Source of the DNA: Acidithiobacillus caldus ATCC 51756
Lineage (GTDB): Bacteria > Pseudomonadota > Gammaproteobacteria > Acidithiobacillales > Acidithiobacillaceae
Direction: 5' to 3'
DNA length: 64,000 nucleotides
NCBI RefSeq assembly: GCF_000175575.2
Contig: NZ_CP005986.1
Location: 1,061,549 to 1,125,548 of the forward strand
Part shown: positions 1 through 64,000 of the stretch, piece by piece
Layout: each line of letters starts with the position of its first letter
Numbering within the stretch: position 1 is the first letter of the stretch
The notes under the pieces: generated by a model
Told to the model about the DNA's origin: nothing
The model's database searches: none
Seen by the model: only the letters and a program-made list of their open reading frames with translations
Translations under genes and position numbers: made by a program

Positions 1-140
1 CGCTGAGTCTGGCCGAGATGAACGCACTCTTGCGTCAGCTCGAGGCCTGCCCACGCTACAGCCAGTGCAATCATGGGCGACCTACCGTCGTGGAGATGCA
101 GCTGGCAGAGCTAGACAGGCTTTTTCTGCGCGGTCGATGA
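1..140 (+). CDS. mutL: DNA mismatch repair protein MutL, C-terminal end (partial)
   Basis: The first bases are open in the frame starting at position 3 and read to a TGA at 138-140. The translation contains CNHGRPT about 27 residues from the end, the conserved C-terminal CPHGRPT-type motif of MutL endonuclease domains, where the Cys and His help form the metal site. MutL couples MutS mismatch recognition to strand nicking and excision. The stop overlaps the miaA start in an ATGA arrangement at 137-140, and mutL-miaA is a very common bacterial gene order. Only about 45 codons are present; the rest lies upstream of the window. Confidence 0.9.
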
Positions 141-1051
141 TACCCACGCTTTTCCTCATGGGTCCCACGGCCAGCGGCAAGACCGATCTTGCCTTGGCTC
201 TGGCGGATCTTTTGCCCGTGAGCATCATCAGTGTCGACTCCCTACTGGTCTATCGCCACTTTGATTGCGGCAGTGCCAAGCCGTCTTTGGCGTTGCGTGC
301 GCGCTATCCCCACGCCCTCATCGACATCCGTGAGCCGGAGTCCGTCTACTCCGCCGGCGATTTCTGCCGCGATGCCCGGATTGCCATCGACCTGGCCCGG
401 GCGCAGGGGCGAATACCCGTACTGGTGGGCGGCACGGGCCTTTATTTCCGGGCCTTGGAGCGGGGCATTGCCGAGCTTCCTGGGGCGTCCGCCGAGTTTC
501 GCGCAGGGCTCTCGGCGCGCGCTGAACGGGAGGGCTGGCCCGCCTTGCACGCCGAGCTCGAAGCGCTGGATCCGGCGCGGGCAAGACGCATAGATCCCCA
601 CGACCGTCAGCGTATTCAGCGGGCCCTGGAGATCCACCGGCTCGGTGGCTCAACGCAGTCTGGCTGGAGCCGCGGACTGGACGGGCCGATCCTCAAGGTG
701 GCTCTGTGCCCACCCCGGGCCGTGCTGCACCAACGCATCGCGATGCGCCTCGATGCCATGCTGGCATCGGGTTTTCTGGAGGAAGTGGAAAGGCTCTACC
801 ACCGCTATGGAGAGCAGGATCTGCCCGCCATGCGTGCTGTGGGTTATCGCCAATTCTTTTCTTGGCGGCGCGGCGAAATAGATCTGGAAGCAGCGAAACG
901 GCAGGCGCTTGCCGCAACGCGCCAGCTTGCCAAACGCCAGGAAACCTGGCTACGCGCGGAAGTTCTGCAGGCGCGGGTCGATCCGCGCTCGAGCGACGCG
1001 GCGGCGCAGATACTGAAGCTCCTGAAGGAGGCCGGCACCGAGGGTGTCTGA
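137..1051 (+). CDS. miaA: tRNA dimethylallyltransferase MiaA
   Basis: A 304-residue protein that transfers a dimethylallyl group from DMAPP to N6 of A37 in tRNAs reading U-starting codons. The N-terminus has the P-loop GPTASGKT (residues 9-16). It is followed by [16 protein letters not shown], matching the family's D-S-x-Q-x-Y region with L in place of the usual Q, and by [11 protein letters not shown]. The insertion-domain and tRNA-binding segment QRIQRALEI and the AVGYRQ motif are also present. I chose ATG at 137 because it overlaps the mutL stop and puts the P-loop at the expected distance from the N-terminus; the longer frame from 65 runs inside mutL. The usual downstream hfq is absent. 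Confidence 0.95.
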
Positions 1052-1238
1052 GGATGTCATCAAAACGCACCGGCGAACCTTGTCAATCGACGATCTTTGC
1101 GCGAATCTGCGCGCTTAACCTGCAAGGCAGATCACGCAACCGTATCGGGACACGCCCATGGCAAGAATATCGGATGGACTGGAATTAAAGGAAATTCTTC
1201 GCACCATCGGCACCGCGCGCACGCCCTTGGGTGGAAGC

Positions 1239-1382
1239 ATGAAGATGATAGCGCTGTACCTGGCATTCATCGTCTCGCTCCTCGTACCCATGGGCGTTCT
1301 CCTGATCTATTGGCTGTGGAGGCATGGGTCGAAGATACAGGAAGAACGCAGAACGCTGGGTCTGAAGGACTGGGTGGTATAA
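1239..1382 (+). CDS. Small single-span membrane protein, function unknown
   Basis: A 47-residue frame beginning MKMIALYLAF with one long hydrophobic segment (about residues 3-25), then a charged cytoplasmic-type tail ending KDWVV. GGTGGAA just upstream of ATG 1239 is a passable ribosome site. The frame also extends upstream to 1158 (74 residues), but that start has no convincing ribosome site. I do not recognise a family. A short inverted repeat follows the stop. Position after miaA and the hydrophobic profile support a real small protein, but this is uncertain. Confidence 0.4.
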   Translation: MKMIALYLAFIVSLLVPMGVLLIYWLWRHGSKIQEERRTLGLKDWVV

Positions 1383-1386
1383 ATGG

Positions 1387-1408
1387 AACGGCCCCGGAAG
1401 GGGCCGCT
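1387..1408. terminator. Inverted repeat between convergent genes
   Basis: GGCCCC-GGAA-GGGGCC forms a six-pair GC hairpin between the stop of the small membrane protein (+) and the stop of the repeat protein (-). There is no strong T-run on either side, so it is at best a weak or Rho-assisted terminator. Confidence 0.35.
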
Positions 1409-1417
1409 TCATCGGCG

Positions 1418-2098
1418 TTACGGCGGGCCACCAGGCCCACCAGGGGGAGGTCCGCCGGGTCCCCCAGGAGGAGGCCCACCGGGTCCACCGGGAGGAGGCC
1501 CACCAGGCCCACCGGGAGGAGGCCCACCAGGCCCACCGGGAGGAGGCCCACCAGGCCCACCGGGGGGAGGCCCACCAGGCCCACCGGGAGGAGGCCCACC
1601 GGGTCCACCGGGAGGAGGCCCACCAGGCCCACCGGGAGGAGGCCCACCAGGCCCACCGGGAGGAGGCCCGCCAGGCCCACCGGGTTGCCCCGGCGGAGGT
1701 GGGGGCGGGGCACCCGGTGGAGGCGGAGGCGGCGGTGCCACCCCCAGCGCACTGAAAAAGGCCCCCGGTGGCGGTGGTGGCGGTGCGCCGGGCGGTGGGG
1801 CTGGTGGCGGTGGTGCGCCGGGCGGAGGCGGAGGCGGCGGTGCGGGATAGTACTCGTAGTAGACCTGTGGGTAGTAGTACCACAACTCGTATTGTGCGTA
1901 GAGCGGCGGCGAGTACCAGGAAACATAGGGCTGTGGCGGCGCGAGGTAGTAATACTGTGGATAATTCGAGAACCCTACGCTGTATCCGGGCCCTCCCAGA
2001 TTCAAACTGAAATCCAGGGGGTCTGCCTGCGCTGCGGTGCCAACGAGGAAGCCCGTGGACAGCATGGTCGCAATGAGGATTCGGTGTTTGCGGTACAC
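1418..2098 (-). CDS. Secreted Tyr-rich, Pro/Gly-repeat protein
   Basis: A 226-residue protein starting at GTG 2098 with GGAG six bases upstream. Residues 1-25 form a Sec signal peptide ending GTAAQA. Residues about 26-75 are rich in Tyr and Pro (NYPQYYYLAPPQPY, YEYYPAPPPPPPPG). Residues about 76-135 are proline/glycine tracts, and the remainder is about ten tandem copies of an eight-residue GGPGGPPP unit. The pattern suggests an extended surface or periplasmic fibre-like polypeptide, but no catalytic domain is visible and I do not recognise a named family. The Pro/Gly ratio is unlike true collagen G-X-Y triplets because the period is eight. Copy number probably varies between strains. Confidence 0.7.
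   Translation of the reverse strand: MYRKHRILIATMLSTGFLVGTAAQADPLDFSLNLGGPGYSVGFSNYPQYYYLAPPQPYVSWYSPPLYAQYELWYYYPQVYYEYYPAPPPPPPPGAPPPPAPPPGAPPPPPPGAFFSALGVAPPPPPPPGAPPPPPPGQPGGPGGPPPGGPGGPPPGGPGGPPPGGPGGPPPGGPGGPPPGGPGGPPPGGPGGPPPGGPGGPPPGGPGGPPPGGPGGPPPGGPGGPP
1427..1685. repeat. 24-bp tandem repeat array within the Pro/Gly-rich gene
   Basis: About ten to eleven near-identical 24-bp units of the form GGAGGAGGCCCACCAGGCCC plus four bases run head to tail. They differ mainly at two third positions (CCAGGC versus CCGGGT). The array encodes the GGPGGPPP units on the minus strand. Such an array can expand and contract by slippage in frame, because 24 is a multiple of three. Confidence 0.9.
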
Positions 2099-2590
2099 GA
2101 TTTTTCTCCTTCAGGGAAGGTATCCCCGTTTGTCGGCAGCGTCTGCCCATCGGTGCCAGCAGACCTGCCAATATGCACAAAGCAATTTTTACGCCATAGC
2201 CTGGTTGATGGTCCGGACGCGGATTGCGGGTGCTTTTGCGCGGTATGCGGGTGGTAGTCCTGTGGCCAAGTGTCGACAGTTATTCTGCACGGTTCACCAT
2301 GGATGGTCTCAGCAGACGGCTAAGCATCTGTCCGTAAAGTGAATTATCCGCGGGCGTGCAGTGCGCGACAAGCGACGGTGCGGCAAGGCCAGGCCGAAGT
2401 CCAAAGATGCACGCGTAGTGGGTATGCGGGGATGAATGCCCTGCGTGTTCACCTTCCCGCGCTTCTGGCTTTTGCGTGCCATCCGCGTGCAGCACCCGCT
2501 TGCCTTATCCCAGGCTCGCGGTTACGGCGTTTGGTAAGGGGCGCGCAGAGACGGCCAAGGGACGTCCTGGCGGTCACCCGAGCGCAGCCC
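2099..2590. other. Intergenic region without a recognisable gene
   Basis: About 490 bp between the start of the repeat-protein gene and the stop of the V4R-like gene, both on the minus strand. It must hold the promoter of the repeat-protein gene. The ribosome site GGAG is visible at about 2105-2108, but I see no convincing -35/-10 pair, tRNA or riboswitch. The short open frames here have no ribosome site or family resemblance. Confidence 0.5.
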
Positions 2591-3946
2591 TCAGAGCAGA
2601 TTGCGTTCCACCACCACCTCAGAGTAGGGATCGCCCATGGCCACACAGCGCGTCTGATGACCCCAAAATCCCTCCTTGGAGCGATTGACCTGGTAGTAGA
2701 ACTCCAGGGTGAGATCCGGCTTTTGGGTGATGTCGGCGGTGTAGAGCAGGTTCATCAAAGAGGCGGCGATCCCAGTCATCAGGTAATCGATGGGGTGCTC
2801 GGAGCGCCCAAAGGCACGCAGGTGTCCGAGGGATTCGTACGGGTACCAGGCCCGCAGCACGAGGCGCTCGTTGGGGATGATCTCGGCAATTCGCCACACG
2901 CCCCAGCCCAGGGCATTGATGCAGGCGACGATGCCCGCCAGCCAGTCTTCGCGCTGACGTAGTTGGGGTACCACCAACTGGTACCAGGGGTCGGAGCGCA
3001 TGATGCCGCCCATGGTGTTGAACCCACAGATGTGGCCGGCCTCGATGAGCAGGGTGCGGGCGAGCGCGTGACCTTGCAGGTGACTGAACTTATCCTTGTA
3101 GAAAAAGAGGCTGGGATATTCGTACCAGAGCATCTCGCCCAGGTACTTGTGGGTGCGCAGCGCTTCGGCCAGGGCACGCTCGAAGCGGAAGGACACGAGG
3201 TTGTAGTAGTCGGCATAGTGACGGGTCAGGGTCACCCCGAAGGCCGGTACGAGGCCCTGCTCGTCGCCCACCAAGGGCAACGAAGCCACCGCCGCGATGA
3301 TGGCATCTTCGTCGACGTGCAGGGCAAAGCTGCGCTCGGGCACGGCTTCGGCGCCCTTCGGAAGTTCTGCCGGCGCAGGTTGCCGCGTGTCCAGCGGGAA
3401 GCGCTCCGGCGGTTCTGCCGGGAAGAGCAGAAACTGACTCTGAGTGCCACCCATGGAGATAGGCTCTTCCCCGGTGCGGCTCGCGATGCGACCGCGGATG
3501 GCGGTATCGAGACTGGCAGCGACGGCACCAACGGCAAAGCCGAGGTCGAAGAATTCCCCGGGTTTACGCCGCGCCCCGTAATTGAGACGCAGTGCGCAAC
3601 CGTAGTGGGAGTGCTGCTCGGACAGGCGCAGGGGGGCAGGCGTAAGGCCGCCGCTGGCGGGAGCCAGGTCGAGATCACCAAATCCGCAGTAACGGTAACG
3701 TTCACTCGCTGCAGCAAGGCGCTGAGCTGTCGTCCAGTCCGGATGCTTCCGAAACAGGGCGCTCATCTGGCGATGGGCGATCTCTGCTGCCGAATCCTGC
3801 AGGATAGGCTCGTGTTGGATGTAGTGGCAATCCTCCACCACGAGTTGCAAGAAGCGATTGTAGTGGTTGCAGTGGAAGACCATCGGCTCGCCGTCGAGGT
3901 GAACGATGCCGGTGTGGGGGTCGCGTTGGGCTTGGCAGGAATACAT
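2591..3946 (-). CDS. Hypothetical protein with V4R-like ends
   Basis: A 451-residue soluble protein starting at ATG 3946 (GGAGC seven bases upstream). The C-terminus reads RCVAMGDPYSEVVVERN, resembling the closing motif of V4R / hydrocarbon-binding domains (C-x-x-x-G-x-P-x-C/S-E-F). The N-terminal third has its own hydrophobic ligand-domain-like stretch (MVFHCNHYNRFLQLVVED) and could be a divergent first copy. V4R domains bind small hydrophobic or aromatic ligands in sensors and in chlorophyll biosynthesis. No DNA-binding or kinase domain is fused here. Function is unassigned; the V4R resemblance is by eye and moderate. Confidence 0.6.
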   Translation of the reverse strand: MYSCQAQRDPHTGIVHLDGEPMVFHCNHYNRFLQLVVEDCHYIQHEPILQDSAAEIAHRQMSALFRKHPDWTTAQRLAAASERYRYCGFGDLDLAPASGGLTPAPLRLSEQHSHYGCALRLNYGARRKPGEFFDLGFAVGAVAASLDTAIRGRIASRTGEEPISMGGTQSQFLLFPAEPPERFPLDTRQPAPAELPKGAEAVPERSFALHVDEDAIIAAVASLPLVGDEQGLVPAFGVTLTRHYADYYNLVSFRFERALAEALRTHKYLGEMLWYEYPSLFFYKDKFSHLQGHALARTLLIEAGHICGFNTMGGIMRSDPWYQLVVPQLRQREDWLAGIVACINALGWGVWRIAEIIPNERLVLRAWYPYESLGHLRAFGRSEHPIDYLMTGIAASLMNLLYTADITQKPDLTLEFYYQVNRSKEGFWGHQTRCVAMGDPYSEVVVERNLL

Positions 3947-3993
3947 GAGCGCTCCACGGCGTGAGATACATCCCTATACATAGAACGCCTTGG

Positions 3994-4017
3994 GGAAAAG
4001 ACCAAGCCCCCTTGGCC
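3994..4017 (-). terminator. Intrinsic terminator downstream of the GlsB-like gene
   Basis: Read on the minus strand, CCAAG-GGGG-CTTGG is followed by TCTTTTC, a short stem with a T-rich tail just past the stop of the GlsB/YeaQ gene. The stem is only five pairs plus flanking G-C, so strength is moderate. Confidence 0.5.
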
Positions 4018-4035
4018 TTTTCCCGACAGTAAAGC

Positions 4036-4296
4036 TCAGGCTCGCTTGATGAGCTTGATGATGAAGAGCAGCACGGCCGCGCCGATGGTGGCAACCACGA
4101 TGGCACCGATGATCCCGGCACCGAAGAGTCCCGCTAGTCCAAGGGCCGTCAGCAGGAAACCACCGACGAAGGCGCCGATGATACCAACCACGATATCACC
4201 GATGAGGCCGAAGCCCCGGCCACGGATGAGTAAACCGGCAAGCCAACCAGCAACGGCACCGATCAGCAGAAATACGATAAAGCTTGCAATGCTCAT
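4036..4296 (-). CDS. GlsB/YeaQ/YmgE family stress-response membrane protein
   Basis: An 86-residue protein starting MSIASFIVFLLIGAVAGWLAG, with GAGGA ribosome site upstream of ATG 4296. It consists of three hydrophobic segments with the family pattern G-x-x-A-G-W-L-A-G and GDIVVGIIGAFVGG. Members (transglycosylase-associated protein family) are small inner-membrane proteins induced by stress; their molecular role is not settled. A longer frame to 4359 adds a charged, non-hydrophobic leader and lacks a better start. It is followed by an intrinsic terminator and preceded on the same strand by a YbjQ-like gene. Confidence 0.88.
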   Translation of the reverse strand: MSIASFIVFLLIGAVAGWLAGLLIRGRGFGLIGDIVVGIIGAFVGGFLLTALGLAGLFGAGIIGAIVVATIGAAVLLFIIKLIKRA

Positions 4297-4393
4297 GCTA
4301 TCATCCTCTACGAGTGCTGGTGGAAAAATAAGCTTACGGGATTGCCCATGTCGAAACAATGTGTTCTCAATGCGTTGCTGGCTTCTCCGTGGA

Positions 4394-4744
4394 TCATGTC
4401 GATATGGGAGTAACCACGACGGCGGTGCCGTAGGCGGTAATTTCGTTCATGGCCTGACCTTGTCCCGAGTCGAATTCACCCGAATCGAAACGCATGCCAA
4501 GGACAGCGTTCGCCCCCAGACTCCGGGCATGTTCCGCCAGTGCGGCGAGGGCATCGTCACGATTCTGATTGATGAGTTGGGTAAAACCGCTCTGTTTGCC
4601 GCCGAATATGGCGCGCACGCCACCGAGGAAATTGCCGACGATGGTACGCGAGCGCACACTGGTACCGTAGACGGGGCCGATGACGCGGGCAATGGTGTGT
4701 CCCGGGCAGTCGTTGATGGTGAGGATAAGGACGGAATCGTTCAC
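4394..4744 (-). CDS. YbjQ/UPF0145 family protein
   Basis: A 116-residue protein that matches the YbjQ family: near N-terminal TINDCPGHTIARVIGPVYGTSV, and later ALAEHARSLGANAVLGMRFDSGE and the C-terminal EITAYGTAVVV. These proteins form pentameric beta-rich assemblies and are sometimes called heavy-metal-binding-domain proteins, but biochemical function is unknown. The start is GTG 4744 with an almost perfect AAAGGAGGT ribosome site, implying high translation. It probably shares a transcript with the downstream GlsB-like gene (98-bp gap). Confidence 0.9.
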   Translation of the reverse strand: MNDSVLILTINDCPGHTIARVIGPVYGTSVRSRTIVGNFLGGVRAIFGGKQSGFTQLINQNRDDALAALAEHARSLGANAVLGMRFDSGEFDSGQGQAMNEITAYGTAVVVTPIST

Positions 4745-4887
4745 TTGGACCTCCTTTGCTGTGGGGCTCGCCTATCAGTGTAAAGCCTTTTGTGCGGCAA
4801 CGCGTCCGTTTTTCCCTTGTCTTGAAAGGGGCAAATGGCCTACCGTAGTCACTGCATACGTATCCGGAACTCTACTGTGGATCACCC

Positions 4888-5127
4888 ATGAACGACACGA
4901 AAACATCGCCCCTATCGCGACATCCGCACCGTTTGCGCTGGCTGGATATGGTCCTGCTGGCCATTCCTTGCGTAGCGGTTCTCATGGTTCCTTTTTACAA
5001 TCGAGTTGAACCAGAGCTCTGGGGAATTCCGTTTTTTTACTGGTGGCAGCTGCTGTGGGTGCCGCTCTGCAGTGTTTTCCTGGGCGCGGTTTATTGGCGC
5101 CTGCGCCGTCGCCGCCGCGGATCCTGA
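4888..5127 (+). CDS. DUF3311 small membrane protein
   Basis: A 79-residue protein with two hydrophobic segments (about 20-37 and 43-67), including the motif VPFYNRVEPELWGIPFFYWWQL, which is characteristic of DUF3311. Genes of this family typically lie directly before a sodium:solute symporter gene, as here, where the symporter ATG at 5129 starts two bases after this stop. A role as a small accessory subunit of the transporter is inferred from that conserved pairing. Confidence 0.88.
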   Translation: MNDTKTSPLSRHPHRLRWLDMVLLAIPCVAVLMVPFYNRVEPELWGIPFFYWWQLLWVPLCSVFLGAVYWRLRRRRRGS

Positions 5128-5128
5128 C

Positions 5129-6670
5129 ATGCACTTTTGGACCATAGGGGTGTTTTTGGCTTGTTTTGCGCTGGTGACCTGGATCGGTTTGCGCGCCGCC
5201 CGTTGGCAAAGTGGCGATCTACGGGAGCTGCACGAATGGGGCCTGGGTGGTCGACGCTTTGGTAGGTGGATAACCTGGTTTCTTATCGGTGGAGACCTCT
5301 ATACCGCGTACACCTTCATAGCCGTTCCGGCCCTGGTTTTTGGTGCCGGTGCCCTGGGTTTCTTCGCCTTGCCCTATACGGTGCTCGTCTATCCCCTGGT
5401 TTTTGCCATCCTGCCGCGCTTGTGGGCGGTGGCACATCGGCACGGCTTTGTCACCGCTGCCGATTTCGTCGCTGGCCGCTACGACAGTCCGCTGCTGGCC
5501 TTTGCCGTGGCGGCCACGGGCTTTATCGCCACCATGCCCTACATCGCCCTGCAGCTAGTGGGGATTCAGGTGGTTATTGCCGCCTTGGGTTTATCCACGG
5601 GGCCGGGCTGGTTGGGGGAGATTCCCTTACTGGTCGCCTTTGCGGTGCTTGCGGTTTTTACCTATCTCAGCGGCTTGCGGGCCCCGGCCATGATCGCTGT
5701 TGTCAAGGATGTGCTGGTGTACATCACCATCTTCGCCCTCATCGTCGTGCTGCCCATGAAGCTCGGCGGTTTTGCCGCCATCTTTGCCAAGGTTCCCGTA
5801 GATCATCTCCTGCTACCGGCAGCCCACGGTGGGCAATTGGGTTTGCAAAGCTTTTATGTGACGCTCGCGCTCGGTTCGGCCATGGCACTCATGTTCTACC
5901 CCCACGCGACCACGGCCGTGCTTTCGGCACGGGGCACCGAGGTTCTCCGCTGGAATTGGGTCTTCCTGCCCGCCTATTCCCTCGTACTTGGCCTCGTCGC
6001 GCTGCTGGGCTTCATGGCGCAGGCGGCGGATCTGCCCAAACTGCCGGACCTGGCACCGTACTTTCAGAGTTTTGGCCCGCAATTTGCCATGCCTGGCCTA
6101 CTCCTGCACTTCTTCCCGCAGTGGTTCGCGGGCTTGGGGCTCGCGGCGGTGGCCATCGGCGCCCTGGTGCCTGCCTCCATCATGTCCATAGCGGCGGCCA
6201 ATCTTTTCACCCGCAATCTCTACAAGGCGTACCTGCGCCCCCAGTGTTCGCCCCACGAAGAGACCCAGATGGCGAAATGGATGTCTCTGGTGGTGAAGTT
6301 CGGGGCGCTCCTGTTCATACTTTTCCTGCCCCTGCAATTTGCCATCCAGCTGCAACTCATGGGGGGTATCCTCATCCTGCAGACCCTGCCCGCCATTGCC
6401 GGTGGGCTGTATACGCGCTGGTTCGATCCCCGTGCCCTGCTCGTGGGATGGCTGGTGGGTATGGGTTGGGGTATCTGGGCCTTGTCCCTGACAGGGTTCC
6501 AAAAGTCGGTCTATACCCTCCATCTCGGCAACTGGAGTATCCCGGCCTACGTCGGGATTTACGCCCTGCTGTTGAATCTTGGGCTGGCGGTGTTGGTCAC
6601 CCTTGGCCTGCGCCTGGCTGGGCGTGCCCATCGGCGGGATGCTACGAAGATGCCGGACTACCTGGGCTAG
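5129..6670 (+). CDS. Sodium:solute symporter (SSS family)
   Basis: A 513-residue polytopic membrane protein with about 13 hydrophobic segments. N-terminal GLRAARWQSGDLRELHEWGLGGRRFG is typical of the SSS family members that pair with DUF3311 (organic-acid or monocarboxylate type). Other matching segments are FVTAADFVAGRYDSPLLA, TYLSGLRAPAMIAVVKDVLVY and LVPASIMSIAAANLFTRNLYK. I chose ATG 5129 directly after the DUF3311 stop; the longer frame from 5006 would run through that gene. Substrate is not determinable; sodium or proton coupling is inferred from the family. Confidence 0.88.
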   Translation: MHFWTIGVFLACFALVTWIGLRAARWQSGDLRELHEWGLGGRRFGRWITWFLIGGDLYTAYTFIAVPALVFGAGALGFFALPYTVLVYPLVFAILPRLWAVAHRHGFVTAADFVAGRYDSPLLAFAVAATGFIATMPYIALQLVGIQVVIAALGLSTGPGWLGEIPLLVAFAVLAVFTYLSGLRAPAMIAVVKDVLVYITIFALIVVLPMKLGGFAAIFAKVPVDHLLLPAAHGGQLGLQSFYVTLALGSAMALMFYPHATTAVLSARGTEVLRWNWVFLPAYSLVLGLVALLGFMAQAADLPKLPDLAPYFQSFGPQFAMPGLLLHFFPQWFAGLGLAAVAIGALVPASIMSIAAANLFTRNLYKAYLRPQCSPHEETQMAKWMSLVVKFGALLFILFLPLQFAIQLQLMGGILILQTLPAIAGGLYTRWFDPRALLVGWLVGMGWGIWALSLTGFQKSVYTLHLGNWSIPAYVGIYALLLNLGLAVLVTLGLRLAGRAHRRDATKMPDYLG

Positions 6671-6727
6671 GGCCTTTGCTGCAGACGGCGTAGAATGGAG
6701 GGGTCGACTAGCTGGGAGTGCCTTGCC

Positions 6728-7135
6728 ATGGCCAACGATCCTTCCGTCCTGCCCAAACGCCGCCTCGAGCCCCTCTGCGACAAGATCGGGCTGCCCACCA
6801 TTCGCGCGGTGGTGGACGATTTCTATGAGCGTATCCAGCACCATCCGACGCTGGCGGAGCCCTTTTCCGTGGTCGCCGACTGGGATCTCCACAAGGAGCG
6901 CCTCACCCACTACTGGTGGACGGTCATGGGTGGGCTACCCTACCGTGACTTTCGCTATGCCCTGGGCGACAAGCACGCGCCCCTCGGGCTCAGTAACGCG
7001 CTGGTGGACGACTGGCTGGCCCTTTTTCAGGAGACCATGACCGACCATCTGGAGCCCGATCTGGCGCGTCGCTGGCAGGGCATGGCTCAAGGCATCGGCG
7101 AATCCCTACGCTTGATGTTCGCCCGCGACCACTAG
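6728..7135 (+). CDS. Group 3 truncated hemoglobin
   Basis: A 135-residue protein of truncated-globin length with the group 3 pattern: LCDKIGLPTIRAVVDDFYERIQHHPTLAEPF near the N-terminus, HYWWTVMGGLPYR (F-helix region and a Trp pair), then HAPLGLSNALVDDWLALFQETM. Group III trHbs bind O2 and NO and are implicated in redox or NO handling. ATG 6728 has GGGAG about ten bases upstream; the frame from 6695 adds a leader without homology. Its last 30 bp overlap the 3' end of ilvA on the opposite strand. Confidence 0.88.
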   Translation: MANDPSVLPKRRLEPLCDKIGLPTIRAVVDDFYERIQHHPTLAEPFSVVADWDLHKERLTHYWWTVMGGLPYRDFRYALGDKHAPLGLSNALVDDWLALFQETMTDHLEPDLARRWQGMAQGIGESLRLMFARDH

Positions 7136-8698
7136 GGACGGGGTAGAGCACGGCTGGGAGTCCGCCGCTTCGCCGTCCGCATCGCCCTGGTCCAGGAAGA
7201 ATCGATAGGCAAGGTTTTCCGTCTCTTCGGCGTAGGGTAGATTCAGGGATGCGAGCATCCGCGCAAAATCCTCGGCCTCGCTGGGGTCCACCTCGAAACC
7301 CGCCAGCACCCGGCCAAAGTCGACACCGTTGTTGCGGTAGTGGAAGAGGCTGATGTTCCAGCGCCCACCGGTCTTCTCCAAAAAATCCATGAGCGCGCCC
7401 GGTCGTTCCGGAAATTCGAAGCGAAATACGCGCTCGTGCCGTGCGGCGCGGGCGTGGCCGCCCACCATGTGGCGGATGTGCAGCTTGGCCAATTCGTCGT
7501 CCGAAAGATCCGAGGCGCGATGCCCCAAGGCCTGTAGTCCGCGCAGGAGATTTTGGGCATCCTCGCGGTCGCGCACGGCCACGCCCACGAAGATCTGGGC
7601 CTCGTCGCGCCGGTGCAGGCGATAATTGAACTCGGTGATGACACGCTCGCGACCGATGGCAGCACAGAAGGCGCGGAACGCACCGGGCTGCTCCGGGATG
7701 GTCACGGCAAACAGGGCTTCGCGGTTTTCGCCGATCTCGGTGCGCTCGGCAATGAAGCGCAGTCGGTCGAAGTTCATGTTGGCACCGGAGAGAATGGCCA
7801 CCCAGGCACCGCGGGATGGCGCTGCCTCGGCGGCTTTGCGCTTGAGGCCAGCAACCGCCAAGGCCCCGGCGGGCTCCATGATGCTCCGCGTTTCTTCGAA
7901 GACATCCTTGATGGCGGCACAGATCTCGTCGTTGCTGACCCGGACGATCTCGTCCACATACTGACGGCACAGGGCAAAGGTGTGTTTGCCCACCTGGCGC
8001 ACGGCAACACCATCGGCAAAGATGCCCACCTGATCCAGAGCAATGCGCGTATCCGCCTGCAGGGAACGGTACATGGCATCGGCCTCGAAGGGCTCGACAC
8101 CGATGATGCGCAGTTCCGGCACGATGGCCTTGAGATACGCGGCGATACCTGCGATGAGACCTCCGCCGCCGACGGGTACGAAAATGGCGTCCAGACCCTC
8201 GCCGTGCTGGCGCAGTATCTCTGCACCCACCGTACCCTGACCGGCGATGACCAGTGGATCGTCGAAGGGGTGGATGAAGACCATGCCGGTCTCTTCGATC
8301 AAACGGTTACAGTGCAGCTGGGCGTCGGAATAATTGTCGCCGTGCAGGATCACTTCGGCACCGGCATTGCGCACCGCTTGAATCTTGATGTCGGGGGTGG
8401 TGCGCGGCATGACGATGACGGCATCGATCCCGAGGCTGCGGGCTCCCCAGGCGACACCCTGGGCGTGGTTACCGGCACTGGCGGCTATGACCCCCCGTGC
8501 ACGCTCCTCGGCGCTGAGGTGCGCCATGCGGTTGTAGGCTCCGCGAATCTTGAAGCTGAAGATGGGCTGCAGATCCTCGCGCTTGAAGAGCACCTGCCGC
8601 TGCAGTCGTGCCGAGAGCTTGGGTGCGGCCTCCAGGGGGGTCTCCCGAGCGACGTCGTAGACACGACTGCAGAGGATTTCGCGGAGCAGATTTTTCAC
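7106..8698 (-). CDS. ilvA: Threonine ammonia-lyase, biosynthetic (IlvA)
   Basis: A 530-residue PLP enzyme converting L-threonine to 2-oxobutanoate, the first step of isoleucine synthesis. The PLP lysine is in PIFSFKIRGAYNRM (about residue 49). AASAGNHAQGVA and PVGGGGLIAGIA form the cofactor phosphate-binding loops. Residues after about 330 carry two ACT-like regulatory domains (TIPEQPGAFRAFC and FEFPERPGALMDFLEKTGG), indicating the long, isoleucine-inhibited form. The GTG start at 8698 overlaps the stop of the ModE-like gene in GTGA, so translation is probably coupled. The 3' end overlaps the globin gene by 30 bp. Confidence 0.95.
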   Translation of the reverse strand: MKNLLREILCSRVYDVARETPLEAAPKLSARLQRQVLFKREDLQPIFSFKIRGAYNRMAHLSAEERARGVIAASAGNHAQGVAWGARSLGIDAVIVMPRTTPDIKIQAVRNAGAEVILHGDNYSDAQLHCNRLIEETGMVFIHPFDDPLVIAGQGTVGAEILRQHGEGLDAIFVPVGGGGLIAGIAAYLKAIVPELRIIGVEPFEADAMYRSLQADTRIALDQVGIFADGVAVRQVGKHTFALCRQYVDEIVRVSNDEICAAIKDVFEETRSIMEPAGALAVAGLKRKAAEAAPSRGAWVAILSGANMNFDRLRFIAERTEIGENREALFAVTIPEQPGAFRAFCAAIGRERVITEFNYRLHRRDEAQIFVGVAVRDREDAQNLLRGLQALGHRASDLSDDELAKLHIRHMVGGHARAARHERVFRFEFPERPGALMDFLEKTGGRWNISLFHYRNNGVDFGRVLAGFEVDPSEAEDFARMLASLNLPYAEETENLAYRFFLDQGDADGEAADSQPCSTPSLVVAGEHQA

Positions 8699-9096
8699 GC
8701 GGACGGGTCCTCCGTGCTGGCCGGAAGTGGCCCATCGGGTCGCAGCAGGCGGCGAAAGTCGTCCATATCCTCCTGCAAGACGGCTTGTGCCTTTTGTTCC
8801 ATGGCGGCATAGCGACGCAGTACATCCATACCCAGAGGGGTCAGGCGGGCACCACCCCCGCGGCTGCCCCCCGTTGCCGTGCCCACCAAGGGTTCAATGA
8901 AGGAGCGATTCATGGTGTCCACCAGAAGCCAGGCACGGCGATAGCTCATGCCCATGGCGCGCGCTGCCGCGGATATGGATCCGTGCTCGCGGATTGCGCG
9001 CAGTAGTTCGGCCTTGCCCGGCCCCATGGCGATGGCTTCGGCGAGGAGGATGCGAAGCCGTGGCGCATTGCTGTGACTGTGTTTACCCTTACTCAT
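8695..9096 (-). CDS. ModE-type winged-helix regulator without molybdate domain
   Basis: A 133-residue protein with the N-terminal ModE/LysR-like helix-turn-helix: GPGKAELLRAIREHGSISAAARAMGMSYRRAWLLVDTMNR, then GGGARLTPLGMDVLRRY. It lacks the C-terminal Mop (molybdate-binding) repeats of full ModE. It may therefore answer to another signal or act as a stand-alone DNA-binding protein. ATG 9096 overlaps the stop of the YheT gene (ATGAGTAA), and its own stop overlaps ilvA, placing it mid-operon. Regulation of molybdate genes cannot be claimed because none is nearby. Confidence 0.85.
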   Translation of the reverse strand: MSKGKHSHSNAPRLRILLAEAIAMGPGKAELLRAIREHGSISAAARAMGMSYRRAWLLVDTMNRSFIEPLVGTATGGSRGGGARLTPLGMDVLRRYAAMEQKAQAVLQEDMDDFRRLLRPDGPLPASTEDPSA

Positions 9097-10054
9097 GGTG
9101 CAAGTGTCCCGCAAAAAACGCGATGAGGCTCTCGGCGAGCCAACGGAGGTGACCCGGAAAAGTGCCACTGACGTAGCCCACATGTCCGCCATGATCGGTT
9201 ATACAGGGCGTAACCGTGGGGCTTTTGGGCCAGGAGCGGACGCTATCCACCGGTACGATAGGATCATTGGCGCTGTGGAGCAACCAAGTGGGTACGGCGA
9301 TGTCCTGCAGTACCGGTCCGGCAGAAGCTTCGCGCCAGAAGCTCAGGGCATCGGCGAAGCCGTGGACCGGAGCGGTGAAGGCATCGTCGAACTCGCGCAG
9401 GCTGCGGGCCTTGCGAACCGCCTGCCAGTCGGCCATCTGTGGAAAACGGCGGCGGTAACGGCCCATACTGGCCTTCAGGGTGCGCAGAAAGAAAGCGGCA
9501 TAGATCCGGTTCTGTGGCGCATCCAGGTGCATTGCCGTGGCCGTGAGATCGATGGGCGCACAGACGGCGGCGGCGGCGCGCAAGGGCACGGCGGCCCCGT
9601 CCTCCCCCAGATACTTGAGGAGCACGTTGCCACCCAGGGAAACACCGGCGGCAAAGCGTATGCGGTCTGGAAAGCGTTCCGCCAGGGTGGCCATGATCCA
9701 GCGCAGTTCAGCGCTGTCACCGGCGTGGTAGGCGCGCGGTCGCAGATTGTCGAGGCCACCGCAGCCGCGAAAATTCACCAGAGCGCCATTCCAGCCGCGG
9801 CGGCCAAGGCACTCGGCAAAGGCGCGCGCGTAGTGACCACGGCTGCTGCTGGCAAGGCCGTGGAAGAGTGCGACGATGGGTGCGTCTGCGCGACCGTCGA
9901 TCCAGTCCACGGCGAGGCGGTCGGCGTCGGGCGTAGTCCAGATCTCCCGCCGATACTGCGGCCGGGGTGCGCGAGCCAGGAAGGGCGCCCACAGGGTCTC
10001 ACCGTGGCCGTTGGGCAGCCACCGGGGAGAGCGGAAGGCGCAGGGAGGATTCAA
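9089..10054 (-). CDS. YheT family alpha/beta hydrolase
   Basis: A 321-residue hydrolase of the YheT / ABHD1-3 type. The nucleophile elbow is GVSLGGN (family G-x-S-x-G-G-N), preceded by HGLASSSRGHYARAF and VNFRGCGG. The acid is in SANDPIVP and the catalytic His in DHGGHVGYV. I chose the TTG start at 10054, which overlaps the TGA of the upstream BFD-like gene (TTGA), with GAGG just before it. The open frame upstream lies inside that gene and contains no family sequence. Substrates of bacterial YheT are probably lipid-like esters but are not defined. Confidence 0.85.
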   Translation of the reverse strand: MNPPCAFRSPRWLPNGHGETLWAPFLARAPRPQYRREIWTTPDADRLAVDWIDGRADAPIVALFHGLASSSRGHYARAFAECLGRRGWNGALVNFRGCGGLDNLRPRAYHAGDSAELRWIMATLAERFPDRIRFAAGVSLGGNVLLKYLGEDGAAVPLRAAAAVCAPIDLTATAMHLDAPQNRIYAAFFLRTLKASMGRYRRRFPQMADWQAVRKARSLREFDDAFTAPVHGFADALSFWREASAGPVLQDIAVPTWLLHSANDPIVPVDSVRSWPKSPTVTPCITDHGGHVGYVSGTFPGHLRWLAESLIAFFAGHLHHE

Positions 10055-10266
10055 TCCTCGACGTAAGCGTCGTGATCGCGGAGGAAGACTTCCAGCTCTT
10101 CGATGCAACTGCCGCAACCGCTTCCGCAGCCGGCATGGACCATCAAGAGCTCCATGAAGGGCAGGGGATTGGCCCGTTGTTTTTCGAGAATCTCGTTGAA
10201 GGTGGCCGCCGAGCAGCAGCAATAGGGACTATCGTCCTGCTCCAGAGCCTGAGGATTGGCTGGCAT
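10051..10266 (-). CDS. BFD-like [2Fe-2S] protein
   Basis: A 71-residue cysteine-rich protein: YCCCSAATF near residue 16, and HAGCGSGCGSCIEELEVFL near residues 44-62. The C-x-x-C-type spacing and helix after the last Cys match the bacterioferritin-associated ferredoxin-like domain, which binds one 2Fe-2S cluster. A role in iron release or electron delivery is inferred from the fold only. It is first in the coupled operon with YheT, the ModE-like gene and ilvA. The start ATG 10266 has only a weak ribosome site (GAGG, 13 bases upstream). Confidence 0.75.
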   Translation of the reverse strand: MPANPQALEQDDSPYCCCSAATFNEILEKQRANPLPFMELLMVHAGCGSGCGSCIEELEVFLRDHDAYVED

Positions 10267-10761
10267 AAGATTAATGAAACCTCTTCACGGACTTTGAGGG
10301 TGCAAGCGCGTGGAACACGCGGGCTACCGGCAATGTATACATGCCGTTATTTTGCTTGTCCCGGCGCCCATCCGCAAGGGCGGGGACGGCGGCAGGCCGG
10401 CCCTTGACGCCGGAGCAGCGCGTCCATTACGCTACATCGCAAATATATGAGGGAGCGAAGACGTGCCTACCATGGTTGCAAGGTCTGTCCTGTCGGGCCT
10501 TCGTGTTTGGCGTTGTGCCGAGGGGCTCCAGTATCGGTGCATACGGGTTATGGGCGATGCGCCTCTTTCTGCCCGATTCTCGGCAGGGCCACCGTCGCTT
10601 TGCACTTCGCATGAGTCCCTGTTTTCGATCCTGTATCCAATTTCCGCCCGTGGTCGGCGGAGCACGCGCTCTGCGCGGCCCACTGACCCTGTGCCGCGTT
10701 CGTGTTGGCCGTCTGCGGCCGCCTTTGGATTTGCTTAGGGACGAGGAAGGGGGCACCGCGC
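10267..10761. other. Divergent intergenic region
   Basis: About 495 bp between the BFD-like operon (-) and the alpha-2-macroglobulin gene (+). TTGACG at 10404-10409 and TACGCT at 10428-10433 with an 18-bp gap form a plausible sigma70-type promoter reading rightward, which would leave a leader of over 300 bases. Several short open frames overlap here on both strands, but none has a ribosome site and recognisable content. No tRNA or known riboswitch was seen. Confidence 0.4.
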
Positions 10762-13700
10762 GTGGACGAACAGCAGAAAAGATCTCCAGATTCCGTAACG
10801 CCCGAGGGTCCGCGTAGTGCGGGCGTGGGAAGAATCCTCCGCCGCTTCTGGAATGGGCTGAAAAGCCTGTGGATAATGCTTTTCGGGCAGATCCACTGGA
10901 TCGGACCGCGGTGGCTCCAGAAGCTCTGGCAGGGGCTTTGCCGTCGGCCCTTTACCGTCGCGGTGGTGGCGTTGCTGTTGCTGGCCATGGGTTTCGGCGC
11001 CGAGCGCGGTTATCGTTGGTATAGCCACCGCCCGCAAGTAAAGGGAGTCACCGTCCAGATACAGGCGCCGGAGGTGACGAACTATGGCAAGACGCCCGTG
11101 GAAGTCCATCCGCTCATCCTGCGATTCTCGGAGTCGGCGGCGCCCCTCGCCCAGGTAGACAAGGTCGCGGGCCCGGGCCTCGAACTACAGCCGCGCATTG
11201 CCGGCCAATGGCGCTGGGAAGGCGATGATCGGCTCAGCTTCACGCCGCAAGCGGACTGGCCCGTCGGACAAAAGTTTCGCCTGCGCATCGACGCGGAAAA
11301 GGCCCTGCGCCGTGGTGCGCTCCTGAACAAGACGCGCTACGAGTTCCGCACCGAGCCTTTCGGCTACCGCATAGAGAAGGAGGAGTTCTATCAGGATTCC
11401 GAAAATCCCTTGAACAAGTCGGCACTTTTCACGCTGAAGTTCAATTATCCCGTCGCTCCGGAGAGTCTCGCCAAGGCCGTCCACCTGCAACAACAAGTCC
11501 CCAGTGCGCGCTGGAAATATCTTTTCCGGCCCGGCGCGAAGGTGCCCGCCGTCATCACCTACGATGCCCGCGGACTCCAGGCCTTCGTGCGCTCGGAACG
11601 TCTGCAGACACCGGTGGACAGCCAGAAGCTGCGTTTGACCGTCGACAAGGGAGTGCGCAGCCAGCGCGGTGGGCCAGCGACGACCGAACCGCAGGAGGGT
11701 GAGGTCACCATCCCAGGCCTTTACAGTCTGAGCCTGAGCGAGGTGAAGCTTACCCTCGTGGACGACGAGCAGGGTATCCCCCATCAGACGCTGCTGGTGG
11801 AGAGTAGTTCGCCGGTGCTGGGCAAGGATCTGCAGAAGCAGACGCGCGTCTGGTTGTTGCCGGCGACGGATGCCGACGGGAGAGAGCACCGATACTGGTC
11901 TGCCTCCGAGGTGTCGACGGAGGTGTTGCAGCGTTCGACGTCGCTGAATCTGGATCTGCAGCCCACCGAGCGGGATGCTGACACCCTTCAGGCGTTCCGC
12001 CTGCAAGCGCCGCCGAGGCGCAGTCTGTTCGTGGAGATCCACTCCGGCCTGGTGGCTGCGGGTGGCTACCAATTGGGACGCTCCGTGACCCGGACCGTGT
12101 CGGTTCCGGATTACCCCAAGCTCCTGAAATTCATGGGCTCCGGCGCCCTGCTGACCCTCGGCGGTGACCGCAAGGTAACGGTGGTGGCGCGTAACCTCCC
12201 GGGGGCACAGATGCGCATCGGCCGCCTACAGCCCGAGCAACTCCAGCATCTCGTGGCCCTCAATCGCGGGGATTTCCAGAACCCGCGCCTGGAAATCGGT
12301 AGCAAACACCTGGTCGCGCGTTTTCACGAGGAGGTGGCTCTGCCTTCGGATGATCCGGGTCAGCTGCATTACCACGGTTTCGACCTCGGCCCCTACCTTG
12401 CCCGGAACGGTCGGGAGCACGGCGTCTTCCTGTTGGAGCTCGCGTCCTGGAATCCCCAGCAACCCAGGGTCTGGCCCGGCGATTCCGATGCCTTCGAAGG
12501 CAGCGCCTACCACAGCGAGCGATCGGATGGAGACAGTCGTCTGATCGTCATTACCGATCTTGGCCTGCTGGCCAAGCGTAACGCTGACGGGAGTTGGGAG
12601 GTCTTCGTGCAATCCCTGGCGAAGGGTCAGCCAGTGGCAGGGGTGATGGTACAGGTCCTGGCGCTCAACGGCGAGGTATTGCGCAGGGCGACGACGGGCG
12701 CGGACGGGCATGTGCATTTCCCGGAACTTTCCGGCTTCTACGACGAGCAACGCGCCGTAGCCTTCACAGCGATGACCGGCGATGGCTCCGATTTCTCCTT
12801 TTTGCCCATGGACCGCAGCGATCGCGAGTTGGATTACTCGCGCTTCGACGTGGGTGGTGCGCCCAATGCGCGCGATGGCGGGGAGCTGAGCGCCTTCCTC
12901 TTTTCCGATCGCGGACTGTACCGCCCTGGTGAACGCATGCACCTGGGGATCATCCTGCGCACGGCCGATTGGCACGGAGATATGAGCGGCATGCCACTGG
13001 AGATACGTCTCAGCGATGCCCGCGGTCGAACCGTCGCCCGCCAGAAGCTCCGCGCTGACGCCGATGGCTTCCTGGAGTGGGACTACCGCACGGTGGACAG
13101 TGCGCCGACAGGCACCTGGACGGCCGAGCTCTATCTCACGAAAGAGGACACGGAGCAGCGCCTGGGCTCCACCACCGTGCAGGTCAAGGAATTTGAGCCG
13201 GATCGGACGCGGACGCGCCTGGCCTTCGTCCCGGCCCAGGCCAAGGGCTGGGTCAAGCCCGGTGGACTGAAGGCCGAGCTGCAGGCGGACACGCTCTACG
13301 GTACTCCTGCCGACCACCGGCGCGTGAGTGCCAGCCTGCAACTGCGGCCGGCGGTGCCGGCCTTTGCGAGCTGGGCGGACTACCGTTTCTCCGATCCGCG
13401 CAAGGCCAAGGAGGGCTATTCGGAATCCCTCGCCGACATGCAGACGGACGACTCAGGCCGGGTGATCTTCCCGGTGGACCTATCGGGCTTTGCACCAGCA
13501 ACCTACACCCTGGATCTCTACACGCAAGTTTTCGAGCCGGGCAGTGGCCGTAGCGTGGCGGCGAGGGCGACCACCCTGGTATCCAGCGCCGACTACCTGG
13601 TGGGCATCAAAACCACGGATTCCCTGGATTTCATAGCACGCGGAGCCACCCGTAAGGTGGGGATCGTCGCCGTGAACCCGCAGCTCGAGGCCATTGCCGT

Positions 13701-16700
13701 GGAGGGCCTGCGGGCAAAGATCGTCGAAGCCCGCTACGTTTCGGTGCTTACCAAGCAGGACTCTGGGGTCTACAAGTACGAGTCCCGACTCAAGGAAACG
13801 GAGCTGAGCAGCACGCCATTGAAGTTGCCGAAAGGGCCGCTGGCATTTCCGTTGCCGACGGACAAACCCGGAACCTTCGCCCTGATCCTCGAGGATCGCG
13901 ATGGTCGCCGTCTCAATCGCGTCGACTACATGGTGGCGGGCAATGCCGATCTGAGCCGCTCCCTGGAACGCAATGCGGAGCTGGAGCTGCGCCTGGACCG
14001 CAAGGATTACGCACCGGGCGACCAGATTGCCGTGTCCATTCGCGCCCCCTACGCCGGTAACGGGCTCATCACGATCGAGCGCGACAAGGTGTATGCCTGG
14101 ACCTGGTTTCATGCCGGTGCGTCTGCGTCCGTTCAGCACATTACCGTGCCCGAGGGGTTGGAGGGCAATGCCTACGTGAATGTGCAGTTCGTCCGTGATC
14201 CATCGTCGGCAGAGATCTTCACCAGTCCCCTGAGTTATGGCGTCGAACCGTTTTCCGTGGATCGTTCGGCGCGCACCCAGCCTCTGCAGATCCAGGCAGC
14301 GCAGCAGATCAAGCCGGGACAGACCCTGGATTTGACCGTCAAGACCGCTGGTAAGGCTCAGGTGGCGGTCTTTGCCGTGGACGCAGGTATTTTGCAGGTG
14401 GCCCACTACCGTCTGGAGAATCCTCTGGATTACTTTCTGCGCAAGCGCATGCTGGACGTGCAGTCGGCGCAGATCCTCGATCTGATCCTGCCGAGTTTCC
14501 GCCAGTTCACGGCAGCCAGCCACGTGGGTGGTGACGAGGACGCCAGTCGTGGTCAACTGCTCAATCCTTTCAAAGGGAAACACGAGGTGCCAGTGGCCTG
14601 GTGGTCGGGGATCGTCACCGTGGACGGCAGCCGGCGGTTCCAATATACCGTGCCCGACTCTTTCAACGGCGAGCTGAAGCTCATGGCCGTGGCGGTGACG
14701 CCGGAGCGCATCGGCATCGCCGAGAACCACACGACGGTCCGCGGCGATTTCATTCTGAGTCCCAACGTTCCACCAGCCCTTGCCCCCGGCGACCGCTTCG
14801 ACGCCAGTGTGCAGGTGGTGAACAATCTCCCCGCAGGCACACCGGGCGGGAATGACCTGCGGGTAGAGCTGCAGGTCGGGCCGGGCCTTGCCCTCGATGG
14901 TGCAAAGATCCAGCAATTGCGTCTTGCGCCGGGACAGTCCAGCCTCGTTCATTTTCCGGTGCAGGCGCTACAGCGCTTGGGGCCCAGCGAACTACTCTAC
15001 CGGGTATGGACAGGCGAGCGCGCAACCCTGAGAAAGGTAGCCATCTCGGTGCGCCCGGCAGCGGCTCGGCTGACGGAGCTGCGCTCGGGCCGACTCAAGC
15101 CGGGGCAGACGGAGATCGTCAGTCCCCTGGAGGAATTTTTTCCAGAGCGCTCTGCGCGTCTCGCGGCCATGTCCTTCTCGCCCATGGTGTTGGCGCGTGG
15201 TCTCACCAGCTATCTGGACACCTATTCCCATTACTGTACAGAGCAGTTGATATCGGCGGCGACTCCGGCCCTCATAGCGGCACAGCACCCAGAATTTGCC
15301 CTGGATGCGGCTGCGGCCAGCCAGGCACCGCAGCGCATTGCCCGCATGCTCGAGACTCTGGGCAACCGACAGAACGGCGAGGGGGGCTTTGGTGTGTGGA
15401 CGGCGACGCCGGTGGCCGATCCTTTCGTCTCTACCTACGCCGTGGACTTTCTCCTGCAGGCGCGCCAAAGCGGACTCTCGGTACCCGCCGACATGCTGGA
15501 CCGTGGCCTCGCCTATCTGCGCCACATGGCGGCCGACGATGGCCTCGGGTCCCTACCCGAGTTACGGGCACGGGCCTATGCCATCTACGTGCTGACGGCT
15601 TCGGGACAGGTCACCAGCAACCTCATCGCCGGCGTCCAACAGCGTCTGCAGAGCGCCTATCCGGCGGTCTGGAAACAGGATCTGGCCGCGGCTTACCTGG
15701 CGGCGTCTTATCAAATGCTCAAACAGCAGGAGACTGCGGATGATCTCATCCGTGGACCCTGGCAGGCTTTCCTCAAGAATGCCGAGGTGGGCAACGATTG
15801 GGGTTATGCCTACTACGACGATCCCCTCATTCGCCGGGCCCAGACCCTTGCCATCGTCGAACGCTACTTCCCGAAACTCGCTGCGGGACTGTCTGTGGAA
15901 CGTTTGGACGGCATGCTGAAACTCGTCGACGACAATCGCTACAATTCCCTGTCCTCCGCGTTGACGCTGCTGGCGCTGACCAATCTGCCGGCAGGGGCCG
16001 TACCGCCCAAGGGCTTGGCCATGGCACAAAGCGCCGAGGCAGGAAAGGATGGACCCTTTAGCGCCTTTGGCGAGATCCAGGGCGTCCTGCTTCGGGGTAG
16101 TCTGAGCCCGAGGAGCCGCGCCTTGCGCTTGAGCTACGCCAAGGGCGAAGGGGATAAGCACCCGGCTTGGTTCAGCCTGAGTCAGTCGGGGTATCCCCGG
16201 GCGACCCCCACCAAGCCCCTACGGGAAGGCATGGAGATCCTGCGCGAGTATCGCGACGCCCAAGGGCGGCCGGTGCAGAGTCTGGAATTGGGTCAGGAAG
16301 TCACCGTGCGCATTCGTTTGCGTAGCCTCAAGGACAGCGTGGACAATGTGGCCATCGTCGACATCCTCCCCGGAGGTTTCGAGGTGGTGAGCGGACCGGC
16401 CAAGCCCACGGTCGCCAGCGCGGTAAGAAGCGATGCCCACGAGGCAGACGATGGCGATTCTGGGGACGAGGCTGAAACGCAGGATACGCCAGAGTCCGAG
16501 GGCGACGGCCTGGCCCAGCCGGGTACGACCCTGACCCCGGAATATGTCGATATACGTGAGGATCGTGTGCTGCTCTATGCGCGCGCAGAGCCAAAGGCAA
16601 AGGAGTACATCTATCGTATCCGACCGACGAGCGTGGGCCGTTTTGCAACGGCCCCCATCTACGCCGAGAGCCTATACAATCGCCGGCAACGGGCGTACGC

Positions 16701-16779
16701 ACCGGCCGGTGCGGTGCTGCAGGTGAAAGCGGTGAGCGTCGGCGCGAAGCCAAAGGCGCCGGCTCCAGCCAAGCCCTGA
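10762..16779 (+). CDS. Bacterial alpha-2-macroglobulin (YfhM-like), thioester-containing
   Basis: A 2005-residue periplasmic protease trap. GTG 10762 lies after GAGGAAGGGGG; a longer in-frame start at 10702 is possible. Residues about 75-95 form a membrane anchor (VAVVALLLLAMGFGAERGY) instead of a lipobox. MG-type beta domains follow, with the bait-region/MG7 landmark FLFSDRGLYRPGERMHLGIIL. The thioester motif CTEQ is intact at about residues 1492-1495 in HYCTEQLISAATP, followed by the alpha-toroid TED domain. An acidic low-complexity stretch lies near residues 1885-1930. It is longer than the roughly 1650-residue E. coli YfhM. It lies directly before pbpC, the conserved partner, suggesting defence of the envelope when peptidoglycan is breached. 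Confidence 0.93.
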   Translation: MDEQQKRSPDSVTPEGPRSAGVGRILRRFWNGLKSLWIMLFGQIHWIGPRWLQKLWQGLCRRPFTVAVVALLLLAMGFGAERGYRWYSHRPQVKGVTVQIQAPEVTNYGKTPVEVHPLILRFSESAAPLAQVDKVAGPGLELQPRIAGQWRWEGDDRLSFTPQADWPVGQKFRLRIDAEKALRRGALLNKTRYEFRTEPFGYRIEKEEFYQDSENPLNKSALFTLKFNYPVAPESLAKAVHLQQQVPSARWKYLFRPGAKVPAVITYDARGLQAFVRSERLQTPVDSQKLRLTVDKGVRSQRGGPATTEPQEGEVTIPGLYSLSLSEVKLTLVDDEQGIPHQTLLVESSSPVLGKDLQKQTRVWLLPATDADGREHRYWSASEVSTEVLQRSTSLNLDLQPTERDADTLQAFRLQAPPRRSLFVEIHSGLVAAGGYQLGRSVTRTVSVPDYPKLLKFMGSGALLTLGGDRKVTVVARNLPGAQMRIGRLQPEQLQHLVALNRGDFQNPRLEIGSKHLVARFHEEVALPSDDPGQLHYHGFDLGPYLARNGREHGVFLLELASWNPQQPRVWPGDSDAFEGSAYHSERSDGDSRLIVITDLGLLAKRNADGSWEVFVQSLAKGQPVAGVMVQVLALNGEVLRRATTGADGHVHFPELSGFYDEQRAVAFTAMTGDGSDFSFLPMDRSDRELDYSRFDVGGAPNARDGGELSAFLFSDRGLYRPGERMHLGIILRTADWHGDMSGMPLEIRLSDARGRTVARQKLRADADGFLEWDYRTVDSAPTGTWTAELYLTKEDTEQRLGSTTVQVKEFEPDRTRTRLAFVPAQAKGWVKPGGLKAELQADTLYGTPADHRRVSASLQLRPAVPAFASWADYRFSDPRKAKEGYSESLADMQTDDSGRVIFPVDLSGFAPATYTLDLYTQVFEPGSGRSVAARATTLVSSADYLVGIKTTDSLDFIARGATRKVGIVAVNPQLEAIAVEGLRAKIVEARYVSVLTKQDSGVYKYESRLKETELSSTPLKLPKGPLAFPLPTDKPGTFALILEDRDGRRLNRVDYMVAGNADLSRSLERNAELELRLDRKDYAPGDQIAVSIRAPYAGNGLITIERDKVYAWTWFHAGASASVQHITVPEGLEGNAYVNVQFVRDPSSAEIFTSPLSYGVEPFSVDRSARTQPLQIQAAQQIKPGQTLDLTVKTAGKAQVAVFAVDAGILQVAHYRLENPLDYFLRKRMLDVQSAQILDLILPSFRQFTAASHVGGDEDASRGQLLNPFKGKHEVPVAWWSGIVTVDGSRRFQYTVPDSFNGELKLMAVAVTPERIGIAENHTTVRGDFILSPNVPPALAPGDRFDASVQVVNNLPAGTPGGNDLRVELQVGPGLALDGAKIQQLRLAPGQSSLVHFPVQALQRLGPSELLYRVWTGERATLRKVAISVRPAAARLTELRSGRLKPGQTEIVSPLEEFFPERSARLAAMSFSPMVLARGLTSYLDTYSHYCTEQLISAATPALIAAQHPEFALDAAAASQAPQRIARMLETLGNRQNGEGGFGVWTATPVADPFVSTYAVDFLLQARQSGLSVPADMLDRGLAYLRHMAADDGLGSLPELRARAYAIYVLTASGQVTSNLIAGVQQRLQSAYPAVWKQDLAAAYLAASYQMLKQQETADDLIRGPWQAFLKNAEVGNDWGYAYYDDPLIRRAQTLAIVERYFPKLAAGLSVERLDGMLKLVDDNRYNSLSSALTLLALTNLPAGAVPPKGLAMAQSAEAGKDGPFSAFGEIQGVLLRGSLSPRSRALRLSYAKGEGDKHPAWFSLSQSGYPRATPTKPLREGMEILREYRDAQGRPVQSLELGQEVTVRIRLRSLKDSVDNVAIVDILPGGFEVVSGPAKPTVASAVRSDAHEADDGDSGDEAETQDTPESEGDGLAQPGTTLTPEYVDIREDRVLLYARAEPKAKEYIYRIRPTSVGRFATAPIYAESLYNRRQRAYAPAGAVLQVKAVSVGAKPKAPAPAKP

Positions 16780-16815
16780 GGCCCGGCTTGGGCTGGTGTG
16801 CGGGAGAGCGCGGTC

Positions 16816-19200
16816 GTGACTGAGCGGCATGGTCATGGACGCTGGTGGGTGATGCTTTTCCTCGTCGCTGCGCTGCTCTGCGGCGGTTATGTGCTGCGTC
16901 ACGACCCCCTGCGCGGTACCTCGGACCTGCGGGACTGGCGTGCGCAGTCCACCCTGCTGACCGATCGGCATGGGCGTTGGCTGCGTCTCACCCTCGCTCA
17001 GGATGAGCAATACCGACTCTGGACTCCCTTGGAGCGTATCGATCCTCGCCTGCGCGAGGCGATTCTCATGAAGGAAGACCGCTATTTCTATTATGAGCCG
17101 GGCTTCAATCCCTGGAGCTTGCTGCGTGGTGCCTACCGCACCTATCTTCGCCATCGGCATCCTCAGGGTGGATCCACGATCACCATGCAGCTCGCCCGTC
17201 TCCTGTGGAATATCGACACGCGCGATCCCCGAGGAAAGTTGCGCCAGATTGCCTACGCCCTGGACCTGGAGCTCCATTTCAGCAAGGCACAGATCCTTGA
17301 GGCTTATCTCAACTACGCGCCCTTCGGTCGCAACATTCAGGGGGTTGGGGCGGCAAGCCGGATCTATTTCGGTCACGGTGTCGAAGGTCTGAGCTTGCCG
17401 GAGCTGTTGACCCTTGCCGTTTTACCCCAGGACCCGGGGCAGCGCGGCCGCATCGACCGGGACGGAAATGCGGCGTTGTTGGCAGCACGTCAGAGACTCT
17501 ATGCCAAGTGGCGCGAGCATCATCCCGTGACCGCCGCCGAGGACGCAGCGCTGCGTTTGCCCATGGCGTTGTCCAGCGTCGCGCAGTTGCCCTACCATGC
17601 GCCTTGGTTTGTGGATCAGGTGCTCCAGGAAGAGCGGACCCGCGCCCTGCTCCGGCAGGGGGGGCTGCCGTCGGAGCTGCACACCAGTCTCGATCTGGCC
17701 ATGCAGCGGATTGTCGAGGGACAGCTGCACGCGTTCGTGCAGGAGCAGCAAATAAAAGGTATTCGCAACGCCGCTGCCCTTTTGGTAGACACCCGCGATA
17801 TGGGTATCCGTGCTCTGGTGGGCTCCGCCAATTTCTTCGACGCTGCCATTGCCGGCCAGGTGAACGGCACCCTGGGCAAGCGCTCTCCCGGCTCGACCCT
17901 GAAACCTTTCATTTATGCCCTGGCCTTTGATCAGGGCGTGGTGATCCCAGCGACGGTACTGCGCGATGTGCCCACTGCCTTCGGTCCCTACACTCCGGAA
18001 AACTTCGACAGCCGCTTCGAGGGGCCCATTACCGTCACCGATGCACTCATCCGCAGCCGCAACATTCCCGCGGTGGATGTGGCCGCGCGTCTGCACCACC
18101 CGAGTTTTTACGATTTTCTCCGCGCGGCCGGTATCACCGGGCTGGCACCGGAGTCTCACTACGGCCTAGCATTGGTGCTGGGAGGCGGAGAAGTCACCAT
18201 GCAGGAACTGGCCACGCTCTACGCCTTACTCAACAACGACGGACGGCTGCGCCCTCTTTCGCTACTGGCGAAGAACGGTACCGACCAGAGCGCGGGACCA
18301 CGTCTACTCAGTCCTGAGGCCAGTTATCTGGTCCTCGACATACTGCGGCAGAATCCGAGTCCCCTGGTGGCGCCCACGGGCCAGGCCCGGGATCTGCCGG
18401 TGGCCTGGAAAACCGGTACCTCCTCGGGCTTTCGCGATGCCTGGAGTGTGGCGGTGTTCGATCACTACGTGCTGGTGGTCTGGGTGGGCAATTTCGACGG
18501 TACCGCCAATCCTGCCCTCATCGGTGCCGAGGTGGCGGCACCCTTGCTCTTTCGCACCATTTACGCGCTGCGGGCCAGTGGCGTGGGTCTTGAGCGCGCG
18601 GCGACACCCATGCCGCCGCCGCGTCTGCGCCGCGTCGACGTTTGTCTTTCCAGCGGCGCCCTGCCAACGGTCTGGTGTCCGCGCCGGGGTAAGAGCTGGT
18701 TCATCCCCGGAGTTTCCCCCATCGCCGTGGACAGCGTGTATCGGCCCATCTGGGTCGACCGTCGCAGCGGCCGCGCCGTCTGTCCTCCCTACGACCCGCG
18801 GCGCCACGAACTGCGGGTCTACGCCTATTGGCCCAGTGAGCTTCGCCAGGTGTTTGCCCAGGCCGGTATTCCCCGCGCGCGGCCGCCGGCGCCAGCGGTC
18901 TGTGGCAGCGCCGGCGCGGCGGTGGATGGCTCAGCGCCGCAGATTCGCAGTCCACTGCGGGGCTTGACCTATCTTTTGGGCCCCACGGGCGGCGAGCAGA
19001 CGCCCTTGCATCTCAGCGCCGATGCCGACGGTGACGTCGCCCGTTTGTATTGGTTTGCGGGCAGCACGTATCTGGGCCAGAGCGCCAGTGGGCAGAGTCT
19101 GGAGTGGCGACCGCAGCGCCCCGGCACCTACCGTCTGCGGGTGGTGGACGACCGTGGTCGTGCCGATTCGCGTACCGTACAGGTGGCTCTGCGACCTTGA
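16816..19200 (+). CDS. pbpC: Penicillin-binding protein 1C
   Basis: A 794-residue bifunctional enzyme. One N-terminal membrane segment (about 10-28) is followed by the GT51 glycosyltransferase with ILMKEDRYFYYEPGFNP and QGGSTITMQLARLLW. The transpeptidase has the SxxK motif as STLK (about residues 360-363, in SPGSTLKPF) and KTGTSSG (about 532). A C-terminal BiPBP-C-like beta domain starts near residue 690. GTG 16816 is preferred because GGGAGAG lies seven bases upstream; GTG 16798 is an in-frame alternative. The GT51 motif has Glu where many homologues have His (EDxxFxxH). It follows the alpha-2-macroglobulin gene by 36 bp and is likely co-transcribed. Confidence 0.94.
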   Translation: MTERHGHGRWWVMLFLVAALLCGGYVLRHDPLRGTSDLRDWRAQSTLLTDRHGRWLRLTLAQDEQYRLWTPLERIDPRLREAILMKEDRYFYYEPGFNPWSLLRGAYRTYLRHRHPQGGSTITMQLARLLWNIDTRDPRGKLRQIAYALDLELHFSKAQILEAYLNYAPFGRNIQGVGAASRIYFGHGVEGLSLPELLTLAVLPQDPGQRGRIDRDGNAALLAARQRLYAKWREHHPVTAAEDAALRLPMALSSVAQLPYHAPWFVDQVLQEERTRALLRQGGLPSELHTSLDLAMQRIVEGQLHAFVQEQQIKGIRNAAALLVDTRDMGIRALVGSANFFDAAIAGQVNGTLGKRSPGSTLKPFIYALAFDQGVVIPATVLRDVPTAFGPYTPENFDSRFEGPITVTDALIRSRNIPAVDVAARLHHPSFYDFLRAAGITGLAPESHYGLALVLGGGEVTMQELATLYALLNNDGRLRPLSLLAKNGTDQSAGPRLLSPEASYLVLDILRQNPSPLVAPTGQARDLPVAWKTGTSSGFRDAWSVAVFDHYVLVVWVGNFDGTANPALIGAEVAAPLLFRTIYALRASGVGLERAATPMPPPRLRRVDVCLSSGALPTVWCPRRGKSWFIPGVSPIAVDSVYRPIWVDRRSGRAVCPPYDPRRHELRVYAYWPSELRQVFAQAGIPRARPPAPAVCGSAGAAVDGSAPQIRSPLRGLTYLLGPTGGEQTPLHLSADADGDVARLYWFAGSTYLGQSASGQSLEWRPQRPGTYRLRVVDDRGRADSRTVQVALRP

Positions 19201-19257
19201 AGGTGCGGCTGACCCCGGCGGCAATTGCCCAGGGCTGCGCTGCACCTTGGCTTTGGA

Positions 19258-20436
19258 TCAGACGATCTGGGCGATATCCTGGGTGTGGCGGGCAATGGTG
19301 AGGTCTTCGTTGGTGGGGATCACCAGGACTTCCACGGGGCTGTCCGCCCGGGAGATGCGCCGGCGAGATTCGCCATTGGCCTGTGGGTCGAGGCGGATGC
19401 CCAGATCCTCCAGGGGGCGACAGATGGACCAGCGCAGGGGGGCGGCGTGTTCGCCGATACCGCCCGTGAAGACCAGGCGATCGAGACCGCCGAGGACGGC
19501 CATGAAGGCACCGATACCCTTGCGCACGCTGTAGGCAAAAATCTCCAAGGCCTGGGCCGCGTGCGCGTTCTGCCCCCGTTCGGCCAGCAAGGTTTGCACG
19601 TCGCCGCTGACTCCGGAGATACCCAGCATCCCCGAGAGGCGGTTGAGAAGGCGCTCCAACTGTGGTCCGGTGTAGCCTTTTTCGGCAATGAGGTAAAGTA
19701 GGACGCCGGGGTCGAGATCGCCGCTGCGCGTCCCCATGACCAAGCCCCCGGTGGGCGTGAGCCCCATGCTGGTGTCCAGGCAGCGACCGTCGGCAATGGC
19801 GGCGAGACTGGCACCATTGCCGAGGTGGGCGACGATGAGGCGTCCGCGACCGCCGTCCGTCAGCTGGGAAAGGATGTACTCGTACGAGAGGCCGTGGAAG
19901 CCGTACTTGCGTACGCCTTCGTGCCAGAGGTTGCGGGGTAGGGGGAAACGGGCGGCGAGCTCGGGGATGTCGCGGTGGAAGGCGGTGTCAAAGCAGGCGA
20001 CCTGGGGGATTTCGGGCCAGTGGCGCCGTACGGCTTCGATGGCGGCGATTTCGGCTGGCAGATGCAAGGGCGCAAAAGGTAAAGCCTCGCGCAGATCCTG
20101 GAGGACACGCTCGTCGACACGAATGTGATTCGTGTGCCGGGGTCCGCCGGCGACGATGCGGTGTCCGACGGCCGCCGGTGGCGGGTAGGAGAGGCTTTCC
20201 AGGCTGCGGAAGAGCGTGGTCAGGGCAGCATTCGCGTCGGGGAAGGGGGCCTGTTCCTCCCGCCGCTCCTCGTTGGGGGTCTGAATCCAGAGCCGGCCCA
20301 CACTCTGACCGATGCGCTCGATGGCACCTTCGGCGAGGCACTGGCCCGAGTCGGCGACGGGTACGGCATAGACGGCAAACTTGAGGGAGGACGAGCCGCT
20401 ATTGATGCACAGGACCGTCGAGCCTAATCCAGCCAC
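19258..20436 (-). CDS. ackA: Acetate kinase
   Basis: A 392-residue enzyme interconverting acetate plus ATP and acetyl phosphate plus ADP. Matching segments are INSGSSSLKFAVY (N-terminal ASKHA phosphate loop), GHRIVAGG, CFDTAFHRDIPE, KYGFHGLSYEYI, HLGNGASLAAI, TPTGGLVMGTRSGDLDPG and FTGGIGEHAAPLR. GTG start at 20436 overlaps the end of the E2 gene by 13 bp, so it is translated from the pyruvate dehydrogenase transcript. No phosphotransacetylase gene is in the window, so the source or sink of acetyl phosphate here is unknown (pta elsewhere, or a phosphoketolase). Confidence 0.95.
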   Translation of the reverse strand: MAGLGSTVLCINSGSSSLKFAVYAVPVADSGQCLAEGAIERIGQSVGRLWIQTPNEERREEQAPFPDANAALTTLFRSLESLSYPPPAAVGHRIVAGGPRHTNHIRVDERVLQDLREALPFAPLHLPAEIAAIEAVRRHWPEIPQVACFDTAFHRDIPELAARFPLPRNLWHEGVRKYGFHGLSYEYILSQLTDGGRGRLIVAHLGNGASLAAIADGRCLDTSMGLTPTGGLVMGTRSGDLDPGVLLYLIAEKGYTGPQLERLLNRLSGMLGISGVSGDVQTLLAERGQNAHAAQALEIFAYSVRKGIGAFMAVLGGLDRLVFTGGIGEHAAPLRWSICRPLEDLGIRLDPQANGESRRRISRADSPVEVLVIPTNEDLTIARHTQDIAQIV

Positions 20437-21710
20437 TGGACCTGCTCCAAGCGTTCCGCCAGTCTCCCGAGAAAGCGGGCGGCATCGGCACCGAAGATCA
20501 CCCGGTGGTCACAGCTCAAGGTAAAGTCCGTTTGCCCCTGGGTGTCGCTGGCGGATACCGCCAGGATGGCAGAGGCCCCACTGGGGACTATGGCGTTGAA
20601 GTGCGTAATGTGGGGGAAAACGCCCAGATTGGAGAGGTAGAAGGTCGCCCCTTCGTAATCCTCCGGCGCCAGACGTCCTTTGCGGGTCTTGCCGAGGAGA
20701 ATCCGCCAATCCTCCGCCAGCTCCTGGAGGGGACGACGGGCGGCGTCCCGCAGGACGGGGGTGACCAGCCCGTCGCCCGTATCCACGGCGATGCCGACAT
20801 CGACGCGCTCGCGCTGGGCGAGCCCCGCCGGCGTCCAGACGTGGTTGAACCAGGGATCTTCGGCGACGGTGAGGGCGCAGGCCCGAGCCAGGGCGAGGGT
20901 GAGACTCACTTTGCGTGCTTTGGCCCGCTCGTGGAGGGTTTGCAGGGCGAGGCGGGAGCCGATCTGGAAAGTCGGGGTATGGAGCGTGGCCGTCATGTTG
21001 CGCGCGACGGCCGCCCGCATGGGCCGCAGCCTCTCCAGTCGGTGTGGAGGCCCGTAGCGCAGGTCGGGTTCGGATCCGGCCATGGCCGCGGCAAGGACTT
21101 CCGCCCCGTGTATTCGACCGTCGGGGCCGGGACGCAGGTGTTCCAGGTCGACACCCAGATCCCGGGCCAGGGCTCGGGCGTAGGGCGAGGCTGGCACCCT
21201 GGGGGAGCCCGTGGATCGCGATTCCGCCGGTGCCGATGCGGCGGGGCTGAAATCGTCGGTCCCGGACAGGTTCGTGGCGACTGGGGTGGAAATGGCGGCC
21301 GGCGTGCCGTTCTGCACATCGGTGGCGACCTCGGCGGCCGCCTTTGCCGGCGCGGCTCTGGGCGAAGCCGGATTGGTGCTCTCGGCAGCACTGTCCGCCT
21401 TTGGCGTGGGCGCAGGAGTTTCGGTTGCGGACGTGGTGCGGGCATCGGTGGCCTCGGTTTTTGCCGCTTCCTGCGAATCGACGATGTAGGCAATGGTCTG
21501 GCGTACGGGAATGTCCTCATCCACAGGCGCCAGGGGACCCGCCAGAAAACCGTCGGCAAAGGCTTCGACGTCCAGAATCGCTTTGTCCGTTTCCACCTCG
21601 GCGATGGCTTCGCCTTTCTTGACGGGGTCCCCTACGGCCTTGTTCCAGCGCACCAGGCGTCCAGTTTCCATGGTGTCCGACAGCACCGGCATGGTAACGG
21701 CCTGTTTCAT
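20424..21710 (-). CDS. Dihydrolipoamide acetyltransferase (E2) of pyruvate dehydrogenase type
   Basis: A 428-residue E2. A lipoyl domain (residues 1-75) has the lipoylation Lys in VETDKAILDVEA. An Ala/Pro/Thr-rich linker follows, then a peripheral-subunit-binding domain (PASPYARALARDLGVDLEHLRPG, about 175-210), then the catalytic domain. The active-site motif, usually HRxxDG, reads HRVIFGADAARFL: His is kept but Asp is replaced by Phe. Plastid/cyanobacterial E2 proteins have a related HRVIYGAD version, so this probably reflects that branch and not loss of function. ATG 21710 has a GGAG site. It lies between pdhB and ackA in one operon; no E3 gene is in the window. Confidence 0.92.
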   Translation of the reverse strand: MKQAVTMPVLSDTMETGRLVRWNKAVGDPVKKGEAIAEVETDKAILDVEAFADGFLAGPLAPVDEDIPVRQTIAYIVDSQEAAKTEATDARTTSATETPAPTPKADSAAESTNPASPRAAPAKAAAEVATDVQNGTPAAISTPVATNLSGTDDFSPAASAPAESRSTGSPRVPASPYARALARDLGVDLEHLRPGPDGRIHGAEVLAAAMAGSEPDLRYGPPHRLERLRPMRAAVARNMTATLHTPTFQIGSRLALQTLHERAKARKVSLTLALARACALTVAEDPWFNHVWTPAGLAQRERVDVGIAVDTGDGLVTPVLRDAARRPLQELAEDWRILLGKTRKGRLAPEDYEGATFYLSNLGVFPHITHFNAIVPSGASAILAVSASDTQGQTDFTLSCDHRVIFGADAARFLGRLAERLEQVQWLD

Positions 21711-21722
21711 GATCCGTGCTCC

Positions 21723-22703
21723 TTATTGCGGTGACAGCAGGGCTTTGGCGGCGGCAAGGACATCGGCGACTCGCGGTATGGACGCCGCCTCCAGCTCGCC
21801 GTTGAAGGGTGTTGGTAGGTCCAGTCCGGCGACGCGCGCCACCGGGGCATCCAGCCAGTAGAAGCAGCGTTCCTGAAGCGTTGCCGTGAGCTCAGCGGAG
21901 GCGCCGCCAAAACGGGGGTCTTCGGTGAGAATGAGGGCGTGGTGCGTCTTCTGCACGGAGCGTACACAGCTGTCCCAGTCTATCGGCGCCAGACTGCGCA
22001 GGTCGATGATTTCCATGTCGATGCCGTCCTTGGCCAACTGCTCCGCCGCCGTTTCGGCCACAGCCACCATGCGCGAATAAGTGATGCAGCTGAGATCGGA
22101 ACCCGGTCGCCGACAAATCGCCTGGTGCATGGGCGGTGCGGGAAGGTTTTCGTCTACCTCACCCGTCGTGAAATAGAGGAGCTCGTGTTCCAACACGAGG
22201 ACGGGCTCCTCGCTGCGGATGGCTTGGCGCAGTTGCCAGTAGGCATCCTGGGGCGTGGACGGGACAACCATACGCACGCCCGGTACCCCCATGAACATGG
22301 CTTCCAGACGTTGGGAATGCTGGGCTCCCAATTGCCGCGCCACGCCGCCGGGCATCCGCACGGTGAGGGGCATGGGGAACTGGCCGCCGGACATGAATGG
22401 GATCTTGGCCGCCATATTGACGATGGCATCCATGGCCAGGAGGGCGAAGTTGATGGTCATGATCTCCACCACCGGACGCAATCCCAGCATGGCCGCACCC
22501 ACGCCGAGGCCAGTGAAGCTGTTTTCGGAGATGGGGGTGTCGCGCACCCGCCACTCCCCATACCTGGCCAATAGCCCCTCGCTCACCCGATAGGTGCCGC
22601 CATAGAGCCCAACATCCTCGCCCAGGAGGAAAACGGCGTCGTCCTCCCGCAATTCGGCATCCAAGGCGCGGTTCAGCGCTTGCCAGTAGCGCATGGTGCT
22701 CAT
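21723..22703 (-). CDS. pdhB: Pyruvate dehydrogenase E1 component, beta subunit
   Basis: A 326-residue E1-beta: MRYWQALNRALDAELREDDAVFLLGEDVGLYGGTYRVSEGL, then RDTPISENSFTGLGVGAAMLGLRPVVEIM, FALLAMDAIVNMAAKI, and SPQDAYWQL-type and EHELLYF segments. It pairs with E1-alpha to form the TPP-dependent decarboxylase. ATG 22703 overlaps the pdhA stop (ATGA) and has a strong GGAAGGGGGG ribosome site. A branched-chain 2-oxoacid or acetoin substrate cannot be excluded from sequence alone; pyruvate is preferred given ackA, gpmI and ppsA next to it. Confidence 0.93.
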   Translation of the reverse strand: MSTMRYWQALNRALDAELREDDAVFLLGEDVGLYGGTYRVSEGLLARYGEWRVRDTPISENSFTGLGVGAAMLGLRPVVEIMTINFALLAMDAIVNMAAKIPFMSGGQFPMPLTVRMPGGVARQLGAQHSQRLEAMFMGVPGVRMVVPSTPQDAYWQLRQAIRSEEPVLVLEHELLYFTTGEVDENLPAPPMHQAICRRPGSDLSCITYSRMVAVAETAAEQLAKDGIDMEIIDLRSLAPIDWDSCVRSVQKTHHALILTEDPRFGGASAELTATLQERCFYWLDAPVARVAGLDLPTPFNGELEAASIPRVADVLAAAKALLSPQ

Positions 22704-23767
22704 GCTTTCCCCCCTTCCAGGAGCTTTTCGTAGCGGCGATTGCCCAAAAACGCCGCCCAGGCATCCTCCATCGTCGGTGCCGGACTCTGGCGGGCAAAGT
22801 CGCGGGCAGCAGCGATTTCCTCGGCAATCTCTTGCCGCAGCCGGGCCAGGGCGGTTTCGTCCAGGTGCCCTTCACGGTAGCATCGATCGCAAAAGCCTTG
22901 GATGCAGTCCGTGCGGGCTGCGGCCAGTTCCTCCTTTCCTGGGTAGCGGAACTCCACGCCGCGCAGGGTGGCGGCGATGGGGTCGTTGGCTTCGTAGGCT
23001 TGCACCTCGACGGCGGGGCGGTAGCTGCCGGGATCGGCCATGGAGTGGCCGCGATAGCGATAGGTTTCCATCTCCAGGAATTGGGGACCATCGCCGGTGC
23101 GGACTCGCGTCAAGGCGCGGCGGGTGGCCTCGAAGACGGCCAGGACCTCCATGCCGTCCACCTTTTCGGCTGGGATACCGTAGGCGCAGGCCCTTTTGTA
23201 GACCTCCGTCAGCGCCGAATGGCGGTGGATTTCCGTGCCAATCTGGTAATGATTGTTTTCGCAGACGAACAGGATGGGTAGTCGCCACAGGGCAGCCATG
23301 TTCAGGGATTCGTGAAAGGTTCCCTGATTGACGGCACCGTCGCCGAAGAAACACAGCACGGCCTCGGGCAACCGGCGGTAGGCCACGGCATAAGCTGCCC
23401 CCAGGGCGATGGGAAAGGTCTCGCCGACAATGGCATAGCCGCCGAGAAAGCGCCGTTCCCGGTCGAAGAGGTGCATGGAACCGCCCATACCGCCGCTTAT
23501 GCCCGTCTTTTTGCCCATGAGTTCGGCAAAAATGGCGTGGGCGGGGATTCCGCGGACCAGGGCGTGGACGTGCTCACGGTAGGTGCTGACCACGTAATCG
23601 CCGGGCTCGGCGGCATGAAGCACTCCCACCGCCACGGCCTCCTCGCCGGGATAGAGGTGCAGAAAACCGGCGATTTCCCCTTGGGCGTAGGCCTGTGCCG
23701 CCGCTTCCTCGAAGGCGCGGGCGCGCATCATGTCGCGTAACATGGCGAGTAGCGAACTGCGGTCCAT
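22700..23767 (-). CDS. pdhA: Pyruvate dehydrogenase E1 component, alpha subunit
   Basis: A 355-residue E1-alpha with the TPP motif starting GDGAVNQGTFHESLNMAALW (about residues 160-190). Other landmarks are EIAGFLHLYPGEEAVAVGV, GGMGGSMHLFDRERRFLGGYAIVG and the phosphorylation-loop-like YRYRGHSMADPGSYR. I chose ATG 23767, one base after the AhpD-like stop; the frame upstream to 23878 lies inside that gene. Oxidative decarboxylation of pyruvate with the beta subunit is inferred. Confidence 0.93.
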   Translation of the reverse strand: MDRSSLLAMLRDMMRARAFEEAAAQAYAQGEIAGFLHLYPGEEAVAVGVLHAAEPGDYVVSTYREHVHALVRGIPAHAIFAELMGKKTGISGGMGGSMHLFDRERRFLGGYAIVGETFPIALGAAYAVAYRRLPEAVLCFFGDGAVNQGTFHESLNMAALWRLPILFVCENNHYQIGTEIHRHSALTEVYKRACAYGIPAEKVDGMEVLAVFEATRRALTRVRTGDGPQFLEMETYRYRGHSMADPGSYRPAVEVQAYEANDPIAATLRGVEFRYPGKEELAAARTDCIQGFCDRCYREGHLDETALARLRQEIAEEIAAARDFARQSPAPTMEDAWAAFLGNRRYEKLLEGGKA

Positions 23768-23768
23768 T

Positions 23769-24125
23769 TCAGACTCCCGTCCCCGCCGTCGGGGCGAATT
23801 CGTCCAGGGCGCGGGTGAGGGCAACCAGATACATGAGCGCCGGACCGCCGTGCATGAGCACGGCCTGAAAACCGGCACTCATGATCTCGTCGCGGCTGGC
23901 CCCGGCTTTTACGGCCCCCTTGACGTGTAAGGCAATGCACCACTCGCACTGGGCTGCCACGGCGAGGGCGACATTGATGAGCTCTTTTTGGGCGAGGCTT
24001 AGGGCCGGATTGCCCTCGGTCTTGCCCATGAACGCGAGGAACGCATTGATTTCCGAGGGATACTGCGCCTTCAGGCGCTCCGTGAGGTCGGCGACTTCGT
24101 GGATGCGATCGTTCATGCTGCCCAT
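23769..24125 (-). CDS. Carboxymuconolactone decarboxylase/AhpD-like protein
   Basis: A 118-residue helical protein with the AhpD-type redox motif CEWCIALHVKGAVKAGAS (CxxC followed by His), the alkylhydroperoxidase core. AhpD in other bacteria is reduced through lipoyl E2 and E3, so its position as the first gene of a pyruvate dehydrogenase operon suggests peroxide reduction fed by the lipoyl domain. That link is inferred from family knowledge. ATG 24125 has AGGAGAG seven bases upstream. Confidence 0.87.
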   Translation of the reverse strand: MGSMNDRIHEVADLTERLKAQYPSEINAFLAFMGKTEGNPALSLAQKELINVALAVAAQCEWCIALHVKGAVKAGASRDEIMSAGFQAVLMHGGPALMYLVALTRALDEFAPTAGTGV

Positions 24126-24151
24126 GCTGTCTCTCCTGGTGACCTACGCGC

Positions 24152-25678
24152 CTAATCCGGTTGACGATTGAGGAGGATACTTTTGCCGGTCATCGGCTCC
24201 GGTACCGGTAATCCGAGCAAATCGAGCACCGTGGGCGCGAGATCCGCAAGCCCCCGGCCGATGCCCAGGGTCGCGCCCGGCACACCCATGAGCAAGAAAG
24301 GCACGGGATAGACGGTGTGCTGGGTGTGGGGCTCACCCGTCAGGGGATCCACCATCTCATCGCAATTGCCGTGATCCGCCGTGAGGATGACGCGATAGCC
24401 GAGGCGCAAGGCCGCCTGTGCCACCCGGTGAAACTGAAGGTCCAGGGTCTCCACGGCGCGCAGGATGGCGGGGATCTTGGCCGTGTGCCCGACCATATCG
24501 CCGTTGGCGAAGTTGACGAGGACGAAGGCGTGCTGCTGGGACTCCATGGCCTGGATGACCCGATCGGCCACCGCCGCGGCGCTCATTTCCGGCTGGAGAT
24601 CGTAGGTGGCCACCTGTGGGGAAGGGATGATCTCGCGGTCCTCCCCGGGGAAAGGCTCCTCCCGTCCGCCGTTGAAAAAGTAGGTGACGTGGGCGTACTT
24701 TTCCGTCTCGGCGCAGTGGAACTGCCGCAGTCCCGCGTCGGCGATGACTTCCGCCAGAACCTGATAAGGGAATTCCGTGGGAAAGAGCACGGGAAAAGGA
24801 TAGTCGTCGTTGTAAGGGGTCATGCACAGCACCGGGCGCGGACCTTCCGCGCCCCGGTCGAAATGGCTGAAGTCCGGCATGCCCAGGGCCGCGCTCAATT
24901 GCCGCATCCGGTCGGAACGGAAGTTGAAGAAGAAGACAGGCTCCCGGGGCCCGATCTTGGCCGCTTCCACGTCGCCGATGAGGGTGGGCTGGATGAATTC
25001 ATCCCCTTCTCCCCGCTGCCAGGCGGTGTGGATGGCGCTCTCGGCGTCGGGGGCATGCTCGCCCTCGCCGTGGACATAGGCGCGCCAGGCTTTTTCCGTG
25101 CGTTCCCAATGCCCGGCCCGGTCCATGGCGTAGTAGCGGCCGATGACGCTGGCGATGCGTCCTTTACCGAGTTTCTGGAGTGCGGACTCCACCTGCCGGG
25201 CAAAGCCGTCGGCGCACTGGGGCGCCGTGTCCCGGCCATCGCTGATCAGGTGCACCACGGGCTCCATTCCTCCTTTGACGACGAGGGGAAGGATCCCCAG
25301 GAGATGGTCGATATGGGAGTGGACGCCGCCGTCAGAGACCATACCCACGAGGTGCAGCCGCTCGCCCGGGCGCAGGAAATGCTGCCAGGCCGGCAGCTGG
25401 TCGAAGCTCCCATCCTCCAGCGCGTCGGCGATACGCACCAGATCTTGTTTGAGGATACGACCGGAGCCCAGGGTCAGGTGTCCCACTTCCGAATTGCCGA
25501 ATTGGCCATCGGGCAGGCCCACGGCACGACCGGAGGCCTGCAGCGCGGTATGTGGGTGGCTCGCAAAATAGTGGTCCAGATGCGGGGTGCGGGCTTGTGC
25601 CCAACCGTTGAAGGCACGATTGGGATTGAGGCCGAAACCATCGAAAATGACGACCAGCACGGGCCTAGGTTCTGTCAC
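24152..25678 (-). CDS. gpmI: 2,3-bisphosphoglycerate-independent phosphoglycerate mutase
   Basis: A 508-residue Mn-dependent enzyme interconverting 3- and 2-phosphoglycerate. Motifs: VVIFDGFGLNPN at the N-terminus, the catalytic Ser in GQFGNSEVGHLTLGSGR, VSDGGVHSHIDH, ISDGRDT, FFFNFRSDRMRQL, NFANGDMVGHT and LTADHGNCDEM. GTG 25678 has AAGGAG seven bases upstream; the frame further to 25711 is not needed. The gene lies between ppsA and the PDH operon on the same strand, linking lower glycolysis/gluconeogenesis with pyruvate metabolism. Confidence 0.95.
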   Translation of the reverse strand: MTEPRPVLVVIFDGFGLNPNRAFNGWAQARTPHLDHYFASHPHTALQASGRAVGLPDGQFGNSEVGHLTLGSGRILKQDLVRIADALEDGSFDQLPAWQHFLRPGERLHLVGMVSDGGVHSHIDHLLGILPLVVKGGMEPVVHLISDGRDTAPQCADGFARQVESALQKLGKGRIASVIGRYYAMDRAGHWERTEKAWRAYVHGEGEHAPDAESAIHTAWQRGEGDEFIQPTLIGDVEAAKIGPREPVFFFNFRSDRMRQLSAALGMPDFSHFDRGAEGPRPVLCMTPYNDDYPFPVLFPTEFPYQVLAEVIADAGLRQFHCAETEKYAHVTYFFNGGREEPFPGEDREIIPSPQVATYDLQPEMSAAAVADRVIQAMESQQHAFVLVNFANGDMVGHTAKIPAILRAVETLDLQFHRVAQAALRLGYRVILTADHGNCDEMVDPLTGEPHTQHTVYPVPFLLMGVPGATLGIGRGLADLAPTVLDLLGLPVPEPMTGKSILLNRQPD

Positions 25679-25753
25679 AGCAACTCCTTGTCGACACGAA
25701 AAAGCCATCACCGCCGTGCGCTGCCGGACTGGATGCCGCGGCAGCGGTGGTTC

Positions 25754-28183
25754 TCAGGATCGTGGCGCCGGTCCCGAGCGACCGAGCTTTTTCTCCACCT
25801 CCAGCACGTGCAGGGTGGTGGTGAGCACGGTATCGGGATTGAGGCTCATGGACTCGATTCCGATCTGGACCAGGTACTCAGCGATCTCCGGGTAATCCGA
25901 GGGCGCCTGTCCACACAGGCCGGAGTGGATGCCATTGCGTCGACAGCCCTCCACGGCCAGACGGATCATGGCCCGCACCGCCGCGTCGCGTTCGTCGTAA
26001 TCGAAGGCGACGATCTCGGAATCGCGATCCACCCCAAGGGTAAGCTGGGTGAGATCGTTGCTGCCAATGGAGAAGCCGTCGAAGCGCCGGGCGAATTCGT
26101 CTACCAGGATCACGTTGCTGGGGACTTCGCACATGGCGTAGACCTGCAGTCCGTTCTCACCCCGGCGCAGACCGTATTCCGCCATGCGCGCCAGGACCGC
26201 ATCCGCCTCTTCCAGGCGGCGCACGAAGGGCAACATGAGGATGACGTTGACAAGGCCCATGTCTTCCCGCACCCGTCGCATGGCCATGCACTCCAGGCGG
26301 AAGCCCTCGGCATAGGCAGGGTGGGCATAGCGGGATGCACCGCGAAAACCGAGCATGGGATTTTCTTCGTGGGGCTCGAAGCCGCGTCCGCCCAGAAGGG
26401 CCGCGTATTCGTTGGATTTGAAGTCGGACATGCGCACGACGACGGGTTTGGGATAAAAAGCGGCGGCGATGGTGCCGATGCCCTCGGAGAGTCTCTGAAT
26501 GAAGAAGTCCTCGCCGCTGCCAAAGCCCCGCAGGAGTCGCTGCACGGCGTCCCGCTCGCGGGCATCCTCGACCTTTTCCGGGTGGAGCAGCGCCATGGGA
26601 TGGGCCTTGATATAATTGCCGATGATGAACTCCATGCGCGCAAGGCCCACGCCGTCGTTGGGCAGATTACGGATCTGGAAGGCGAGATCCGGATCCCCCA
26701 GATTGATCATGATTTGGGTGGACGGTCGCGGCAGATGCGCGAGGTCGGTGCGCCGCACCTCGAAGTCCTGACGTCCGGCGTATACCCGACCGACATCCCC
26801 TTCGGCGCAGGAGATCGTCACCTCGTCACCGTCGTGCAGAAGCTCGGTAGCGCCGGCAGCACCCACCACCGCCGGGATGCCGAGTTCGCGCGCGATGATG
26901 GCTGCGTGGCAGGTACGCCCGCCGCGGTTGGTGACGATGGCAGCGGCTTCTTTCATGATGGGTTCCCAGTCCGGCGTGGTATTGTCTGCCACCAGGACGT
27001 CACCGTGCCGAAAGGTATCGATCTCGCGGATGTCGCGAAAGACGCGGACGCGGCCGGTGGCGATCTTTCCGCCCACCGCCCGACCCTCCACCACCACCTT
27101 TTCCGGTCGCGACTGCAGGCGATATTCCTCCAGCACCTGTCCTTTCTGCTGCGATGCCACCGTCTCCGGCCGCGCCTGTACCAAGTAGAGCTGGCCATCG
27201 AGACCATCCTTGGCCCATTCCATGTCCATGGGCCGCGATTCGCCCACGTGTTTGCTGTAGTGTTCCTCGATGATCATGGCGTATTCCGCCAGCTGCAGCA
27301 CGTCGGCGTCGTCGAGGCAGAAGCGTTCCTGCTCTTCGGGGCTGGTGTCGATGTTGCGGGTGGTATGGCGATCGCCGTCGTCGGCATAGACCATTTTCAG
27401 TTTCTTGCTCCCCAGGAGCCGCCGCAGCACGACCCGCTTGCCCTGCCGAAAGGTCGGTTTGAACACATAGAATTCGTCGGGATTGACGGCTCCTTGCACG
27501 ACATTCTCACCCAGCCCCCAGGCCGCGGTGATGAAGACCACGTCGCGAAAACCCGTTTCCGTATCCAGGGAGAACATCACCCCGCTGCTGGCGAGGTCCG
27601 AGCGCACCATCTTCATGACGCCAACGGACAAGGCCACATGAAAATGGTCGAAGCCCTGCTCGGCACGATAATGAATGGCGCGGTCCGTAAACAGGCTGGC
27701 AAAACAGCGCCGGCAGGCATCCAGCAGCTCGGCATCACCGCGTATGTTGAGGTAGGTCTCCTGCTGACCGGCAAAGCTGGCGGTGGGGAGATCCTCCGCC
27801 GTGGCCGAAGAGCGCACCGCCAAAGACAGTGTATCGCCGTATTCCCGTTGCAGCTCACGGTAGGCCGCAAGAATCTCCTCTTGCAGGGGCGCTGGCAGAG
27901 GAGCGGCGTAGACGATCTCGCGGGCCCGGGCACCCGCGCGGGCGAGGGCGTCCACGTCGTCGGGATCGAGGCCGTCCAGGCAGGCGTGCAGGGCGTCCCA
28001 GGCGCCCGCCGCATCGAGCGTTGCCCGGTAGGCTTCGGCAGTGATGGCAAAACCGTTGGGGACGCGTACTCCCTGGCTACTGAGCTTCTGGTACATTTCA
28101 CCCAGGGAGGCGTTCTTGCCGCCTACCGAGGGGAGGTCATCGATGCCGATTTCCCGGAAAAAACGCAGGTACTGGTAGGCCAA
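25754..28183 (-). CDS. ppsA: Phosphoenolpyruvate synthase
   Basis: An 809-residue enzyme converting pyruvate plus ATP to PEP, AMP and phosphate. The N-terminal ATP-grasp domain has VGGKNASLGEM and VRSSATAEDLPTASFAGQQETYLN. The phospho-histidine swivel motif is GGRTCHAAIIARELGIPAVVG (about residue 420), and the C-terminal PEP/pyruvate barrel ends with CGQAPSDYPE containing the catalytic Cys. The start is TTG 28183, supported by GAGGAGAG about nine bases upstream. Needed for gluconeogenic flow in an autotroph. A 1361-codon open frame on the opposite strand is a composition artefact. Confidence 0.95.
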   Translation of the reverse strand: MAYQYLRFFREIGIDDLPSVGGKNASLGEMYQKLSSQGVRVPNGFAITAEAYRATLDAAGAWDALHACLDGLDPDDVDALARAGARAREIVYAAPLPAPLQEEILAAYRELQREYGDTLSLAVRSSATAEDLPTASFAGQQETYLNIRGDAELLDACRRCFASLFTDRAIHYRAEQGFDHFHVALSVGVMKMVRSDLASSGVMFSLDTETGFRDVVFITAAWGLGENVVQGAVNPDEFYVFKPTFRQGKRVVLRRLLGSKKLKMVYADDGDRHTTRNIDTSPEEQERFCLDDADVLQLAEYAMIIEEHYSKHVGESRPMDMEWAKDGLDGQLYLVQARPETVASQQKGQVLEEYRLQSRPEKVVVEGRAVGGKIATGRVRVFRDIREIDTFRHGDVLVADNTTPDWEPIMKEAAAIVTNRGGRTCHAAIIARELGIPAVVGAAGATELLHDGDEVTISCAEGDVGRVYAGRQDFEVRRTDLAHLPRPSTQIMINLGDPDLAFQIRNLPNDGVGLARMEFIIGNYIKAHPMALLHPEKVEDARERDAVQRLLRGFGSGEDFFIQRLSEGIGTIAAAFYPKPVVVRMSDFKSNEYAALLGGRGFEPHEENPMLGFRGASRYAHPAYAEGFRLECMAMRRVREDMGLVNVILMLPFVRRLEEADAVLARMAEYGLRRGENGLQVYAMCEVPSNVILVDEFARRFDGFSIGSNDLTQLTLGVDRDSEIVAFDYDERDAAVRAMIRLAVEGCRRNGIHSGLCGQAPSDYPEIAEYLVQIGIESMSLNPDTVLTTTLHVLEVEKKLGRSGPAPRS

Positions 28184-28260
28184 GGGAGTCTCTCCTCAAA
28201 TTCCGAGTCGTGTCTCCTATTCACCATAGTCCACGAAACCACCCGCGGCAAGCCGGATTT

Positions 28261-29256
28261 TCAGGAGCGGTCGGGTAGTTCCAGACCCTCCATGGACTCT
28301 TGTCGGGGTTCGGCGGCGCGTTCTTCCCGCTGCCAGGAAAGACGCAGCTCCGGCAGGGGTCGCCCCAGCAGCTTCTCCAGGCCACGAATCTCTGGCTCGT
28401 AGAGGCGCTGCAGAAAAGCCCGCGCCCGCGGATCCATGGGCGGCTTTTCCCCCGCCCGCAGGAAGACGTGCTGCCACAGATATTCCCCCCAACGCTGTGG
28501 AAAGAGGTGTTCGCCGATATAGCGGCTCCAGGGTGAGGCGGCCAAACGTCGCGCCCATTCGCCCCGGGGCTGACGATGGGCATTGTGCGCCAGATGCAGA
28601 TCGATGCCGTCGATGGGGGCAGGATCTATGCCCAGAAAATCGGCGATGTCCAGCAGGACCGCGCGGGCGTCGCGCTTGAGCTCCTCCAACAGATAGACCC
28701 GTACCTGCTCCGGACCAAAGAGCTCTCGGTAGCGTCGAACCTGGTCCAGATACTGCCCTAGTTCGACGTAAAGCTGGGACACGCCCCAACCCTTGTCCGG
28801 TCGTTGCCAATCCCGCAGCAGGATGGTGTAGAAATCGTCGTTGACGACACCCTCCCGGAAATCCATGAGGTATTGCGAGTAGGCGCGCTGCACGGGATCG
28901 CGCAGGAGGATGAGGATGCGCGCTTGCGGCACGTCGGCACGGATGCGTTGGGCCGCCTGCGCAGACCAGAGGTAGGAGGGGCTGGCGTCGCCACGCCAGG
29001 GATAGCCGCCGGCATGGGCATAAAGTTTGGCGTAATCGTCGGCATCGGCAACATACTGGATGAGGTGAGCCTGCTCCGGCGCGGGTTGGGGCCGGGTGTA
29101 AAAATGCGGCTCCTTCATCTCCGGGAAGAATATCTGGGGATGCTGACGCAGGTAGGCGTAAAGCGAGGTGGTGCCGCACTTGACGGCGCCGACGATGAAC
29201 AGGTTCGGCAGGGTTGCCGCAGCCTTGCACGACGCTGCCCACGGCCGAGAGATCAT
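28261..29256 (-). CDS. Sulfotransferase family protein
   Basis: A 331-residue protein with both PAPS-binding signatures: the 5' phosphosulfate loop FIVGAVKCGTTSLYAYL (near the N-terminus) and the 3' phosphate site ILILLRDPVQRAYSQY. Other matches are EPHFY and the substrate-side NDDFYTILL region. It would transfer sulfate from PAPS to a carbohydrate or lipid acceptor, which is unknown. ATG 29256 lies just downstream of the rlpA stop; no clear ribosome site is visible, and in-frame starts upstream overlap rlpA. Confidence 0.87.
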   Translation of the reverse strand: MISRPWAASCKAAATLPNLFIVGAVKCGTTSLYAYLRQHPQIFFPEMKEPHFYTRPQPAPEQAHLIQYVADADDYAKLYAHAGGYPWRGDASPSYLWSAQAAQRIRADVPQARILILLRDPVQRAYSQYLMDFREGVVNDDFYTILLRDWQRPDKGWGVSQLYVELGQYLDQVRRYRELFGPEQVRVYLLEELKRDARAVLLDIADFLGIDPAPIDGIDLHLAHNAHRQPRGEWARRLAASPWSRYIGEHLFPQRWGEYLWQHVFLRAGEKPPMDPRARAFLQRLYEPEIRGLEKLLGRPLPELRLSWQREERAAEPRQESMEGLELPDRS

Positions 29257-29269
29257 GGCTGACGCGAGG

Positions 29270-30055
29270 TCACTGCTGGACCACCAGGACTTGTGCCGTA
29301 CCACTTTGCCGCAGCCGGGCGCCGAGGGCCTCGGCGACGCTGGGATTGGCCAGGGGGCCGATCTGGACGCGATAGAAGGTCACACCGCGCACCAGTCCGG
29401 GCACGATGAGGAGCGGGCCGATTCCTGCCGCCTGCAGGCGTTGGCGTTCGCGGATGGCAAGGTTGAGCTGCTGAAAGGCGCCGGTCTGGAGGAAGATCTC
29501 TGCTGGCTTACCGGCCGAGGGGTTGGGAGCAGTCGTCGTGGTGGTGGCCGGGCTTGGTGCAAGGGCCTCGACACGGACCACCGCCGTTCCCGAGTGGATC
29601 ATGTCCAGGACCTTGGCGGCACCGTAGGAGAGATCCAGGAGGCGGCCATCCACAAAGGGACCACGATCGTTCACCAGAACCTCCACACTGCGTCCGTTGG
29701 CCAGATTGGTGACGCGCACGCAGGTGGGTAAGGGCAGTTCGCGGCTGGCAGCGCTGAAAGCCTGAGGCACGAAGGGCGTTCCCATGGAGGTGACGGAACC
29801 CGACTCCCAGCCGTACCAAGAGGCGGTCCCGCTCCGATCGTAGCCATCGGCCGTGGTCAGCGGCTGATAGCGACGGCCGTTCACGACGTAGCTGCGGTTG
29901 TAGGGGGCATCGGGCTTGGGCGTCGCCGCATGACAGCTGCCCATGGAGGCAGCGGCGGAGATCGACCCAAGGGGTGGGGTCATCCGCTGCGCGCAGCCGC
30001 CAAGGACCAGGATCCCTGTGGCCGCGAGCGAAAAGACCTGGAAAGCACGCTTCAC
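29270..30055 (-). CDS. rlpA: RlpA-like septal ring lytic transglycosylase
   Basis: A 261-residue lipoprotein: signal peptide with lipobox LGGC (about residue 20), a double-psi beta-barrel domain (SGTASWYG ... VRVTNLANGRSVEVLVNDRGPFVDGRLLDLSYGAAKVLDM) and a C-terminal SPOR domain (FLQTGAFQQLNLAIRERQRLQAAG). It cleaves naked glycan strands at the septum. The region usually reading ALTAAHRTLPLP is AFSAASRELPLP here, so the commonly conserved His is Ser, while the Asp of VNDRGPF is kept. GTG 30055 overlaps the dapE stop (GTGA). Confidence 0.88.
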   Translation of the reverse strand: MKRAFQVFSLAATGILVLGGCAQRMTPPLGSISAAASMGSCHAATPKPDAPYNRSYVVNGRRYQPLTTADGYDRSGTASWYGWESGSVTSMGTPFVPQAFSAASRELPLPTCVRVTNLANGRSVEVLVNDRGPFVDGRLLDLSYGAAKVLDMIHSGTAVVRVEALAPSPATTTTTAPNPSAGKPAEIFLQTGAFQQLNLAIRERQRLQAAGIGPLLIVPGLVRGVTFYRVQIGPLANPSVAEALGARLRQSGTAQVLVVQQ

Positions 30056-31200
30056 GCCGCGGTCCCGACCAAGAGCTCCTCCAAAAGCCCCTGGTAGATG
30101 GCGGCCAGATCCTCGAGCTCCGCCAGTTCCACACACTCGTTGACCTTGTGGATGGTAGCGTTGCGCGGACCCAGCTCCAGCACCTCACCGCCCAATTGGG
30201 CGATGAACCGTCCGTCGGAGGTCCCTCCGCCCGTGGACAACTGCGCTTCTCGACCGAGCCGTCGTTGGAGGACTCTCTGGGTGGCGGCCACCAGTTTCCC
30301 GGGGGGCGTGTAAAAAGGCGGTCCCGAGAATTGCCAGTCCAGCTCGTAGTGCAGGCCATGCCTGTCCAGGAGATCCACCACGGCCTTTTGCAAGGACTCG
30401 AGGCTCGAGGCCGGGGAAAAGCGGAAGTTGAACTGCAGCTCCAACTGCCCGGGGATGACGTTGGTCACGCCGGTGCCGGCGTGGATATTGGAGATTTGCA
30501 GGCGGGTTGGCGGAAAATCGGGATAGCCGTCATCCCATTCCTTCTCCACGAGTTCCGTCAGTGGTCGCAGGGCGCGGTGGATGGGATTGTCCGCAAGTTC
30601 CGGATAGGCGACGTGCCCTTGCTGCCCGAGGATCCGTAAACGGGCGTTGAGGGAACCGCGCCGACCGTTTTTTACCACGTCCCCCAGGCGTTCTGCGGAG
30701 GAGGGCTCACCCACTAGGCAATAATCCGGCCGGATCTGCCGCGCCGCCAAGTAGTCCACCACGTGACGGGTACCGTGGGTGGCCACGCCTTCCTCGTCGG
30801 AGGTGATGAGAAAAGCGATACGACCAGGATGCCGTGGGTGTGCGCCGACGAAGTCCTCCACGGCCACGAGCATAGCCGCCAGGCTGCCCTTCATGTCCGC
30901 TGCCCCGCGCCCATAGAGAACGCCATCGCGCAGCTCGGGGGTGAAAGGATCCGTCGCCCAGGCCTCGCGCGGGCCAGGCGGTACCACGTCCGTGTGTCCG
31001 GCAAAACAGAAGATGGGACCGGACTCGCCGCGTATGGCCCAGAAATTTTCCACGCCACCGGCGGGCAAGGGGGTGACGGTGAACCCTATCTGCTGGAGTC
31101 GTTCCGCCATCCAGGTCTGACAGCCCCCATCCTCGGGGGTCACCGACGGGCGCGCCATGAGGGTTTGGGCATAGCGCAGAACGCGCTGGCGCTGGTCCAT
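30052..31200 (-). CDS. dapE: Succinyl-diaminopimelate desuccinylase
   Basis: A 382-residue M20-family metallohydrolase releasing LL-diaminopimelate from its N-succinyl form. Zinc ligands appear in FAGHTDVVP (His), YGRGAADMKG (Asp bridge), TSDEEG (Glu pair), VGEPSS, and C-terminal ATIHKVNE. The dimerisation domain contains GQQGHVAYPELADNPIH. It is located between dapD and rlpA on the minus strand, completing a dapC-dapD-dapE succinylase set for lysine and peptidoglycan synthesis. Confidence 0.95.
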   Translation of the reverse strand: MDQRQRVLRYAQTLMARPSVTPEDGGCQTWMAERLQQIGFTVTPLPAGGVENFWAIRGESGPIFCFAGHTDVVPPGPREAWATDPFTPELRDGVLYGRGAADMKGSLAAMLVAVEDFVGAHPRHPGRIAFLITSDEEGVATHGTRHVVDYLAARQIRPDYCLVGEPSSAERLGDVVKNGRRGSLNARLRILGQQGHVAYPELADNPIHRALRPLTELVEKEWDDGYPDFPPTRLQISNIHAGTGVTNVIPGQLELQFNFRFSPASSLESLQKAVVDLLDRHGLHYELDWQFSGPPFYTPPGKLVAATQRVLQRRLGREAQLSTGGGTSDGRFIAQLGGEVLELGPRNATIHKVNECVELAELEDLAAIYQGLLEELLVGTAA

Positions 31201-31203
31201 GAA

Positions 31204-32025
31204 TCAGATCTCGCGCAGCAACTGGTTGATTCCCACCTTGCTCCGGGTCTTGGCATCCACTTTCTTGACGATGACCGCGCAGTAGAGACTGTGGCTGCCG
31301 TCCTTGGCCGGGAGATTGCCCGATACCACTACCGAGCCCGCCGGCACTCGCCCATAGAGGATTTCGCCTGTCTCGCGATCGAAGATCCGGGTGCTGGCGC
31401 CGATGAACACCCCCATGGAGATGACCGAACCCGACTCCACGATCACTCCCTCCACCACCTCGGAGCGCGCGCCGATGAAGCAGTCGTCCTCGATGATGGT
31501 GGGATTGGCCTGCAGAGGTTCCAGCACGCCGCCGATGCCGACGCCACCGGAGAGGTGGACGTTCTTACCGATCTGGGCGCAGGAACCCACCGTCGCCCAG
31601 GTGTCGACCATGGTACCTTCATCCACATAGGCGCCGATATTGACGAAGGAGGGCATGAGCACACAGTTGCGGGCAATATACGCCCCCTTGCGCACCGTCG
31701 CGGGCGGCACCACACGAAAGCCGCCAGTCCGAAAATCGTTGCTGTTGTAGTCGGAAAACTTGCCCGGTACCTTGTCGAAATACTGGGTCTCGGCCCCCGG
31801 AATGCGCACATTGTCCTGGAGGCGAAACGACAGGAGCACGGCCTTCTTGATCCACTGGTGGGTGTGCCATTGGCCATCGCGTTTTTCTGCGACCCGCAGC
31901 ACGCCCTTGTCGAGACCCTCGATGACCTGACCCACGGCGTCGCGCAGCTCGTTGGGAGCATTGCGCGGGCTGAAGCGATCCCGCTCTTCCCAGGCGCCTT
32001 CGATGATTTCCGCTAACTGTGCCAC
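31204..32025 (-). CDS. dapD: Tetrahydrodipicolinate N-succinyltransferase
   Basis: A 273-residue left-handed beta-helix enzyme. The N-terminal helical domain begins [22 protein letters not shown]. The hexapeptide-repeat core includes [54 protein letters not shown] and [18 protein letters not shown]. It adds succinate from succinyl-CoA. GTG 32025 has AAGGAG; the start overlaps the dapC stop by 13 bp, implying coupling. Confidence 0.95.
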
Positions 32026-33239
32026 GCTGACTCCTTTTCTTGCGACGATGCGTGAGGGCGATTATCGAGAAAACGGCGGATACGTTGCAAACCCTCGATG
32101 CATTCCGCTTCACTGCCTACCAGAGCGATGCGCACGCGGTCGTGTCCGGGGTGCAGCCCGTGCGCCTCGCGCGCCAGATAGGCTCCCGGCAGGCAACGGA
32201 CGTGCTCGGCAGCGTAGAGCTCGCGGGCAAAGGCTTCACCATCACCCACCTCGGGCCAGAGATAGAAGCCGCCATCGGGCAGCTGGATGTCCAGGTGCTC
32301 GCCGAGGATGTCGCGGGCAGCGGCAAACTTGCGCGCGTAACTGCGCCGGCTCTCGACCACATGCTCCTCGTCGCTCCAGGCGGCGCGTGAGGCCGCCTGA
32401 ATGAAGGGCGGCATGGCCGCGCCAAGATAGGTTCGGTAGCGCAGAAACTGGGCCAGGATGGCAGGATCGCCGGCGACGAAGCCGCTGCGCGCACCCGGTA
32501 TGCTGGAACGCTTGGACAGGCTGTGGAAGCTCAGCACGGAGTCGAGGCTGCCCGTTTGGGCGGCCACGCTCAGCACACCCGTGGGTGGCCCGCGGAAATA
32601 GATCTCGGTGTAGCACTCGTCGACGGCGAGCACGACGCCGAAACGCCGCGCCTGACCGACGAGCCAGGCGAGCTCCTCGCCGCCCAGCGCGGCACCGGTG
32701 GGGTTGTGGGGCGAGTTCACGTAGAGCAGGGCACTACGCTCCCAGACCGACTCGGGAATGGCCCGAAAATCGGGCTGACCGCTGCCTGGATCGCAATTCA
32801 GGTAGTGTGGCTTTGCCCCGGCCAAAAGTGCCGCCCCCTCGTAGATCTGGTAGAAGGGATTGGGCATGAGTACCAGGCTCTTGACGTCCTGGCACGGATT
32901 TATCACGGTCTGGGCGATACTGAAGAGCGCCTCGCGGGTGCCATTGACGGGCAGGATGCAGCGATCCGGATCGAGGAAACCCGTGGGCAGGGTAAAGCGA
33001 CGGCTCGTCCAGGCCGCGATGGCCTGGCGCAGGGCGGGCTCACCCAGGACCTTGGGATATTCCGCGAGGCCCTGCTGGAGCGACGCCGTCAGCGCCCTGG
33101 CCACGAGCTCGGGAGCCTGTTGCCGCGGCTCACCGATGGAAAAATCCACCAGGGGCAGGGCGGGCGGGCGCACATCCTGGAGTAGCCGACGCAGGCGCTC
33201 AAAGGGGTAAGCCTGCAATGACGCAAGGCCCGGATTCAT
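32013..33239 (-). CDS. dapC: Succinyldiaminopimelate transaminase (DapC type)
   Basis: A 408-residue fold-type I aminotransferase. Landmarks are [40 protein letters not shown] (PLP contacts), [13 protein letters not shown] and the PLP lysine in [19 protein letters not shown] chose ATG 33239 with GGAGGA upstream; the frame to 33371 has no homology. Assignment to DapC over a generic aspartate-type aminotransferase comes from the sequence type and from dapD and dapE directly downstream. Confidence 0.9.
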
Positions 33240-33327
33240 GCCACAATCCTCCGCCATGCTCGACCGCCGCCCGCCAATGTCGTTCATCATGGGTCCAAGT
33301 TTGGTGCAGAAAGGAGTCCTCTGACAA

Positions 33328-34251
33328 GTGTCTGCCGAGCCGCTTCCGGAATCACCGCGCCACTTGGCCATCGCTGCGCTGGTTTTCGGCGCCGCCCTGT
33401 GGGGTTGCTTCTGGTGGCCATTGCGCTTTTTCTCCAGCCAGGGGCTGGCGGGTCCCTGGCTGATCGCCGCTGTCTACGTCGTCCTTGCAGCGCCGACGCT
33501 GGCGCTGGTGCGCTGGCGCCGGCTGCGCTGGCGGCGCGATGGCAAAGTGCTCGTGGCCCTTGCCCTGCTGGGCGGCTGGACCAATGTGGCCTTTTTGCTG
33601 GCGCTCTTTCACGGCAGTGTCGTGCGGGTGCTGTTGCTTTTTTATCTATCGCCCGTATGGTCCCTGCTGCTGGCCTGGCTGCTGCTCAAGGAACCCCTGG
33701 GGTGGCGCGGCATATTGGCTGGTGCCTTGGCCATGGCGGGCAGTATTCTGGTGGTGGATCACGGTGCCGCAGGACCGTGGTCACCCCTGGATCCGGACGA
33801 TTTCCTAGCGGTCAGTGCCGGTCTTGCCTTTGCCGCCAGCAACGTCCTGCTGCGCGGCAATCGGAGTGTCCCGGATCGCGAGCGGGCCGTGGCCATCTGG
33901 TGGGGCTGTGCGGCCCTTGGTCTGGGTGTGGCGGCATTCGCACCCTGGCCGACCCACATCAGCGGCCAATGGTGGCTGCTCCCAGTCTTTGCGTGGCTCT
34001 GGGTAGGCGGCGCCACCGCCGCGACCCTCTACGGTGTGGCCCGGCTGCCCGTGAGTCTGTCGGCGGTGATCATGCCCGTGGAGATCCTCTTTGGTGCCGT
34101 ATCGGCCTGGCTCCTTGCCGCTGAGACCGTTTCCGGCTTCGAGTTTCTGGGCGGTCTGGCCATCCTCACCGCCGCCTGGTTGCAGATGCGCAGACCGACG
34201 CTACCAGGTCCCATCGCCACCGACGCTGGCGGCGAAGAGCCGGGTGACTAG
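33328..34251 (+). CDS. EamA/DMT-family transporter
   Basis: A 307-residue protein with about ten hydrophobic segments in two repeats of five, the EamA architecture (LVFGAALWGCFWWPLRFFSSQGLAG ... and, in the second half, WLWVGGATAATLYGVARLPVSLSAVIMPVEILFGAVSAWLL). Substrate unknown; family members export amino acids or other metabolites. GTG 33328 follows AGGAG by about 11 bases. Its last 51 bp overlap the 3' end of the gph gene on the opposite strand. Confidence 0.85.
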   Translation: MSAEPLPESPRHLAIAALVFGAALWGCFWWPLRFFSSQGLAGPWLIAAVYVVLAAPTLALVRWRRLRWRRDGKVLVALALLGGWTNVAFLLALFHGSVVRVLLLFYLSPVWSLLLAWLLLKEPLGWRGILAGALAMAGSILVVDHGAAGPWSPLDPDDFLAVSAGLAFAASNVLLRGNRSVPDRERAVAIWWGCAALGLGVAAFAPWPTHISGQWWLLPVFAWLWVGGATAATLYGVARLPVSLSAVIMPVEILFGAVSAWLLAAETVSGFEFLGGLAILTAAWLQMRRPTLPGPIATDAGGEEPGD

Positions 34252-34884
34252 ATCTTCGCTGCGGGGAATGACGGCATCGGCGCCCCAGGAGGCTATCGCC
34301 TCACCACCACCATAGCCCCAGCCCGCTGCCCAGGCCGTGCAGCCGGCGGCGTGGGCAGCCTCGATGTCCCGGCGATCGTCGCCCAGGTAGAGACTGTGCT
34401 GGGGGAGCACCGCCAGGGTTTCCAGAGCGTGGCGCAAGGGTAGGGGATCGGGCTTGCTGCGCGCCGTGGTGTCGCCGCTGACTACCACGGCTGGGGCTAC
34501 CGGCAGGGGCAGGGCCGCCAGCAGGGCAGCCGTGAGATAGCCGGGCTTGTTGGTGACGATGCCCCAGGGAATGCCGCGTGCAGCCAGGGTGACCAGGCAT
34601 TGCGCGACCCCCGGAAAAAGACGGGTGCGGGTGGCGATGTCGGCCTCGTAGAGGGCAAGAAACTCCTCGCGCAAAGCCTGAAACTCGGGTTGCGGCGGCT
34701 CTACCCCGAAGGCCTCTCGCAGCAGGCCACGCGCGCCCTGCGAGGCAAAGGGGCGCAGTGCCGCAACGGCAGGAGCGCTGCGCCCGCGACGGCGACACAG
34801 CTCGGTGACGGCGGCGATGAGGTCGGGAGCCGTATCCAGGAGGGTGCCGTCCAGATCCCAGAGGACGGCATGCCAGGGCGTCAC
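34201..34884 (-). CDS. gph: HAD-family phosphoglycolate phosphatase
   Basis: A 227-residue HAD hydrolase with the nucleophile motif WDLDGTLLDTAPDL, motif II in GIVTNKPGY, the Lys of SKPDPLPLRHALE and the acidic motif LYLGDDRRDIEAAHAAG. It dephosphorylates 2-phosphoglycolate from Rubisco oxygenation or DNA repair. It overlaps the ubiG stop by four bases and forms the mtaD-ubiG-gph operon seen in many proteobacteria. Confidence 0.92.
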   Translation of the reverse strand: MTPWHAVLWDLDGTLLDTAPDLIAAVTELCRRRGRSAPAVAALRPFASQGARGLLREAFGVEPPQPEFQALREEFLALYEADIATRTRLFPGVAQCLVTLAARGIPWGIVTNKPGYLTAALLAALPLPVAPAVVVSGDTTARSKPDPLPLRHALETLAVLPQHSLYLGDDRRDIEAAHAAGCTAWAAGWGYGGGEAIASWGADAVIPRSEDLVTRLFAASVGGDGTW

Positions 34885-35600
34885 GCCGAATCTACCCTGC
34901 GGCTGCGACAGAGATAATTGACGCTGACGTCGTCCACCAGGCGAGCGCGGCCACGGATGGGGTCGTAGTGCATGCCCTTGAGCTCCTCCAGCTGCAATCC
35001 TGCCGTCCGGGCCATGTCCAGGAGTTCGCTTGGGCGGATCAATTTCTCGTAGTCGTGGGTACCCCGGGGGATGAGGCCCAGCACATACTCGGCGCCCAGG
35101 ATGGCCAGCAGATAACTCTTGGGGTTGCGGTTGATGGTGGCAAAGAAGACCTGCCCGCCCGGGCGCAGCAGCTTGGCACAGGCACGGACGACGCTCTGGG
35201 GCTCCGGCACGTGCTCCAGCATCTCCATACAGGTGACGACATCAAAGCTCCCGGCAGCCTCAGCGGCGAGATCCTCGACGGCAATGGCGCGATATTCCAG
35301 GGTCTTGGACAGATCCTGGTCTCCTTGCTCGGCATGCTTGCGTGCCGCTGCCAGAGCGGACTCCGCCAGGTCCACGCCGAGGACCTTCGCTCCGGCCCTG
35401 GCCATGGCCTCGCTGAGGATGCCGGCACCGCAGCCCACATCCACCACCCGCAGGCCCTCCAGACGACCACCGCAGCCGCGCCGGATGAATTCCAGCCGCA
35501 CGGGATTGATCTGGTGCAGAGTCCGAAGAGGACCCTTGTCGTCCCACCAGTCCTGCGCCATGGCGCCAAACTTTTCGATTTCCGTGGAGTCTACGTTCAC
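34881..35600 (-). CDS. ubiG: Ubiquinone biosynthesis O-methyltransferase
   Basis: A 239-residue SAM-dependent methyltransferase: AQDWWDDKGPLRTLHQINPVRLEFI is the UbiG N-terminal signature. The SAM motif is VVDVGCGAGILSEAMARAGAKVLGVD, followed by TCMEMLEHVPEP and FFATINRNPKSYLLAILGAEYVLGLIPRGTHDYEKLI. It carries out the two O-methylation steps of ubiquinone synthesis. GTG 35600 overlaps the mtaD stop. Confidence 0.95.
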   Translation of the reverse strand: MNVDSTEIEKFGAMAQDWWDDKGPLRTLHQINPVRLEFIRRGCGGRLEGLRVVDVGCGAGILSEAMARAGAKVLGVDLAESALAAARKHAEQGDQDLSKTLEYRAIAVEDLAAEAAGSFDVVTCMEMLEHVPEPQSVVRACAKLLRPGGQVFFATINRNPKSYLLAILGAEYVLGLIPRGTHDYEKLIRPSELLDMARTAGLQLEELKGMHYDPIRGRARLVDDVSVNYLCRSRRVDSA

Positions 35601-36931
35601 GCCTGCCGATCCTTTGCAGCGATACGCCGCGCCCATGTCTGTGCCTGTGCCCTGAGACCCGGCCAGTCCAGCCGCGTCCATCTGCCCTCGTTCACCAGCA
35701 ATTCGCCATTCACCCACACGTGGCTCACCTGATCGCGTCCGGCGCAGTAGACCAGCTGGGATATGGGATCGTACAGCGGTTGGGTGGCCGGGTGATCGAG
35801 GTCCACGGCAATGCAGTCCGCCAACTTGCCGATTTCCAGGCTGCCGATACTATCGCCCCAGCCACAGGCCATGGCCCCGCCCAGGGTAGCCGCCTCCAGG
35901 GCCACTGCCGCCGCCAGAGCCATCGTATCGCCGTCCCGGCCTTTGGCCAGGAGTGCGGCTGTACGCAACTCGCCAAAGAGGTCGAGGTCGTTGTTACTGG
36001 CGGCACCGTCGGTGCCGATACCAAAGGGAATGCCACGCGCCTGCCATTGGGCCACGTCGGCGATACCGGAACCGAGCTTCAGATTGGACTCCGGACAGTG
36101 CGCAAGGCGCAGGCCGCGTTGCGCCACGAGATCCAGATCCTCCGTCGTCAGCTGCGTCATGTGCACGGCGAGAAAGTGCTCATCCAAAAGACCCAGTTCG
36201 TCCAGCCGCTGCAGGGGCCGCCGTCCGTCTTGGGAAAGAGCATTTTCGACTTCCTGCGCCGTCTCGTGCACGTGCATGTGCAGAAAAAGCCCATGGCTGC
36301 GGGCAAGCGCCTTCGCTTCACGCAGCGCGTGGTCGGGGACCGTGTAGGGCGCGTGCGGAGCGATACTCTGGCGAATCCGCGGCAAGTCGCGCAGCTGCAG
36401 GATCTGCATTTCCGCACGCCGGAGTGCGTCGCCGGCGTCCCGACTCTGCGCCGTCGGAAAATCGATCACCACCTGGCCCAGACTGGCACGGATGCCGCTC
36501 TCCACCACGGCCTGCGCCGCCGCTTCGGGATAGAAATACATGTCGTTGAAGCAGGTGGTGCCGCCGCGCAGCATCTCGGCGATGGCCAGCCGGGTTCCCG
36601 TGGCGACAAACTCCGGCCCCACGAAACGCCCTTCAGCGGGCCAGATGTGTTGCTCGAGCCAGGTCATCAGCGGCAGATCGTCGGCAAGGCCGCGCAGCAG
36701 GCTCATGGCCGCGTGGGTGTGGCTGTTGACGAGCCCCGGCAGGAGCACATGATGGGGAAGATCGATCCAGCGGGCAGAGGGGTAGCGCGCGCGCAACTCG
36801 ACCTGCGGACCCAGATCGCAAATGCGCCCCTGGCCAATGGCCAGCCCGTGCTGCTCCAGAACCCCGTGGGGGCGGATGGGGACAAGCCACGGCGCCGCCA
36901 GAACGTACTCTACGACGGTCTTTTCGGACAC
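35597..36931 (-). CDS. mtaD: 5-methylthioadenosine / S-adenosylhomocysteine deaminase
   Basis: A 444-residue amidohydrolase of the TRZ/ATZ type. Metal-binding HxH lies in PGLVNSHTHAAMSLLRG, a second His in HMHVHETAQEV, and the metal Asp in GTDGAASNNDLDLF. C-terminal GSLEIGKLADCIAVDL is typical of the family. Deamination of MTA or SAH is assigned from the mtaD-ubiG pairing (UbiG generates SAH); other amidohydrolase substrates are possible. GTG 36931 has GGGAG upstream. Confidence 0.88.
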   Translation of the reverse strand: MSEKTVVEYVLAAPWLVPIRPHGVLEQHGLAIGQGRICDLGPQVELRARYPSARWIDLPHHVLLPGLVNSHTHAAMSLLRGLADDLPLMTWLEQHIWPAEGRFVGPEFVATGTRLAIAEMLRGGTTCFNDMYFYPEAAAQAVVESGIRASLGQVVIDFPTAQSRDAGDALRRAEMQILQLRDLPRIRQSIAPHAPYTVPDHALREAKALARSHGLFLHMHVHETAQEVENALSQDGRRPLQRLDELGLLDEHFLAVHMTQLTTEDLDLVAQRGLRLAHCPESNLKLGSGIADVAQWQARGIPFGIGTDGAASNNDLDLFGELRTAALLAKGRDGDTMALAAAVALEAATLGGAMACGWGDSIGSLEIGKLADCIAVDLDHPATQPLYDPISQLVYCAGRDQVSHVWVNGELLVNEGRWTRLDWPGLRAQAQTWARRIAAKDRQA

Positions 36932-36984
36932 GACACACTCCCAGCGGAAGATGCTACACACTGTAGCACAGCCGGCGTCCCTTC

Positions 36985-38196
36985 TCAGCCGCGAATGCGC
37001 CCCAGGGCCTCGGCGTAGGCCCAGACCGTCGCCGAGTAATACACACTCGGATTGTAGCCCATGATGGCGTAGAAATTGGGATAGGCCAGATAGTAGTGCG
37101 GCCCGGTACGACCTTCGAGGCGCAAAAGACCCACCCGGGTGTCCGCCGGAAGCAGCGCGTGGCCGCGTTCCGGATACACGCCCAGGCGAGCCAGCTGGGC
37201 CAGGGTGTAGTCCGGTCGTGTCGAGGTTTCCGGCGCGCTTCCCCGGGAAATCAGCGCCGGAACCAGCACCGGTTGCCCCGGCTGCCAGCCGTGGGCGCGG
37301 AAAAAGTTAGCGGTGGAGGCCAGCACATCCGGCACGGATTGCCAGAGATTGGGCAAACCCTCTCCGGGAGGGTCATTCCAGACGACGCCATACTTCAGAT
37401 AGCTGCTGGCCAGAAATTGCGACATACCCATGGCCCCGGCGGGCGACCCGCGCAGCGCGCTCACGGGACGGCCCAGTTTTTCAGCGAGTTTCAGGGTCTC
37501 TGCGGTCTGCGCCAGAAAGAAGGCACGGCGGGGCTTCAGGGCCAGGCTGAGACTGAGATTGGCATCCAGCACCGGAAAATTGCCCATGAAGGATCCAAAT
37601 CCGGTCTCGATGTTGAGGATGCCCAGGAGAATGGGCGGTGGAACCCCGTATTTTTCCGCTACGTCCTCCAGAATACGGCGGTGCTCGCGCCAAAAGCGCA
37701 CGCCGCTGTCGAGGCGTTGCGCGCTCAGGAAGCGTTCGCGGTAGCGCCACCAGGGCAGCGGCGCTTGGGGAACGCTGCTGGGCGGTGGCGGGCTCATCAA
37801 ACTCACGGCCCGCGAGTCATAGTGAGCGCTCTGCAGGGCCGGAATGACCAGCGCGGCCGGCAGACCGTAATGCTGTTGGAGGATGCAGGCAAAGCTGCGC
37901 AGGTCGTCCTGATAGCGCTCGGGAAAGCCCGGGAAGCGCAGATCCGCCGGACAGTAGGCCGATGCCGGCGCGAGCTCTGCGGCGCTGGACTGGGCAGTGT
38001 CGTGGGCGGGTGCAGCGGGCACAGCCGCGGTCGCTACCGATGCCGCGATTGGTGCCGCCGGTGCGCTGGAGTTGACCTGTGTTGCACATCCCGACAGGGT
38101 CAGGATACCGGCCAGAACGCCAGCGGACATCCACCGACGCCAGGAATCGTGGCCAGCGGCGCTGCCGCCGCGGGGGTCTTCAGCGGTTGAGTACAT
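36985..38196 (-). CDS. mltB: Membrane-bound lytic murein transglycosylase B
   Basis: A 403-residue GH103 lipoprotein: signal with lipobox LSGC (about residue 37), Ala/Pro linker, then the catalytic domain with GVPPPILLGILNIETGFGSFMGNFPVLDANLSLSLA (catalytic Glu in NIETGFG) and the ALRGSPAGAMGMSQFLASSYLKYGVVW motif. It cleaves the glycan backbone of peptidoglycan to 1,6-anhydro products. ATG 38196 overlaps the NlpC/P60 gene's end by 17 bp. Confidence 0.92.
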   Translation of the reverse strand: MYSTAEDPRGGSAAGHDSWRRWMSAGVLAGILTLSGCATQVNSSAPAAPIAASVATAAVPAAPAHDTAQSSAAELAPASAYCPADLRFPGFPERYQDDLRSFACILQQHYGLPAALVIPALQSAHYDSRAVSLMSPPPPSSVPQAPLPWWRYRERFLSAQRLDSGVRFWREHRRILEDVAEKYGVPPPILLGILNIETGFGSFMGNFPVLDANLSLSLALKPRRAFFLAQTAETLKLAEKLGRPVSALRGSPAGAMGMSQFLASSYLKYGVVWNDPPGEGLPNLWQSVPDVLASTANFFRAHGWQPGQPVLVPALISRGSAPETSTRPDYTLAQLARLGVYPERGHALLPADTRVGLLRLEGRTGPHYYLAYPNFYAIMGYNPSVYYSATVWAYAEALGRIRG

Positions 38197-38821
38197 GGCT
38201 ATCCCGGGCGGTCATGGCCAGCAACTCCGGTGGCATGGGCCGGCGCACGCCGTCCAGACGACTGGACCAGTAGGGATTACGCAGGCTCTGAACGGTGATG
38301 CCAGCGCGCGGATTGAGGGCGCTGACAAACTGGTCCCCGCCGATATAGATACCTACGTGGGAGTAGGGGCGCCCAAGGGTGTTGAAGAACAGCAGATCGC
38401 CCTTTTGGATGTGGGACAGGGGGACCGCCGGCAGGGCCGCCGCCTGGGCTGCTGCCGTACGCGGCACCTGCACCCCGGCCTGGCCCAGGACGTACTGGAT
38501 GAGTCCGCTGCAATCGAAGCCACCAGCGCGACTCTCGCCTCCCCAGACATAGGGTTTGCCAATCTGGGCGATGGCGTTGACCAGAACGGTATCCAGCACC
38601 GTCGCCTCGCGGTGACTTTCCTGGATGTCCGGCCGGTAAGCGTAGCCTCTGCTGGACAGCGTATTCGTATACCCGCCCGAGGAAACGGCGCTGCCGGAAA
38701 GGTCCGTGGCGCAGCCTCCCAGCAGAAGCCCGGCGCTGGTCAATAGCGCCAACGATACACCGATACGAAAATCCGGCCGTCTCCAGTCCGGCCGTGCTGC
38801 GGTCTGTGATACCATGGGCAC
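38180..38821 (-). CDS. NlpC/P60-family lipoprotein
   Basis: A 213-residue protein with a lipobox (LLLGGC, about residue 37) and a C-terminal NlpC/P60 peptidase domain: catalytic Cys in GGFDCSGLIQYV, His in YSHVGIYIG, and VPRTAAAQAAA between. It is expected to be a gamma-D-glutamyl-meso-diaminopimelate type peptidoglycan peptidase in the periplasm. The start is GTG 38821 or, better spaced from GGAG, ATG 38815. It is coupled with mltB, giving a small peptidoglycan-remodelling operon. Confidence 0.9.
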   Translation of the reverse strand: MPMVSQTAARPDWRRPDFRIGVSLALLTSAGLLLGGCATDLSGSAVSSGGYTNTLSSRGYAYRPDIQESHREATVLDTVLVNAIAQIGKPYVWGGESRAGGFDCSGLIQYVLGQAGVQVPRTAAAQAAALPAVPLSHIQKGDLLFFNTLGRPYSHVGIYIGGDQFVSALNPRAGITVQSLRNPYWSSRLDGVRRPMPPELLAMTARDSHVLNR

Positions 38822-38936
38822 TCTGCTCCAGTTTCTCCCTCGGGTGGATTTTTAGAGCAAAAAACCCAATAAGGCAAGAGCTTAACCCGAGACACTTCAT
38901 CCATCGACTTAAATCACCGATCTGCCGCGGGTCGAT

Positions 38937-39686
38937 TCAGAAAAACCACAGGCGGACGCCCATGGCGAGGATCACCACCGTCACCACGATCTTGATCCAC
39001 ATCTCGCCGTGCCGACCCAGGGTCAATCCGCTGGAGAAGTGCGCGCCAAGGATGGCGCCGGCGCCGACGCAGCCGCCCAGTAGCCAGTCCACTTGGCCAA
39101 GCCACAGGAACACGAGCAGAGAGGGAAGGGTATAGGTAGCGATGATGAAGGTCTTGTGCGCGTTGATCTTCGGCAAAGGCAGGTCGAGAAAGGCGCGCAG
39201 GACGAAAATGAAGAGAAAACCGATGCCCGCCTGAATGAATCCTCCGTAGAAGCCCAGCAGCAACATGGCCGGGTAGATGCCCCGCGGGTGGTTCTGCGGC
39301 AAGCTGTGCAGCCGGCGTGCCAGATCCGGCGGCAGGTAGAGGGTGACGGCGCTGAAAGCCAGCACCACGACCAGGATCTTCTGGAACAGGGCCCCGCCCA
39401 GATGGATGCTGGACCAGGCGCCGAGGATGGCTCCCGGCAAGGTCCACAGCGCGAGTTTGGCGCCAACGCGCGGTTCCACCAGGTCTTTTCGCAGAAAGCG
39501 GCGACTGGCCAAGGCGTTTTCCGCCAGGATACCGATGCGATTGCTGGCATTGGCGACCCCCGGGCTCAGCCCTGCAAAGATCAGGAGGGGCAGGGTGAGC
39601 GCCGAGCCGGCACCAGCGAGGACGTTGACAAAACCCGCCACGAGGCCGCCGCCAAAGAGCAGAGGGTATATCCACCAGTCGTGCAT
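38937..39686 (-). CDS. TauE/SafE family membrane transporter
   Basis: A 249-residue polytopic protein with about eight hydrophobic segments. N-terminal LLFGGGLVAGFVNVLAGAGSALTLPLLIFAGLSP and the repeat GFYGGFIQAGIGFLFIFVLRAFLDLPLPKINAHKTFI are the TauE/SafE hallmarks. The family exports sulfite, sulfoacetate or other organosulfur anions; a sulfur-related role would suit a sulfur oxidiser but is not shown here. ATG 39686 is at the start of the conserved region; the frame to 39878 runs into the divergent promoter. Confidence 0.88.
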   Translation of the reverse strand: MHDWWIYPLLFGGGLVAGFVNVLAGAGSALTLPLLIFAGLSPGVANASNRIGILAENALASRRFLRKDLVEPRVGAKLALWTLPGAILGAWSSIHLGGALFQKILVVVLAFSAVTLYLPPDLARRLHSLPQNHPRGIYPAMLLLGFYGGFIQAGIGFLFIFVLRAFLDLPLPKINAHKTFIIATYTLPSLLVFLWLGQVDWLLGGCVGAGAILGAHFSSGLTLGRHGEMWIKIVVTVVILAMGVRLWFF

Positions 39687-39795
39687 CGGTCTGCGTTTTT
39701 TGCCGCTAAAACCCCGAGTGTAGACGGCCCGCTGGACTTGTCCAAAATCCTGGGCTGTCCTAGCATGGAACGACGAGCTTTGCGGGGTGGATACC

Positions 39796-40668
39796 ATGGA
39801 AGGGAATGCGCACACGGCCGTTGGATCGCAGGGGGTCGGGCGCCCTATAGAATCCCTGCACCCCGGTCGGGTGACCAAGGACGGTGCCGGTGTGGTTCTG
39901 ACGCGCCTTTTGGAGTCTGGCTTGCAGCGCCGGCTCGATCCTTTCCTGATGCTCGACCTTTTCGGCAGCGATGTGCCCGAGGACTATCTCGCGGGTTTCC
40001 CCACCCACCCCCACCGGGGCTTCGAGACCATTACCTATATGCTGACGGGGCGCATGCGCCACGCGGACAGTGCCGGTCACAGTGGGGTCATCGAAAGTGG
40101 CGGCATGCAGTGGATGACGGCGGGTCGCGGCATCCTGCACTCCGAGATGCCGGAGCAGGAAAGCGGGCGGATGGCGGGTCTGCAACTCTGGCTGAATCTG
40201 CCCGCGCGGGACAAGGACACCCCGCCCTGGTACCGGGACTTCCGGGCCGAGGAGCTACCCCGCTGGCGGGAACCCGGCGGGGCCTATGACGTGGTGGTGT
40301 TGGCGGGCCGCTATCGTCACCTGCAAGGTCCCGTCGCCCGTCCCACGACGGACCCTTACCTTCTGGACCTGCGCTGGCAGGATGCAGCGGATATTTTCGT
40401 GGAACTTCCGACTACCCACGTGGCCTTCGCGGTTCCCTACCAGGGCACGGTGTCGGCGCAGGGGAAGGTGATACCGACGGCGCACCTAGGGATTTTCGCG
40501 GACGATCCCGAAAATCGCGGCGTCCTGCTGAGCGGCGAGGCCGGTAGCGCTGCCTTGATGGTTGCCGGTCAGCCGCTGCGCGAACCCATCGTCCAATATG
40601 GCCCCTTCGTGCTCAACAGTGACGAGGCGATTCGCGAGACCCTAAGAGGATGCGGAAAAAATCCGTAG
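39796..40668 (+). CDS. Pirin-family protein, 3' end replaced by IS insertion
   Basis: A 290-residue bicupin: VLTRLLESGLQRRLDPFLMLDLFGS, then THPHRGFETITYMLTGRMRHADSAGHSG, and WMTAGRGILHSEMPEQESG, carrying the His/His/His/Glu metal ligands of pirins. C-terminal pirin_C domain follows. At 40645 the gene is cut by an IS; the frame ends seven codons later (RGCGKNP) inside the IS. The missing tail (13 residues after TLR, ending AEL, then stop) is found directly after the IS at 41911-41951. Both catalytic cupin halves remain, so activity may survive. ATG 39796 is preferred over GTG 39787. Confidence 0.88.
   Translation: MEGNAHTAVGSQGVGRPIESLHPGRVTKDGAGVVLTRLLESGLQRRLDPFLMLDLFGSDVPEDYLAGFPTHPHRGFETITYMLTGRMRHADSAGHSGVIESGGMQWMTAGRGILHSEMPEQESGRMAGLQLWLNLPARDKDTPPWYRDFRAEELPRWREPGGAYDVVVLAGRYRHLQGPVARPTTDPYLLDLRWQDAADIFVELPTTHVAFAVPYQGTVSAQGKVIPTAHLGIFADDPENRGVLLSGEAGSAALMVAGQPLREPIVQYGPFVLNSDEAIRETLRGCGKNP
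40642..40645. repeat. CTAA target-site duplication, left copy
   Basis: CTAA here and at 41907-41910 flank the IS. Removing the element and one copy restores the pirin reading frame (...ETLRLYRSGDF...). YTAR-type 4-bp duplications are known for the IS5 group. Confidence 0.9.
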
Positions 40669-41906
40669 AAACGCCGAGGCGCTATCCGATTTGGTCAAAA
40701 ATTGCGGAATAGGCAGCCCTATCAGGCCTGTTTTGCCCGCTGTTGCAGTCTTTTTTGGGGCCATTTTCGGATTCCAGACGCAGTACTCCCATCAGGCCAC
40801 CCCCAATCGCACCATGCGGACCAGGTTGTAGGCGACAGTGACCAAGGAAAAGTGCAGACCGACCCGTTCCAAGCCACGGAATCGGGTTTTCCGCATCCCT
40901 CCCACCGTCTTCATCCAGCCGAAGATGGATTCTATCCGCCGCCGGACGTGGATGCTCATGGCATAGCCCCAGTGGCGAGTAGTCCGGGCATCGATGGCCG
41001 AGCCTTTCCGCTTGCGGGCTACATGAGGGGTCACATTCCGATCCCGGAGATTCTGGACGAAGCCGTGGCGGTCATAGCCCTTGTCGGCACCGAGGGTGAT
41101 GCGCTGGTTCCCGCCCAGATCGTCCACGAGTTGGACGGCGGCGTCGACTTCCGCCGTGCCGTCGGCGGTGGTGACCTGCTCTCCGGCAATGAGCCCGTGG
41201 CGATTGTCCATGAGCACATGCCCAAGATAGGCCAAGCGGGAAGCTTCGCCGGGCGCCTTTTTGTAGAGCCGGGCATCGGGGTCGGTCACCGAGGCGTGCG
41301 TCTCGTTACTGCGCGTCTGGCCGCGGAAATCGGAACCATCGCCCTCACGGTCCTCAGGATCTTTCGGCCGGAAAGACTTCTGCGAAGCCCAAGCTTCCAG
41401 CAGGGTGCCATCGACGGAGAAATGCTCTTCGGAGAGCAGATTCTGGCCGCGGGCCTGTTCCAGTACGGATCGGAAGAATTCCCGCACCGTCCCGTGATCC
41501 AGCAATCGATCCCGATTCTTGCTGAAGACCGTGGGCACCCAGACGTCGTCGTCCATTCCCAAACCGACAAACCAACGGAACAGCAGGTTGTAGTTGAGTT
41601 GCTCTATCAGCTGCCGTTCCGAGCGGATGCTGTAAAACACCTGCAGCAGTAGCGCCCGCAGGAGAAACTCCGGTGGAATGGAGGGGCGACCGTAGGTCGA
41701 GTACATCGTGCTGAAGTGGCTATCCATCTCCGCCAGGGAGCGATCCACGATAGCCCGGATCGCTCTCAGCGGATGGTCTTGGGGCACCCGTTGCTCCGGG
41801 GAAACGTAGCTGAACAACCCTTGGGTCTCTACCTTCGCTCCACGCATCTTTCCAACCCCCGCTGTACCATTTCGCCCAGTATACCACCGACTTTTTCATC
41901 ACCGTC
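40646..41906. mobile_element. IS5-group insertion sequence, 1261 bp
   Basis: Bounded by imperfect terminal inverted repeats: the left begins GAGGATGCGGAAAAAATCCG, and the right end reads, as reverse complement, GACGGTGATGAAAAAGTCGG. These match at 16 of 23 positions without gaps. A CTAA duplication flanks both sides. One transposase gene lies inside, on the minus strand. The element sits in the last codons of a pirin gene and ends 54 bp upstream of the ppk2 Pho box. Confidence 0.92.
40792..41847 (-). CDS. IS5-family transposase
   Basis: A 351-residue DDE transposase. N-terminal DUF772-type domain: GLFSYVSPEQRVPQDHPLRAIRAIVD and YGRPSIPPEFLLRALLLQVFYSIRSERQLIEQL. DDE core: first Asp in FSVDGTLLEAWASQKSF, second Asp in TLGADKGYD, and Glu in RRRIESIFGWMKTVGGMRKTRFRG. 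The gene appears intact, so the element may still be mobile. ATG 41847 follows GGAAAG closely. Confidence 0.93.
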   Translation of the reverse strand: MRGAKVETQGLFSYVSPEQRVPQDHPLRAIRAIVDRSLAEMDSHFSTMYSTYGRPSIPPEFLLRALLLQVFYSIRSERQLIEQLNYNLLFRWFVGLGMDDDVWVPTVFSKNRDRLLDHGTVREFFRSVLEQARGQNLLSEEHFSVDGTLLEAWASQKSFRPKDPEDREGDGSDFRGQTRSNETHASVTDPDARLYKKAPGEASRLAYLGHVLMDNRHGLIAGEQVTTADGTAEVDAAVQLVDDLGGNQRITLGADKGYDRHGFVQNLRDRNVTPHVARKRKGSAIDARTTRHWGYAMSIHVRRRIESIFGWMKTVGGMRKTRFRGLERVGLHFSLVTVAYNLVRMVRLGVA

Positions 41907-41910
41907 CTAA

Positions 41911-41951
41911 GGCTCTATCGCAGCGGCGATTTTCCGCCGGCGGAATTATAG
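41911..41951 (+). pseudogene. Detached 3' end of the pirin gene
   Basis: Joined to codon TL at 40643-40645 and one CTAA copy, these bases read R-L-Y-R-S-G-D-F-P-P-A-E-L followed by TAG. That resembles the natural pirin ending (F-R-D-Y-R-S-G-R-F). It has no start of its own and is a remnant created by the IS5 insertion. Confidence 0.9.
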
Positions 41952-41959
41952 CTCGGCAG

Positions 41960-41993
41960 GTGTCACAAAACGGTCACAATGTTGCGCTAGACT
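41960..41993 (+). promoter_or_regulatory. Pho-box-type promoter of ppk2
   Basis: Two hexamers, TGTCAC at 41961 and GGTCAC at 41972, are 11 bp apart with A-rich spacer, the PhoB direct-repeat pattern. The -10-like TAGACT starts at 41988, 16 bp after the start of the last hexamer. This spacing recurs at four other promoters downstream. The PPK2 start codon is at 42018. Confidence 0.8.
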
Positions 41994-42017
41994 AGGGATT
42001 TTGCCCCGGAGAGCAGC

Positions 42018-43235
42018 ATGCAGCGCAATCGTCCCGATGAACTTTCCAGCAACCCCCAAGAGCTGCTGAACGCGGAGATGCCGTCCTCAGGTCCGGAAGC
42101 GCCTCGGCCCATGAACGCGGGGGATCTGCCGCCGGACCTCGATGCCGAGGGCATCGGCGAGTTTGTCATTGCCGACGCCGTGGAGATGGCGCAGGAGCAC
42201 CAGACGGCGGTTCTGGCCGACCAATTACGGCGCGCGGGAGCAACCCGGATCGATGCCGATACCCTGGCCCAGGCCGCTCAGGCCGCCGCCTCGGACCTCA
42301 GTGCCGACGACCTGGAGTATGCCGAGCGGCGCCTGCGTGAGCCCGAGGACCGCGTCGACGATACCCTGAATCCCGGTTGGCGGCACGGTCAGTATCCCTA
42401 CCGGTACCGCATGACACGCCGCCAATACGAGCGCCAGAAATATGGCCTGCAAGTGGAATTGCTCAAGCTTCAGGCCTGGGTCAAGCAGACGGGACAGCGG
42501 GTGATCGTGGTTTTCGAGGGTCGCGACGCCGCCGGCAAGGGTGGCACCATCAAGCGCTTCATGGAGCACCTCAATCCCCGTGGGGCGCGGGTCGTGGCCC
42601 TGGAAAAACCCTCGGAAAAAGAGCGCGGACAATGGTACTTCCAGCGTTATGTGGAGCAATTGCCCACCGCCGGTGAAATGGTATTCTTCGACCGCTCCTG
42701 GTACAACCGGGCCGGCGTGGAAAGGGTCATGGGTTTCTGCAGCGAATTGGAATATCAGGAATTCATGCGCCAAGCTCCGGAATTCGAGCGCCACCTCGTC
42801 TATAGCGGTATCTTTCTCATCAAATTCTGGTTTTCCGTGACCCGTGAAGAGCAGAGGCGCCGCTTTGAGGAGCGTAAGCGGCATCCTTTGAAGCAGTGGA
42901 AATTATCGCCCATGGATCTGGCCTCCATGGATCGCTGGGACGCCTACACCCAGGCCAAGGAGACCATGTTTTTCCACACCGATACGGCCTATGCTCCCTG
43001 GACGGTGGTCAAGTCCGACGACAAGAAGCGGGCGCGCCTGAATGCCATGCGGCATCTGCTCCAGACCTTACCCTACGACGACAAGGACGTCGTCGCCATC
43101 GGTGAGGTCGACCCGCTCATCGTCAGTCGTGCTGCCGTTCGCTATGGACAGGTGCACCCACAGGATCTGAATCCCTTTCAGGTGGGCACGACGCCGTCTG
43201 CGGACGCCAGCGCGAGCGCGCTGGAATCTTCGTGA
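42018..43235 (+). CDS. ppk2: Polyphosphate kinase 2 family protein
   Basis: A 405-residue protein with an N-terminal 120-residue low-complexity acidic region, then the PPK2 core. Walker A is VIVVFEGRDAAGKGGTIKRF (about residues 160-180), Walker B FFDRSWYNRAGVERVMGFC, and the lid ERKRHPLKQWKLSPMDLASMDRW. PPK2 enzymes use polyphosphate to phosphorylate nucleotides, or the reverse. A Pho box lies directly upstream, so control by phosphate starvation is likely. The 3' end overlaps sqdB on the opposite strand by 113 bp. The subclass (NDP versus NMP kinase) cannot be read safely from sequence alone. Confidence 0.93.
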   Translation: MQRNRPDELSSNPQELLNAEMPSSGPEAPRPMNAGDLPPDLDAEGIGEFVIADAVEMAQEHQTAVLADQLRRAGATRIDADTLAQAAQAAASDLSADDLEYAERRLREPEDRVDDTLNPGWRHGQYPYRYRMTRRQYERQKYGLQVELLKLQAWVKQTGQRVIVVFEGRDAAGKGGTIKRFMEHLNPRGARVVALEKPSEKERGQWYFQRYVEQLPTAGEMVFFDRSWYNRAGVERVMGFCSELEYQEFMRQAPEFERHLVYSGIFLIKFWFSVTREEQRRRFEERKRHPLKQWKLSPMDLASMDRWDAYTQAKETMFFHTDTAYAPWTVVKSDDKKRARLNAMRHLLQTLPYDDKDVVAIGEVDPLIVSRAAVRYGQVHPQDLNPFQVGTTPSADASASALESS

Positions 43236-44376
43236 GATCGCAGCGATGACGGTAGCGGGCAGCGACTTCGGACACCTCCGCCAGTAGCCCGGCGGATAGG
43301 GTGATGGGTGCCAGCCCAAGGTTCTGCAGGCCCTGATTTTCCACCTTCAGTTCGTTCTCGTCCTGTTCCTTGCGCGGATTGTCCACAAAGTCGATGGGTG
43401 CGCCCGTGAGTTCGTGGATCAACCGGGCAAGATCGCGGATGCGGTGGGTTTCCGTGGTCTGGTTGAAAACGCGCACGCGCTCACCCGGTGCCGGCGGGTG
43501 GGCGATGGCCAGTTCGATGCAGCGCACCGTATCGCGGATGTGGATGAAGGCACGCGTCTGCCCACCGGTGCCGTGCACCGTCAGGGGGTGGCCCACCGCC
43601 GCCTGCATGACGAAGCGATTGAGCACGGTGCCAAAATCGCCGTCGTAATCGAAGCGGTTGATGAGCCGTTCGTCGCAGCAGGTTTCGGGTGTTTCCGTGC
43701 CCCAGACGATTCCCTGGTGCAGGTCGGTGATGCGCAAGCCGTCGTTTTTGTTGTAGTAGTAGAAAAAGAGCTGATCCTGGGTCTTGGTCATGTGGTAGAT
43801 GGAGCCCGGATCCGGCGGATACAGAATCTCGGTCTCGACGCTGTCGTTACCATCGGGCGAGAGCAGCCGGATCTTCTGATAGCCCTCGGGTAACTTGAAG
43901 CGCGAGGTCTTGTACCCATAGACGCCCATGGTGCCCAGGTGTACCAGATGGCAATCCGTCTCCAGACCCACCTCCACCATGGCACAGAGGACGTTGTGGG
44001 TGGCGTTCAGATTGTTGTCCACGGTGTAGAGTTTGTGGCGCGGCGACTTCATGGAGTAGGGCGCCGAGCGCTGCTCCGCAAAGTGGACGATGGCCTCGGG
44101 TCGCCATTGGGCCAGCAGATCGCGCAACTGCCCATAGTCGTGGGCGATGTCCAGGGCAGTGAAGGCGATCTCCCGCCCACTGTGCTCCTGCCAGGCCTTG
44201 AGTCGCTCGCTGAGGGGCCGAATGGGGGTAAGGGACTGCACCCCCAGTTCCTCATCCTGCCGCCGGCGAACCAGGTTATCGACGATGTGGACCTCATGGC
44301 CCTGGGCCGAAAGGTGCAGGCTGGTGGGCCAGCCACAGAAGCCATCCCCACCCAGAATCAAAACCCGTTTACTCAA
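43123..44376 (-). CDS. sqdB: UDP-sulfoquinovose synthase
   Basis: A 417-residue SDR enzyme that makes UDP-sulfoquinovose from UDP-glucose and sulfite, the head-group donor for the sulfolipid SQDG. The NAD motif is LILGGDGFCGWPTSLHLS, followed by VDNLVRRRQDEELGVQSLTPI, which is distinctive for SQD1/SqdB. The catalytic pair is in YHMTKTQDQLFF (YxxxK) with HLGTMGVYG upstream. RVFNQTTETHRIRDLA is also typical. TTG 44376 is favoured by GAGGAG seven bases upstream. The last ~30 residues after KIPARSRWR look like an extension running antisense through the ppk2 end. In many bacteria SQDG replaces acidic phospholipids when phosphate is short. Confidence 0.92.
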   Translation of the reverse strand: MSKRVLILGGDGFCGWPTSLHLSAQGHEVHIVDNLVRRRQDEELGVQSLTPIRPLSERLKAWQEHSGREIAFTALDIAHDYGQLRDLLAQWRPEAIVHFAEQRSAPYSMKSPRHKLYTVDNNLNATHNVLCAMVEVGLETDCHLVHLGTMGVYGYKTSRFKLPEGYQKIRLLSPDGNDSVETEILYPPDPGSIYHMTKTQDQLFFYYYNKNDGLRITDLHQGIVWGTETPETCCDERLINRFDYDGDFGTVLNRFVMQAAVGHPLTVHGTGGQTRAFIHIRDTVRCIELAIAHPPAPGERVRVFNQTTETHRIRDLARLIHELTGAPIDFVDNPRKEQDENELKVENQGLQNLGLAPITLSAGLLAEVSEVAARYRHRCDLTKIPARSRWRPQTASCPPERDSDPVGAPVHSERQHD

Positions 44377-44392
44377 GATCACTCTCCTCGAA

Positions 44393-44418
44393 CCCTTGGC
44401 TCGGCGCGAGCCCAAGGG
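44393..44418 (-). promoter_or_regulatory. Hairpin in the sqdB leader
   Basis: CCCTTGGCTCG-GCG-CGAGCCCAAGGG forms an 11-pair stem with one bulged base, ending about 17 bases before the sqdB start codon. It has no T-tract. It may influence translation or message stability; function unknown. Confidence 0.35.
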
Positions 44419-44512
44419 CCAAAGATAGAACGTTTTGCCGGCCAAAACCATGCGTGCGGGCGCCGGACCATAGCCCTCGGACGATTGCCAGCGAGCCGAT
44501 GTCCGCTGCAAA

Positions 44513-44567
44513 TATCATAAGTTTGTCATAAAACCTTCATCATAATGTCACAATAAGCTGCTAGGCT
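44513..44567 (+). promoter_or_regulatory. Pho-box-type promoter of the TonB receptor gene
   Basis: Hexamers TGTCAT (44524), CTTCAT (44535) and TGTCAC (44546) are spaced at exact 11-bp intervals; a weaker ATATCA at 44513 is in phase. The -10-like TAGGCT begins at 44562, again 16 bp from the last hexamer. This fits tandem PhoB sites. Confidence 0.85.
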
Positions 44568-44598
44568 TTCCTCATTCTCTCCACAGGAAGCCAGCCCC

Positions 44599-46902
44599 AT
44601 GAAGCATCCCACAGCTCTGCGTTGTCTGTCTTCGGCGGTCCTTGCCAGCCTTTGGCTGGTGCCGGCGAGTATCCTCGCCGCCACCGCCGCTAGTGACGGT
44701 GGAATCGATATCGGTGAAGTGAGTTCCTCTACCAACGCCGCGGGTACGGCGGCGGCCCGGGCCAAGGCTCTGCGCGAATCGCCGGAAAACCAGGTCCAGA
44801 TTACCCATCAGCAGATCCGCGACCTGGTCCAACCCGGTGGCAGCATCGTCACGGCCCTCAGCGCGGCTCCGGGAGTGCAGGTGAAGGGTTACGGTTCAGG
44901 CAACGGTGCTTCCCGCTATCAGATTCGCATCAACGGTATTCAGGTAGGCTTTGCTCTGGCGCCCGGTAATCCAGAGAAGAACGGTCTCTCGGTACTCTTC
45001 GATGGCGTTCCCATGAACAACCCGCTGGCGCAGTACGACGGCTGGGAGAGTTCGGAAACGCCCATCTCCTCCATTTTTGCCAATATTCACGTGACCCAGG
45101 GGCCGGGCAATCCCGATCACCGTTGGTACGACAGCATGGGCGGCACCATCAACCTCATCCCGGTGGAGCCGACGGCAAAGGCTGGCGCCAGTCTCGATCT
45201 CGGTGGCGGCAGTTTCGCTACCTATTCGGCATCGACCATGCTGCAGACGGGATCCATCAATGGCTGGCGCAGTGAACTGGGCGGTGGCTACACCCGCAGC
45301 GCCGGCTTTCGCACCGGACCCTACCACGCCCCCAATCAGGCCGAGGCCTTCTTTGCCAAGACCATCAAGGACTTCCATGGTGGCCATTTCAGCGCCGGCT
45401 TTTTCTTCAGCCACACCCAGGAATTTCGGCCCCTCTACATCCCCGCAAGTCCCATCCCGGGAGTAACCACAGGGGGATACGGACAACCCGGCGAGTTGCT
45501 CAGTCAGGGAACGACGGGTTATTACTACACCGTCCCCACCAGTCAGTACTTCAAGAACGACACCGCCCACATGTACCTCGTGTATGCGCGGCTCATGGTG
45601 CACCTGGCGCAGCGCCTCAGCGTCGACAATACCCTCTACTTCCGCAGCGGCTATCGCCACCATTACCGGGTGAACGATTATTTTCCGCACACCGTGAATA
45701 CCGAAGACTTTACCGGCACCACCCGCACCATTGGCGATCGTCTGGCCTTTCACTGGAATCTGCCCATGAATTCCGTGCGTTTTGGCGGGTACTATCAGCA
45801 CAGCCGCTACGAGAGCCTCTATTACGGCTACAATCCCGCGGTCCTCGCCAGCAGTGCCAGCAAGCCTCTGTTTGCAGCGGATTATTACGATTACTGGGAT
45901 GGTGCGACCGCGTTCCTGCAGGACGATTTTCATCCCATCTCAGCCCTGCATATCACCCCGGGTCTGCAGCTAATCAACTACCACGTCCAGTTTGTGAACA
46001 ATTCCGAGGCCGCCATTCCACCCGGTTCCACCCCGGTGACCTATAAGGCCGGGAACAACGACAACAGCTACACCAAGCTCGCGCCCAGCCTCGGCATCAA
46101 TTACCGTATCCTGCCGGGTTTGCACGCCTTTGCCATCTGGGCCAAGAATTTCCAGACGGCGCCTGCCGCCGCCTACGGCAATTACCAGCAAGCCACGGTG
46201 GAGGTGCCCAAATCGCCCACGGACATCAACAGCTATATCGGTGGACTCAAGTGGCACATGGGTGCCTGGCAGGCGCAACTGAGCGGCTTTCACCAGCATT
46301 TGGGCAATGCCGTCATTGCCACCTTTCTGCCCTCGGATCTCATCAGCAAGTTGGATCGGGTCAGCGCCATCTACAACGGTGTCAATCTGCTCCTACAGTA
46401 TGGCAAGGGCCTCGGCTTTTTCGCAGGCACTCGGGATACCATCCAGCATGCCTACTACCCGAGCTATCTACCGGCTGGTGGCAGCCCCGTGATCGACGCG
46501 CGCATGCCTGGAACGCCGACGCTGATCCTGGGTTTTGACGCAGGCTACCGCTGGTATGCCGCCAATACCCGCTTTGCGGTGCGCCTGAGCGATCAGTACG
46601 CCTCTTCCGTGACGACCTTCAACAACAACACCAATCTGCCGGACCCGACGCGCCTGCCCGGATCAGCCTACAACATCGTCAATCTCGGTCTGTCTGCCGA
46701 TACCCTGGCTTTTGATTCCATGATCCCGGGGCTGAAGAGGGTGGGGGTGAGCCTGATGATCGATAACCTCCTCAACCGCAAGTACAACAGTCAGGGCTAT
46801 ATCACCAGTGGTGGCGAGTATGGGCCCAACAGTCAAGGCGCCATTCTGGTCATTCCCGGTGCGCCACGCGCAGTCTACGCCTCCTTCTCCGCCAGTTTTT
46901 AA
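44599..46902 (+). CDS. TonB-dependent outer-membrane receptor
   Basis: A 767-residue receptor: signal peptide (residues 1-28, ending ILAATAA), a short N-terminal segment with IDIGEVSSS (a possible TonB-box region), a plug domain (QQIRDLVQPGGSIVTALSAAPGVQVKGYG, LFDGVPMNNP, VTQGPGNPDHRWYDSMGGTINLIPVEP), then a 22-strand-type barrel ending in Phe (YASFSASF). It resembles the second receptor at 56559 in the plug. Its own Pho box and the secreted phosphatase after it suggest uptake of a phosphorus-containing ligand. Ligand identity is inference. AGGA lies ten bases before the ATG. Confidence 0.92.
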   Translation: MKHPTALRCLSSAVLASLWLVPASILAATAASDGGIDIGEVSSSTNAAGTAAARAKALRESPENQVQITHQQIRDLVQPGGSIVTALSAAPGVQVKGYGSGNGASRYQIRINGIQVGFALAPGNPEKNGLSVLFDGVPMNNPLAQYDGWESSETPISSIFANIHVTQGPGNPDHRWYDSMGGTINLIPVEPTAKAGASLDLGGGSFATYSASTMLQTGSINGWRSELGGGYTRSAGFRTGPYHAPNQAEAFFAKTIKDFHGGHFSAGFFFSHTQEFRPLYIPASPIPGVTTGGYGQPGELLSQGTTGYYYTVPTSQYFKNDTAHMYLVYARLMVHLAQRLSVDNTLYFRSGYRHHYRVNDYFPHTVNTEDFTGTTRTIGDRLAFHWNLPMNSVRFGGYYQHSRYESLYYGYNPAVLASSASKPLFAADYYDYWDGATAFLQDDFHPISALHITPGLQLINYHVQFVNNSEAAIPPGSTPVTYKAGNNDNSYTKLAPSLGINYRILPGLHAFAIWAKNFQTAPAAAYGNYQQATVEVPKSPTDINSYIGGLKWHMGAWQAQLSGFHQHLGNAVIATFLPSDLISKLDRVSAIYNGVNLLLQYGKGLGFFAGTRDTIQHAYYPSYLPAGGSPVIDARMPGTPTLILGFDAGYRWYAANTRFAVRLSDQYASSVTTFNNNTNLPDPTRLPGSAYNIVNLGLSADTLAFDSMIPGLKRVGVSLMIDNLLNRKYNSQGYITSGGEYGPNSQGAILVIPGAPRAVYASFSASF

Positions 46903-46936
46903 GGATTGTACGGTAGTTCTCCTCCTCAAGAGCCTT

Positions 46937-46959
46937 GCGTCCCCAGGGACGCGTTTTTT
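46937..46959 (+). terminator. Intrinsic terminator after the receptor gene
   Basis: GCGTCCC-CA-GGGACGC is followed by GTTTTTT, a compact seven-pair stem and a T-run, 34 bp past the receptor stop. Read-through to the phosphatase gene would have to pass it, since no separate Pho box is visible before 47012. Confidence 0.8.
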
Positions 46960-46986
46960 CTGAGCACAGGACGGGCCTGTGCTCAG
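46960..46986. terminator. Second hairpin before the phosphatase gene
   Basis: CTGAGCACAGG-ACGGG-CCTGTGCTCAG is an 11-pair perfect stem, extended on both sides by T-run and A-run bases. It directly follows the first terminator and ends 25 bp before the next start codon. It could be a symmetrical terminator, an RNA-stability element, or part of an attenuator. Confidence 0.55.
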
Positions 46987-47011
46987 AAAAATCGAACACG
47001 AGGAACTAAGA

Positions 47012-49933
47012 ATGAAGGCTTGGACAAAAGGCGGACATTGGATGTACCGGCGGCCCTTTTCGCGCCGTCCCGCGGCGCTCCTTGCGGGTGTGGTGGCAAT
47101 CTTGACCACGGCAACGCCCATGGCCTTTGCCGACCCTGCCCTGGTGGCTCAACCGATGCAGATAACGGCGGCCAATCGGAGCGAGTTTACCGGCATTCTG
47201 CCCACCTGGCGGCGGGTAACCCCCGTGGGTACCGTGGTGAGCACCCCCAATTTCCCCACGCAGGTGGCCGTGGCGGGTGACCGCATCGGGGTGCTGGCCA
47301 ACGGTGCGACGCCCTTTCAGACCATCACCTGGTTTGATCCCCATCTTCAGCGCTTGGCCCGCTTTGCTGCCCTGAGCAAGCCGGTGCCGCCCAAGCCCGT
47401 GGCCTTCGCAACGCCGGGCGGCACGGCCATCGCCATCGACCCCGAGCACACCGGTGCGGCGGGGACGGCCTACGCCACGGCGCAAACGGCGTCGGTGTTG
47501 CAGAAAGAGGCCGAGGATAGCCTCAAGGCGGAATCCAATCCCCAGGCGGTGGCCACGACCACCCTGGGCAAGGCCGATCTCTTCCAGGGCCTCGTCGCTG
47601 GTCCCGATGGGCGCTGGTATGCCACGGGTGGCGCCGCCGACGCCGTCTATGCGCTGCAGGTGCATGCGGGCAAGGTCACCGTCCTGCGCAGTTATCCGTT
47701 GCACTGGCAGAGCTTTCCCAAGAGTCAGTATCCCTACGTCTATCAGGGCAATCACCGCCAGAAGCCGTGGCTGTTCTATCCCGATTCCGTGGTGCTCGGG
47801 CCGCACGACAAGCATCTCTACGTGACCGGCATGCTCGCCAATAGCCTTGCCCGTATCGATCTCGTCAGTGGCAAGACCGATTACCTCAATGTCGGCCCCT
47901 ATCCCTTTGCCGTGGTCCTGGCGGATCAGGGAAAGCGGCTTGTGATCAGCGACTGGGCCGGCGACGGGGTGACGGTGGTGGATCGGCAGGGCTTTCGGGT
48001 GCTCGGTCGGGTGCGCACGGCGCCACCCCTTGGGCCGCACAGTCGCGCCGCCGGTGCCCACCCCACGGCCATGGTGGCAGCGGCCGATGGCCCCGATGTC
48101 TGGGTAGCCGATGCCAACAGCGATGCCGTCGTCGAGATCGACAGCGAAACCCTGAAGCCCGTGCGGGTGCTGGCGGACAGTCCCTATCCCGACGCCCCAC
48201 CCGGCAGTTATCCCGATGCCCTGGCCCTTTCCGACGGCAAGCTCTTCGTTGCCAATGCCGGCAACGACGACGTGGCGGTCTTCGCCGCCAAGTCGGGCAA
48301 GCTTGAAGGCCTTATTCCCACCGCCTGGTACCCCACGGCTTTGGCCGTTCACGGCCATTACCTGTACATCACCGCCGGCAAGGGCTTTGGCACCGGACCC
48401 AACCTGCAGTGGCAGTACATCGGCAACATGATGCATGGGCTCCTGCAGCGCGTGGATCTGGACGAACTGCCCGAAAAGCTTGGGCATTGGACCGACCTGG
48501 CCCTCGCCGACGACGGTTTCAGTGCAGCGCAGCGGCAGGCCCTGGCGGAGCAGAATGCCAAGACGACGGATTTCCTGCGTCGCCACATCCACTATGTGGT
48601 CTTCATCCTGCGGGAGAACAAGACCTTCGACGAAGACTTCGGCGACTATCGGGCGGCGGGCTCCTGGGCCGATCCGCACTTCGACCTGTACGGGCCCAAG
48701 GAACTGCCGAATCTGTACCATTGGGCGGCGCACAACGTGCTGTTCGCCAACTTCATGGCCGATGGTGAGGTCACGGCCCAGGGACATCAGTGGACGGACG
48801 GCGCGTCGGACTCCGATGTCGTGCAGCGTCTGTGGCCAGAGTACTACTCCAGCCGCGGCCTGCTCTGGAATGCCGGTCCCGGGGGGTCCTCCAGCCTCAG
48901 TCCCGGCGCCCCCGGCAGTCACGACCCCTACCAATACAACCGCCGGTCGTTGGGGCATTACACCAATCCCTGGATGAGCTATCCCGAGCGCCTCTACCTC
49001 TTCAACGATCTTCTCGCGCACGGCGTCTCCTTTGAAGACTTCGGTGAGAATCTGAGCCGCAGTCGCGATGGCGTCATCCGCAAGGCCCTTTTGGCGCACG
49101 TCGACGCCACCTATCCCGGCTGGGACCGGATGCTACTGGACGGGACGCGGGTAAAAGCGGCCATCCGCTGGCTGCGCGCCCATTCCGGCAAGCGCTTTCC
49201 CCATTTCATCTTCATCTGGATTCCCGACGATCACACGGCGGGCCTGGCGCCCTGTTACTACAGCCCCGACTACTACGTGGCCGACAACGACCACGCCACG
49301 GCCCAGTTGCTCCACTATCTGGCTAGCACGCCTCAGTGGCGACACATGGCCGTCTTCCTGACCGAAGACGATGCCCAGTCGGGCGCGGATCACATCGATG
49401 CCCACCGTACCTTTGCCTTGGCCATGGGGCCCTGGGTCAAGGGCGGGGATCTGGACACCGCACCCCTCTCCCAGGTGAACATCGTCCGCACCATCGAAGC
49501 CACCTTCGGCCTGCCGCCCATGTCCCAGTGGGATGCCAATGCAGAGGTCATCTCCGGCATCTGGCGCGATCGTCCGCGCAAGGACCCCATGCCGGTACTG
49601 CCCATGCAGGTAGCCGTCCAGTTCAATGCCGGGAAATGCAGCCGGCAGTTGCTGCTGCGCCGTGAGGCGGGCGCCACCGGTAACCTTCCCACGGCGGCTT
49701 GGCTGAAGGCCCACACGGACCCCCACGGTGCCACGGTGGCCCTTGCCGCCAGCGCTAGCTACACGCCCACGAGTCTGCTCAGGGTGCCGGGACCGGAGCA
49801 GTTGCGCCAGGAGTGGATCGCGAGCAAAGGGCAGCGAAGCTATCGGGACTTCGAGGCCTATTTGCGCCAGTATGCCGCCGCCCACGGTACCACGGTAGCG
49901 AGCTTCGAGGCCAATGAGGGGAAACTGCAGTGA
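47012..49933 (+). CDS. Secreted YncE-like propeller / phosphatase fusion
   Basis: A 973-residue exported protein. The leader has SRRPAALLAGVVAI, compatible with a Tat signal, and ends near TPMAFA. Residues about 60-500 are beta-propeller-like repeats (PDGRWYATGGAADAVYALQV, LGPHDKHLYVTGML, ADGPDVWVADANSDAVVEID, DGKLFVANAGNDDVAVF). Residues about 520-860 form an alkaline-phosphatase-superfamily phosphoesterase of the acid phosphatase / phospholipase C type: HYVVFILRENKTFDEDFGDY, FMADGEVTAQGHQWTDG, IWIPDDHTAG and VFLTEDDAQSGADHID (metal ligands). Likely substrate class is organic phosphate esters in the periplasm or outside. ATG 47012 has GAGG. Confidence 0.9.
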   Translation: MKAWTKGGHWMYRRPFSRRPAALLAGVVAILTTATPMAFADPALVAQPMQITAANRSEFTGILPTWRRVTPVGTVVSTPNFPTQVAVAGDRIGVLANGATPFQTITWFDPHLQRLARFAALSKPVPPKPVAFATPGGTAIAIDPEHTGAAGTAYATAQTASVLQKEAEDSLKAESNPQAVATTTLGKADLFQGLVAGPDGRWYATGGAADAVYALQVHAGKVTVLRSYPLHWQSFPKSQYPYVYQGNHRQKPWLFYPDSVVLGPHDKHLYVTGMLANSLARIDLVSGKTDYLNVGPYPFAVVLADQGKRLVISDWAGDGVTVVDRQGFRVLGRVRTAPPLGPHSRAAGAHPTAMVAAADGPDVWVADANSDAVVEIDSETLKPVRVLADSPYPDAPPGSYPDALALSDGKLFVANAGNDDVAVFAAKSGKLEGLIPTAWYPTALAVHGHYLYITAGKGFGTGPNLQWQYIGNMMHGLLQRVDLDELPEKLGHWTDLALADDGFSAAQRQALAEQNAKTTDFLRRHIHYVVFILRENKTFDEDFGDYRAAGSWADPHFDLYGPKELPNLYHWAAHNVLFANFMADGEVTAQGHQWTDGASDSDVVQRLWPEYYSSRGLLWNAGPGGSSSLSPGAPGSHDPYQYNRRSLGHYTNPWMSYPERLYLFNDLLAHGVSFEDFGENLSRSRDGVIRKALLAHVDATYPGWDRMLLDGTRVKAAIRWLRAHSGKRFPHFIFIWIPDDHTAGLAPCYYSPDYYVADNDHATAQLLHYLASTPQWRHMAVFLTEDDAQSGADHIDAHRTFALAMGPWVKGGDLDTAPLSQVNIVRTIEATFGLPPMSQWDANAEVISGIWRDRPRKDPMPVLPMQVAVQFNAGKCSRQLLLRREAGATGNLPTAAWLKAHTDPHGATVALAASASYTPTSLLRVPGPEQLRQEWIASKGQRSYRDFEAYLRQYAAAHGTTVASFEANEGKLQ

Positions 49934-49959
49934 GGCTCTGGAGCTTTGGCGGCGCCGAT

Positions 49960-49972
49960 TGTCATCAAACTG
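49960..49972 (+). promoter_or_regulatory. Severed upstream half of a Pho box
   Basis: TGTCAT starting at 49960 followed by CAAACTG. When the IS and one target copy are removed, it lies exactly 11 bp before TGTCAC at 50956, giving a standard two-repeat Pho box for the MFS gene. Confidence 0.8.
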
Positions 49973-50949
49973 CATGCCTCTGAATCATTCTCAGCAATCA
50001 AGCTCTAACTCTCTGTGAGGCATAGAGAAAGGAGGTCTGAGATGAAAGCTGAAGCGACGAACCTCTTGCAGTGGCAAGCGCGGTTTGGCACGGAAGAGGC
50101 CTGCTTGGAGGCGCTGAAACAAAAGCGCTGGCCCGAGGGGTTTCGATGTCCGAAATGCGGCCATGACCGCGGATACTGGATCGCCGGACGAAAACTCTTT
50201 CAGTGCGGGCACTGTCGCCATCAGACCTCGGTGACGGCCGGCACAATTTTTCATTCGTCCAATGTGCCCCTGGTGCAATGGTTCCTGGCCATCTATTTGA
50301 TGGCGAGCGACAAGGGCGGATTGTCCGCCCTGCGGCTGTCGAAGCAGATTGGGGTCTCCTGGATCACGGCTCACCGGATGTTGCGCCGCATGCGCCGCGC
50401 CATGGGCGATCGCGACAGTCTGTATCGCTTGGAAGGGCTGGTAGAGTTGGACGATGCCTTTGTCGGTGGACGCCGGTCTGGGGGGAAGAGCGGTCGAGGG
50501 GCCGAAGGCAAAACACCGATCTTGGTTGCCGTGGAAAACCGGGGCAAGAAGGCGGGCTTTATTGCCATCGAGACGACGCCTTCGGTCTCTGCCGACCGGA
50601 TTCGCGAATTCGCGCGGCGACGCTTGCGCCCCAAGCAACCTACCCGCACCGACGGCTTAATAGCGCTGCGAGTTCTCGGAGAGAGCCAAGAGCATGAGGG
50701 GCGCGTGACCAAACCGCATCAGGTGGACGAGTGGTTGCCGTGGGTACACATCGCCATTGGTAACCTCAAGGCCTTTCTTTTGGGCACATTCCATGGGGTA
50801 TCCGGCAAATATCTGCAGGAATATCTGAACGAGTTTGTCTATCGCTTCAATCGCCGTTTCTGGGAGCCAGAACTGCCCCTGAGGTTGCTCAATGCCTGTA
50901 TGGAACATATCCCGGTCCGGCTTGTTGCTGAGAAAGGTTAACAGGCATG
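49973..50949. mobile_element. IS1595-family insertion sequence, 977 bp
   Basis: Imperfect terminal inverted repeats of about 25 bp begin CATGCCT at both ends and share TTCTCAGCAA at their inner ends (49973-49997 and 50925-50949). An 8-bp duplication, TCAAACTG, flanks the element at 49965-49972 and 50950-50957, as expected for IS1595. One transposase gene is inside on the plus strand. The insertion splits a Pho box. Confidence 0.92.
50042..50941 (+). CDS. IS1595-family transposase
   Basis: A 299-residue transposase. The N-terminal zinc ribbon is FRCPKCGHDRGYWIAG ... FQCGHCRHQTSVTAGTIFHSS, a hallmark of this family. HTH-like ALRLSKQIGVSWITAHRMLRRMRRAM follows. The ISXO2-type catalytic domain begins LVELDDAFVGGRRSGGKSGRG (first Asp), with TDGL (second Asp) and GNLKAFLLGTFHGVSGKYLQEYLNEFVYRFNRR at the C-terminus. 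The usual SNLK is GNLK here. A near-perfect AAAGGAGGT site precedes ATG 50042. The gene is intact. Confidence 0.93.
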   Translation: MKAEATNLLQWQARFGTEEACLEALKQKRWPEGFRCPKCGHDRGYWIAGRKLFQCGHCRHQTSVTAGTIFHSSNVPLVQWFLAIYLMASDKGGLSALRLSKQIGVSWITAHRMLRRMRRAMGDRDSLYRLEGLVELDDAFVGGRRSGGKSGRGAEGKTPILVAVENRGKKAGFIAIETTPSVSADRIREFARRRLRPKQPTRTDGLIALRVLGESQEHEGRVTKPHQVDEWLPWVHIAIGNLKAFLLGTFHGVSGKYLQEYLNEFVYRFNRRFWEPELPLRLLNACMEHIPVRLVAEKG

Positions 50950-50977
50950 TCAAACTGTCACAATGCGTCTTTATACT
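50950..50977 (+). promoter_or_regulatory. Promoter-proximal half of the split Pho box, with -10
   Basis: TGTCAC at 50956 and a -10-like TATACT at 50972 are 16 bp apart, as at the other Pho promoters in this window. The IS end supplies TGTCAA at 50948, only 8 bp before the next hexamer, so the 11-bp phase is broken. Confidence 0.75.
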
Positions 50978-51054
50978 GGATGAGAAGACGACCGTCGCGT
51001 GCGCCGGAAGCTCGAGCGCGCCGCACGCAGCCATAGCAGAGGAGCCACTGCCGC

Positions 51055-52425
51055 ATGAGTGCCGTATTCACCACCCTCGATGAGCAGTCCATCACCCGCC
51101 GGCACCGCCGCGTCCTTTGGGCCTCGGGCCTCGGGATCTTCCTCGATGGCTACGATCTCAGCATCATGGCCATCGCCCTCATCGTCCTCAAGGATCAGTG
51201 GCACCCCAGTTCTGCCGCCCTGGGCCTTTTGGGGACTGCGGCCCTGGTGGGTGCTCTGGTGGGGGGACTTCTGGGCGGCCCCATCGCCGATCGCTTTGGC
51301 CGCAAGACCATCTACCTCATCGATATCGCGGCTTTTTTCTTTGCGGCACTGCTCTCGGGTTTCGCCTGGGATATCGCTTCCCTGGTGGCCTTCCGCTTTT
51401 TACTGGGCCTTGGGGTGGGCGCCGATTATCCCCTGAGCTCCACCTATATGGCGGAGTTCATGCCCAAGGACCGCCGTGGGGCGGTGATGACCTGGATCTT
51501 TGGTTTATGGATGGGCGGAGCCGTGGTCTCGAGCCTCGTCGGCCTTGCCCTCCTGCACACGGGACCCGACGCCTGGCGCTGGATGTTGGCCTCGGGCGCG
51601 CTGCCCGCCATTCTGGTCTTGTGGATGCGGCGCAATCTGCCGGAATCGCCGCGCTGGTATCTGCGTCGCGGACGGGTAGCGGACGCCGAGCGGGTCGTGG
51701 CCTGGCTCGCTCCGCAACTCTCGGCAGCCGAGCGGCGCGCAGCTCTGGAGGAGACGGCCGCTGCCATGGAGGGGGCACGGCGCCACAGCTGGCTGGACCT
51801 CTTCGGTAAACGTTACCTCAAGCTGACCCTGTATGCCTGCATTCCCTGGTTCATGATGGACGTCATGGGGTACGCCTTAGCCATTTTCCTCCCCCTCATG
51901 CTCCTGCATCTGGGTCTCAAGACCAACGAACAGGCGGTGATCGGCAATACCCTGTTCAGTCTTGCCTTTGTCATCGGCTGGATTCCCTTGGCCCTGCTCA
52001 TCGACCGGATCGGTCGCCGCCGCGCCCAGATCATCGGTTTTTTGGGTGACGCGCTGGGTCTTGGGCTCGTGGGGGTACTGCTGGTAGCCTTGGGTGAACC
52101 GCCTTTCTGGGCCGTGGCCACGGGTCTCTTGCTCTTTCAGATCAGCAATAGCTTTGGCCCCGGAACCACCACCTGGATCATCCCGACGGAGCTCTATCCG
52201 ACGGAGCTGCGCGCCAGCGGCCACGGTTTCGCCACCGCCGTCAGCCGACTGGGCGCAGCCACCAGTGTGTTCCTGCTGCCCACCATCCAGGCGACCCTGG
52301 GCGAAGCGGGCTTGCTCTTCTTGCTGGCCGGCGCTGGCGGGGTTGGCGTCGTGACCACCCTCTGGCTCGGTAACGAGATGGCGCGCGAATCCCTGCCCGA
52401 AAGCCTGGCGCGCAAGGCGGCCTGA
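51055..52425 (+). CDS. MFS transporter, phosphate:H+ symporter-like
   Basis: A 456-residue, 12-helix major facilitator. N-terminal GLGIFLDGYDLSIMAIAL and the A-motif-like GGPIADRFGRKTIYLIDI are present. LGLGVGADYPLSSTYMAEF is close to the PHS-family GGDYPLSxxxxSE signature. Second-half LIDRIGRRRAQIIGFLGD and TELYPTELRASGHGFATAVSRLGA follow the sugar-porter/PHS pattern. Phosphate, a phosphate ester or another organic anion is possible; the former is favoured by the ancestral Pho box. Three bases separate its stop from the convergent glycosyltransferase stop. Confidence 0.85.
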   Translation: MSAVFTTLDEQSITRRHRRVLWASGLGIFLDGYDLSIMAIALIVLKDQWHPSSAALGLLGTAALVGALVGGLLGGPIADRFGRKTIYLIDIAAFFFAALLSGFAWDIASLVAFRFLLGLGVGADYPLSSTYMAEFMPKDRRGAVMTWIFGLWMGGAVVSSLVGLALLHTGPDAWRWMLASGALPAILVLWMRRNLPESPRWYLRRGRVADAERVVAWLAPQLSAAERRAALEETAAAMEGARRHSWLDLFGKRYLKLTLYACIPWFMMDVMGYALAIFLPLMLLHLGLKTNEQAVIGNTLFSLAFVIGWIPLALLIDRIGRRRAQIIGFLGDALGLGLVGVLLVALGEPPFWAVATGLLLFQISNSFGPGTTTWIIPTELYPTELRASGHGFATAVSRLGAATSVFLLPTIQATLGEAGLLFLLAGAGGVGVVTTLWLGNEMARESLPESLARKAA

Positions 52426-52428
52426 GTC

Positions 52429-53448
52429 CTAGTGCCGGCCCCGGGCCGGTACGAGGTTGCCCAGGAATTCTCGGGTACAGCCAGCCCAGTCGTAGACCAT
52501 CGCGCGTTCCCGACAGGACTCCCGCGACAGCTCCAGGGCCGCCAGCGCCGCCGTGCGCAGATCGGCATCGAGGATGCCGTTGATGCCATTGCGCACGGTG
52601 GCCAAGGGACCTACCACGGGATAGGCCGCCACCGGTACACCGCAGGCATTGGCCTCGAGGATGACGAGACCCAGGGTATCGGTGCGGCTGGGGAAGACCA
52701 TGACATCCGTAGCCGCCAGATGGCGGGCGAGATCCTCGCCCTGGCGCATCCCCAGCCAGTGCACGTCGGGATAACGGGACTGCAGTTCCGCCGCCTGCGG
52801 CCCGTCACCGATGACCACCTTGCTTCCGGGCAACTGCAGGCGCAGGAAATCCTCCACATTCTTTTCCACCGCCACCCGCCCGAAATACGCATAGACCGGA
52901 CGCGGAAGGTCCAGGATGGCGTGCCGTTCCGCCTCGGGGAGTGGGCGAAAGAGCGTGGTGTCCACGCCGCGGCTCCAGAGTGCCAGGCGGGTAATGCCAC
53001 GGGCACGCAGGTCTTCGGCCAAGGCAGGGTTGGAGACCATGGTGTGGGCCGCGCCACCGTGAAACCAGCGCAGAAAGGCGTAACTCAAACCCAGCGGCAC
53101 CGGCGCCCGTGCCGCCAGATATTCGGGAAAGCGAGTGTGGAAGGAGGTGGTGAAGTCCCAACGCCGACGCTTGCAGTAGAAGCGTGCCGCAAGCCCCAGC
53201 GGGCCTTCCGTGGCGATGTGCACGGCGTCCGGCTGGAAATCGCCAAGCAAGCGCTTAATCGAGGCGTAGGGGCGTAGGGTCAGGCGAATTTCGCGGTAGG
53301 TGGGGCAGGGCACGGTACGCTGGCCAAGACTGTTGACCACCAATACCTCGTGGCCCATCCGCTGCGCCTGTGCGGCGGTTTCGCTGAGGGCACGCACGAC
53401 ACCGTTGATCTGCGGATGCCAGGCGTCCGTGACCAGCGCGATCTTCAC
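52429..53448 (-). CDS. GT4 glycosyltransferase, Agt-like (diacylglycerol glycosylation)
   Basis: A 339-residue GT-B enzyme. N-terminal MKIALVTDAWHPQINGVVRAL, the acceptor-side TSFHTRFPEYLAARAPVPLGLSYAFLRWFH, and WSRGVDTTLFRPL precede the donor-site motif FPSRTDTLGLVILEANACGVPVAAYP. This combination is typical of the Agt/SqdX-type enzymes that glycosylate diacylglycerol. It could make glucosyl- or glucuronosyl-diacylglycerol, or act as SqdX on UDP-sulfoquinovose from sqdB; a mannosyltransferase role is the main alternative. GTG 53448 overlaps the phosphoesterase stop (GTGA), so the two are coupled. Confidence 0.85.
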   Translation of the reverse strand: MKIALVTDAWHPQINGVVRALSETAAQAQRMGHEVLVVNSLGQRTVPCPTYREIRLTLRPYASIKRLLGDFQPDAVHIATEGPLGLAARFYCKRRRWDFTTSFHTRFPEYLAARAPVPLGLSYAFLRWFHGGAAHTMVSNPALAEDLRARGITRLALWSRGVDTTLFRPLPEAERHAILDLPRPVYAYFGRVAVEKNVEDFLRLQLPGSKVVIGDGPQAAELQSRYPDVHWLGMRQGEDLARHLAATDVMVFPSRTDTLGLVILEANACGVPVAAYPVVGPLATVRNGINGILDADLRTAALAALELSRESCRERAMVYDWAGCTREFLGNLVPARGRH

Positions 53449-54284
53449 GCGACGACTTCCTCATCCAGCGCCACGCTCTGGGGGTCGAGCAGCGGCCGCT
53501 GGTCCACGGGTAATCCGTCCGGGCCCCAGTGCACCAAGTGCATCTGGCCGTCAAAGTCCTCCACCAAAGCGGTGCAGCTCTCCACCCAATCGCCGTCGTT
53601 GAAGTATTGGACACCGGCCAGATTCTTGATTTCGGCGTGGTGGATGTGGCCGCAGACCACACCATCGTAGCCCGCCTGATGACAGCGCAGGGCAAGGAAC
53701 TGCTCGTACTGGCTGATGAACTGCACGGCTTTTTTGATGCGGTGTTTGACGAAGGCGCTGAGGGACCAGCGGCTGCGGATGCCCAGCAGACGATTGAGGC
53801 GCTGATGGTAACGGTTGAGGGCGAGCAGGAGTCCGTAGCCGCGATCGCCCAGGCGGGTCAGCCAGACGGCGTAGCGGGCGCTGACATCGAACTGATCGCC
53901 GTGGGTGACCCAGATGCGGCGACCATCGGCGGTTTCGTGCACGCAGTCGGTAACGATGCGGATATCCCCGAAGTGCAGACCGCCGCCCTCGGCCTCCAGC
54001 AGAGAGTGCAGAAAGCCGAGGATGGGGTCGTGATTGCCCTGGACATAGACCACCCGAATGCCATTGCGTGCCTGCCGCAGGATCTTCTGGATTACGGTGC
54101 TGTGGGCACTGGGCCAGTACCAGCGTCGCCGCAGTGCCCAGAGATCGATGATGTCCCCCACCAGATACAGGTGTGCGGCGCGGTAGTGGCGCAGAAAATC
54201 CAGCAGGGCCTCGGCCTGGCAACCCTTGGTTCCCAGATGGATGTCGGAGATGAAGATACTTCTGCAGTTGGCGGTTTCGAGCAT
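53445..54284 (-). CDS. Metallophosphoesterase, PlcP / LpxH-like
   Basis: A 279-residue calcineurin-like phosphoesterase with all metal motifs: FISDIHLGTKG, YLVGDIIDLWALRR, YVQGNHDPILGF, WVTHGDQFDV and VVCGHIHHAEIK. This type includes UDP-2,3-diacylglucosamine hydrolases and the rhizobial phospholipase C PlcP, which makes diacylglycerol from phospholipid during phosphate limitation. Coupling to an Agt-like glycosyltransferase favours the PlcP role. ATG 54284 is chosen because a TATAAT lies at 54349-54354, leaving a leader; GTG 54344 would fall too close to that -10. Confidence 0.87.
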   Translation of the reverse strand: MLETANCRSIFISDIHLGTKGCQAEALLDFLRHYRAAHLYLVGDIIDLWALRRRWYWPSAHSTVIQKILRQARNGIRVVYVQGNHDPILGFLHSLLEAEGGGLHFGDIRIVTDCVHETADGRRIWVTHGDQFDVSARYAVWLTRLGDRGYGLLLALNRYHQRLNRLLGIRSRWSLSAFVKHRIKKAVQFISQYEQFLALRCHQAGYDGVVCGHIHHAEIKNLAGVQYFNDGDWVESCTALVEDFDGQMHLVHWGPDGLPVDQRPLLDPQSVALDEEVVA

Positions 54285-54348
54285 GCTTGGGGCATTTCCA
54301 GGGGTGCCGACATCGGGAAAAGTCAAAACGTTACCTGCTTCCACGGCG

Positions 54349-54354
54349 ATTATA
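54349..54354 (-). promoter_or_regulatory. -10 element for the phosphoesterase/GT4 operon
   Basis: TATAAT on the minus strand, with a T-rich segment about 17 bp upstream. No TGTCA-type repeats in this orientation are present, so this looks like a sigma70 promoter, although the Pho repeats at 54416-54454 lie about 60 bp away. Confidence 0.55.
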
Positions 54355-54413
54355 GGATGCTTGGCACAAAAAAGTCTTCCCCGAAGTCTGTAGGCGACAA
54401 GAATCCTCCCCTC

Positions 54414-54470
54414 ACTGTCATCATTTTGTCATAAAAGGTTCATAAAGCTGTCATATTAGCGGGGTATCCT
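54414..54470 (+). promoter_or_regulatory. Pho-box promoter with four repeats
   Basis: Hexamers TGTCAT (54416), TGTCAT (54427), GTTCAT (54438) and TGTCAT (54449) are in exact 11-bp phase. The -10-like TATCCT starts at 54465, 16 bp after the last hexamer start. It drives the regulator gene at 54533. Confidence 0.88.
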
Positions 54471-54532
54471 TGGAGCGTTGATCGAAGCTTCGTCGGCTCG
54501 ACCTGGCCTGCGACCCCGAGAGGAACCCTGCC

Positions 54533-55315
54533 ATGCTGTATGCCTTTATTGCTGGAACCCTGCACCATGCCGTCCACCTCGGTGATGCCCTCGCTCTGCT
54601 CAGCGCGGTGCGTTGGGACGAGATGGACCCCCTCTATCGTGCCCGCACCCTGCTCTTTGGGCAAGCGCCGGAAATAGATGGCTTGACCCAGCGCCTGCGT
54701 CGATCCGGTGCTTTTCCCCGCCGTGCCACCGACCGCAAGCTCGTGGCTGAAGTCTTGCGCGACTGGCGCCCGCAGCTGCTCATCTTGTTGTCCTGGCAGG
54801 GAGATCTGGCGACGGATCTGCGTCAGTGGCTGGCGGGGCCGCAGGGGGAAAATCTGCGCGTCCTCGCCCTGGGTCCGGAAGGCGACGATCAGGCCATGGC
54901 CGCCCTGGATGCCGGGGTACACGCCTATCTCACCTATCCCCTCAGCGAAACCCTGCTCATCGCCCAGGCCAGCGCCCTACTGCGCGGCGGCCAGGGCTGG
55001 GAGGGCACGGCCGTGGAGATTCCGGGAGTGCTGCGCATCGACCCCATGGCGCACCGCATCTGGGTACAGGAGCAGGAGCTACAGCTCAGTCGTCGCATTT
55101 TTCGCCTTTTTCACTACCTTGCCCTGCACCCCGGACAGACTTTTTCCGCCGCAGAGATTGCTCATCACCTCAGCGATGGGCGCAAATTCGTGCAGGAAAA
55201 TACTATCGCTGCACAGATCCATCGTCTGCGCAAAGCGCTGGAAGCGGCAGGTGCGGATATCTGGCTGGAAACGGTCCATGGCTTCGGTTATCGCCTCAGC
55301 GTTCCGGCGAGCTGA
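54533..55315 (+). CDS. OmpR/PhoB-type regulator with degenerate receiver
   Basis: A 260-residue protein. The C-terminal ~95 residues are an OmpR/PhoB winged helix (LQLSRRIFRLFHYLALHPGQTFSAAEIAHHL ... VQENTIAAQIHRLRKALEAAGADIWLETVHGFGYRLSV). The N-terminal half keeps receiver-like late elements (LRVLALG, AALDAGVHAYLTYPLSETLLIAQASALLR). Where the phospho-acceptor Asp belongs it reads LLILLSWQGD, with Ser, and the Lys of the KP motif is Tyr. It is therefore unlikely to be phosphorylated in the usual way. It has its own four-repeat Pho promoter and lies directly upstream of exbB. GAGAGGA ribosome site. Confidence 0.85.
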   Translation: MLYAFIAGTLHHAVHLGDALALLSAVRWDEMDPLYRARTLLFGQAPEIDGLTQRLRRSGAFPRRATDRKLVAEVLRDWRPQLLILLSWQGDLATDLRQWLAGPQGENLRVLALGPEGDDQAMAALDAGVHAYLTYPLSETLLIAQASALLRGGQGWEGTAVEIPGVLRIDPMAHRIWVQEQELQLSRRIFRLFHYLALHPGQTFSAAEIAHHLSDGRKFVQENTIAAQIHRLRKALEAAGADIWLETVHGFGYRLSVPAS

Positions 55316-55320
55316 TTCTT

Positions 55321-55399
55321 CTTGTCATGCATTTGTCATAATAATGTCACAAAAATGTCATATAAGCTTCATAATACTGTCATATTCCAGTGTTAGGAT
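55321..55399 (+). promoter_or_regulatory. Six-repeat Pho operator of the exbB operon
   Basis: Six hexamers start at 55323, 55334, 55345, 55356, 55367 and 55378: TGTCAT, TGTCAT, TGTCAC, TGTCAT, CTTCAT, TGTCAT, each exactly 11 bp apart. That is three tandem Pho boxes. The -10-like TAGGAT starts at 55394, 16 bp from the last hexamer. Confidence 0.92.
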
Positions 55400-55426
55400 T
55401 TGCTTTCCACAGCGAGGGAAAAATCC

Positions 55427-56113
55427 ATGGACTTTTCATACATCATCCATCTGGCCAACTATTCCGAAGGTGTCCTCTACGTCCTGGCGGCACTGCTGCT
55501 GGTAGAGCTCGCGGTCATGGTCGACCGTTTCTGGTATCTGCGCCGCACCATCGTGCGCGGCGACGCCATCGTTCATGAAGTGGCCAATCAAGGCCGACTG
55601 AATCGGGAACAACTGCATGAGCTCGCCCAACGGGCCGGGGATCTGCCCGAGGGGGTACTCCTGCGCATGGCCGCTGCCCACGCCGGCCAGGTCAAAGGTG
55701 AGGCCCTCGCCAGCCGTCTCGAGGAATCCGTCATCACCCTGGCACCCAATCTCGATCGTCGCCTCTGGCTGCTGGACACCATCATCACCCTGGCACCCCT
55801 GTTGGGTCTGTTCGGTACGATCATCGGGATGTTCCATGCCTTCCACGTGTTGGCGGCTCCTGGGCACGCGCCGACGGAAGTGACGGGTGGTGTCGCCGAC
55901 GCCCTGGTGGCGACGGCCTCGGGGCTCTTCATCGCCATCCTGGGACTGCTCGCCTTCAACGGGTTTAACAACCAGGTCCGCCAGATCCTGCTGCAGCTGG
56001 ATTCCGTCAAGACCATGCTCATCAACCGTATGGACGGTCAACCCATGCTCAATCCCGAGGGCGATGCGGACGTTCATACCGCCGAGCTGCCGCGGATGGC
56101 GAGGGTCGGCTGA
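55427..56113 (+). CDS. exbB: ExbB/TolQ-type proton-channel protein
   Basis: A 228-residue inner-membrane protein with three hydrophobic segments (about 13-32, 115-140, 155-178). The MotA/TolQ/ExbB pattern is seen in LDTIITLAPLLGLFGTIIGMFHAF and GGVADALVATASGLFIAILGLLAFN. With ExbD it converts proton motive force into work on TonB. ATG 55427 has GAGGGA. Its stop overlaps exbD (TGATG), and six Pho repeats precede it. Confidence 0.93.
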   Translation: MDFSYIIHLANYSEGVLYVLAALLLVELAVMVDRFWYLRRTIVRGDAIVHEVANQGRLNREQLHELAQRAGDLPEGVLLRMAAAHAGQVKGEALASRLEESVITLAPNLDRRLWLLDTIITLAPLLGLFGTIIGMFHAFHVLAAPGHAPTEVTGGVADALVATASGLFIAILGLLAFNGFNNQVRQILLQLDSVKTMLINRMDGQPMLNPEGDADVHTAELPRMARVG

Positions 56114-56514
56114 TGGAGCGGCGCTACTTCGAACAACGCAAGGGGCGGGTGGAGATCATTCCCATGATCGATATCATGCTCTTTCTGCTGGTGTTCTTCA
56201 TCATGATCACCTTGCAGATGATCCCCGATCAGGGCCTCAACCTGCAATTGCCCAAGTCCAGCGAAGCCAAAGCGCTGCCGCGTCCGCACTACACCATCAA
56301 CATTGAAAAAGATGGCACGGTGGACGTGAAGGGCAAGCACTACGACCTTGCCGGGCTGCAGAGCATGCTCGCCCACGATGGCGACCCGGCCAAGACCGAA
56401 ATCACCATTGCCGCTGACAAGGCCGTACCGTTTCAGGACTTCATCCACGTCATGGATGCCTGCCAGAAGGCCGGGGTCAGCGATATCGGCATTGCCGCCA
56501 AACCCAACGGCTGA
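56113..56514 (+). CDS. exbD: ExbD/TolR-type protein
   Basis: A 133-residue protein with one N-terminal membrane segment containing the essential Asp (IIPMIDIMLFLLVFFIMITLQM, Asp about residue 19). A periplasmic domain follows with INIEKDGTVDVKGKHYDL and ITIAADKAVPFQDFIHVMDACQKAGVSDIGIAAKP, matching ExbD/TolR. It partners ExbB and is translationally coupled to it. Confidence 0.93.
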   Translation: MERRYFEQRKGRVEIIPMIDIMLFLLVFFIMITLQMIPDQGLNLQLPKSSEAKALPRPHYTINIEKDGTVDVKGKHYDLAGLQSMLAHDGDPAKTEITIAADKAVPFQDFIHVMDACQKAGVSDIGIAAKPNG

Positions 56515-56558
56515 TCGCCGGTCACTTCAACCGCCACAAACCAAGAAGGAGAGTAAAC

Positions 56559-58958
56559 GTGTCTAACCGCAATACTATCGCCACTGCTCGTGTGCATGCC
56601 GGGCACGGCACGCCGAGGTCCATGACCCCGTCGCCTCTGTTCCTCGCCCTGATGGGTGCAATGTTCTGTCCCACAGCCTTCGGTGCGGACCTTGGCAGCG
56701 CCACGGCGCCAACGCAGTCCGCCGCCGTGTCCGTGGGCGAGGTGAGTGCCGCTGCCGCAGCGGAGTCCTATCTGGGAAGCGCGCAGGCGCAATCCCTCAC
56801 CCAGAAGCACAACTTCAATTCCGGCCAATCCATCAAGGTGCTGGGTAAGGAACAGATCGCAGCCGCTGGCCCTCTGGGTGGCAGTGCGCAGGCGCTCTCC
56901 TACGCGCCGGGTGTGGGTGTCACCAGTTACGGAAATACCGGGGCAACCAAGAACTCCATCAGTATCAATGGAATAAAGCAGGGTTACGGCGGCTTTTCCG
57001 GTGGCCAGATCGATGACGGCAGCCTTTCGGTGACCTTTGATGGCGTACCCATGGTGGATCCGGGCACTGGCCTGTGGGAATCACCACAAGTGCCGCAGAC
57101 GGGAATCCTGCAGGGCATCAACCTCACCTACGGTCCCGGTAATCCGCAAAACCGCTGGTACAACAACATCGGCGGGCAGATCGACTTCGTTCCCCTGCAG
57201 CCCACGGCCAAACCCGGTGGCGACATCAAGCTGACCTACGGCAATTACGATTCCAAGAACATCGTGTTCAACATCCGTACGGGTAGTATCGACGGTTGGT
57301 CCACCATCATCGCCGGTGGCGCGGGTTCGTCCCAGAGTTATCGCCAGAGTCCCGATGGTTTCAATAACCCCAGCTACAGTTATGCCTGGTTCCTGAAAAC
57401 CCGCAAGACCTTCAGCAACGGCGATTTTTCCGTGGGAGCCTACCTTGCCAAGGGATCGGGCTATCGGCCCGTGCCCATCCCGGTGAATCCCATCAATGGC
57501 GTGACGCTCACCGGTGCGGCAGGATCCCCCCTGTACAGTCAGACTACCACCGGCTTTTATTCCTCGCTTCCCAAGGGCATCTGGTACAAGCAGGACAGCA
57601 ACAGTACCTGGTTGATCTACAGCAAGCTCAATGTGGCTCTGGACAAAACCTGGGGCCTGCACAACATGGTGTGGTACCGCCACGGCCATCGTCTGCACTT
57701 CCACTACAATAATTACGGCCTGGGCAATCCGTCCAATCTCTACGAGTACAATAACCCCCACGATGCCGTCTACGGCGACAAACTGTGGCTCAGTGCCAAG
57801 CTGCCCTACAACGACGTGAGCTTTGGTGGCTATTTCCTGAATAGCCGGTATAACACCCGCAACGCCTTCTACAATCCAGCGGACGGTGGCACGCGCTTTG
57901 TTCCCAATGCACACTATCGCAGCGACTACTTCGATCAGACCTTCCTGGCGGCCTTCCTGCAGGATCGCATCAGCCCGCTGAGCAATCTGCACATTACCCC
58001 AGGGATACGTTTCATCAACCTGCAGACCCACTACACGCCAGCAGGTCAGACGGACTTTGCCCAAGCCTATGCGCTGTATCCTAAGAACGACCAGGGACAG
58101 TTGCCCGCGGCCAATACCAGCTTCACCAAGGTAGAACCCTCGGTGGATTTCAATTGGCAGCCGCTCCATTGGCTGGCGGTATTCGCAAGCTATGCCCAGG
58201 CCTACAAGGAGCCGCAATTTGGCGGCGGCGGTGGCCTGTTCCAGAAAAAAGCGCCCATCTACAATCTGGAAAAGGGTGCGGATTACAATGCCGGCGTCAA
58301 GGTACATTTTGACAACGCGCCGTACCTGCACCACTTCCTGGCTACGGCAAGCTTCTATCATCTGCACTACACGAATCAGTACATTCCGCTTTATGACGCC
58401 AACGGTAACTACATCGGCGACGCCAATGGCGATTCGATCTACCAGGGTGTGAATATCGCCATCGAAGACGACATCCTGTACAACCTGCACGTTTTTGCCA
58501 ATGCCAACTTCGAGAAGGCAACCTTCGATCACTACGTGACGAGTGGCGTCAGTTACGATGGCCTGCCCGTATCCAACGTGCCCAACAAGACCTTCAACAT
58601 CGGTACGAGCTATCGCTACTACCTCTCGGGCATACTGCTCAAGCCCAGCCTGTGGTACCAGTATGTGGGCGCGCAATCCTTGTTCGACAACAATGCTGGC
58701 GCTCCGAGTACGACCAAGATGCCGGGCTACGGTACCGTCAATCTCGGTCTGCACGGCACGGTTCCCATGCAGGGCAGCGTGCCCATGTTGAAGACCGTCG
58801 ACTTCAGTGTCGATATCCTCAATATTGCCAACAACCACTACAACGAGTTCGAGTACATTACTGGTGGTGGTCTATTGGGCGGTGATTCGGCGGGCCAGAT
58901 TCTGGCGCTCCCGGGTGCACCCTTGACCGTATACGGCAGTATTTCTGCACATTTCTGA
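56559..58958 (+). CDS. TonB-dependent outer-membrane receptor (second)
   Basis: A 799-residue receptor: an unusually long N-terminal leader with a hydrophobic stretch (LFLALMGAMFCPTAFGA) about 30-46. Then AAVSVGEVSAAA (similar to the first receptor's IDIGEVSSS), a plug with LGKEQIAAAGPLGGSAQALSYAPGVGVTSYG, VTFDGVPMVDPG and LTYGPGNPQNRWYNNIGGQIDFVPLQP, and a barrel ending SISAHF. GTG 56559 has AAGGAGAG. It lies between exbD and tonB, so the locus encodes a complete TonB system with its own receptor. The ligand is unknown. Confidence 0.92.
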   Translation: MSNRNTIATARVHAGHGTPRSMTPSPLFLALMGAMFCPTAFGADLGSATAPTQSAAVSVGEVSAAAAAESYLGSAQAQSLTQKHNFNSGQSIKVLGKEQIAAAGPLGGSAQALSYAPGVGVTSYGNTGATKNSISINGIKQGYGGFSGGQIDDGSLSVTFDGVPMVDPGTGLWESPQVPQTGILQGINLTYGPGNPQNRWYNNIGGQIDFVPLQPTAKPGGDIKLTYGNYDSKNIVFNIRTGSIDGWSTIIAGGAGSSQSYRQSPDGFNNPSYSYAWFLKTRKTFSNGDFSVGAYLAKGSGYRPVPIPVNPINGVTLTGAAGSPLYSQTTTGFYSSLPKGIWYKQDSNSTWLIYSKLNVALDKTWGLHNMVWYRHGHRLHFHYNNYGLGNPSNLYEYNNPHDAVYGDKLWLSAKLPYNDVSFGGYFLNSRYNTRNAFYNPADGGTRFVPNAHYRSDYFDQTFLAAFLQDRISPLSNLHITPGIRFINLQTHYTPAGQTDFAQAYALYPKNDQGQLPAANTSFTKVEPSVDFNWQPLHWLAVFASYAQAYKEPQFGGGGGLFQKKAPIYNLEKGADYNAGVKVHFDNAPYLHHFLATASFYHLHYTNQYIPLYDANGNYIGDANGDSIYQGVNIAIEDDILYNLHVFANANFEKATFDHYVTSGVSYDGLPVSNVPNKTFNIGTSYRYYLSGILLKPSLWYQYVGAQSLFDNNAGAPSTTKMPGYGTVNLGLHGTVPMQGSVPMLKTVDFSVDILNIANNHYNEFEYITGGGLLGGDSAGQILALPGAPLTVYGSISAHF

Positions 58959-58966
58959 AAACCCAT

Positions 58967-59010
58967 GGCAATGGCATCTGCGGATGCCACTGCCTGCCTT
59001 TGGGATTTTT
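58967..59010 (+). terminator. Hairpin after the second receptor gene
   Basis: GGCAATGGCATC-TGCG-GATGCCACTGCC, a 12-position stem with one mismatch, starts 8 bp after the stop; five Ts follow at 59006-59010, 11 bp beyond the stem. It may be a partial terminator or a stabiliser of the upstream exbBD-receptor message. Confidence 0.5.
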
Positions 59011-59058
59011 CCGCGAGATTGCAAAGGCAGGCTGGGCCAAGATGGAGGTAAGCAGTCC

Positions 59059-59988
59059 ATGAGTGTCACCGTAAACAGCGCCGGAATGCCACCGCGCGGA
59101 CCCCATCGTCAGGGCTATTTTGGTCGCGGTCTGGTCATCGCCGCGCTGTTGGAGGCGGGGCTGATCATGGCCCTGGTCTGGGTCAGTAACCAGAAGGCGC
59201 CGCCGCCGCCCAAACCCAAACGAATTGCCATCCACATGGTGCAGCCGGCGCCGCCCAAACCCAAACCCAAGCCGGTTCCGCCCAAGCCCGTGGTGCAGCC
59301 TAAACCCAAACCGGTGCCAAAGCCCGTGCCAAAACCGGTGCCGCAGCCCAAGCCGCAGCCGGTAGTCCATCACATTCCGAAGCCGAGCCCCAAGCCGCTG
59401 GTGGCCAAGACGCCGGCGCCCACGGCGCCGGTGGTGCCGCCAAGCCCGCCGGTGACTGCGCCGCCGCCACCACCACCGCCGGCGCCGAGCCCCTCGGCCC
59501 AAAAGGCGGCCCTGGCGGAGTACGCGGCTCTGGTACGCGCGCGGGTGCAGGCCGACACTCGGGTTCCGGAGGCGGTACGCCTCATGCACTTGCGGGGCAC
59601 CGCCATCGTCGCCTTTGAACTGACCCCGTCCGGTCGTCTGGTGTCGGCACAAATCGCGCAATCCAGCGGCATCAGCGCCATCGACAAGGCGGCCCTGGCA
59701 GCGGTGGAGAACACCAGCTACCCGCCTTTTACCAAGAACATGCCCAAGCACACGATGCGCTTGACGTCGAGGTGCACCTCTCGGCAGAGAGTGGCGGGTG
59801 ACACGTCCAAAATGGAAGGTATATCGTGCGCAAACTCATCTGGATCCTCATTCCCTTGCTCATCGTCGTGGCCGTGTGGAGTTTCTGGCCGCGCCAGAAG
59901 CCAGGTCTCGTCTTCTACAGCGCCGTCAGTTACGGTCCCATGCTCGCCCAGGCCTTCACGAAGGAGTCGGGCATTCCGGTACGGGTAG
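59059..59988 (+). CDS. tonB: TonB protein, with apparent frameshift near the 3' end
   Basis: One N-terminal membrane segment (about 24-44), a long Pro/Lys-rich periplasm-spanning region (repeats like PKPKPVPKPVP), then the TonB_C domain (VRARVQADTRVPEAVRLMHLRGTAIVAFELTPSGRLVSAQIAQSSG ... SYPPFTKNMPKHTMRL). At 59761-59762 the frame leaves the expected sequence. One extra base would give MRFDVEVHLSAESGG and a stop at 59799-59801, a natural TonB end 24 bp before the next gene. As written, it runs to 59988, overlapping the binding-protein gene by 163 bp and losing the last beta strand. A mutation or a sequencing error; both are possible. GGAGG ribosome site before ATG 59059. Confidence 0.82.
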   Translation: MSVTVNSAGMPPRGPHRQGYFGRGLVIAALLEAGLIMALVWVSNQKAPPPPKPKRIAIHMVQPAPPKPKPKPVPPKPVVQPKPKPVPKPVPKPVPQPKPQPVVHHIPKPSPKPLVAKTPAPTAPVVPPSPPVTAPPPPPPPAPSPSAQKAALAEYAALVRARVQADTRVPEAVRLMHLRGTAIVAFELTPSGRLVSAQIAQSSGISAIDKAALAAVENTSYPPFTKNMPKHTMRLTSRCTSRQRVAGDTSKMEGISCANSSGSSFPCSSSWPCGVSGRARSQVSSSTAPSVTVPCSPRPSRRSRAFRYG

Positions 59989-60839
59989 TGGAGATGTCCA
60001 CGGGGGCATTGCTGGCGCGCGTCTCGGCCCAGGGCAACAATCCCCAGTGGGACGTGGCTTGGTTCGATGGCGCCTCGGCGGCAGCCGGCCTCCAGCGTGC
60101 GCACCTGGTCGCCTCGGGTATCGTGCCCAGGGATATTCCCTGGACAGATCTCGGGAAGTCCCTGATTCCGGCAGATGGTGCCTGGATTCCCACGGGCTAT
60201 ACCCTGGCGGGTGTGTTCCTGCACCCGGCCAAGCGTCCTGCTCCCGCCACCTGGGACGATCTGCTGCAGGCGCGCTGGCGTGGGCGCTTTGCCATGAACA
60301 ATCCGGCCATTTCTGGTCCTACCTATCCGCAGGTGGCGGGGTGGCTGTACAGTCATGGAGGCTGGCCAGCGGGCCAGAGCTTCCTGCTGGCCCTGAAAGC
60401 CAATGGCATGCAGGTCTATCCCAAAAATAGCAATACCATTCACGCCCTGAGCCAGGGTGAGGTCGATCTGGCCATCGTGCAGTCGTCGGCGGCCTATGCC
60501 CTTGCCGCGGAGCAGCCAGGCCGGTGGGCAGTGAGCATCCCGAAGTCGGCAGTGCTGCTGCCGCGCGTGATGGTGTTTGCGGACCATCTCAGTGCCAAGC
60601 AGCGGCGTGACGCGGCAGACTTCGCCCGTTTCATGCTGAGCCCAAAGGCGCAGGAGCTTGCCATGCGCAAGGGCGCGCCGGACGGTTATTACTGGCCCAT
60701 CACCCGCACTGCTCCGACAGCGGATCCGGGGATGGCCAGCACCCAGTCCTTACCCTTGATCAATCTGGATCCGGCTTTCTGGGGTGCGCGGGAGAGTGCC
60801 ATCAACGCCTGGTTCAGCAGCCACATCCTGGGGCAGTGA
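59826..60839 (+). CDS. ABC transporter substrate-binding protein (FbpA/2-AEP type)
   Basis: A 337-residue exported binding protein: N-terminal hydrophobic signal or anchor (LIWILIPLLIVVAVWSFW), then the type II periplasmic-binding fold seen in iron, thiamine and 2-aminoethylphosphonate systems (LVFYSAVSYGPMLAQAFTKESGIPVRVVEMSTGALLARV, WDVAWFDGASAA, PATWDDLLQARWRGRFAMNNPAISGPTYPQVAGW). Ligand cannot be read from sequence. GTG 59826 has GGAAGGT. Its stop overlaps the permease start (GTGA). Confidence 0.87.
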   Translation: MRKLIWILIPLLIVVAVWSFWPRQKPGLVFYSAVSYGPMLAQAFTKESGIPVRVVEMSTGALLARVSAQGNNPQWDVAWFDGASAAAGLQRAHLVASGIVPRDIPWTDLGKSLIPADGAWIPTGYTLAGVFLHPAKRPAPATWDDLLQARWRGRFAMNNPAISGPTYPQVAGWLYSHGGWPAGQSFLLALKANGMQVYPKNSNTIHALSQGEVDLAIVQSSAAYALAAEQPGRWAVSIPKSAVLLPRVMVFADHLSAKQRRDAADFARFMLSPKAQELAMRKGAPDGYYWPITRTAPTADPGMASTQSLPLINLDPAFWGARESAINAWFSSHILGQ

Positions 60840-62440
60840 GGGTGAGTGTGCGGCGTTATCGAGGCATCCTGCGCACCCTGCCGGTGTGGCTGATCATCCT
60901 GATCTTTTTTGTTTACCCTCTGGGGCGATTCCTGCTTTTGCCCTGGTTTCCCCATTGGGCGCCCGAGAGCCTCGGGGCGGCCTCCTGGCCCAGCGATGGC
61001 TGGGCGGCTTTGCGCAACTCCGTGGTGCTGGCCATTGCCGCCGCCGGCTTGGCCGCGGCCTTGGGTACTTTCTGGGCCTGGGCCATGGAGCGGCGGCGCA
61101 GTGCCTGGCATCCTTGGTCCGAGGCGGTGCTCTGGCTCATTTTTCTGATGCCCAGCTATCTCCTTACCACGGGCTGGGAGATCCTGTTCGCTGCGCCGAT
61201 TCTTCGCCACGGCTTCTTGCACGACGGGTTCTATAGCCCTGTGGGTATCATCGTCCTGCTCGCCGCCAAGGCGCTGCCCTTTGCCATCTTCGTGGTGCGC
61301 CCGCTCTGGGCTGCCCTGGGCCACGAACTGACGGAAGCCATGCGCATCTTTGCCGTTCGTCCGGGTCGGGCGGTGCGGGTATTTCTGCGCTTGGCCATAC
61401 CCGTTGCCTCCGCCGCCACCGTGGTGTCCTTCATCGAGAGTGTCCAGGAATTCGGCATTCCGGCAACCCTCGGGGCACACCTGCATCTGCCGATCCTGAC
61501 CTATTCCATCTACGCGGCCCTGAGTACCTCGCCCCTGAATTTCGTGGGTGCGTCGCGGCTTGCCTTGCTCCTGGTGGTTCTCGCATTTTCTGGGGCGCTG
61601 GTGCAGATCGCGCTGCAAAGGCGCTTTGGCGCGGTGCTCGTGCATGCACAGGTCCGGCATCGGCTTCCCGCGCGGCCGAAACGATCCGAGGCCCTGGTGA
61701 TTGCCGCGATGAATCTGGTGGTGGGTGTACTGGTCCTCGTCCTGCCCATGTTGGCCATCGTCCGCTCCGCTTTTCAGGGCGGCGTGTCGGCATTGCGTAT
61801 GGCCGACTGGGACCCGGTCCTGCACTCCCTGGGCTTTGCCCTCCTGGCAGCATCCCTGGCCATCCTGCTGGCCTGGCTGTTTGCACGCAGCCTGGTCTCC
61901 GGCGGCGTCGGTGGACGGGCCATGGACGTGTTTTCCATGGGGAACATGGCCGTACCCGGACTGGTACTGGGGGCGGCCTACATCATGGCCTTCAACCTGC
62001 CCGGCTTCTCCCTCTACGGCGGCAGTCTCCTGCTGATTCTGGCCTATACGGCGGCTACCGCGCCCATGCTCACCCGCCTTTTGCAGGCGCCCATGGCCCA
62101 GCTGGATCGGTCGCTGGGGGATGCCGCTCGCATCCACGGGGTATCGGCCTGGGTCCGCTGGCTGGACATCGATGCGGCCCTGTTGTCGCGGCCGCTGGTG
62201 CGCGGCTGGCTTCTGGCCTTTGGCACGGTGATGTTTGAGCTGCCGGTATCGGAACTCCTTTACCCGGCGGGCAAGACGCCCTTGGGGGTTGCGGTACTCG
62301 CCCTGAACAACGGTGAGCATTTTGCGGCGGCGGCGCGCCTTGCCCTGGGCGGTTTGGCGAGCGTGGCTCTGGTTACGGTGGTGGTGCTGGTGCTGCTGCG
62401 TTTTGCACTCCCCGATTACCGGATGGCTGTGACACAATAG
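60836..62440 (+). CDS. ABC transporter permease with two fused permease domains
   Basis: A 534-residue protein with about 12 membrane segments made of two tandem permease domains. Each carries an EAA-type loop: LTEAMRIFAVRPGRAVRVFLRLAIP (about residue 170) and LGDAARIHGVSAWVRWLDID (about 430). Fused permeases are typical of ferric iron (FbpB/SfuB), thiamine and 2-aminoethylphosphonate importers. It is coupled to the binding-protein gene; the ATPase follows after 12 bp. Confidence 0.9.
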   Translation: MRVSVRRYRGILRTLPVWLIILIFFVYPLGRFLLLPWFPHWAPESLGAASWPSDGWAALRNSVVLAIAAAGLAAALGTFWAWAMERRRSAWHPWSEAVLWLIFLMPSYLLTTGWEILFAAPILRHGFLHDGFYSPVGIIVLLAAKALPFAIFVVRPLWAALGHELTEAMRIFAVRPGRAVRVFLRLAIPVASAATVVSFIESVQEFGIPATLGAHLHLPILTYSIYAALSTSPLNFVGASRLALLLVVLAFSGALVQIALQRRFGAVLVHAQVRHRLPARPKRSEALVIAAMNLVVGVLVLVLPMLAIVRSAFQGGVSALRMADWDPVLHSLGFALLAASLAILLAWLFARSLVSGGVGGRAMDVFSMGNMAVPGLVLGAAYIMAFNLPGFSLYGGSLLLILAYTAATAPMLTRLLQAPMAQLDRSLGDAARIHGVSAWVRWLDIDAALLSRPLVRGWLLAFGTVMFELPVSELLYPAGKTPLGVAVLALNNGEHFAAAARLALGGLASVALVTVVVLVLLRFALPDYRMAVTQ

Positions 62441-62452
62441 GAGGCGAGCGGT

Positions 62453-63556
62453 ATGGCGACGGCAAGGGAGTGGGTGCCAGCGGTGGGTGCGGCGCATGCA
62501 GGAGAAGCCAGCGACGGTGCGGCGGCGCTTCTGGAAGTGCAGGCCTTGCATCTGCGCTTGGGGCGAAAGACGATTCTGCGCGGGATCGATCTCCGCTTGA
62601 ATCCGGGCGAGGTCGTGCTACTCATCGGTCCCTCGGGCTCGGGCAAGAGCAGCCTGCTGCGCGCCATTGCCGGGCTCGAACCCCTGGAAAAAGGCCGTAT
62701 TCGGCTTCAGGGAGACCTGTTGGACGATGGCCGCGGTACGGCGCTCAGCCCCGAGCAGCGACGGATGGCCATGGTTTTCCAGGAGCACGCCCTGTGGCCG
62801 CATCTGACGGTGGAAGAGAATGTCCAGTTGGTCATTCCCGGGCGTAGCGGGCGCGAGAAGACGCGCGCGTTGCTCGAGCGTATGGGCATCGCCCAGCTCG
62901 CCAAGCGCCGACCCCACGAGATTTCCGGTGGGCAGCGCCAGCGGGTGGGGCTCGCGCGGGCCCTGGCCGTGGCTCCCAGCCTCATGCTCATGGACGAGCC
63001 GCTGTCCAGCCTCGATGTGGAGTTGCGCGAACAATTGCGTTTGGAGATTCGGCGCTGGCTGCGGGAGTTGGGTATCGGTGCCTTGATCGTCAGCCACGAT
63101 CCCGACGACCTCTGGCGTCTGGCGGATCGGGTCGTGGTCCTCGCCGATGGCCGTGTCGTCCAGGACGGTTCGCCCCAGAACCTCTACGATCACCCGCAAC
63201 TGCCCTGGATCGCACGCTTCACCGGCGCCCAAGGGCCTTTCCCGGCGCGCTGGGAGGATGGCATGCTGGACTTCGCTGGACAGGGGCTGAAACACCCGGG
63301 CTTTGGTGGCGCCTCTGGCTCGGGTTGGCTCTTCATCCGACCTGAGCGTGTGGAGATCCGGGGCGAGGCCCAGCGGGGGCTTGCGGCTGTGCTGCGCCAT
63401 TGTGCCTTTGAGCGCGGCCACTATCGCAGCTACTGGGAGCTCCCGGGTTTGTCCGATACTTTGGTCGCCCTATCCAGCAGTGCGCCGCCGGCGCACGCGC
63501 GCCTGTGGGTCGACCCACAACAGCTTTTCTTTTTTCCACGATCTTCACAGGAGTGA
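62453..63556 (+). CDS. ABC transporter ATP-binding protein
   Basis: A 367-residue ATPase with Walker A GPSGSGKSS, Q-loop MVFQEHALWPHLTVEEN, signature ISGGQRQRVGLARALAV, Walker B LMLMDEPLSSLD and switch His in IVSHDPDDLW. A C-terminal extension of about 120 residues resembles a TOBE-type regulatory domain (FIRPERVEIR). It drives the upstream permease. AGGAGG precedes ATG 62453. Substrate of the transporter is unresolved between iron-type and phosphonate-type ligands. Confidence 0.92.
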   Translation: MATAREWVPAVGAAHAGEASDGAAALLEVQALHLRLGRKTILRGIDLRLNPGEVVLLIGPSGSGKSSLLRAIAGLEPLEKGRIRLQGDLLDDGRGTALSPEQRRMAMVFQEHALWPHLTVEENVQLVIPGRSGREKTRALLERMGIAQLAKRRPHEISGGQRQRVGLARALAVAPSLMLMDEPLSSLDVELREQLRLEIRRWLRELGIGALIVSHDPDDLWRLADRVVVLADGRVVQDGSPQNLYDHPQLPWIARFTGAQGPFPARWEDGMLDFAGQGLKHPGFGGASGSGWLFIRPERVEIRGEAQRGLAAVLRHCAFERGHYRSYWELPGLSDTLVALSSSAPPAHARLWVDPQQLFFFPRSSQE

Positions 63557-63559
63557 ATT

Positions 63560-64000
63560 ATGTCGCCCTGGCAAATCGTTACGGCCACTGGTCTTGCTGC
63601 CATTGTCGAATGGGTCGAGGCCTTCACCATCGTCCTCGCCGTCGCCCTGACCATTGGCTGGCCACGGGCGCTGGGGGCGAGCATCGCCGCCATCCTGACC
63701 CTCGTGGCCATGACCGTGGCCGGCGGCAGCCTCTTGCTGGCGGGCATCGATGTCCTCTGGCTGCAGGCGGTGGTGGGCATCTTCCTGCTCTTTTTTGGTA
63801 GTCGCTGGTTGGCCAAGGCCATTGCCCGCGCCTCCGGGCGGGTGCCCCTGCACGATGAGGAGAAGGCCTTCGCCAAGACCCAGGATCGGCTACGCGGCGA
63901 TGTTTCGGCGGCTTGGCTCGTAGCCTACAAGGGCGTATTGCTGGAGGGGCTCGAGGTATGGCTCATCGTCATCGCCCTGGGAGCGCAGACCCACACCATG
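63560..64000 (+). CDS. FTR1-like / COG4280-type membrane protein (partial)
   Basis: Open from ATG 63560 (AGGAG six bases upstream) to the window end, 147 codons with no stop. Hydrophobic segments alternate with acidic motifs: IVEWVEAFTIVLAVALTIG in the first helix, and VLLEGLEVWLIVIALGA later. The E-G-L-E element resembles the REGLE motif of FTR1 iron permeases. This favours a metal, perhaps iron, for the adjacent transporter. The family call is by motif only, and the C-terminal part lies outside the window. Confidence 0.65.
   Translation, partial: MSPWQIVTATGLAAIVEWVEAFTIVLAVALTIGWPRALGASIAAILTLVAMTVAGGSLLLAGIDVLWLQAVVGIFLLFFGSRWLAKAIARASGRVPLHDEEKAFAKTQDRLRGDVSAAWLVAYKGVLLEGLEVWLIVIALGAQTHTM

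Follow-up and report, generated by a model that had tools for sequence, protein, structure and literature searches.

The exbB operon and the repeats in front of it

The features described here lie in a window of 64,000 nucleotides from the acidophilic sulfur bacterium Acidithiobacillus caldus ATCC 51756 (contig NZ_CP005986.1, positions 1,061,549 to 1,125,548) and are listed in Table 1. The exbB gene is the first of a series of genes for a TonB energising system, an outer-membrane receptor and an ABC transporter. Six hexamer repeats are present 5' of exbB, starting 8 bp past the stop codon of the gene for a PhoB-like regulator and ending 43 bp short of the exbB ATG (55427).

Table 1. Genes, repeat arrays and promoter element of the exbB region. 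Coordinates are those of the window.
Feature	Position	Strand	Remarks
Four-unit Pho array	44513..44551	+	before the receptor gene at 44599
Second TonB-dependent receptor of the window	44599..46902	+	767 aa
PF04185 phosphoesterase	46979..49933	+	984 aa; downstream of the 767-aa receptor
MFS transporter	51055..52425	+	several relatives have a homologue adjacent to the regulator
Glycosyltransferase and calcineurin-like phosphoesterase pair	52429..54344	-	adjoins a Pho array; several relatives also have the pair near the regulator
Four-unit Pho array	54416..54454	+	before the regulator gene
PhoB-like winged-helix regulator	54533..55315	+	260 aa; degenerate receiver
Six-unit (three-box) PhoB operator, predicted	55323..55383	+	units 3-6 two-box core, units 1-2 extra box
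Extended -10-like element TGTTAGGAT	55391..55399	+	TGnTAnnnT; 7 bp past the last unit
exbB (MotA/TolQ/ExbB channel)	55427..56113	+	first gene of the operon
exbD	56113..56514	+	Pfam
TonB-dependent outer-membrane receptor	56559..58958	+	799 aa
tonB	59059..59988	+	one-base shift at the 3' end against the sister, near 59761
Periplasmic substrate-binding protein	59826..60839	+	FbpA / pyridoxal-phosphate-binding / 2-AEP-binding superfamily; probable operon member
ABC permease, fused pair	60836..62440	+	best NCBIfam match PhnU2, below cut-off
ABC ATPase	62453..63556	+	best NCBIfam match PhnT2, below cut-off

The order exbB-exbD-receptor-tonB downstream of the repeats, as given in the initial annotation, is correct. 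The ExbB, ExbD, TonB C-terminal and receptor plug and barrel domains are all recognised by Pfam, with the TonB C-terminus altered at its very end. The exbB and exbD genes overlap, the receptor, tonB and ABC transporter genes follow with short gaps or overlaps, and this order is kept in the sister species. It is therefore likely that exbB through to the ABC transporter genes are expressed as one transcript. The end of tonB (59740-59988) has one base fewer near 59761 than the sister sequence, so that the last residues in the sister, FDVEVHLSAESGG, are replaced by a longer tail reading into the next gene; this may be either a real frameshift or a sequencing error. No PDB relative of the 799-aa receptor was found by sequence. 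The binding protein shows roughly equal similarity to ferric-iron-, pyridoxal-phosphate- and 2-aminoethylphosphonate-binding proteins, and the models for 2-aminoethylphosphonate ABC transporters (TIGR03261, TIGR03262 and TIGR03265) all scored below cut-off on 59826-63556.

On the forward strand the repeats read TGTCATgcatt TGTCATaataa TGTCACaaaaa TGTCATataag CTTCATaatac TGTCAT, the units matching TGTCAT at 6, 6, 5, 6, 4 and 6 of 6 positions with a period of exactly 11 bp. The unit score of the array is 11.4, against a maximum of 3.8 in shuffled 250-bp upstream regions (n=3000). The six consecutive Pho repeats reported in the initial annotation are thus borne out in number and spacing. The fifth unit, CTTCAT, is degenerate, however TTCAT is also the form of the third unit in most of the four-unit arrays in this genome, which usually have the structure TGTCAT-TGTCAT-TTCAT-TGTCA[CT]. 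This alignment suggests that units 3-6 are a standard two-box operator, to which units 1-2 have been added as a further box.

Pho arrays elsewhere in the genome and the PhoB-PhoR pair

The 2.99 Mb genome, in four contigs, was searched with a four-unit pattern derived from several arrays, allowing up to 3 mismatches and using the reversed pattern as the control. Nine matches were found, two of them inside the exbB array, and the control found none. These matches precede pstS, an olsB-like gene, a phosphate-symporter-like MFS gene, three TonB-dependent receptor genes, the PhoB-like regulator gene and the exbB operon. The pstS product passes the TIGR00975 cut-off (353.7 vs 205 bits) and the olsB-like gene is of the ornithine-lipid type. 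The best equivalog for the MFS gene is a phosphate:H+ symporter, with a score below cut-off.

Most of the Pho arrays in the genome are followed, 7 bp past their last unit, by a sequence of the form TGnTAnnnT. This is TGTTAGGAT at exbB, where it sits approximately 27 bp upstream of the ATG, TGCTATCGT at pstS, TGCTAGGCT, TGATAACCT and TGCTAGAGT at the three receptor genes, and TGCTAGCAT at the MFS gene. At exbB, as at pstS, the Pho box therefore adjoins the -10 element in the position of a -35.

A single protein in the genome, encoded at C1:814898-815563, scores above the cut-off for PhoB (TIGR02154, 303.9 vs 296.2 bits). Its recognition helix and wing, RTVDVHIRRLR ... TVRG, have the form expected of PhoB, with the residues assigned to DNA contact in the PhoB-DNA structure retained. 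The gene directly after phoB encodes a PhoR-type kinase with PF11808, HisKA and HATPase domains. Together, the arrays before pstS and other phosphate genes, the promoter geometry they have in common with exbB, and the presence of PhoB-PhoR suggest that the exbB promoter is activated by PhoB. The proposal of Pho control in the initial annotation is strongly supported by this resemblance in operator and geometry, in a genome that encodes a true PhoB. The array is in all likelihood a PhoB operator, making the exbBD-receptor-tonB operon, with its ABC transporter, a predicted member of the Pho regulon. The TonB energising unit, a type of system usually linked to iron, would very probably be switched on by a lack of phosphate.

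Conservation of the array

Two-box arrays of 3-4 units before exbB are conserved across the Acidithiobacillaceae. An array is present before nearly all of the best exbB orthologues in the family, and also in the 13 named relatives in which the regulator and exbB are linked. Within the family, almost every exbB orthologue from three other genera is preceded by 3-4 units in the corresponding position. The close named relatives are all Acidithiobacillus or Igneacidithiobacillus. The clear exceptions among the family's best exbB matches are L068, L074 and L076, which have neither an array nor a detectable regulator.

Six units at exbB are confined to this genome and that of the sister species (G001) among the family genomes examined. 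In a search of 274 genomes of the class, the six-unit pattern matched at this site alone, none of the 273 other genomes sampled having the full pattern, and the reversed control gave 0 matches. Across 29 genomes of the family it matched in this genome, the sister and two others (G022 and G027), against 4 matches for the reversed control, all in one genome. These latter arrays, from another genus of the family, are of five to seven units. The one in G022 (L130) lies before a TonB-dependent receptor gene, and the one in G027 (L106) before an open frame, interrupted by Ns, that resembles the beginning of a receptor. The statement in the initial annotation that three boxes exceed the usual number consequently holds for this genome, the family and the class as sampled, yet operators of six repeats have been described at Streptomyces pitH2 (PMC7866108).

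Between this genome and the sister, the exbB arrays differ at 1 of 36 unit positions and at 5 of 25 spacer positions, a borderline difference (p = 0.04); unit 2 in the sister is one base off the consensus. The extra box formed by units 1-2 appears to have been gained in the lineage of these two species.

The adjacent PhoB-like regulator

The regulator encoded 5' of the exbB array resembles PhoB in its C-terminal winged helix alone. It scores 90 bits against the TIGR02154 cut-off of 296.2 bits, and its receiver has no PF00072 match. Comparison of the orthologues shows that the acidic pocket and the Lys have been lost and that the residue in place of the phospho-acceptor Asp is variable, being S, G, N, D or E. 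The protein family is clade-specific: of 16 loci located in a scan of the genome collection, 15 are in the Acidithiobacillaceae. Where PhoB of this genome has R, D, H, R and a wing R, the regulator has N, A, Q, H and a wing H, and these residues are kept across the orthologues. A different DNA specificity is therefore predicted, and the Pho array is probably not read by this regulator. The Pho array before the regulator gene itself is kept in several relatives, and makes the protein a likely second-layer regulator under PhoB.

TonB-dependent receptors and phosphorus genes

There are six TonB-dependent receptors in the genome. Four are behind Pho arrays, three of them directly and the fourth inside the exbB operon, and no Pho array was found before the remaining two. 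In other genera a smaller share of the receptor loci inspected have Pho arrays (1 of 9, 1 of 6 and 3 of 9). The likeness of the receptors to siderophore and heme receptor families is weak.

Three of the receptors with Pho arrays are near PF04185 phosphoesterases, one in the window and two elsewhere in the genome. These phosphoesterases are each of approximately 1000 aa and are located at 46979-49933 in the window, L084:5266-8493 and L085:5434-8382. One of the two clusters outside the window, headed by a receptor with a Pho array (L014:5733-5771, C1:709732-709770, - strand), also holds a second, distant exbBD pair. The 52429-54344 gene pair is reminiscent of the Agt-PlcP genes for phospholipid replacement under phosphate starvation, and is a candidate for a pair of this type. 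The ORF at 50015-50941, between the phosphoesterase and MFS genes, is a putative IS1595-type transposase.

Alternative explanations

The intergenic region is, by eye, richer in AT than the flanking genes, so an AT-rich direct repeat arising by chance or without function was considered. The array score far beyond the shuffles, the absence of reversed-pattern matches against nine for the four-unit pattern, and the retention of the array across genera rule this out for practical purposes. In principle, a different protein of the OmpR family, whose members bind 11-bp direct repeats, might recognise the array, and the adjacent regulator is one candidate. In that case the regulator would govern its own gene and the operon next to it, with no part played by PhoB or phosphate. 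Its gene adjoins the operon and has an array of its own, and the linkage of regulator, array and exbB is conserved in the family. However, the same repeats precede the distant pstS, olsB-like and MFS genes, and the DNA-recognition positions differ from those of PhoB in a way that is conserved in the orthologues. Some exbB loci also have an array with no regulator within the 1.5-kb flank, a result limited by the flank length and the tblastn cut-off. Recognition by the adjacent regulator in place of PhoB is therefore very unlikely.

The remaining alternative concerns what the operon is for. In the 2008 proposal for the Acidithiobacilli it would serve iron uptake under joint control of Fur and PhoB, with phosphate as the ferric chelator. 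The available part of that report calls the receptors of A. caldus and its relatives ferri-siderophore receptors, predicts their control by Fur, and links them to phosphatases and PhoB-like regulators (PMC2631029). The relationship of the binding protein to FbpA-type iron-binding proteins is also in its favour. Against it, iron is plentiful at low pH (an argument from PMC2621215) and the co-regulated genes are phosphorus genes. Within 300 bp of exbB, the regulator gene and the three receptor genes with Pho arrays, no Fur-box match rose above chance, which agrees with the initial annotation, where none was seen by eye. As a positive control, a consensus Fur scan of the genome was itself weak (16 vs 6 control matches), and the absence of a Fur box is accordingly tentative. 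Iron uptake is an unlikely role for the operon, although less so than control by the adjacent regulator, and Pho control in the service of phosphorus acquisition is preferred.

Proposed mode of action

Under phosphate starvation, PhoR would phosphorylate PhoB, and dimers of PhoB~P are expected to line up head to tail on the direct repeats. Of the three boxes, the promoter-proximal one (units 5-6) would stand in for the -35 hexamer, and the bound PhoB~P may recruit RNA polymerase to the extended -10. The extra box (units 1-2) probably raises occupancy, and the response may be stronger, more sensitive or graded; very strong or graded induction was the suggestion of the initial annotation. Once made, ExbBD-TonB would energise both the receptor of its operon and the remaining receptors under Pho control, which may import scarce phosphorus compounds (or metal-phosphate complexes) through the outer membrane.

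In biomining acidophiles, TonB receptors have been annotated as receptors for siderophores, though the habitat of these organisms has iron in plenty. Phosphate precipitates with ferric iron and phosphorus is therefore plausibly scarce in that habitat. In this genome, predicted PhoB operators stand before most of the receptors as well as a dedicated energiser. They speak for phosphorus, and give these annotated 'iron' genes a function that can be tested. It is conceivable, though somewhat short of an even chance, that in Acidithiobacillus the TonB-ExbBD system has largely passed from serving iron to serving phosphorus, and that this change is most complete in the present species and its sister. 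PhoB would then preside over the energiser, most receptors and the receptor-linked phosphoesterases, with the clade-specific PhoB-like regulator, its receiver dead, as a second layer downstream of PhoB.

Comparison with known systems

A Pho-controlled, dedicated TonB machine was considered unusual in the initial annotation. This is only partly right, since the exbB2D2-tonB4 genes of P. aeruginosa are PhoB-dependent (PMC4971064) and a linkage between TonB and phosphate genes in Acidithiobacillus was reported in 2008 (PMC2631029). The P. aeruginosa operon, phdA-pdtB-exbB2D2-tonB4, is part of the PUMA3 regulon and requires PhoB together with the ECF sigma factor VreI. In it, as predicted for the operon described here, exbBD and tonB are expressed from a PhoB-binding promoter that is responsive to phosphate starvation. 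Its pho box is upstream of the -35 and -10 (PMC4971064), whereas the Acidithiobacillus Pho boxes replace the -35. There is also no sign of a VreI-type system in the Acidithiobacillus exbB operon. Given this precedent, Pho control of exbBD-tonB is not new in kind.

The clusters described by Osorio and colleagues in 2008 are from the same group of organisms, A. caldus included, and the accessible portion of that report places the TonB receptor and ExbBD-TonB with phosphatases and PhoB-like regulators, proposing uptake of phosphate-chelated iron under Fur and PhoB (PMC2631029). That portion describes no Pho operators and does not tell the PhoB-like regulator apart from true PhoB. In Caulobacter crescentus, according to the part of the report available, TonB-dependent receptors with a presumed role in the import of phosphorus compounds are under PhoB control (PMC11208175); that case concerns receptors, while the Acidithiobacillus case includes the TonB-ExbBD energiser.

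With regard to the operator, the canonical PhoB promoters, such as those of E. coli with a 22-bp pho box next to the -10, share the 11-bp direct-repeat units, the replacement of the -35 and the PhoB-PhoR pair. They have one or two boxes, whereas exbB of A. caldus has three, driving a TonB energiser. The PhoP operator of Streptomyces coelicolor pitH2 is likewise made up of six units of 11 nt, of which four form the core and two are ancillary, the latter being filled at higher levels of the regulator (PMC7866108). It differs in belonging to an actinobacterial PhoP, with another gene and consensus, and in that the extra units there are the poorly conserved ones (PMC7866108).

What is new in the Acidithiobacillus system is the array itself, together with its retention throughout the family and the added box found in a single lineage. 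It is also new that the true PhoB is told apart from the degenerate PhoB-like protein encoded beside exbB, that the receptors preceded by Pho operators have been counted, and that the exbB locus is read as one probably devoted to phosphorus acquisition. The locus offers a natural three-box PhoB operator, as predicted, beside two-box versions in close relatives.
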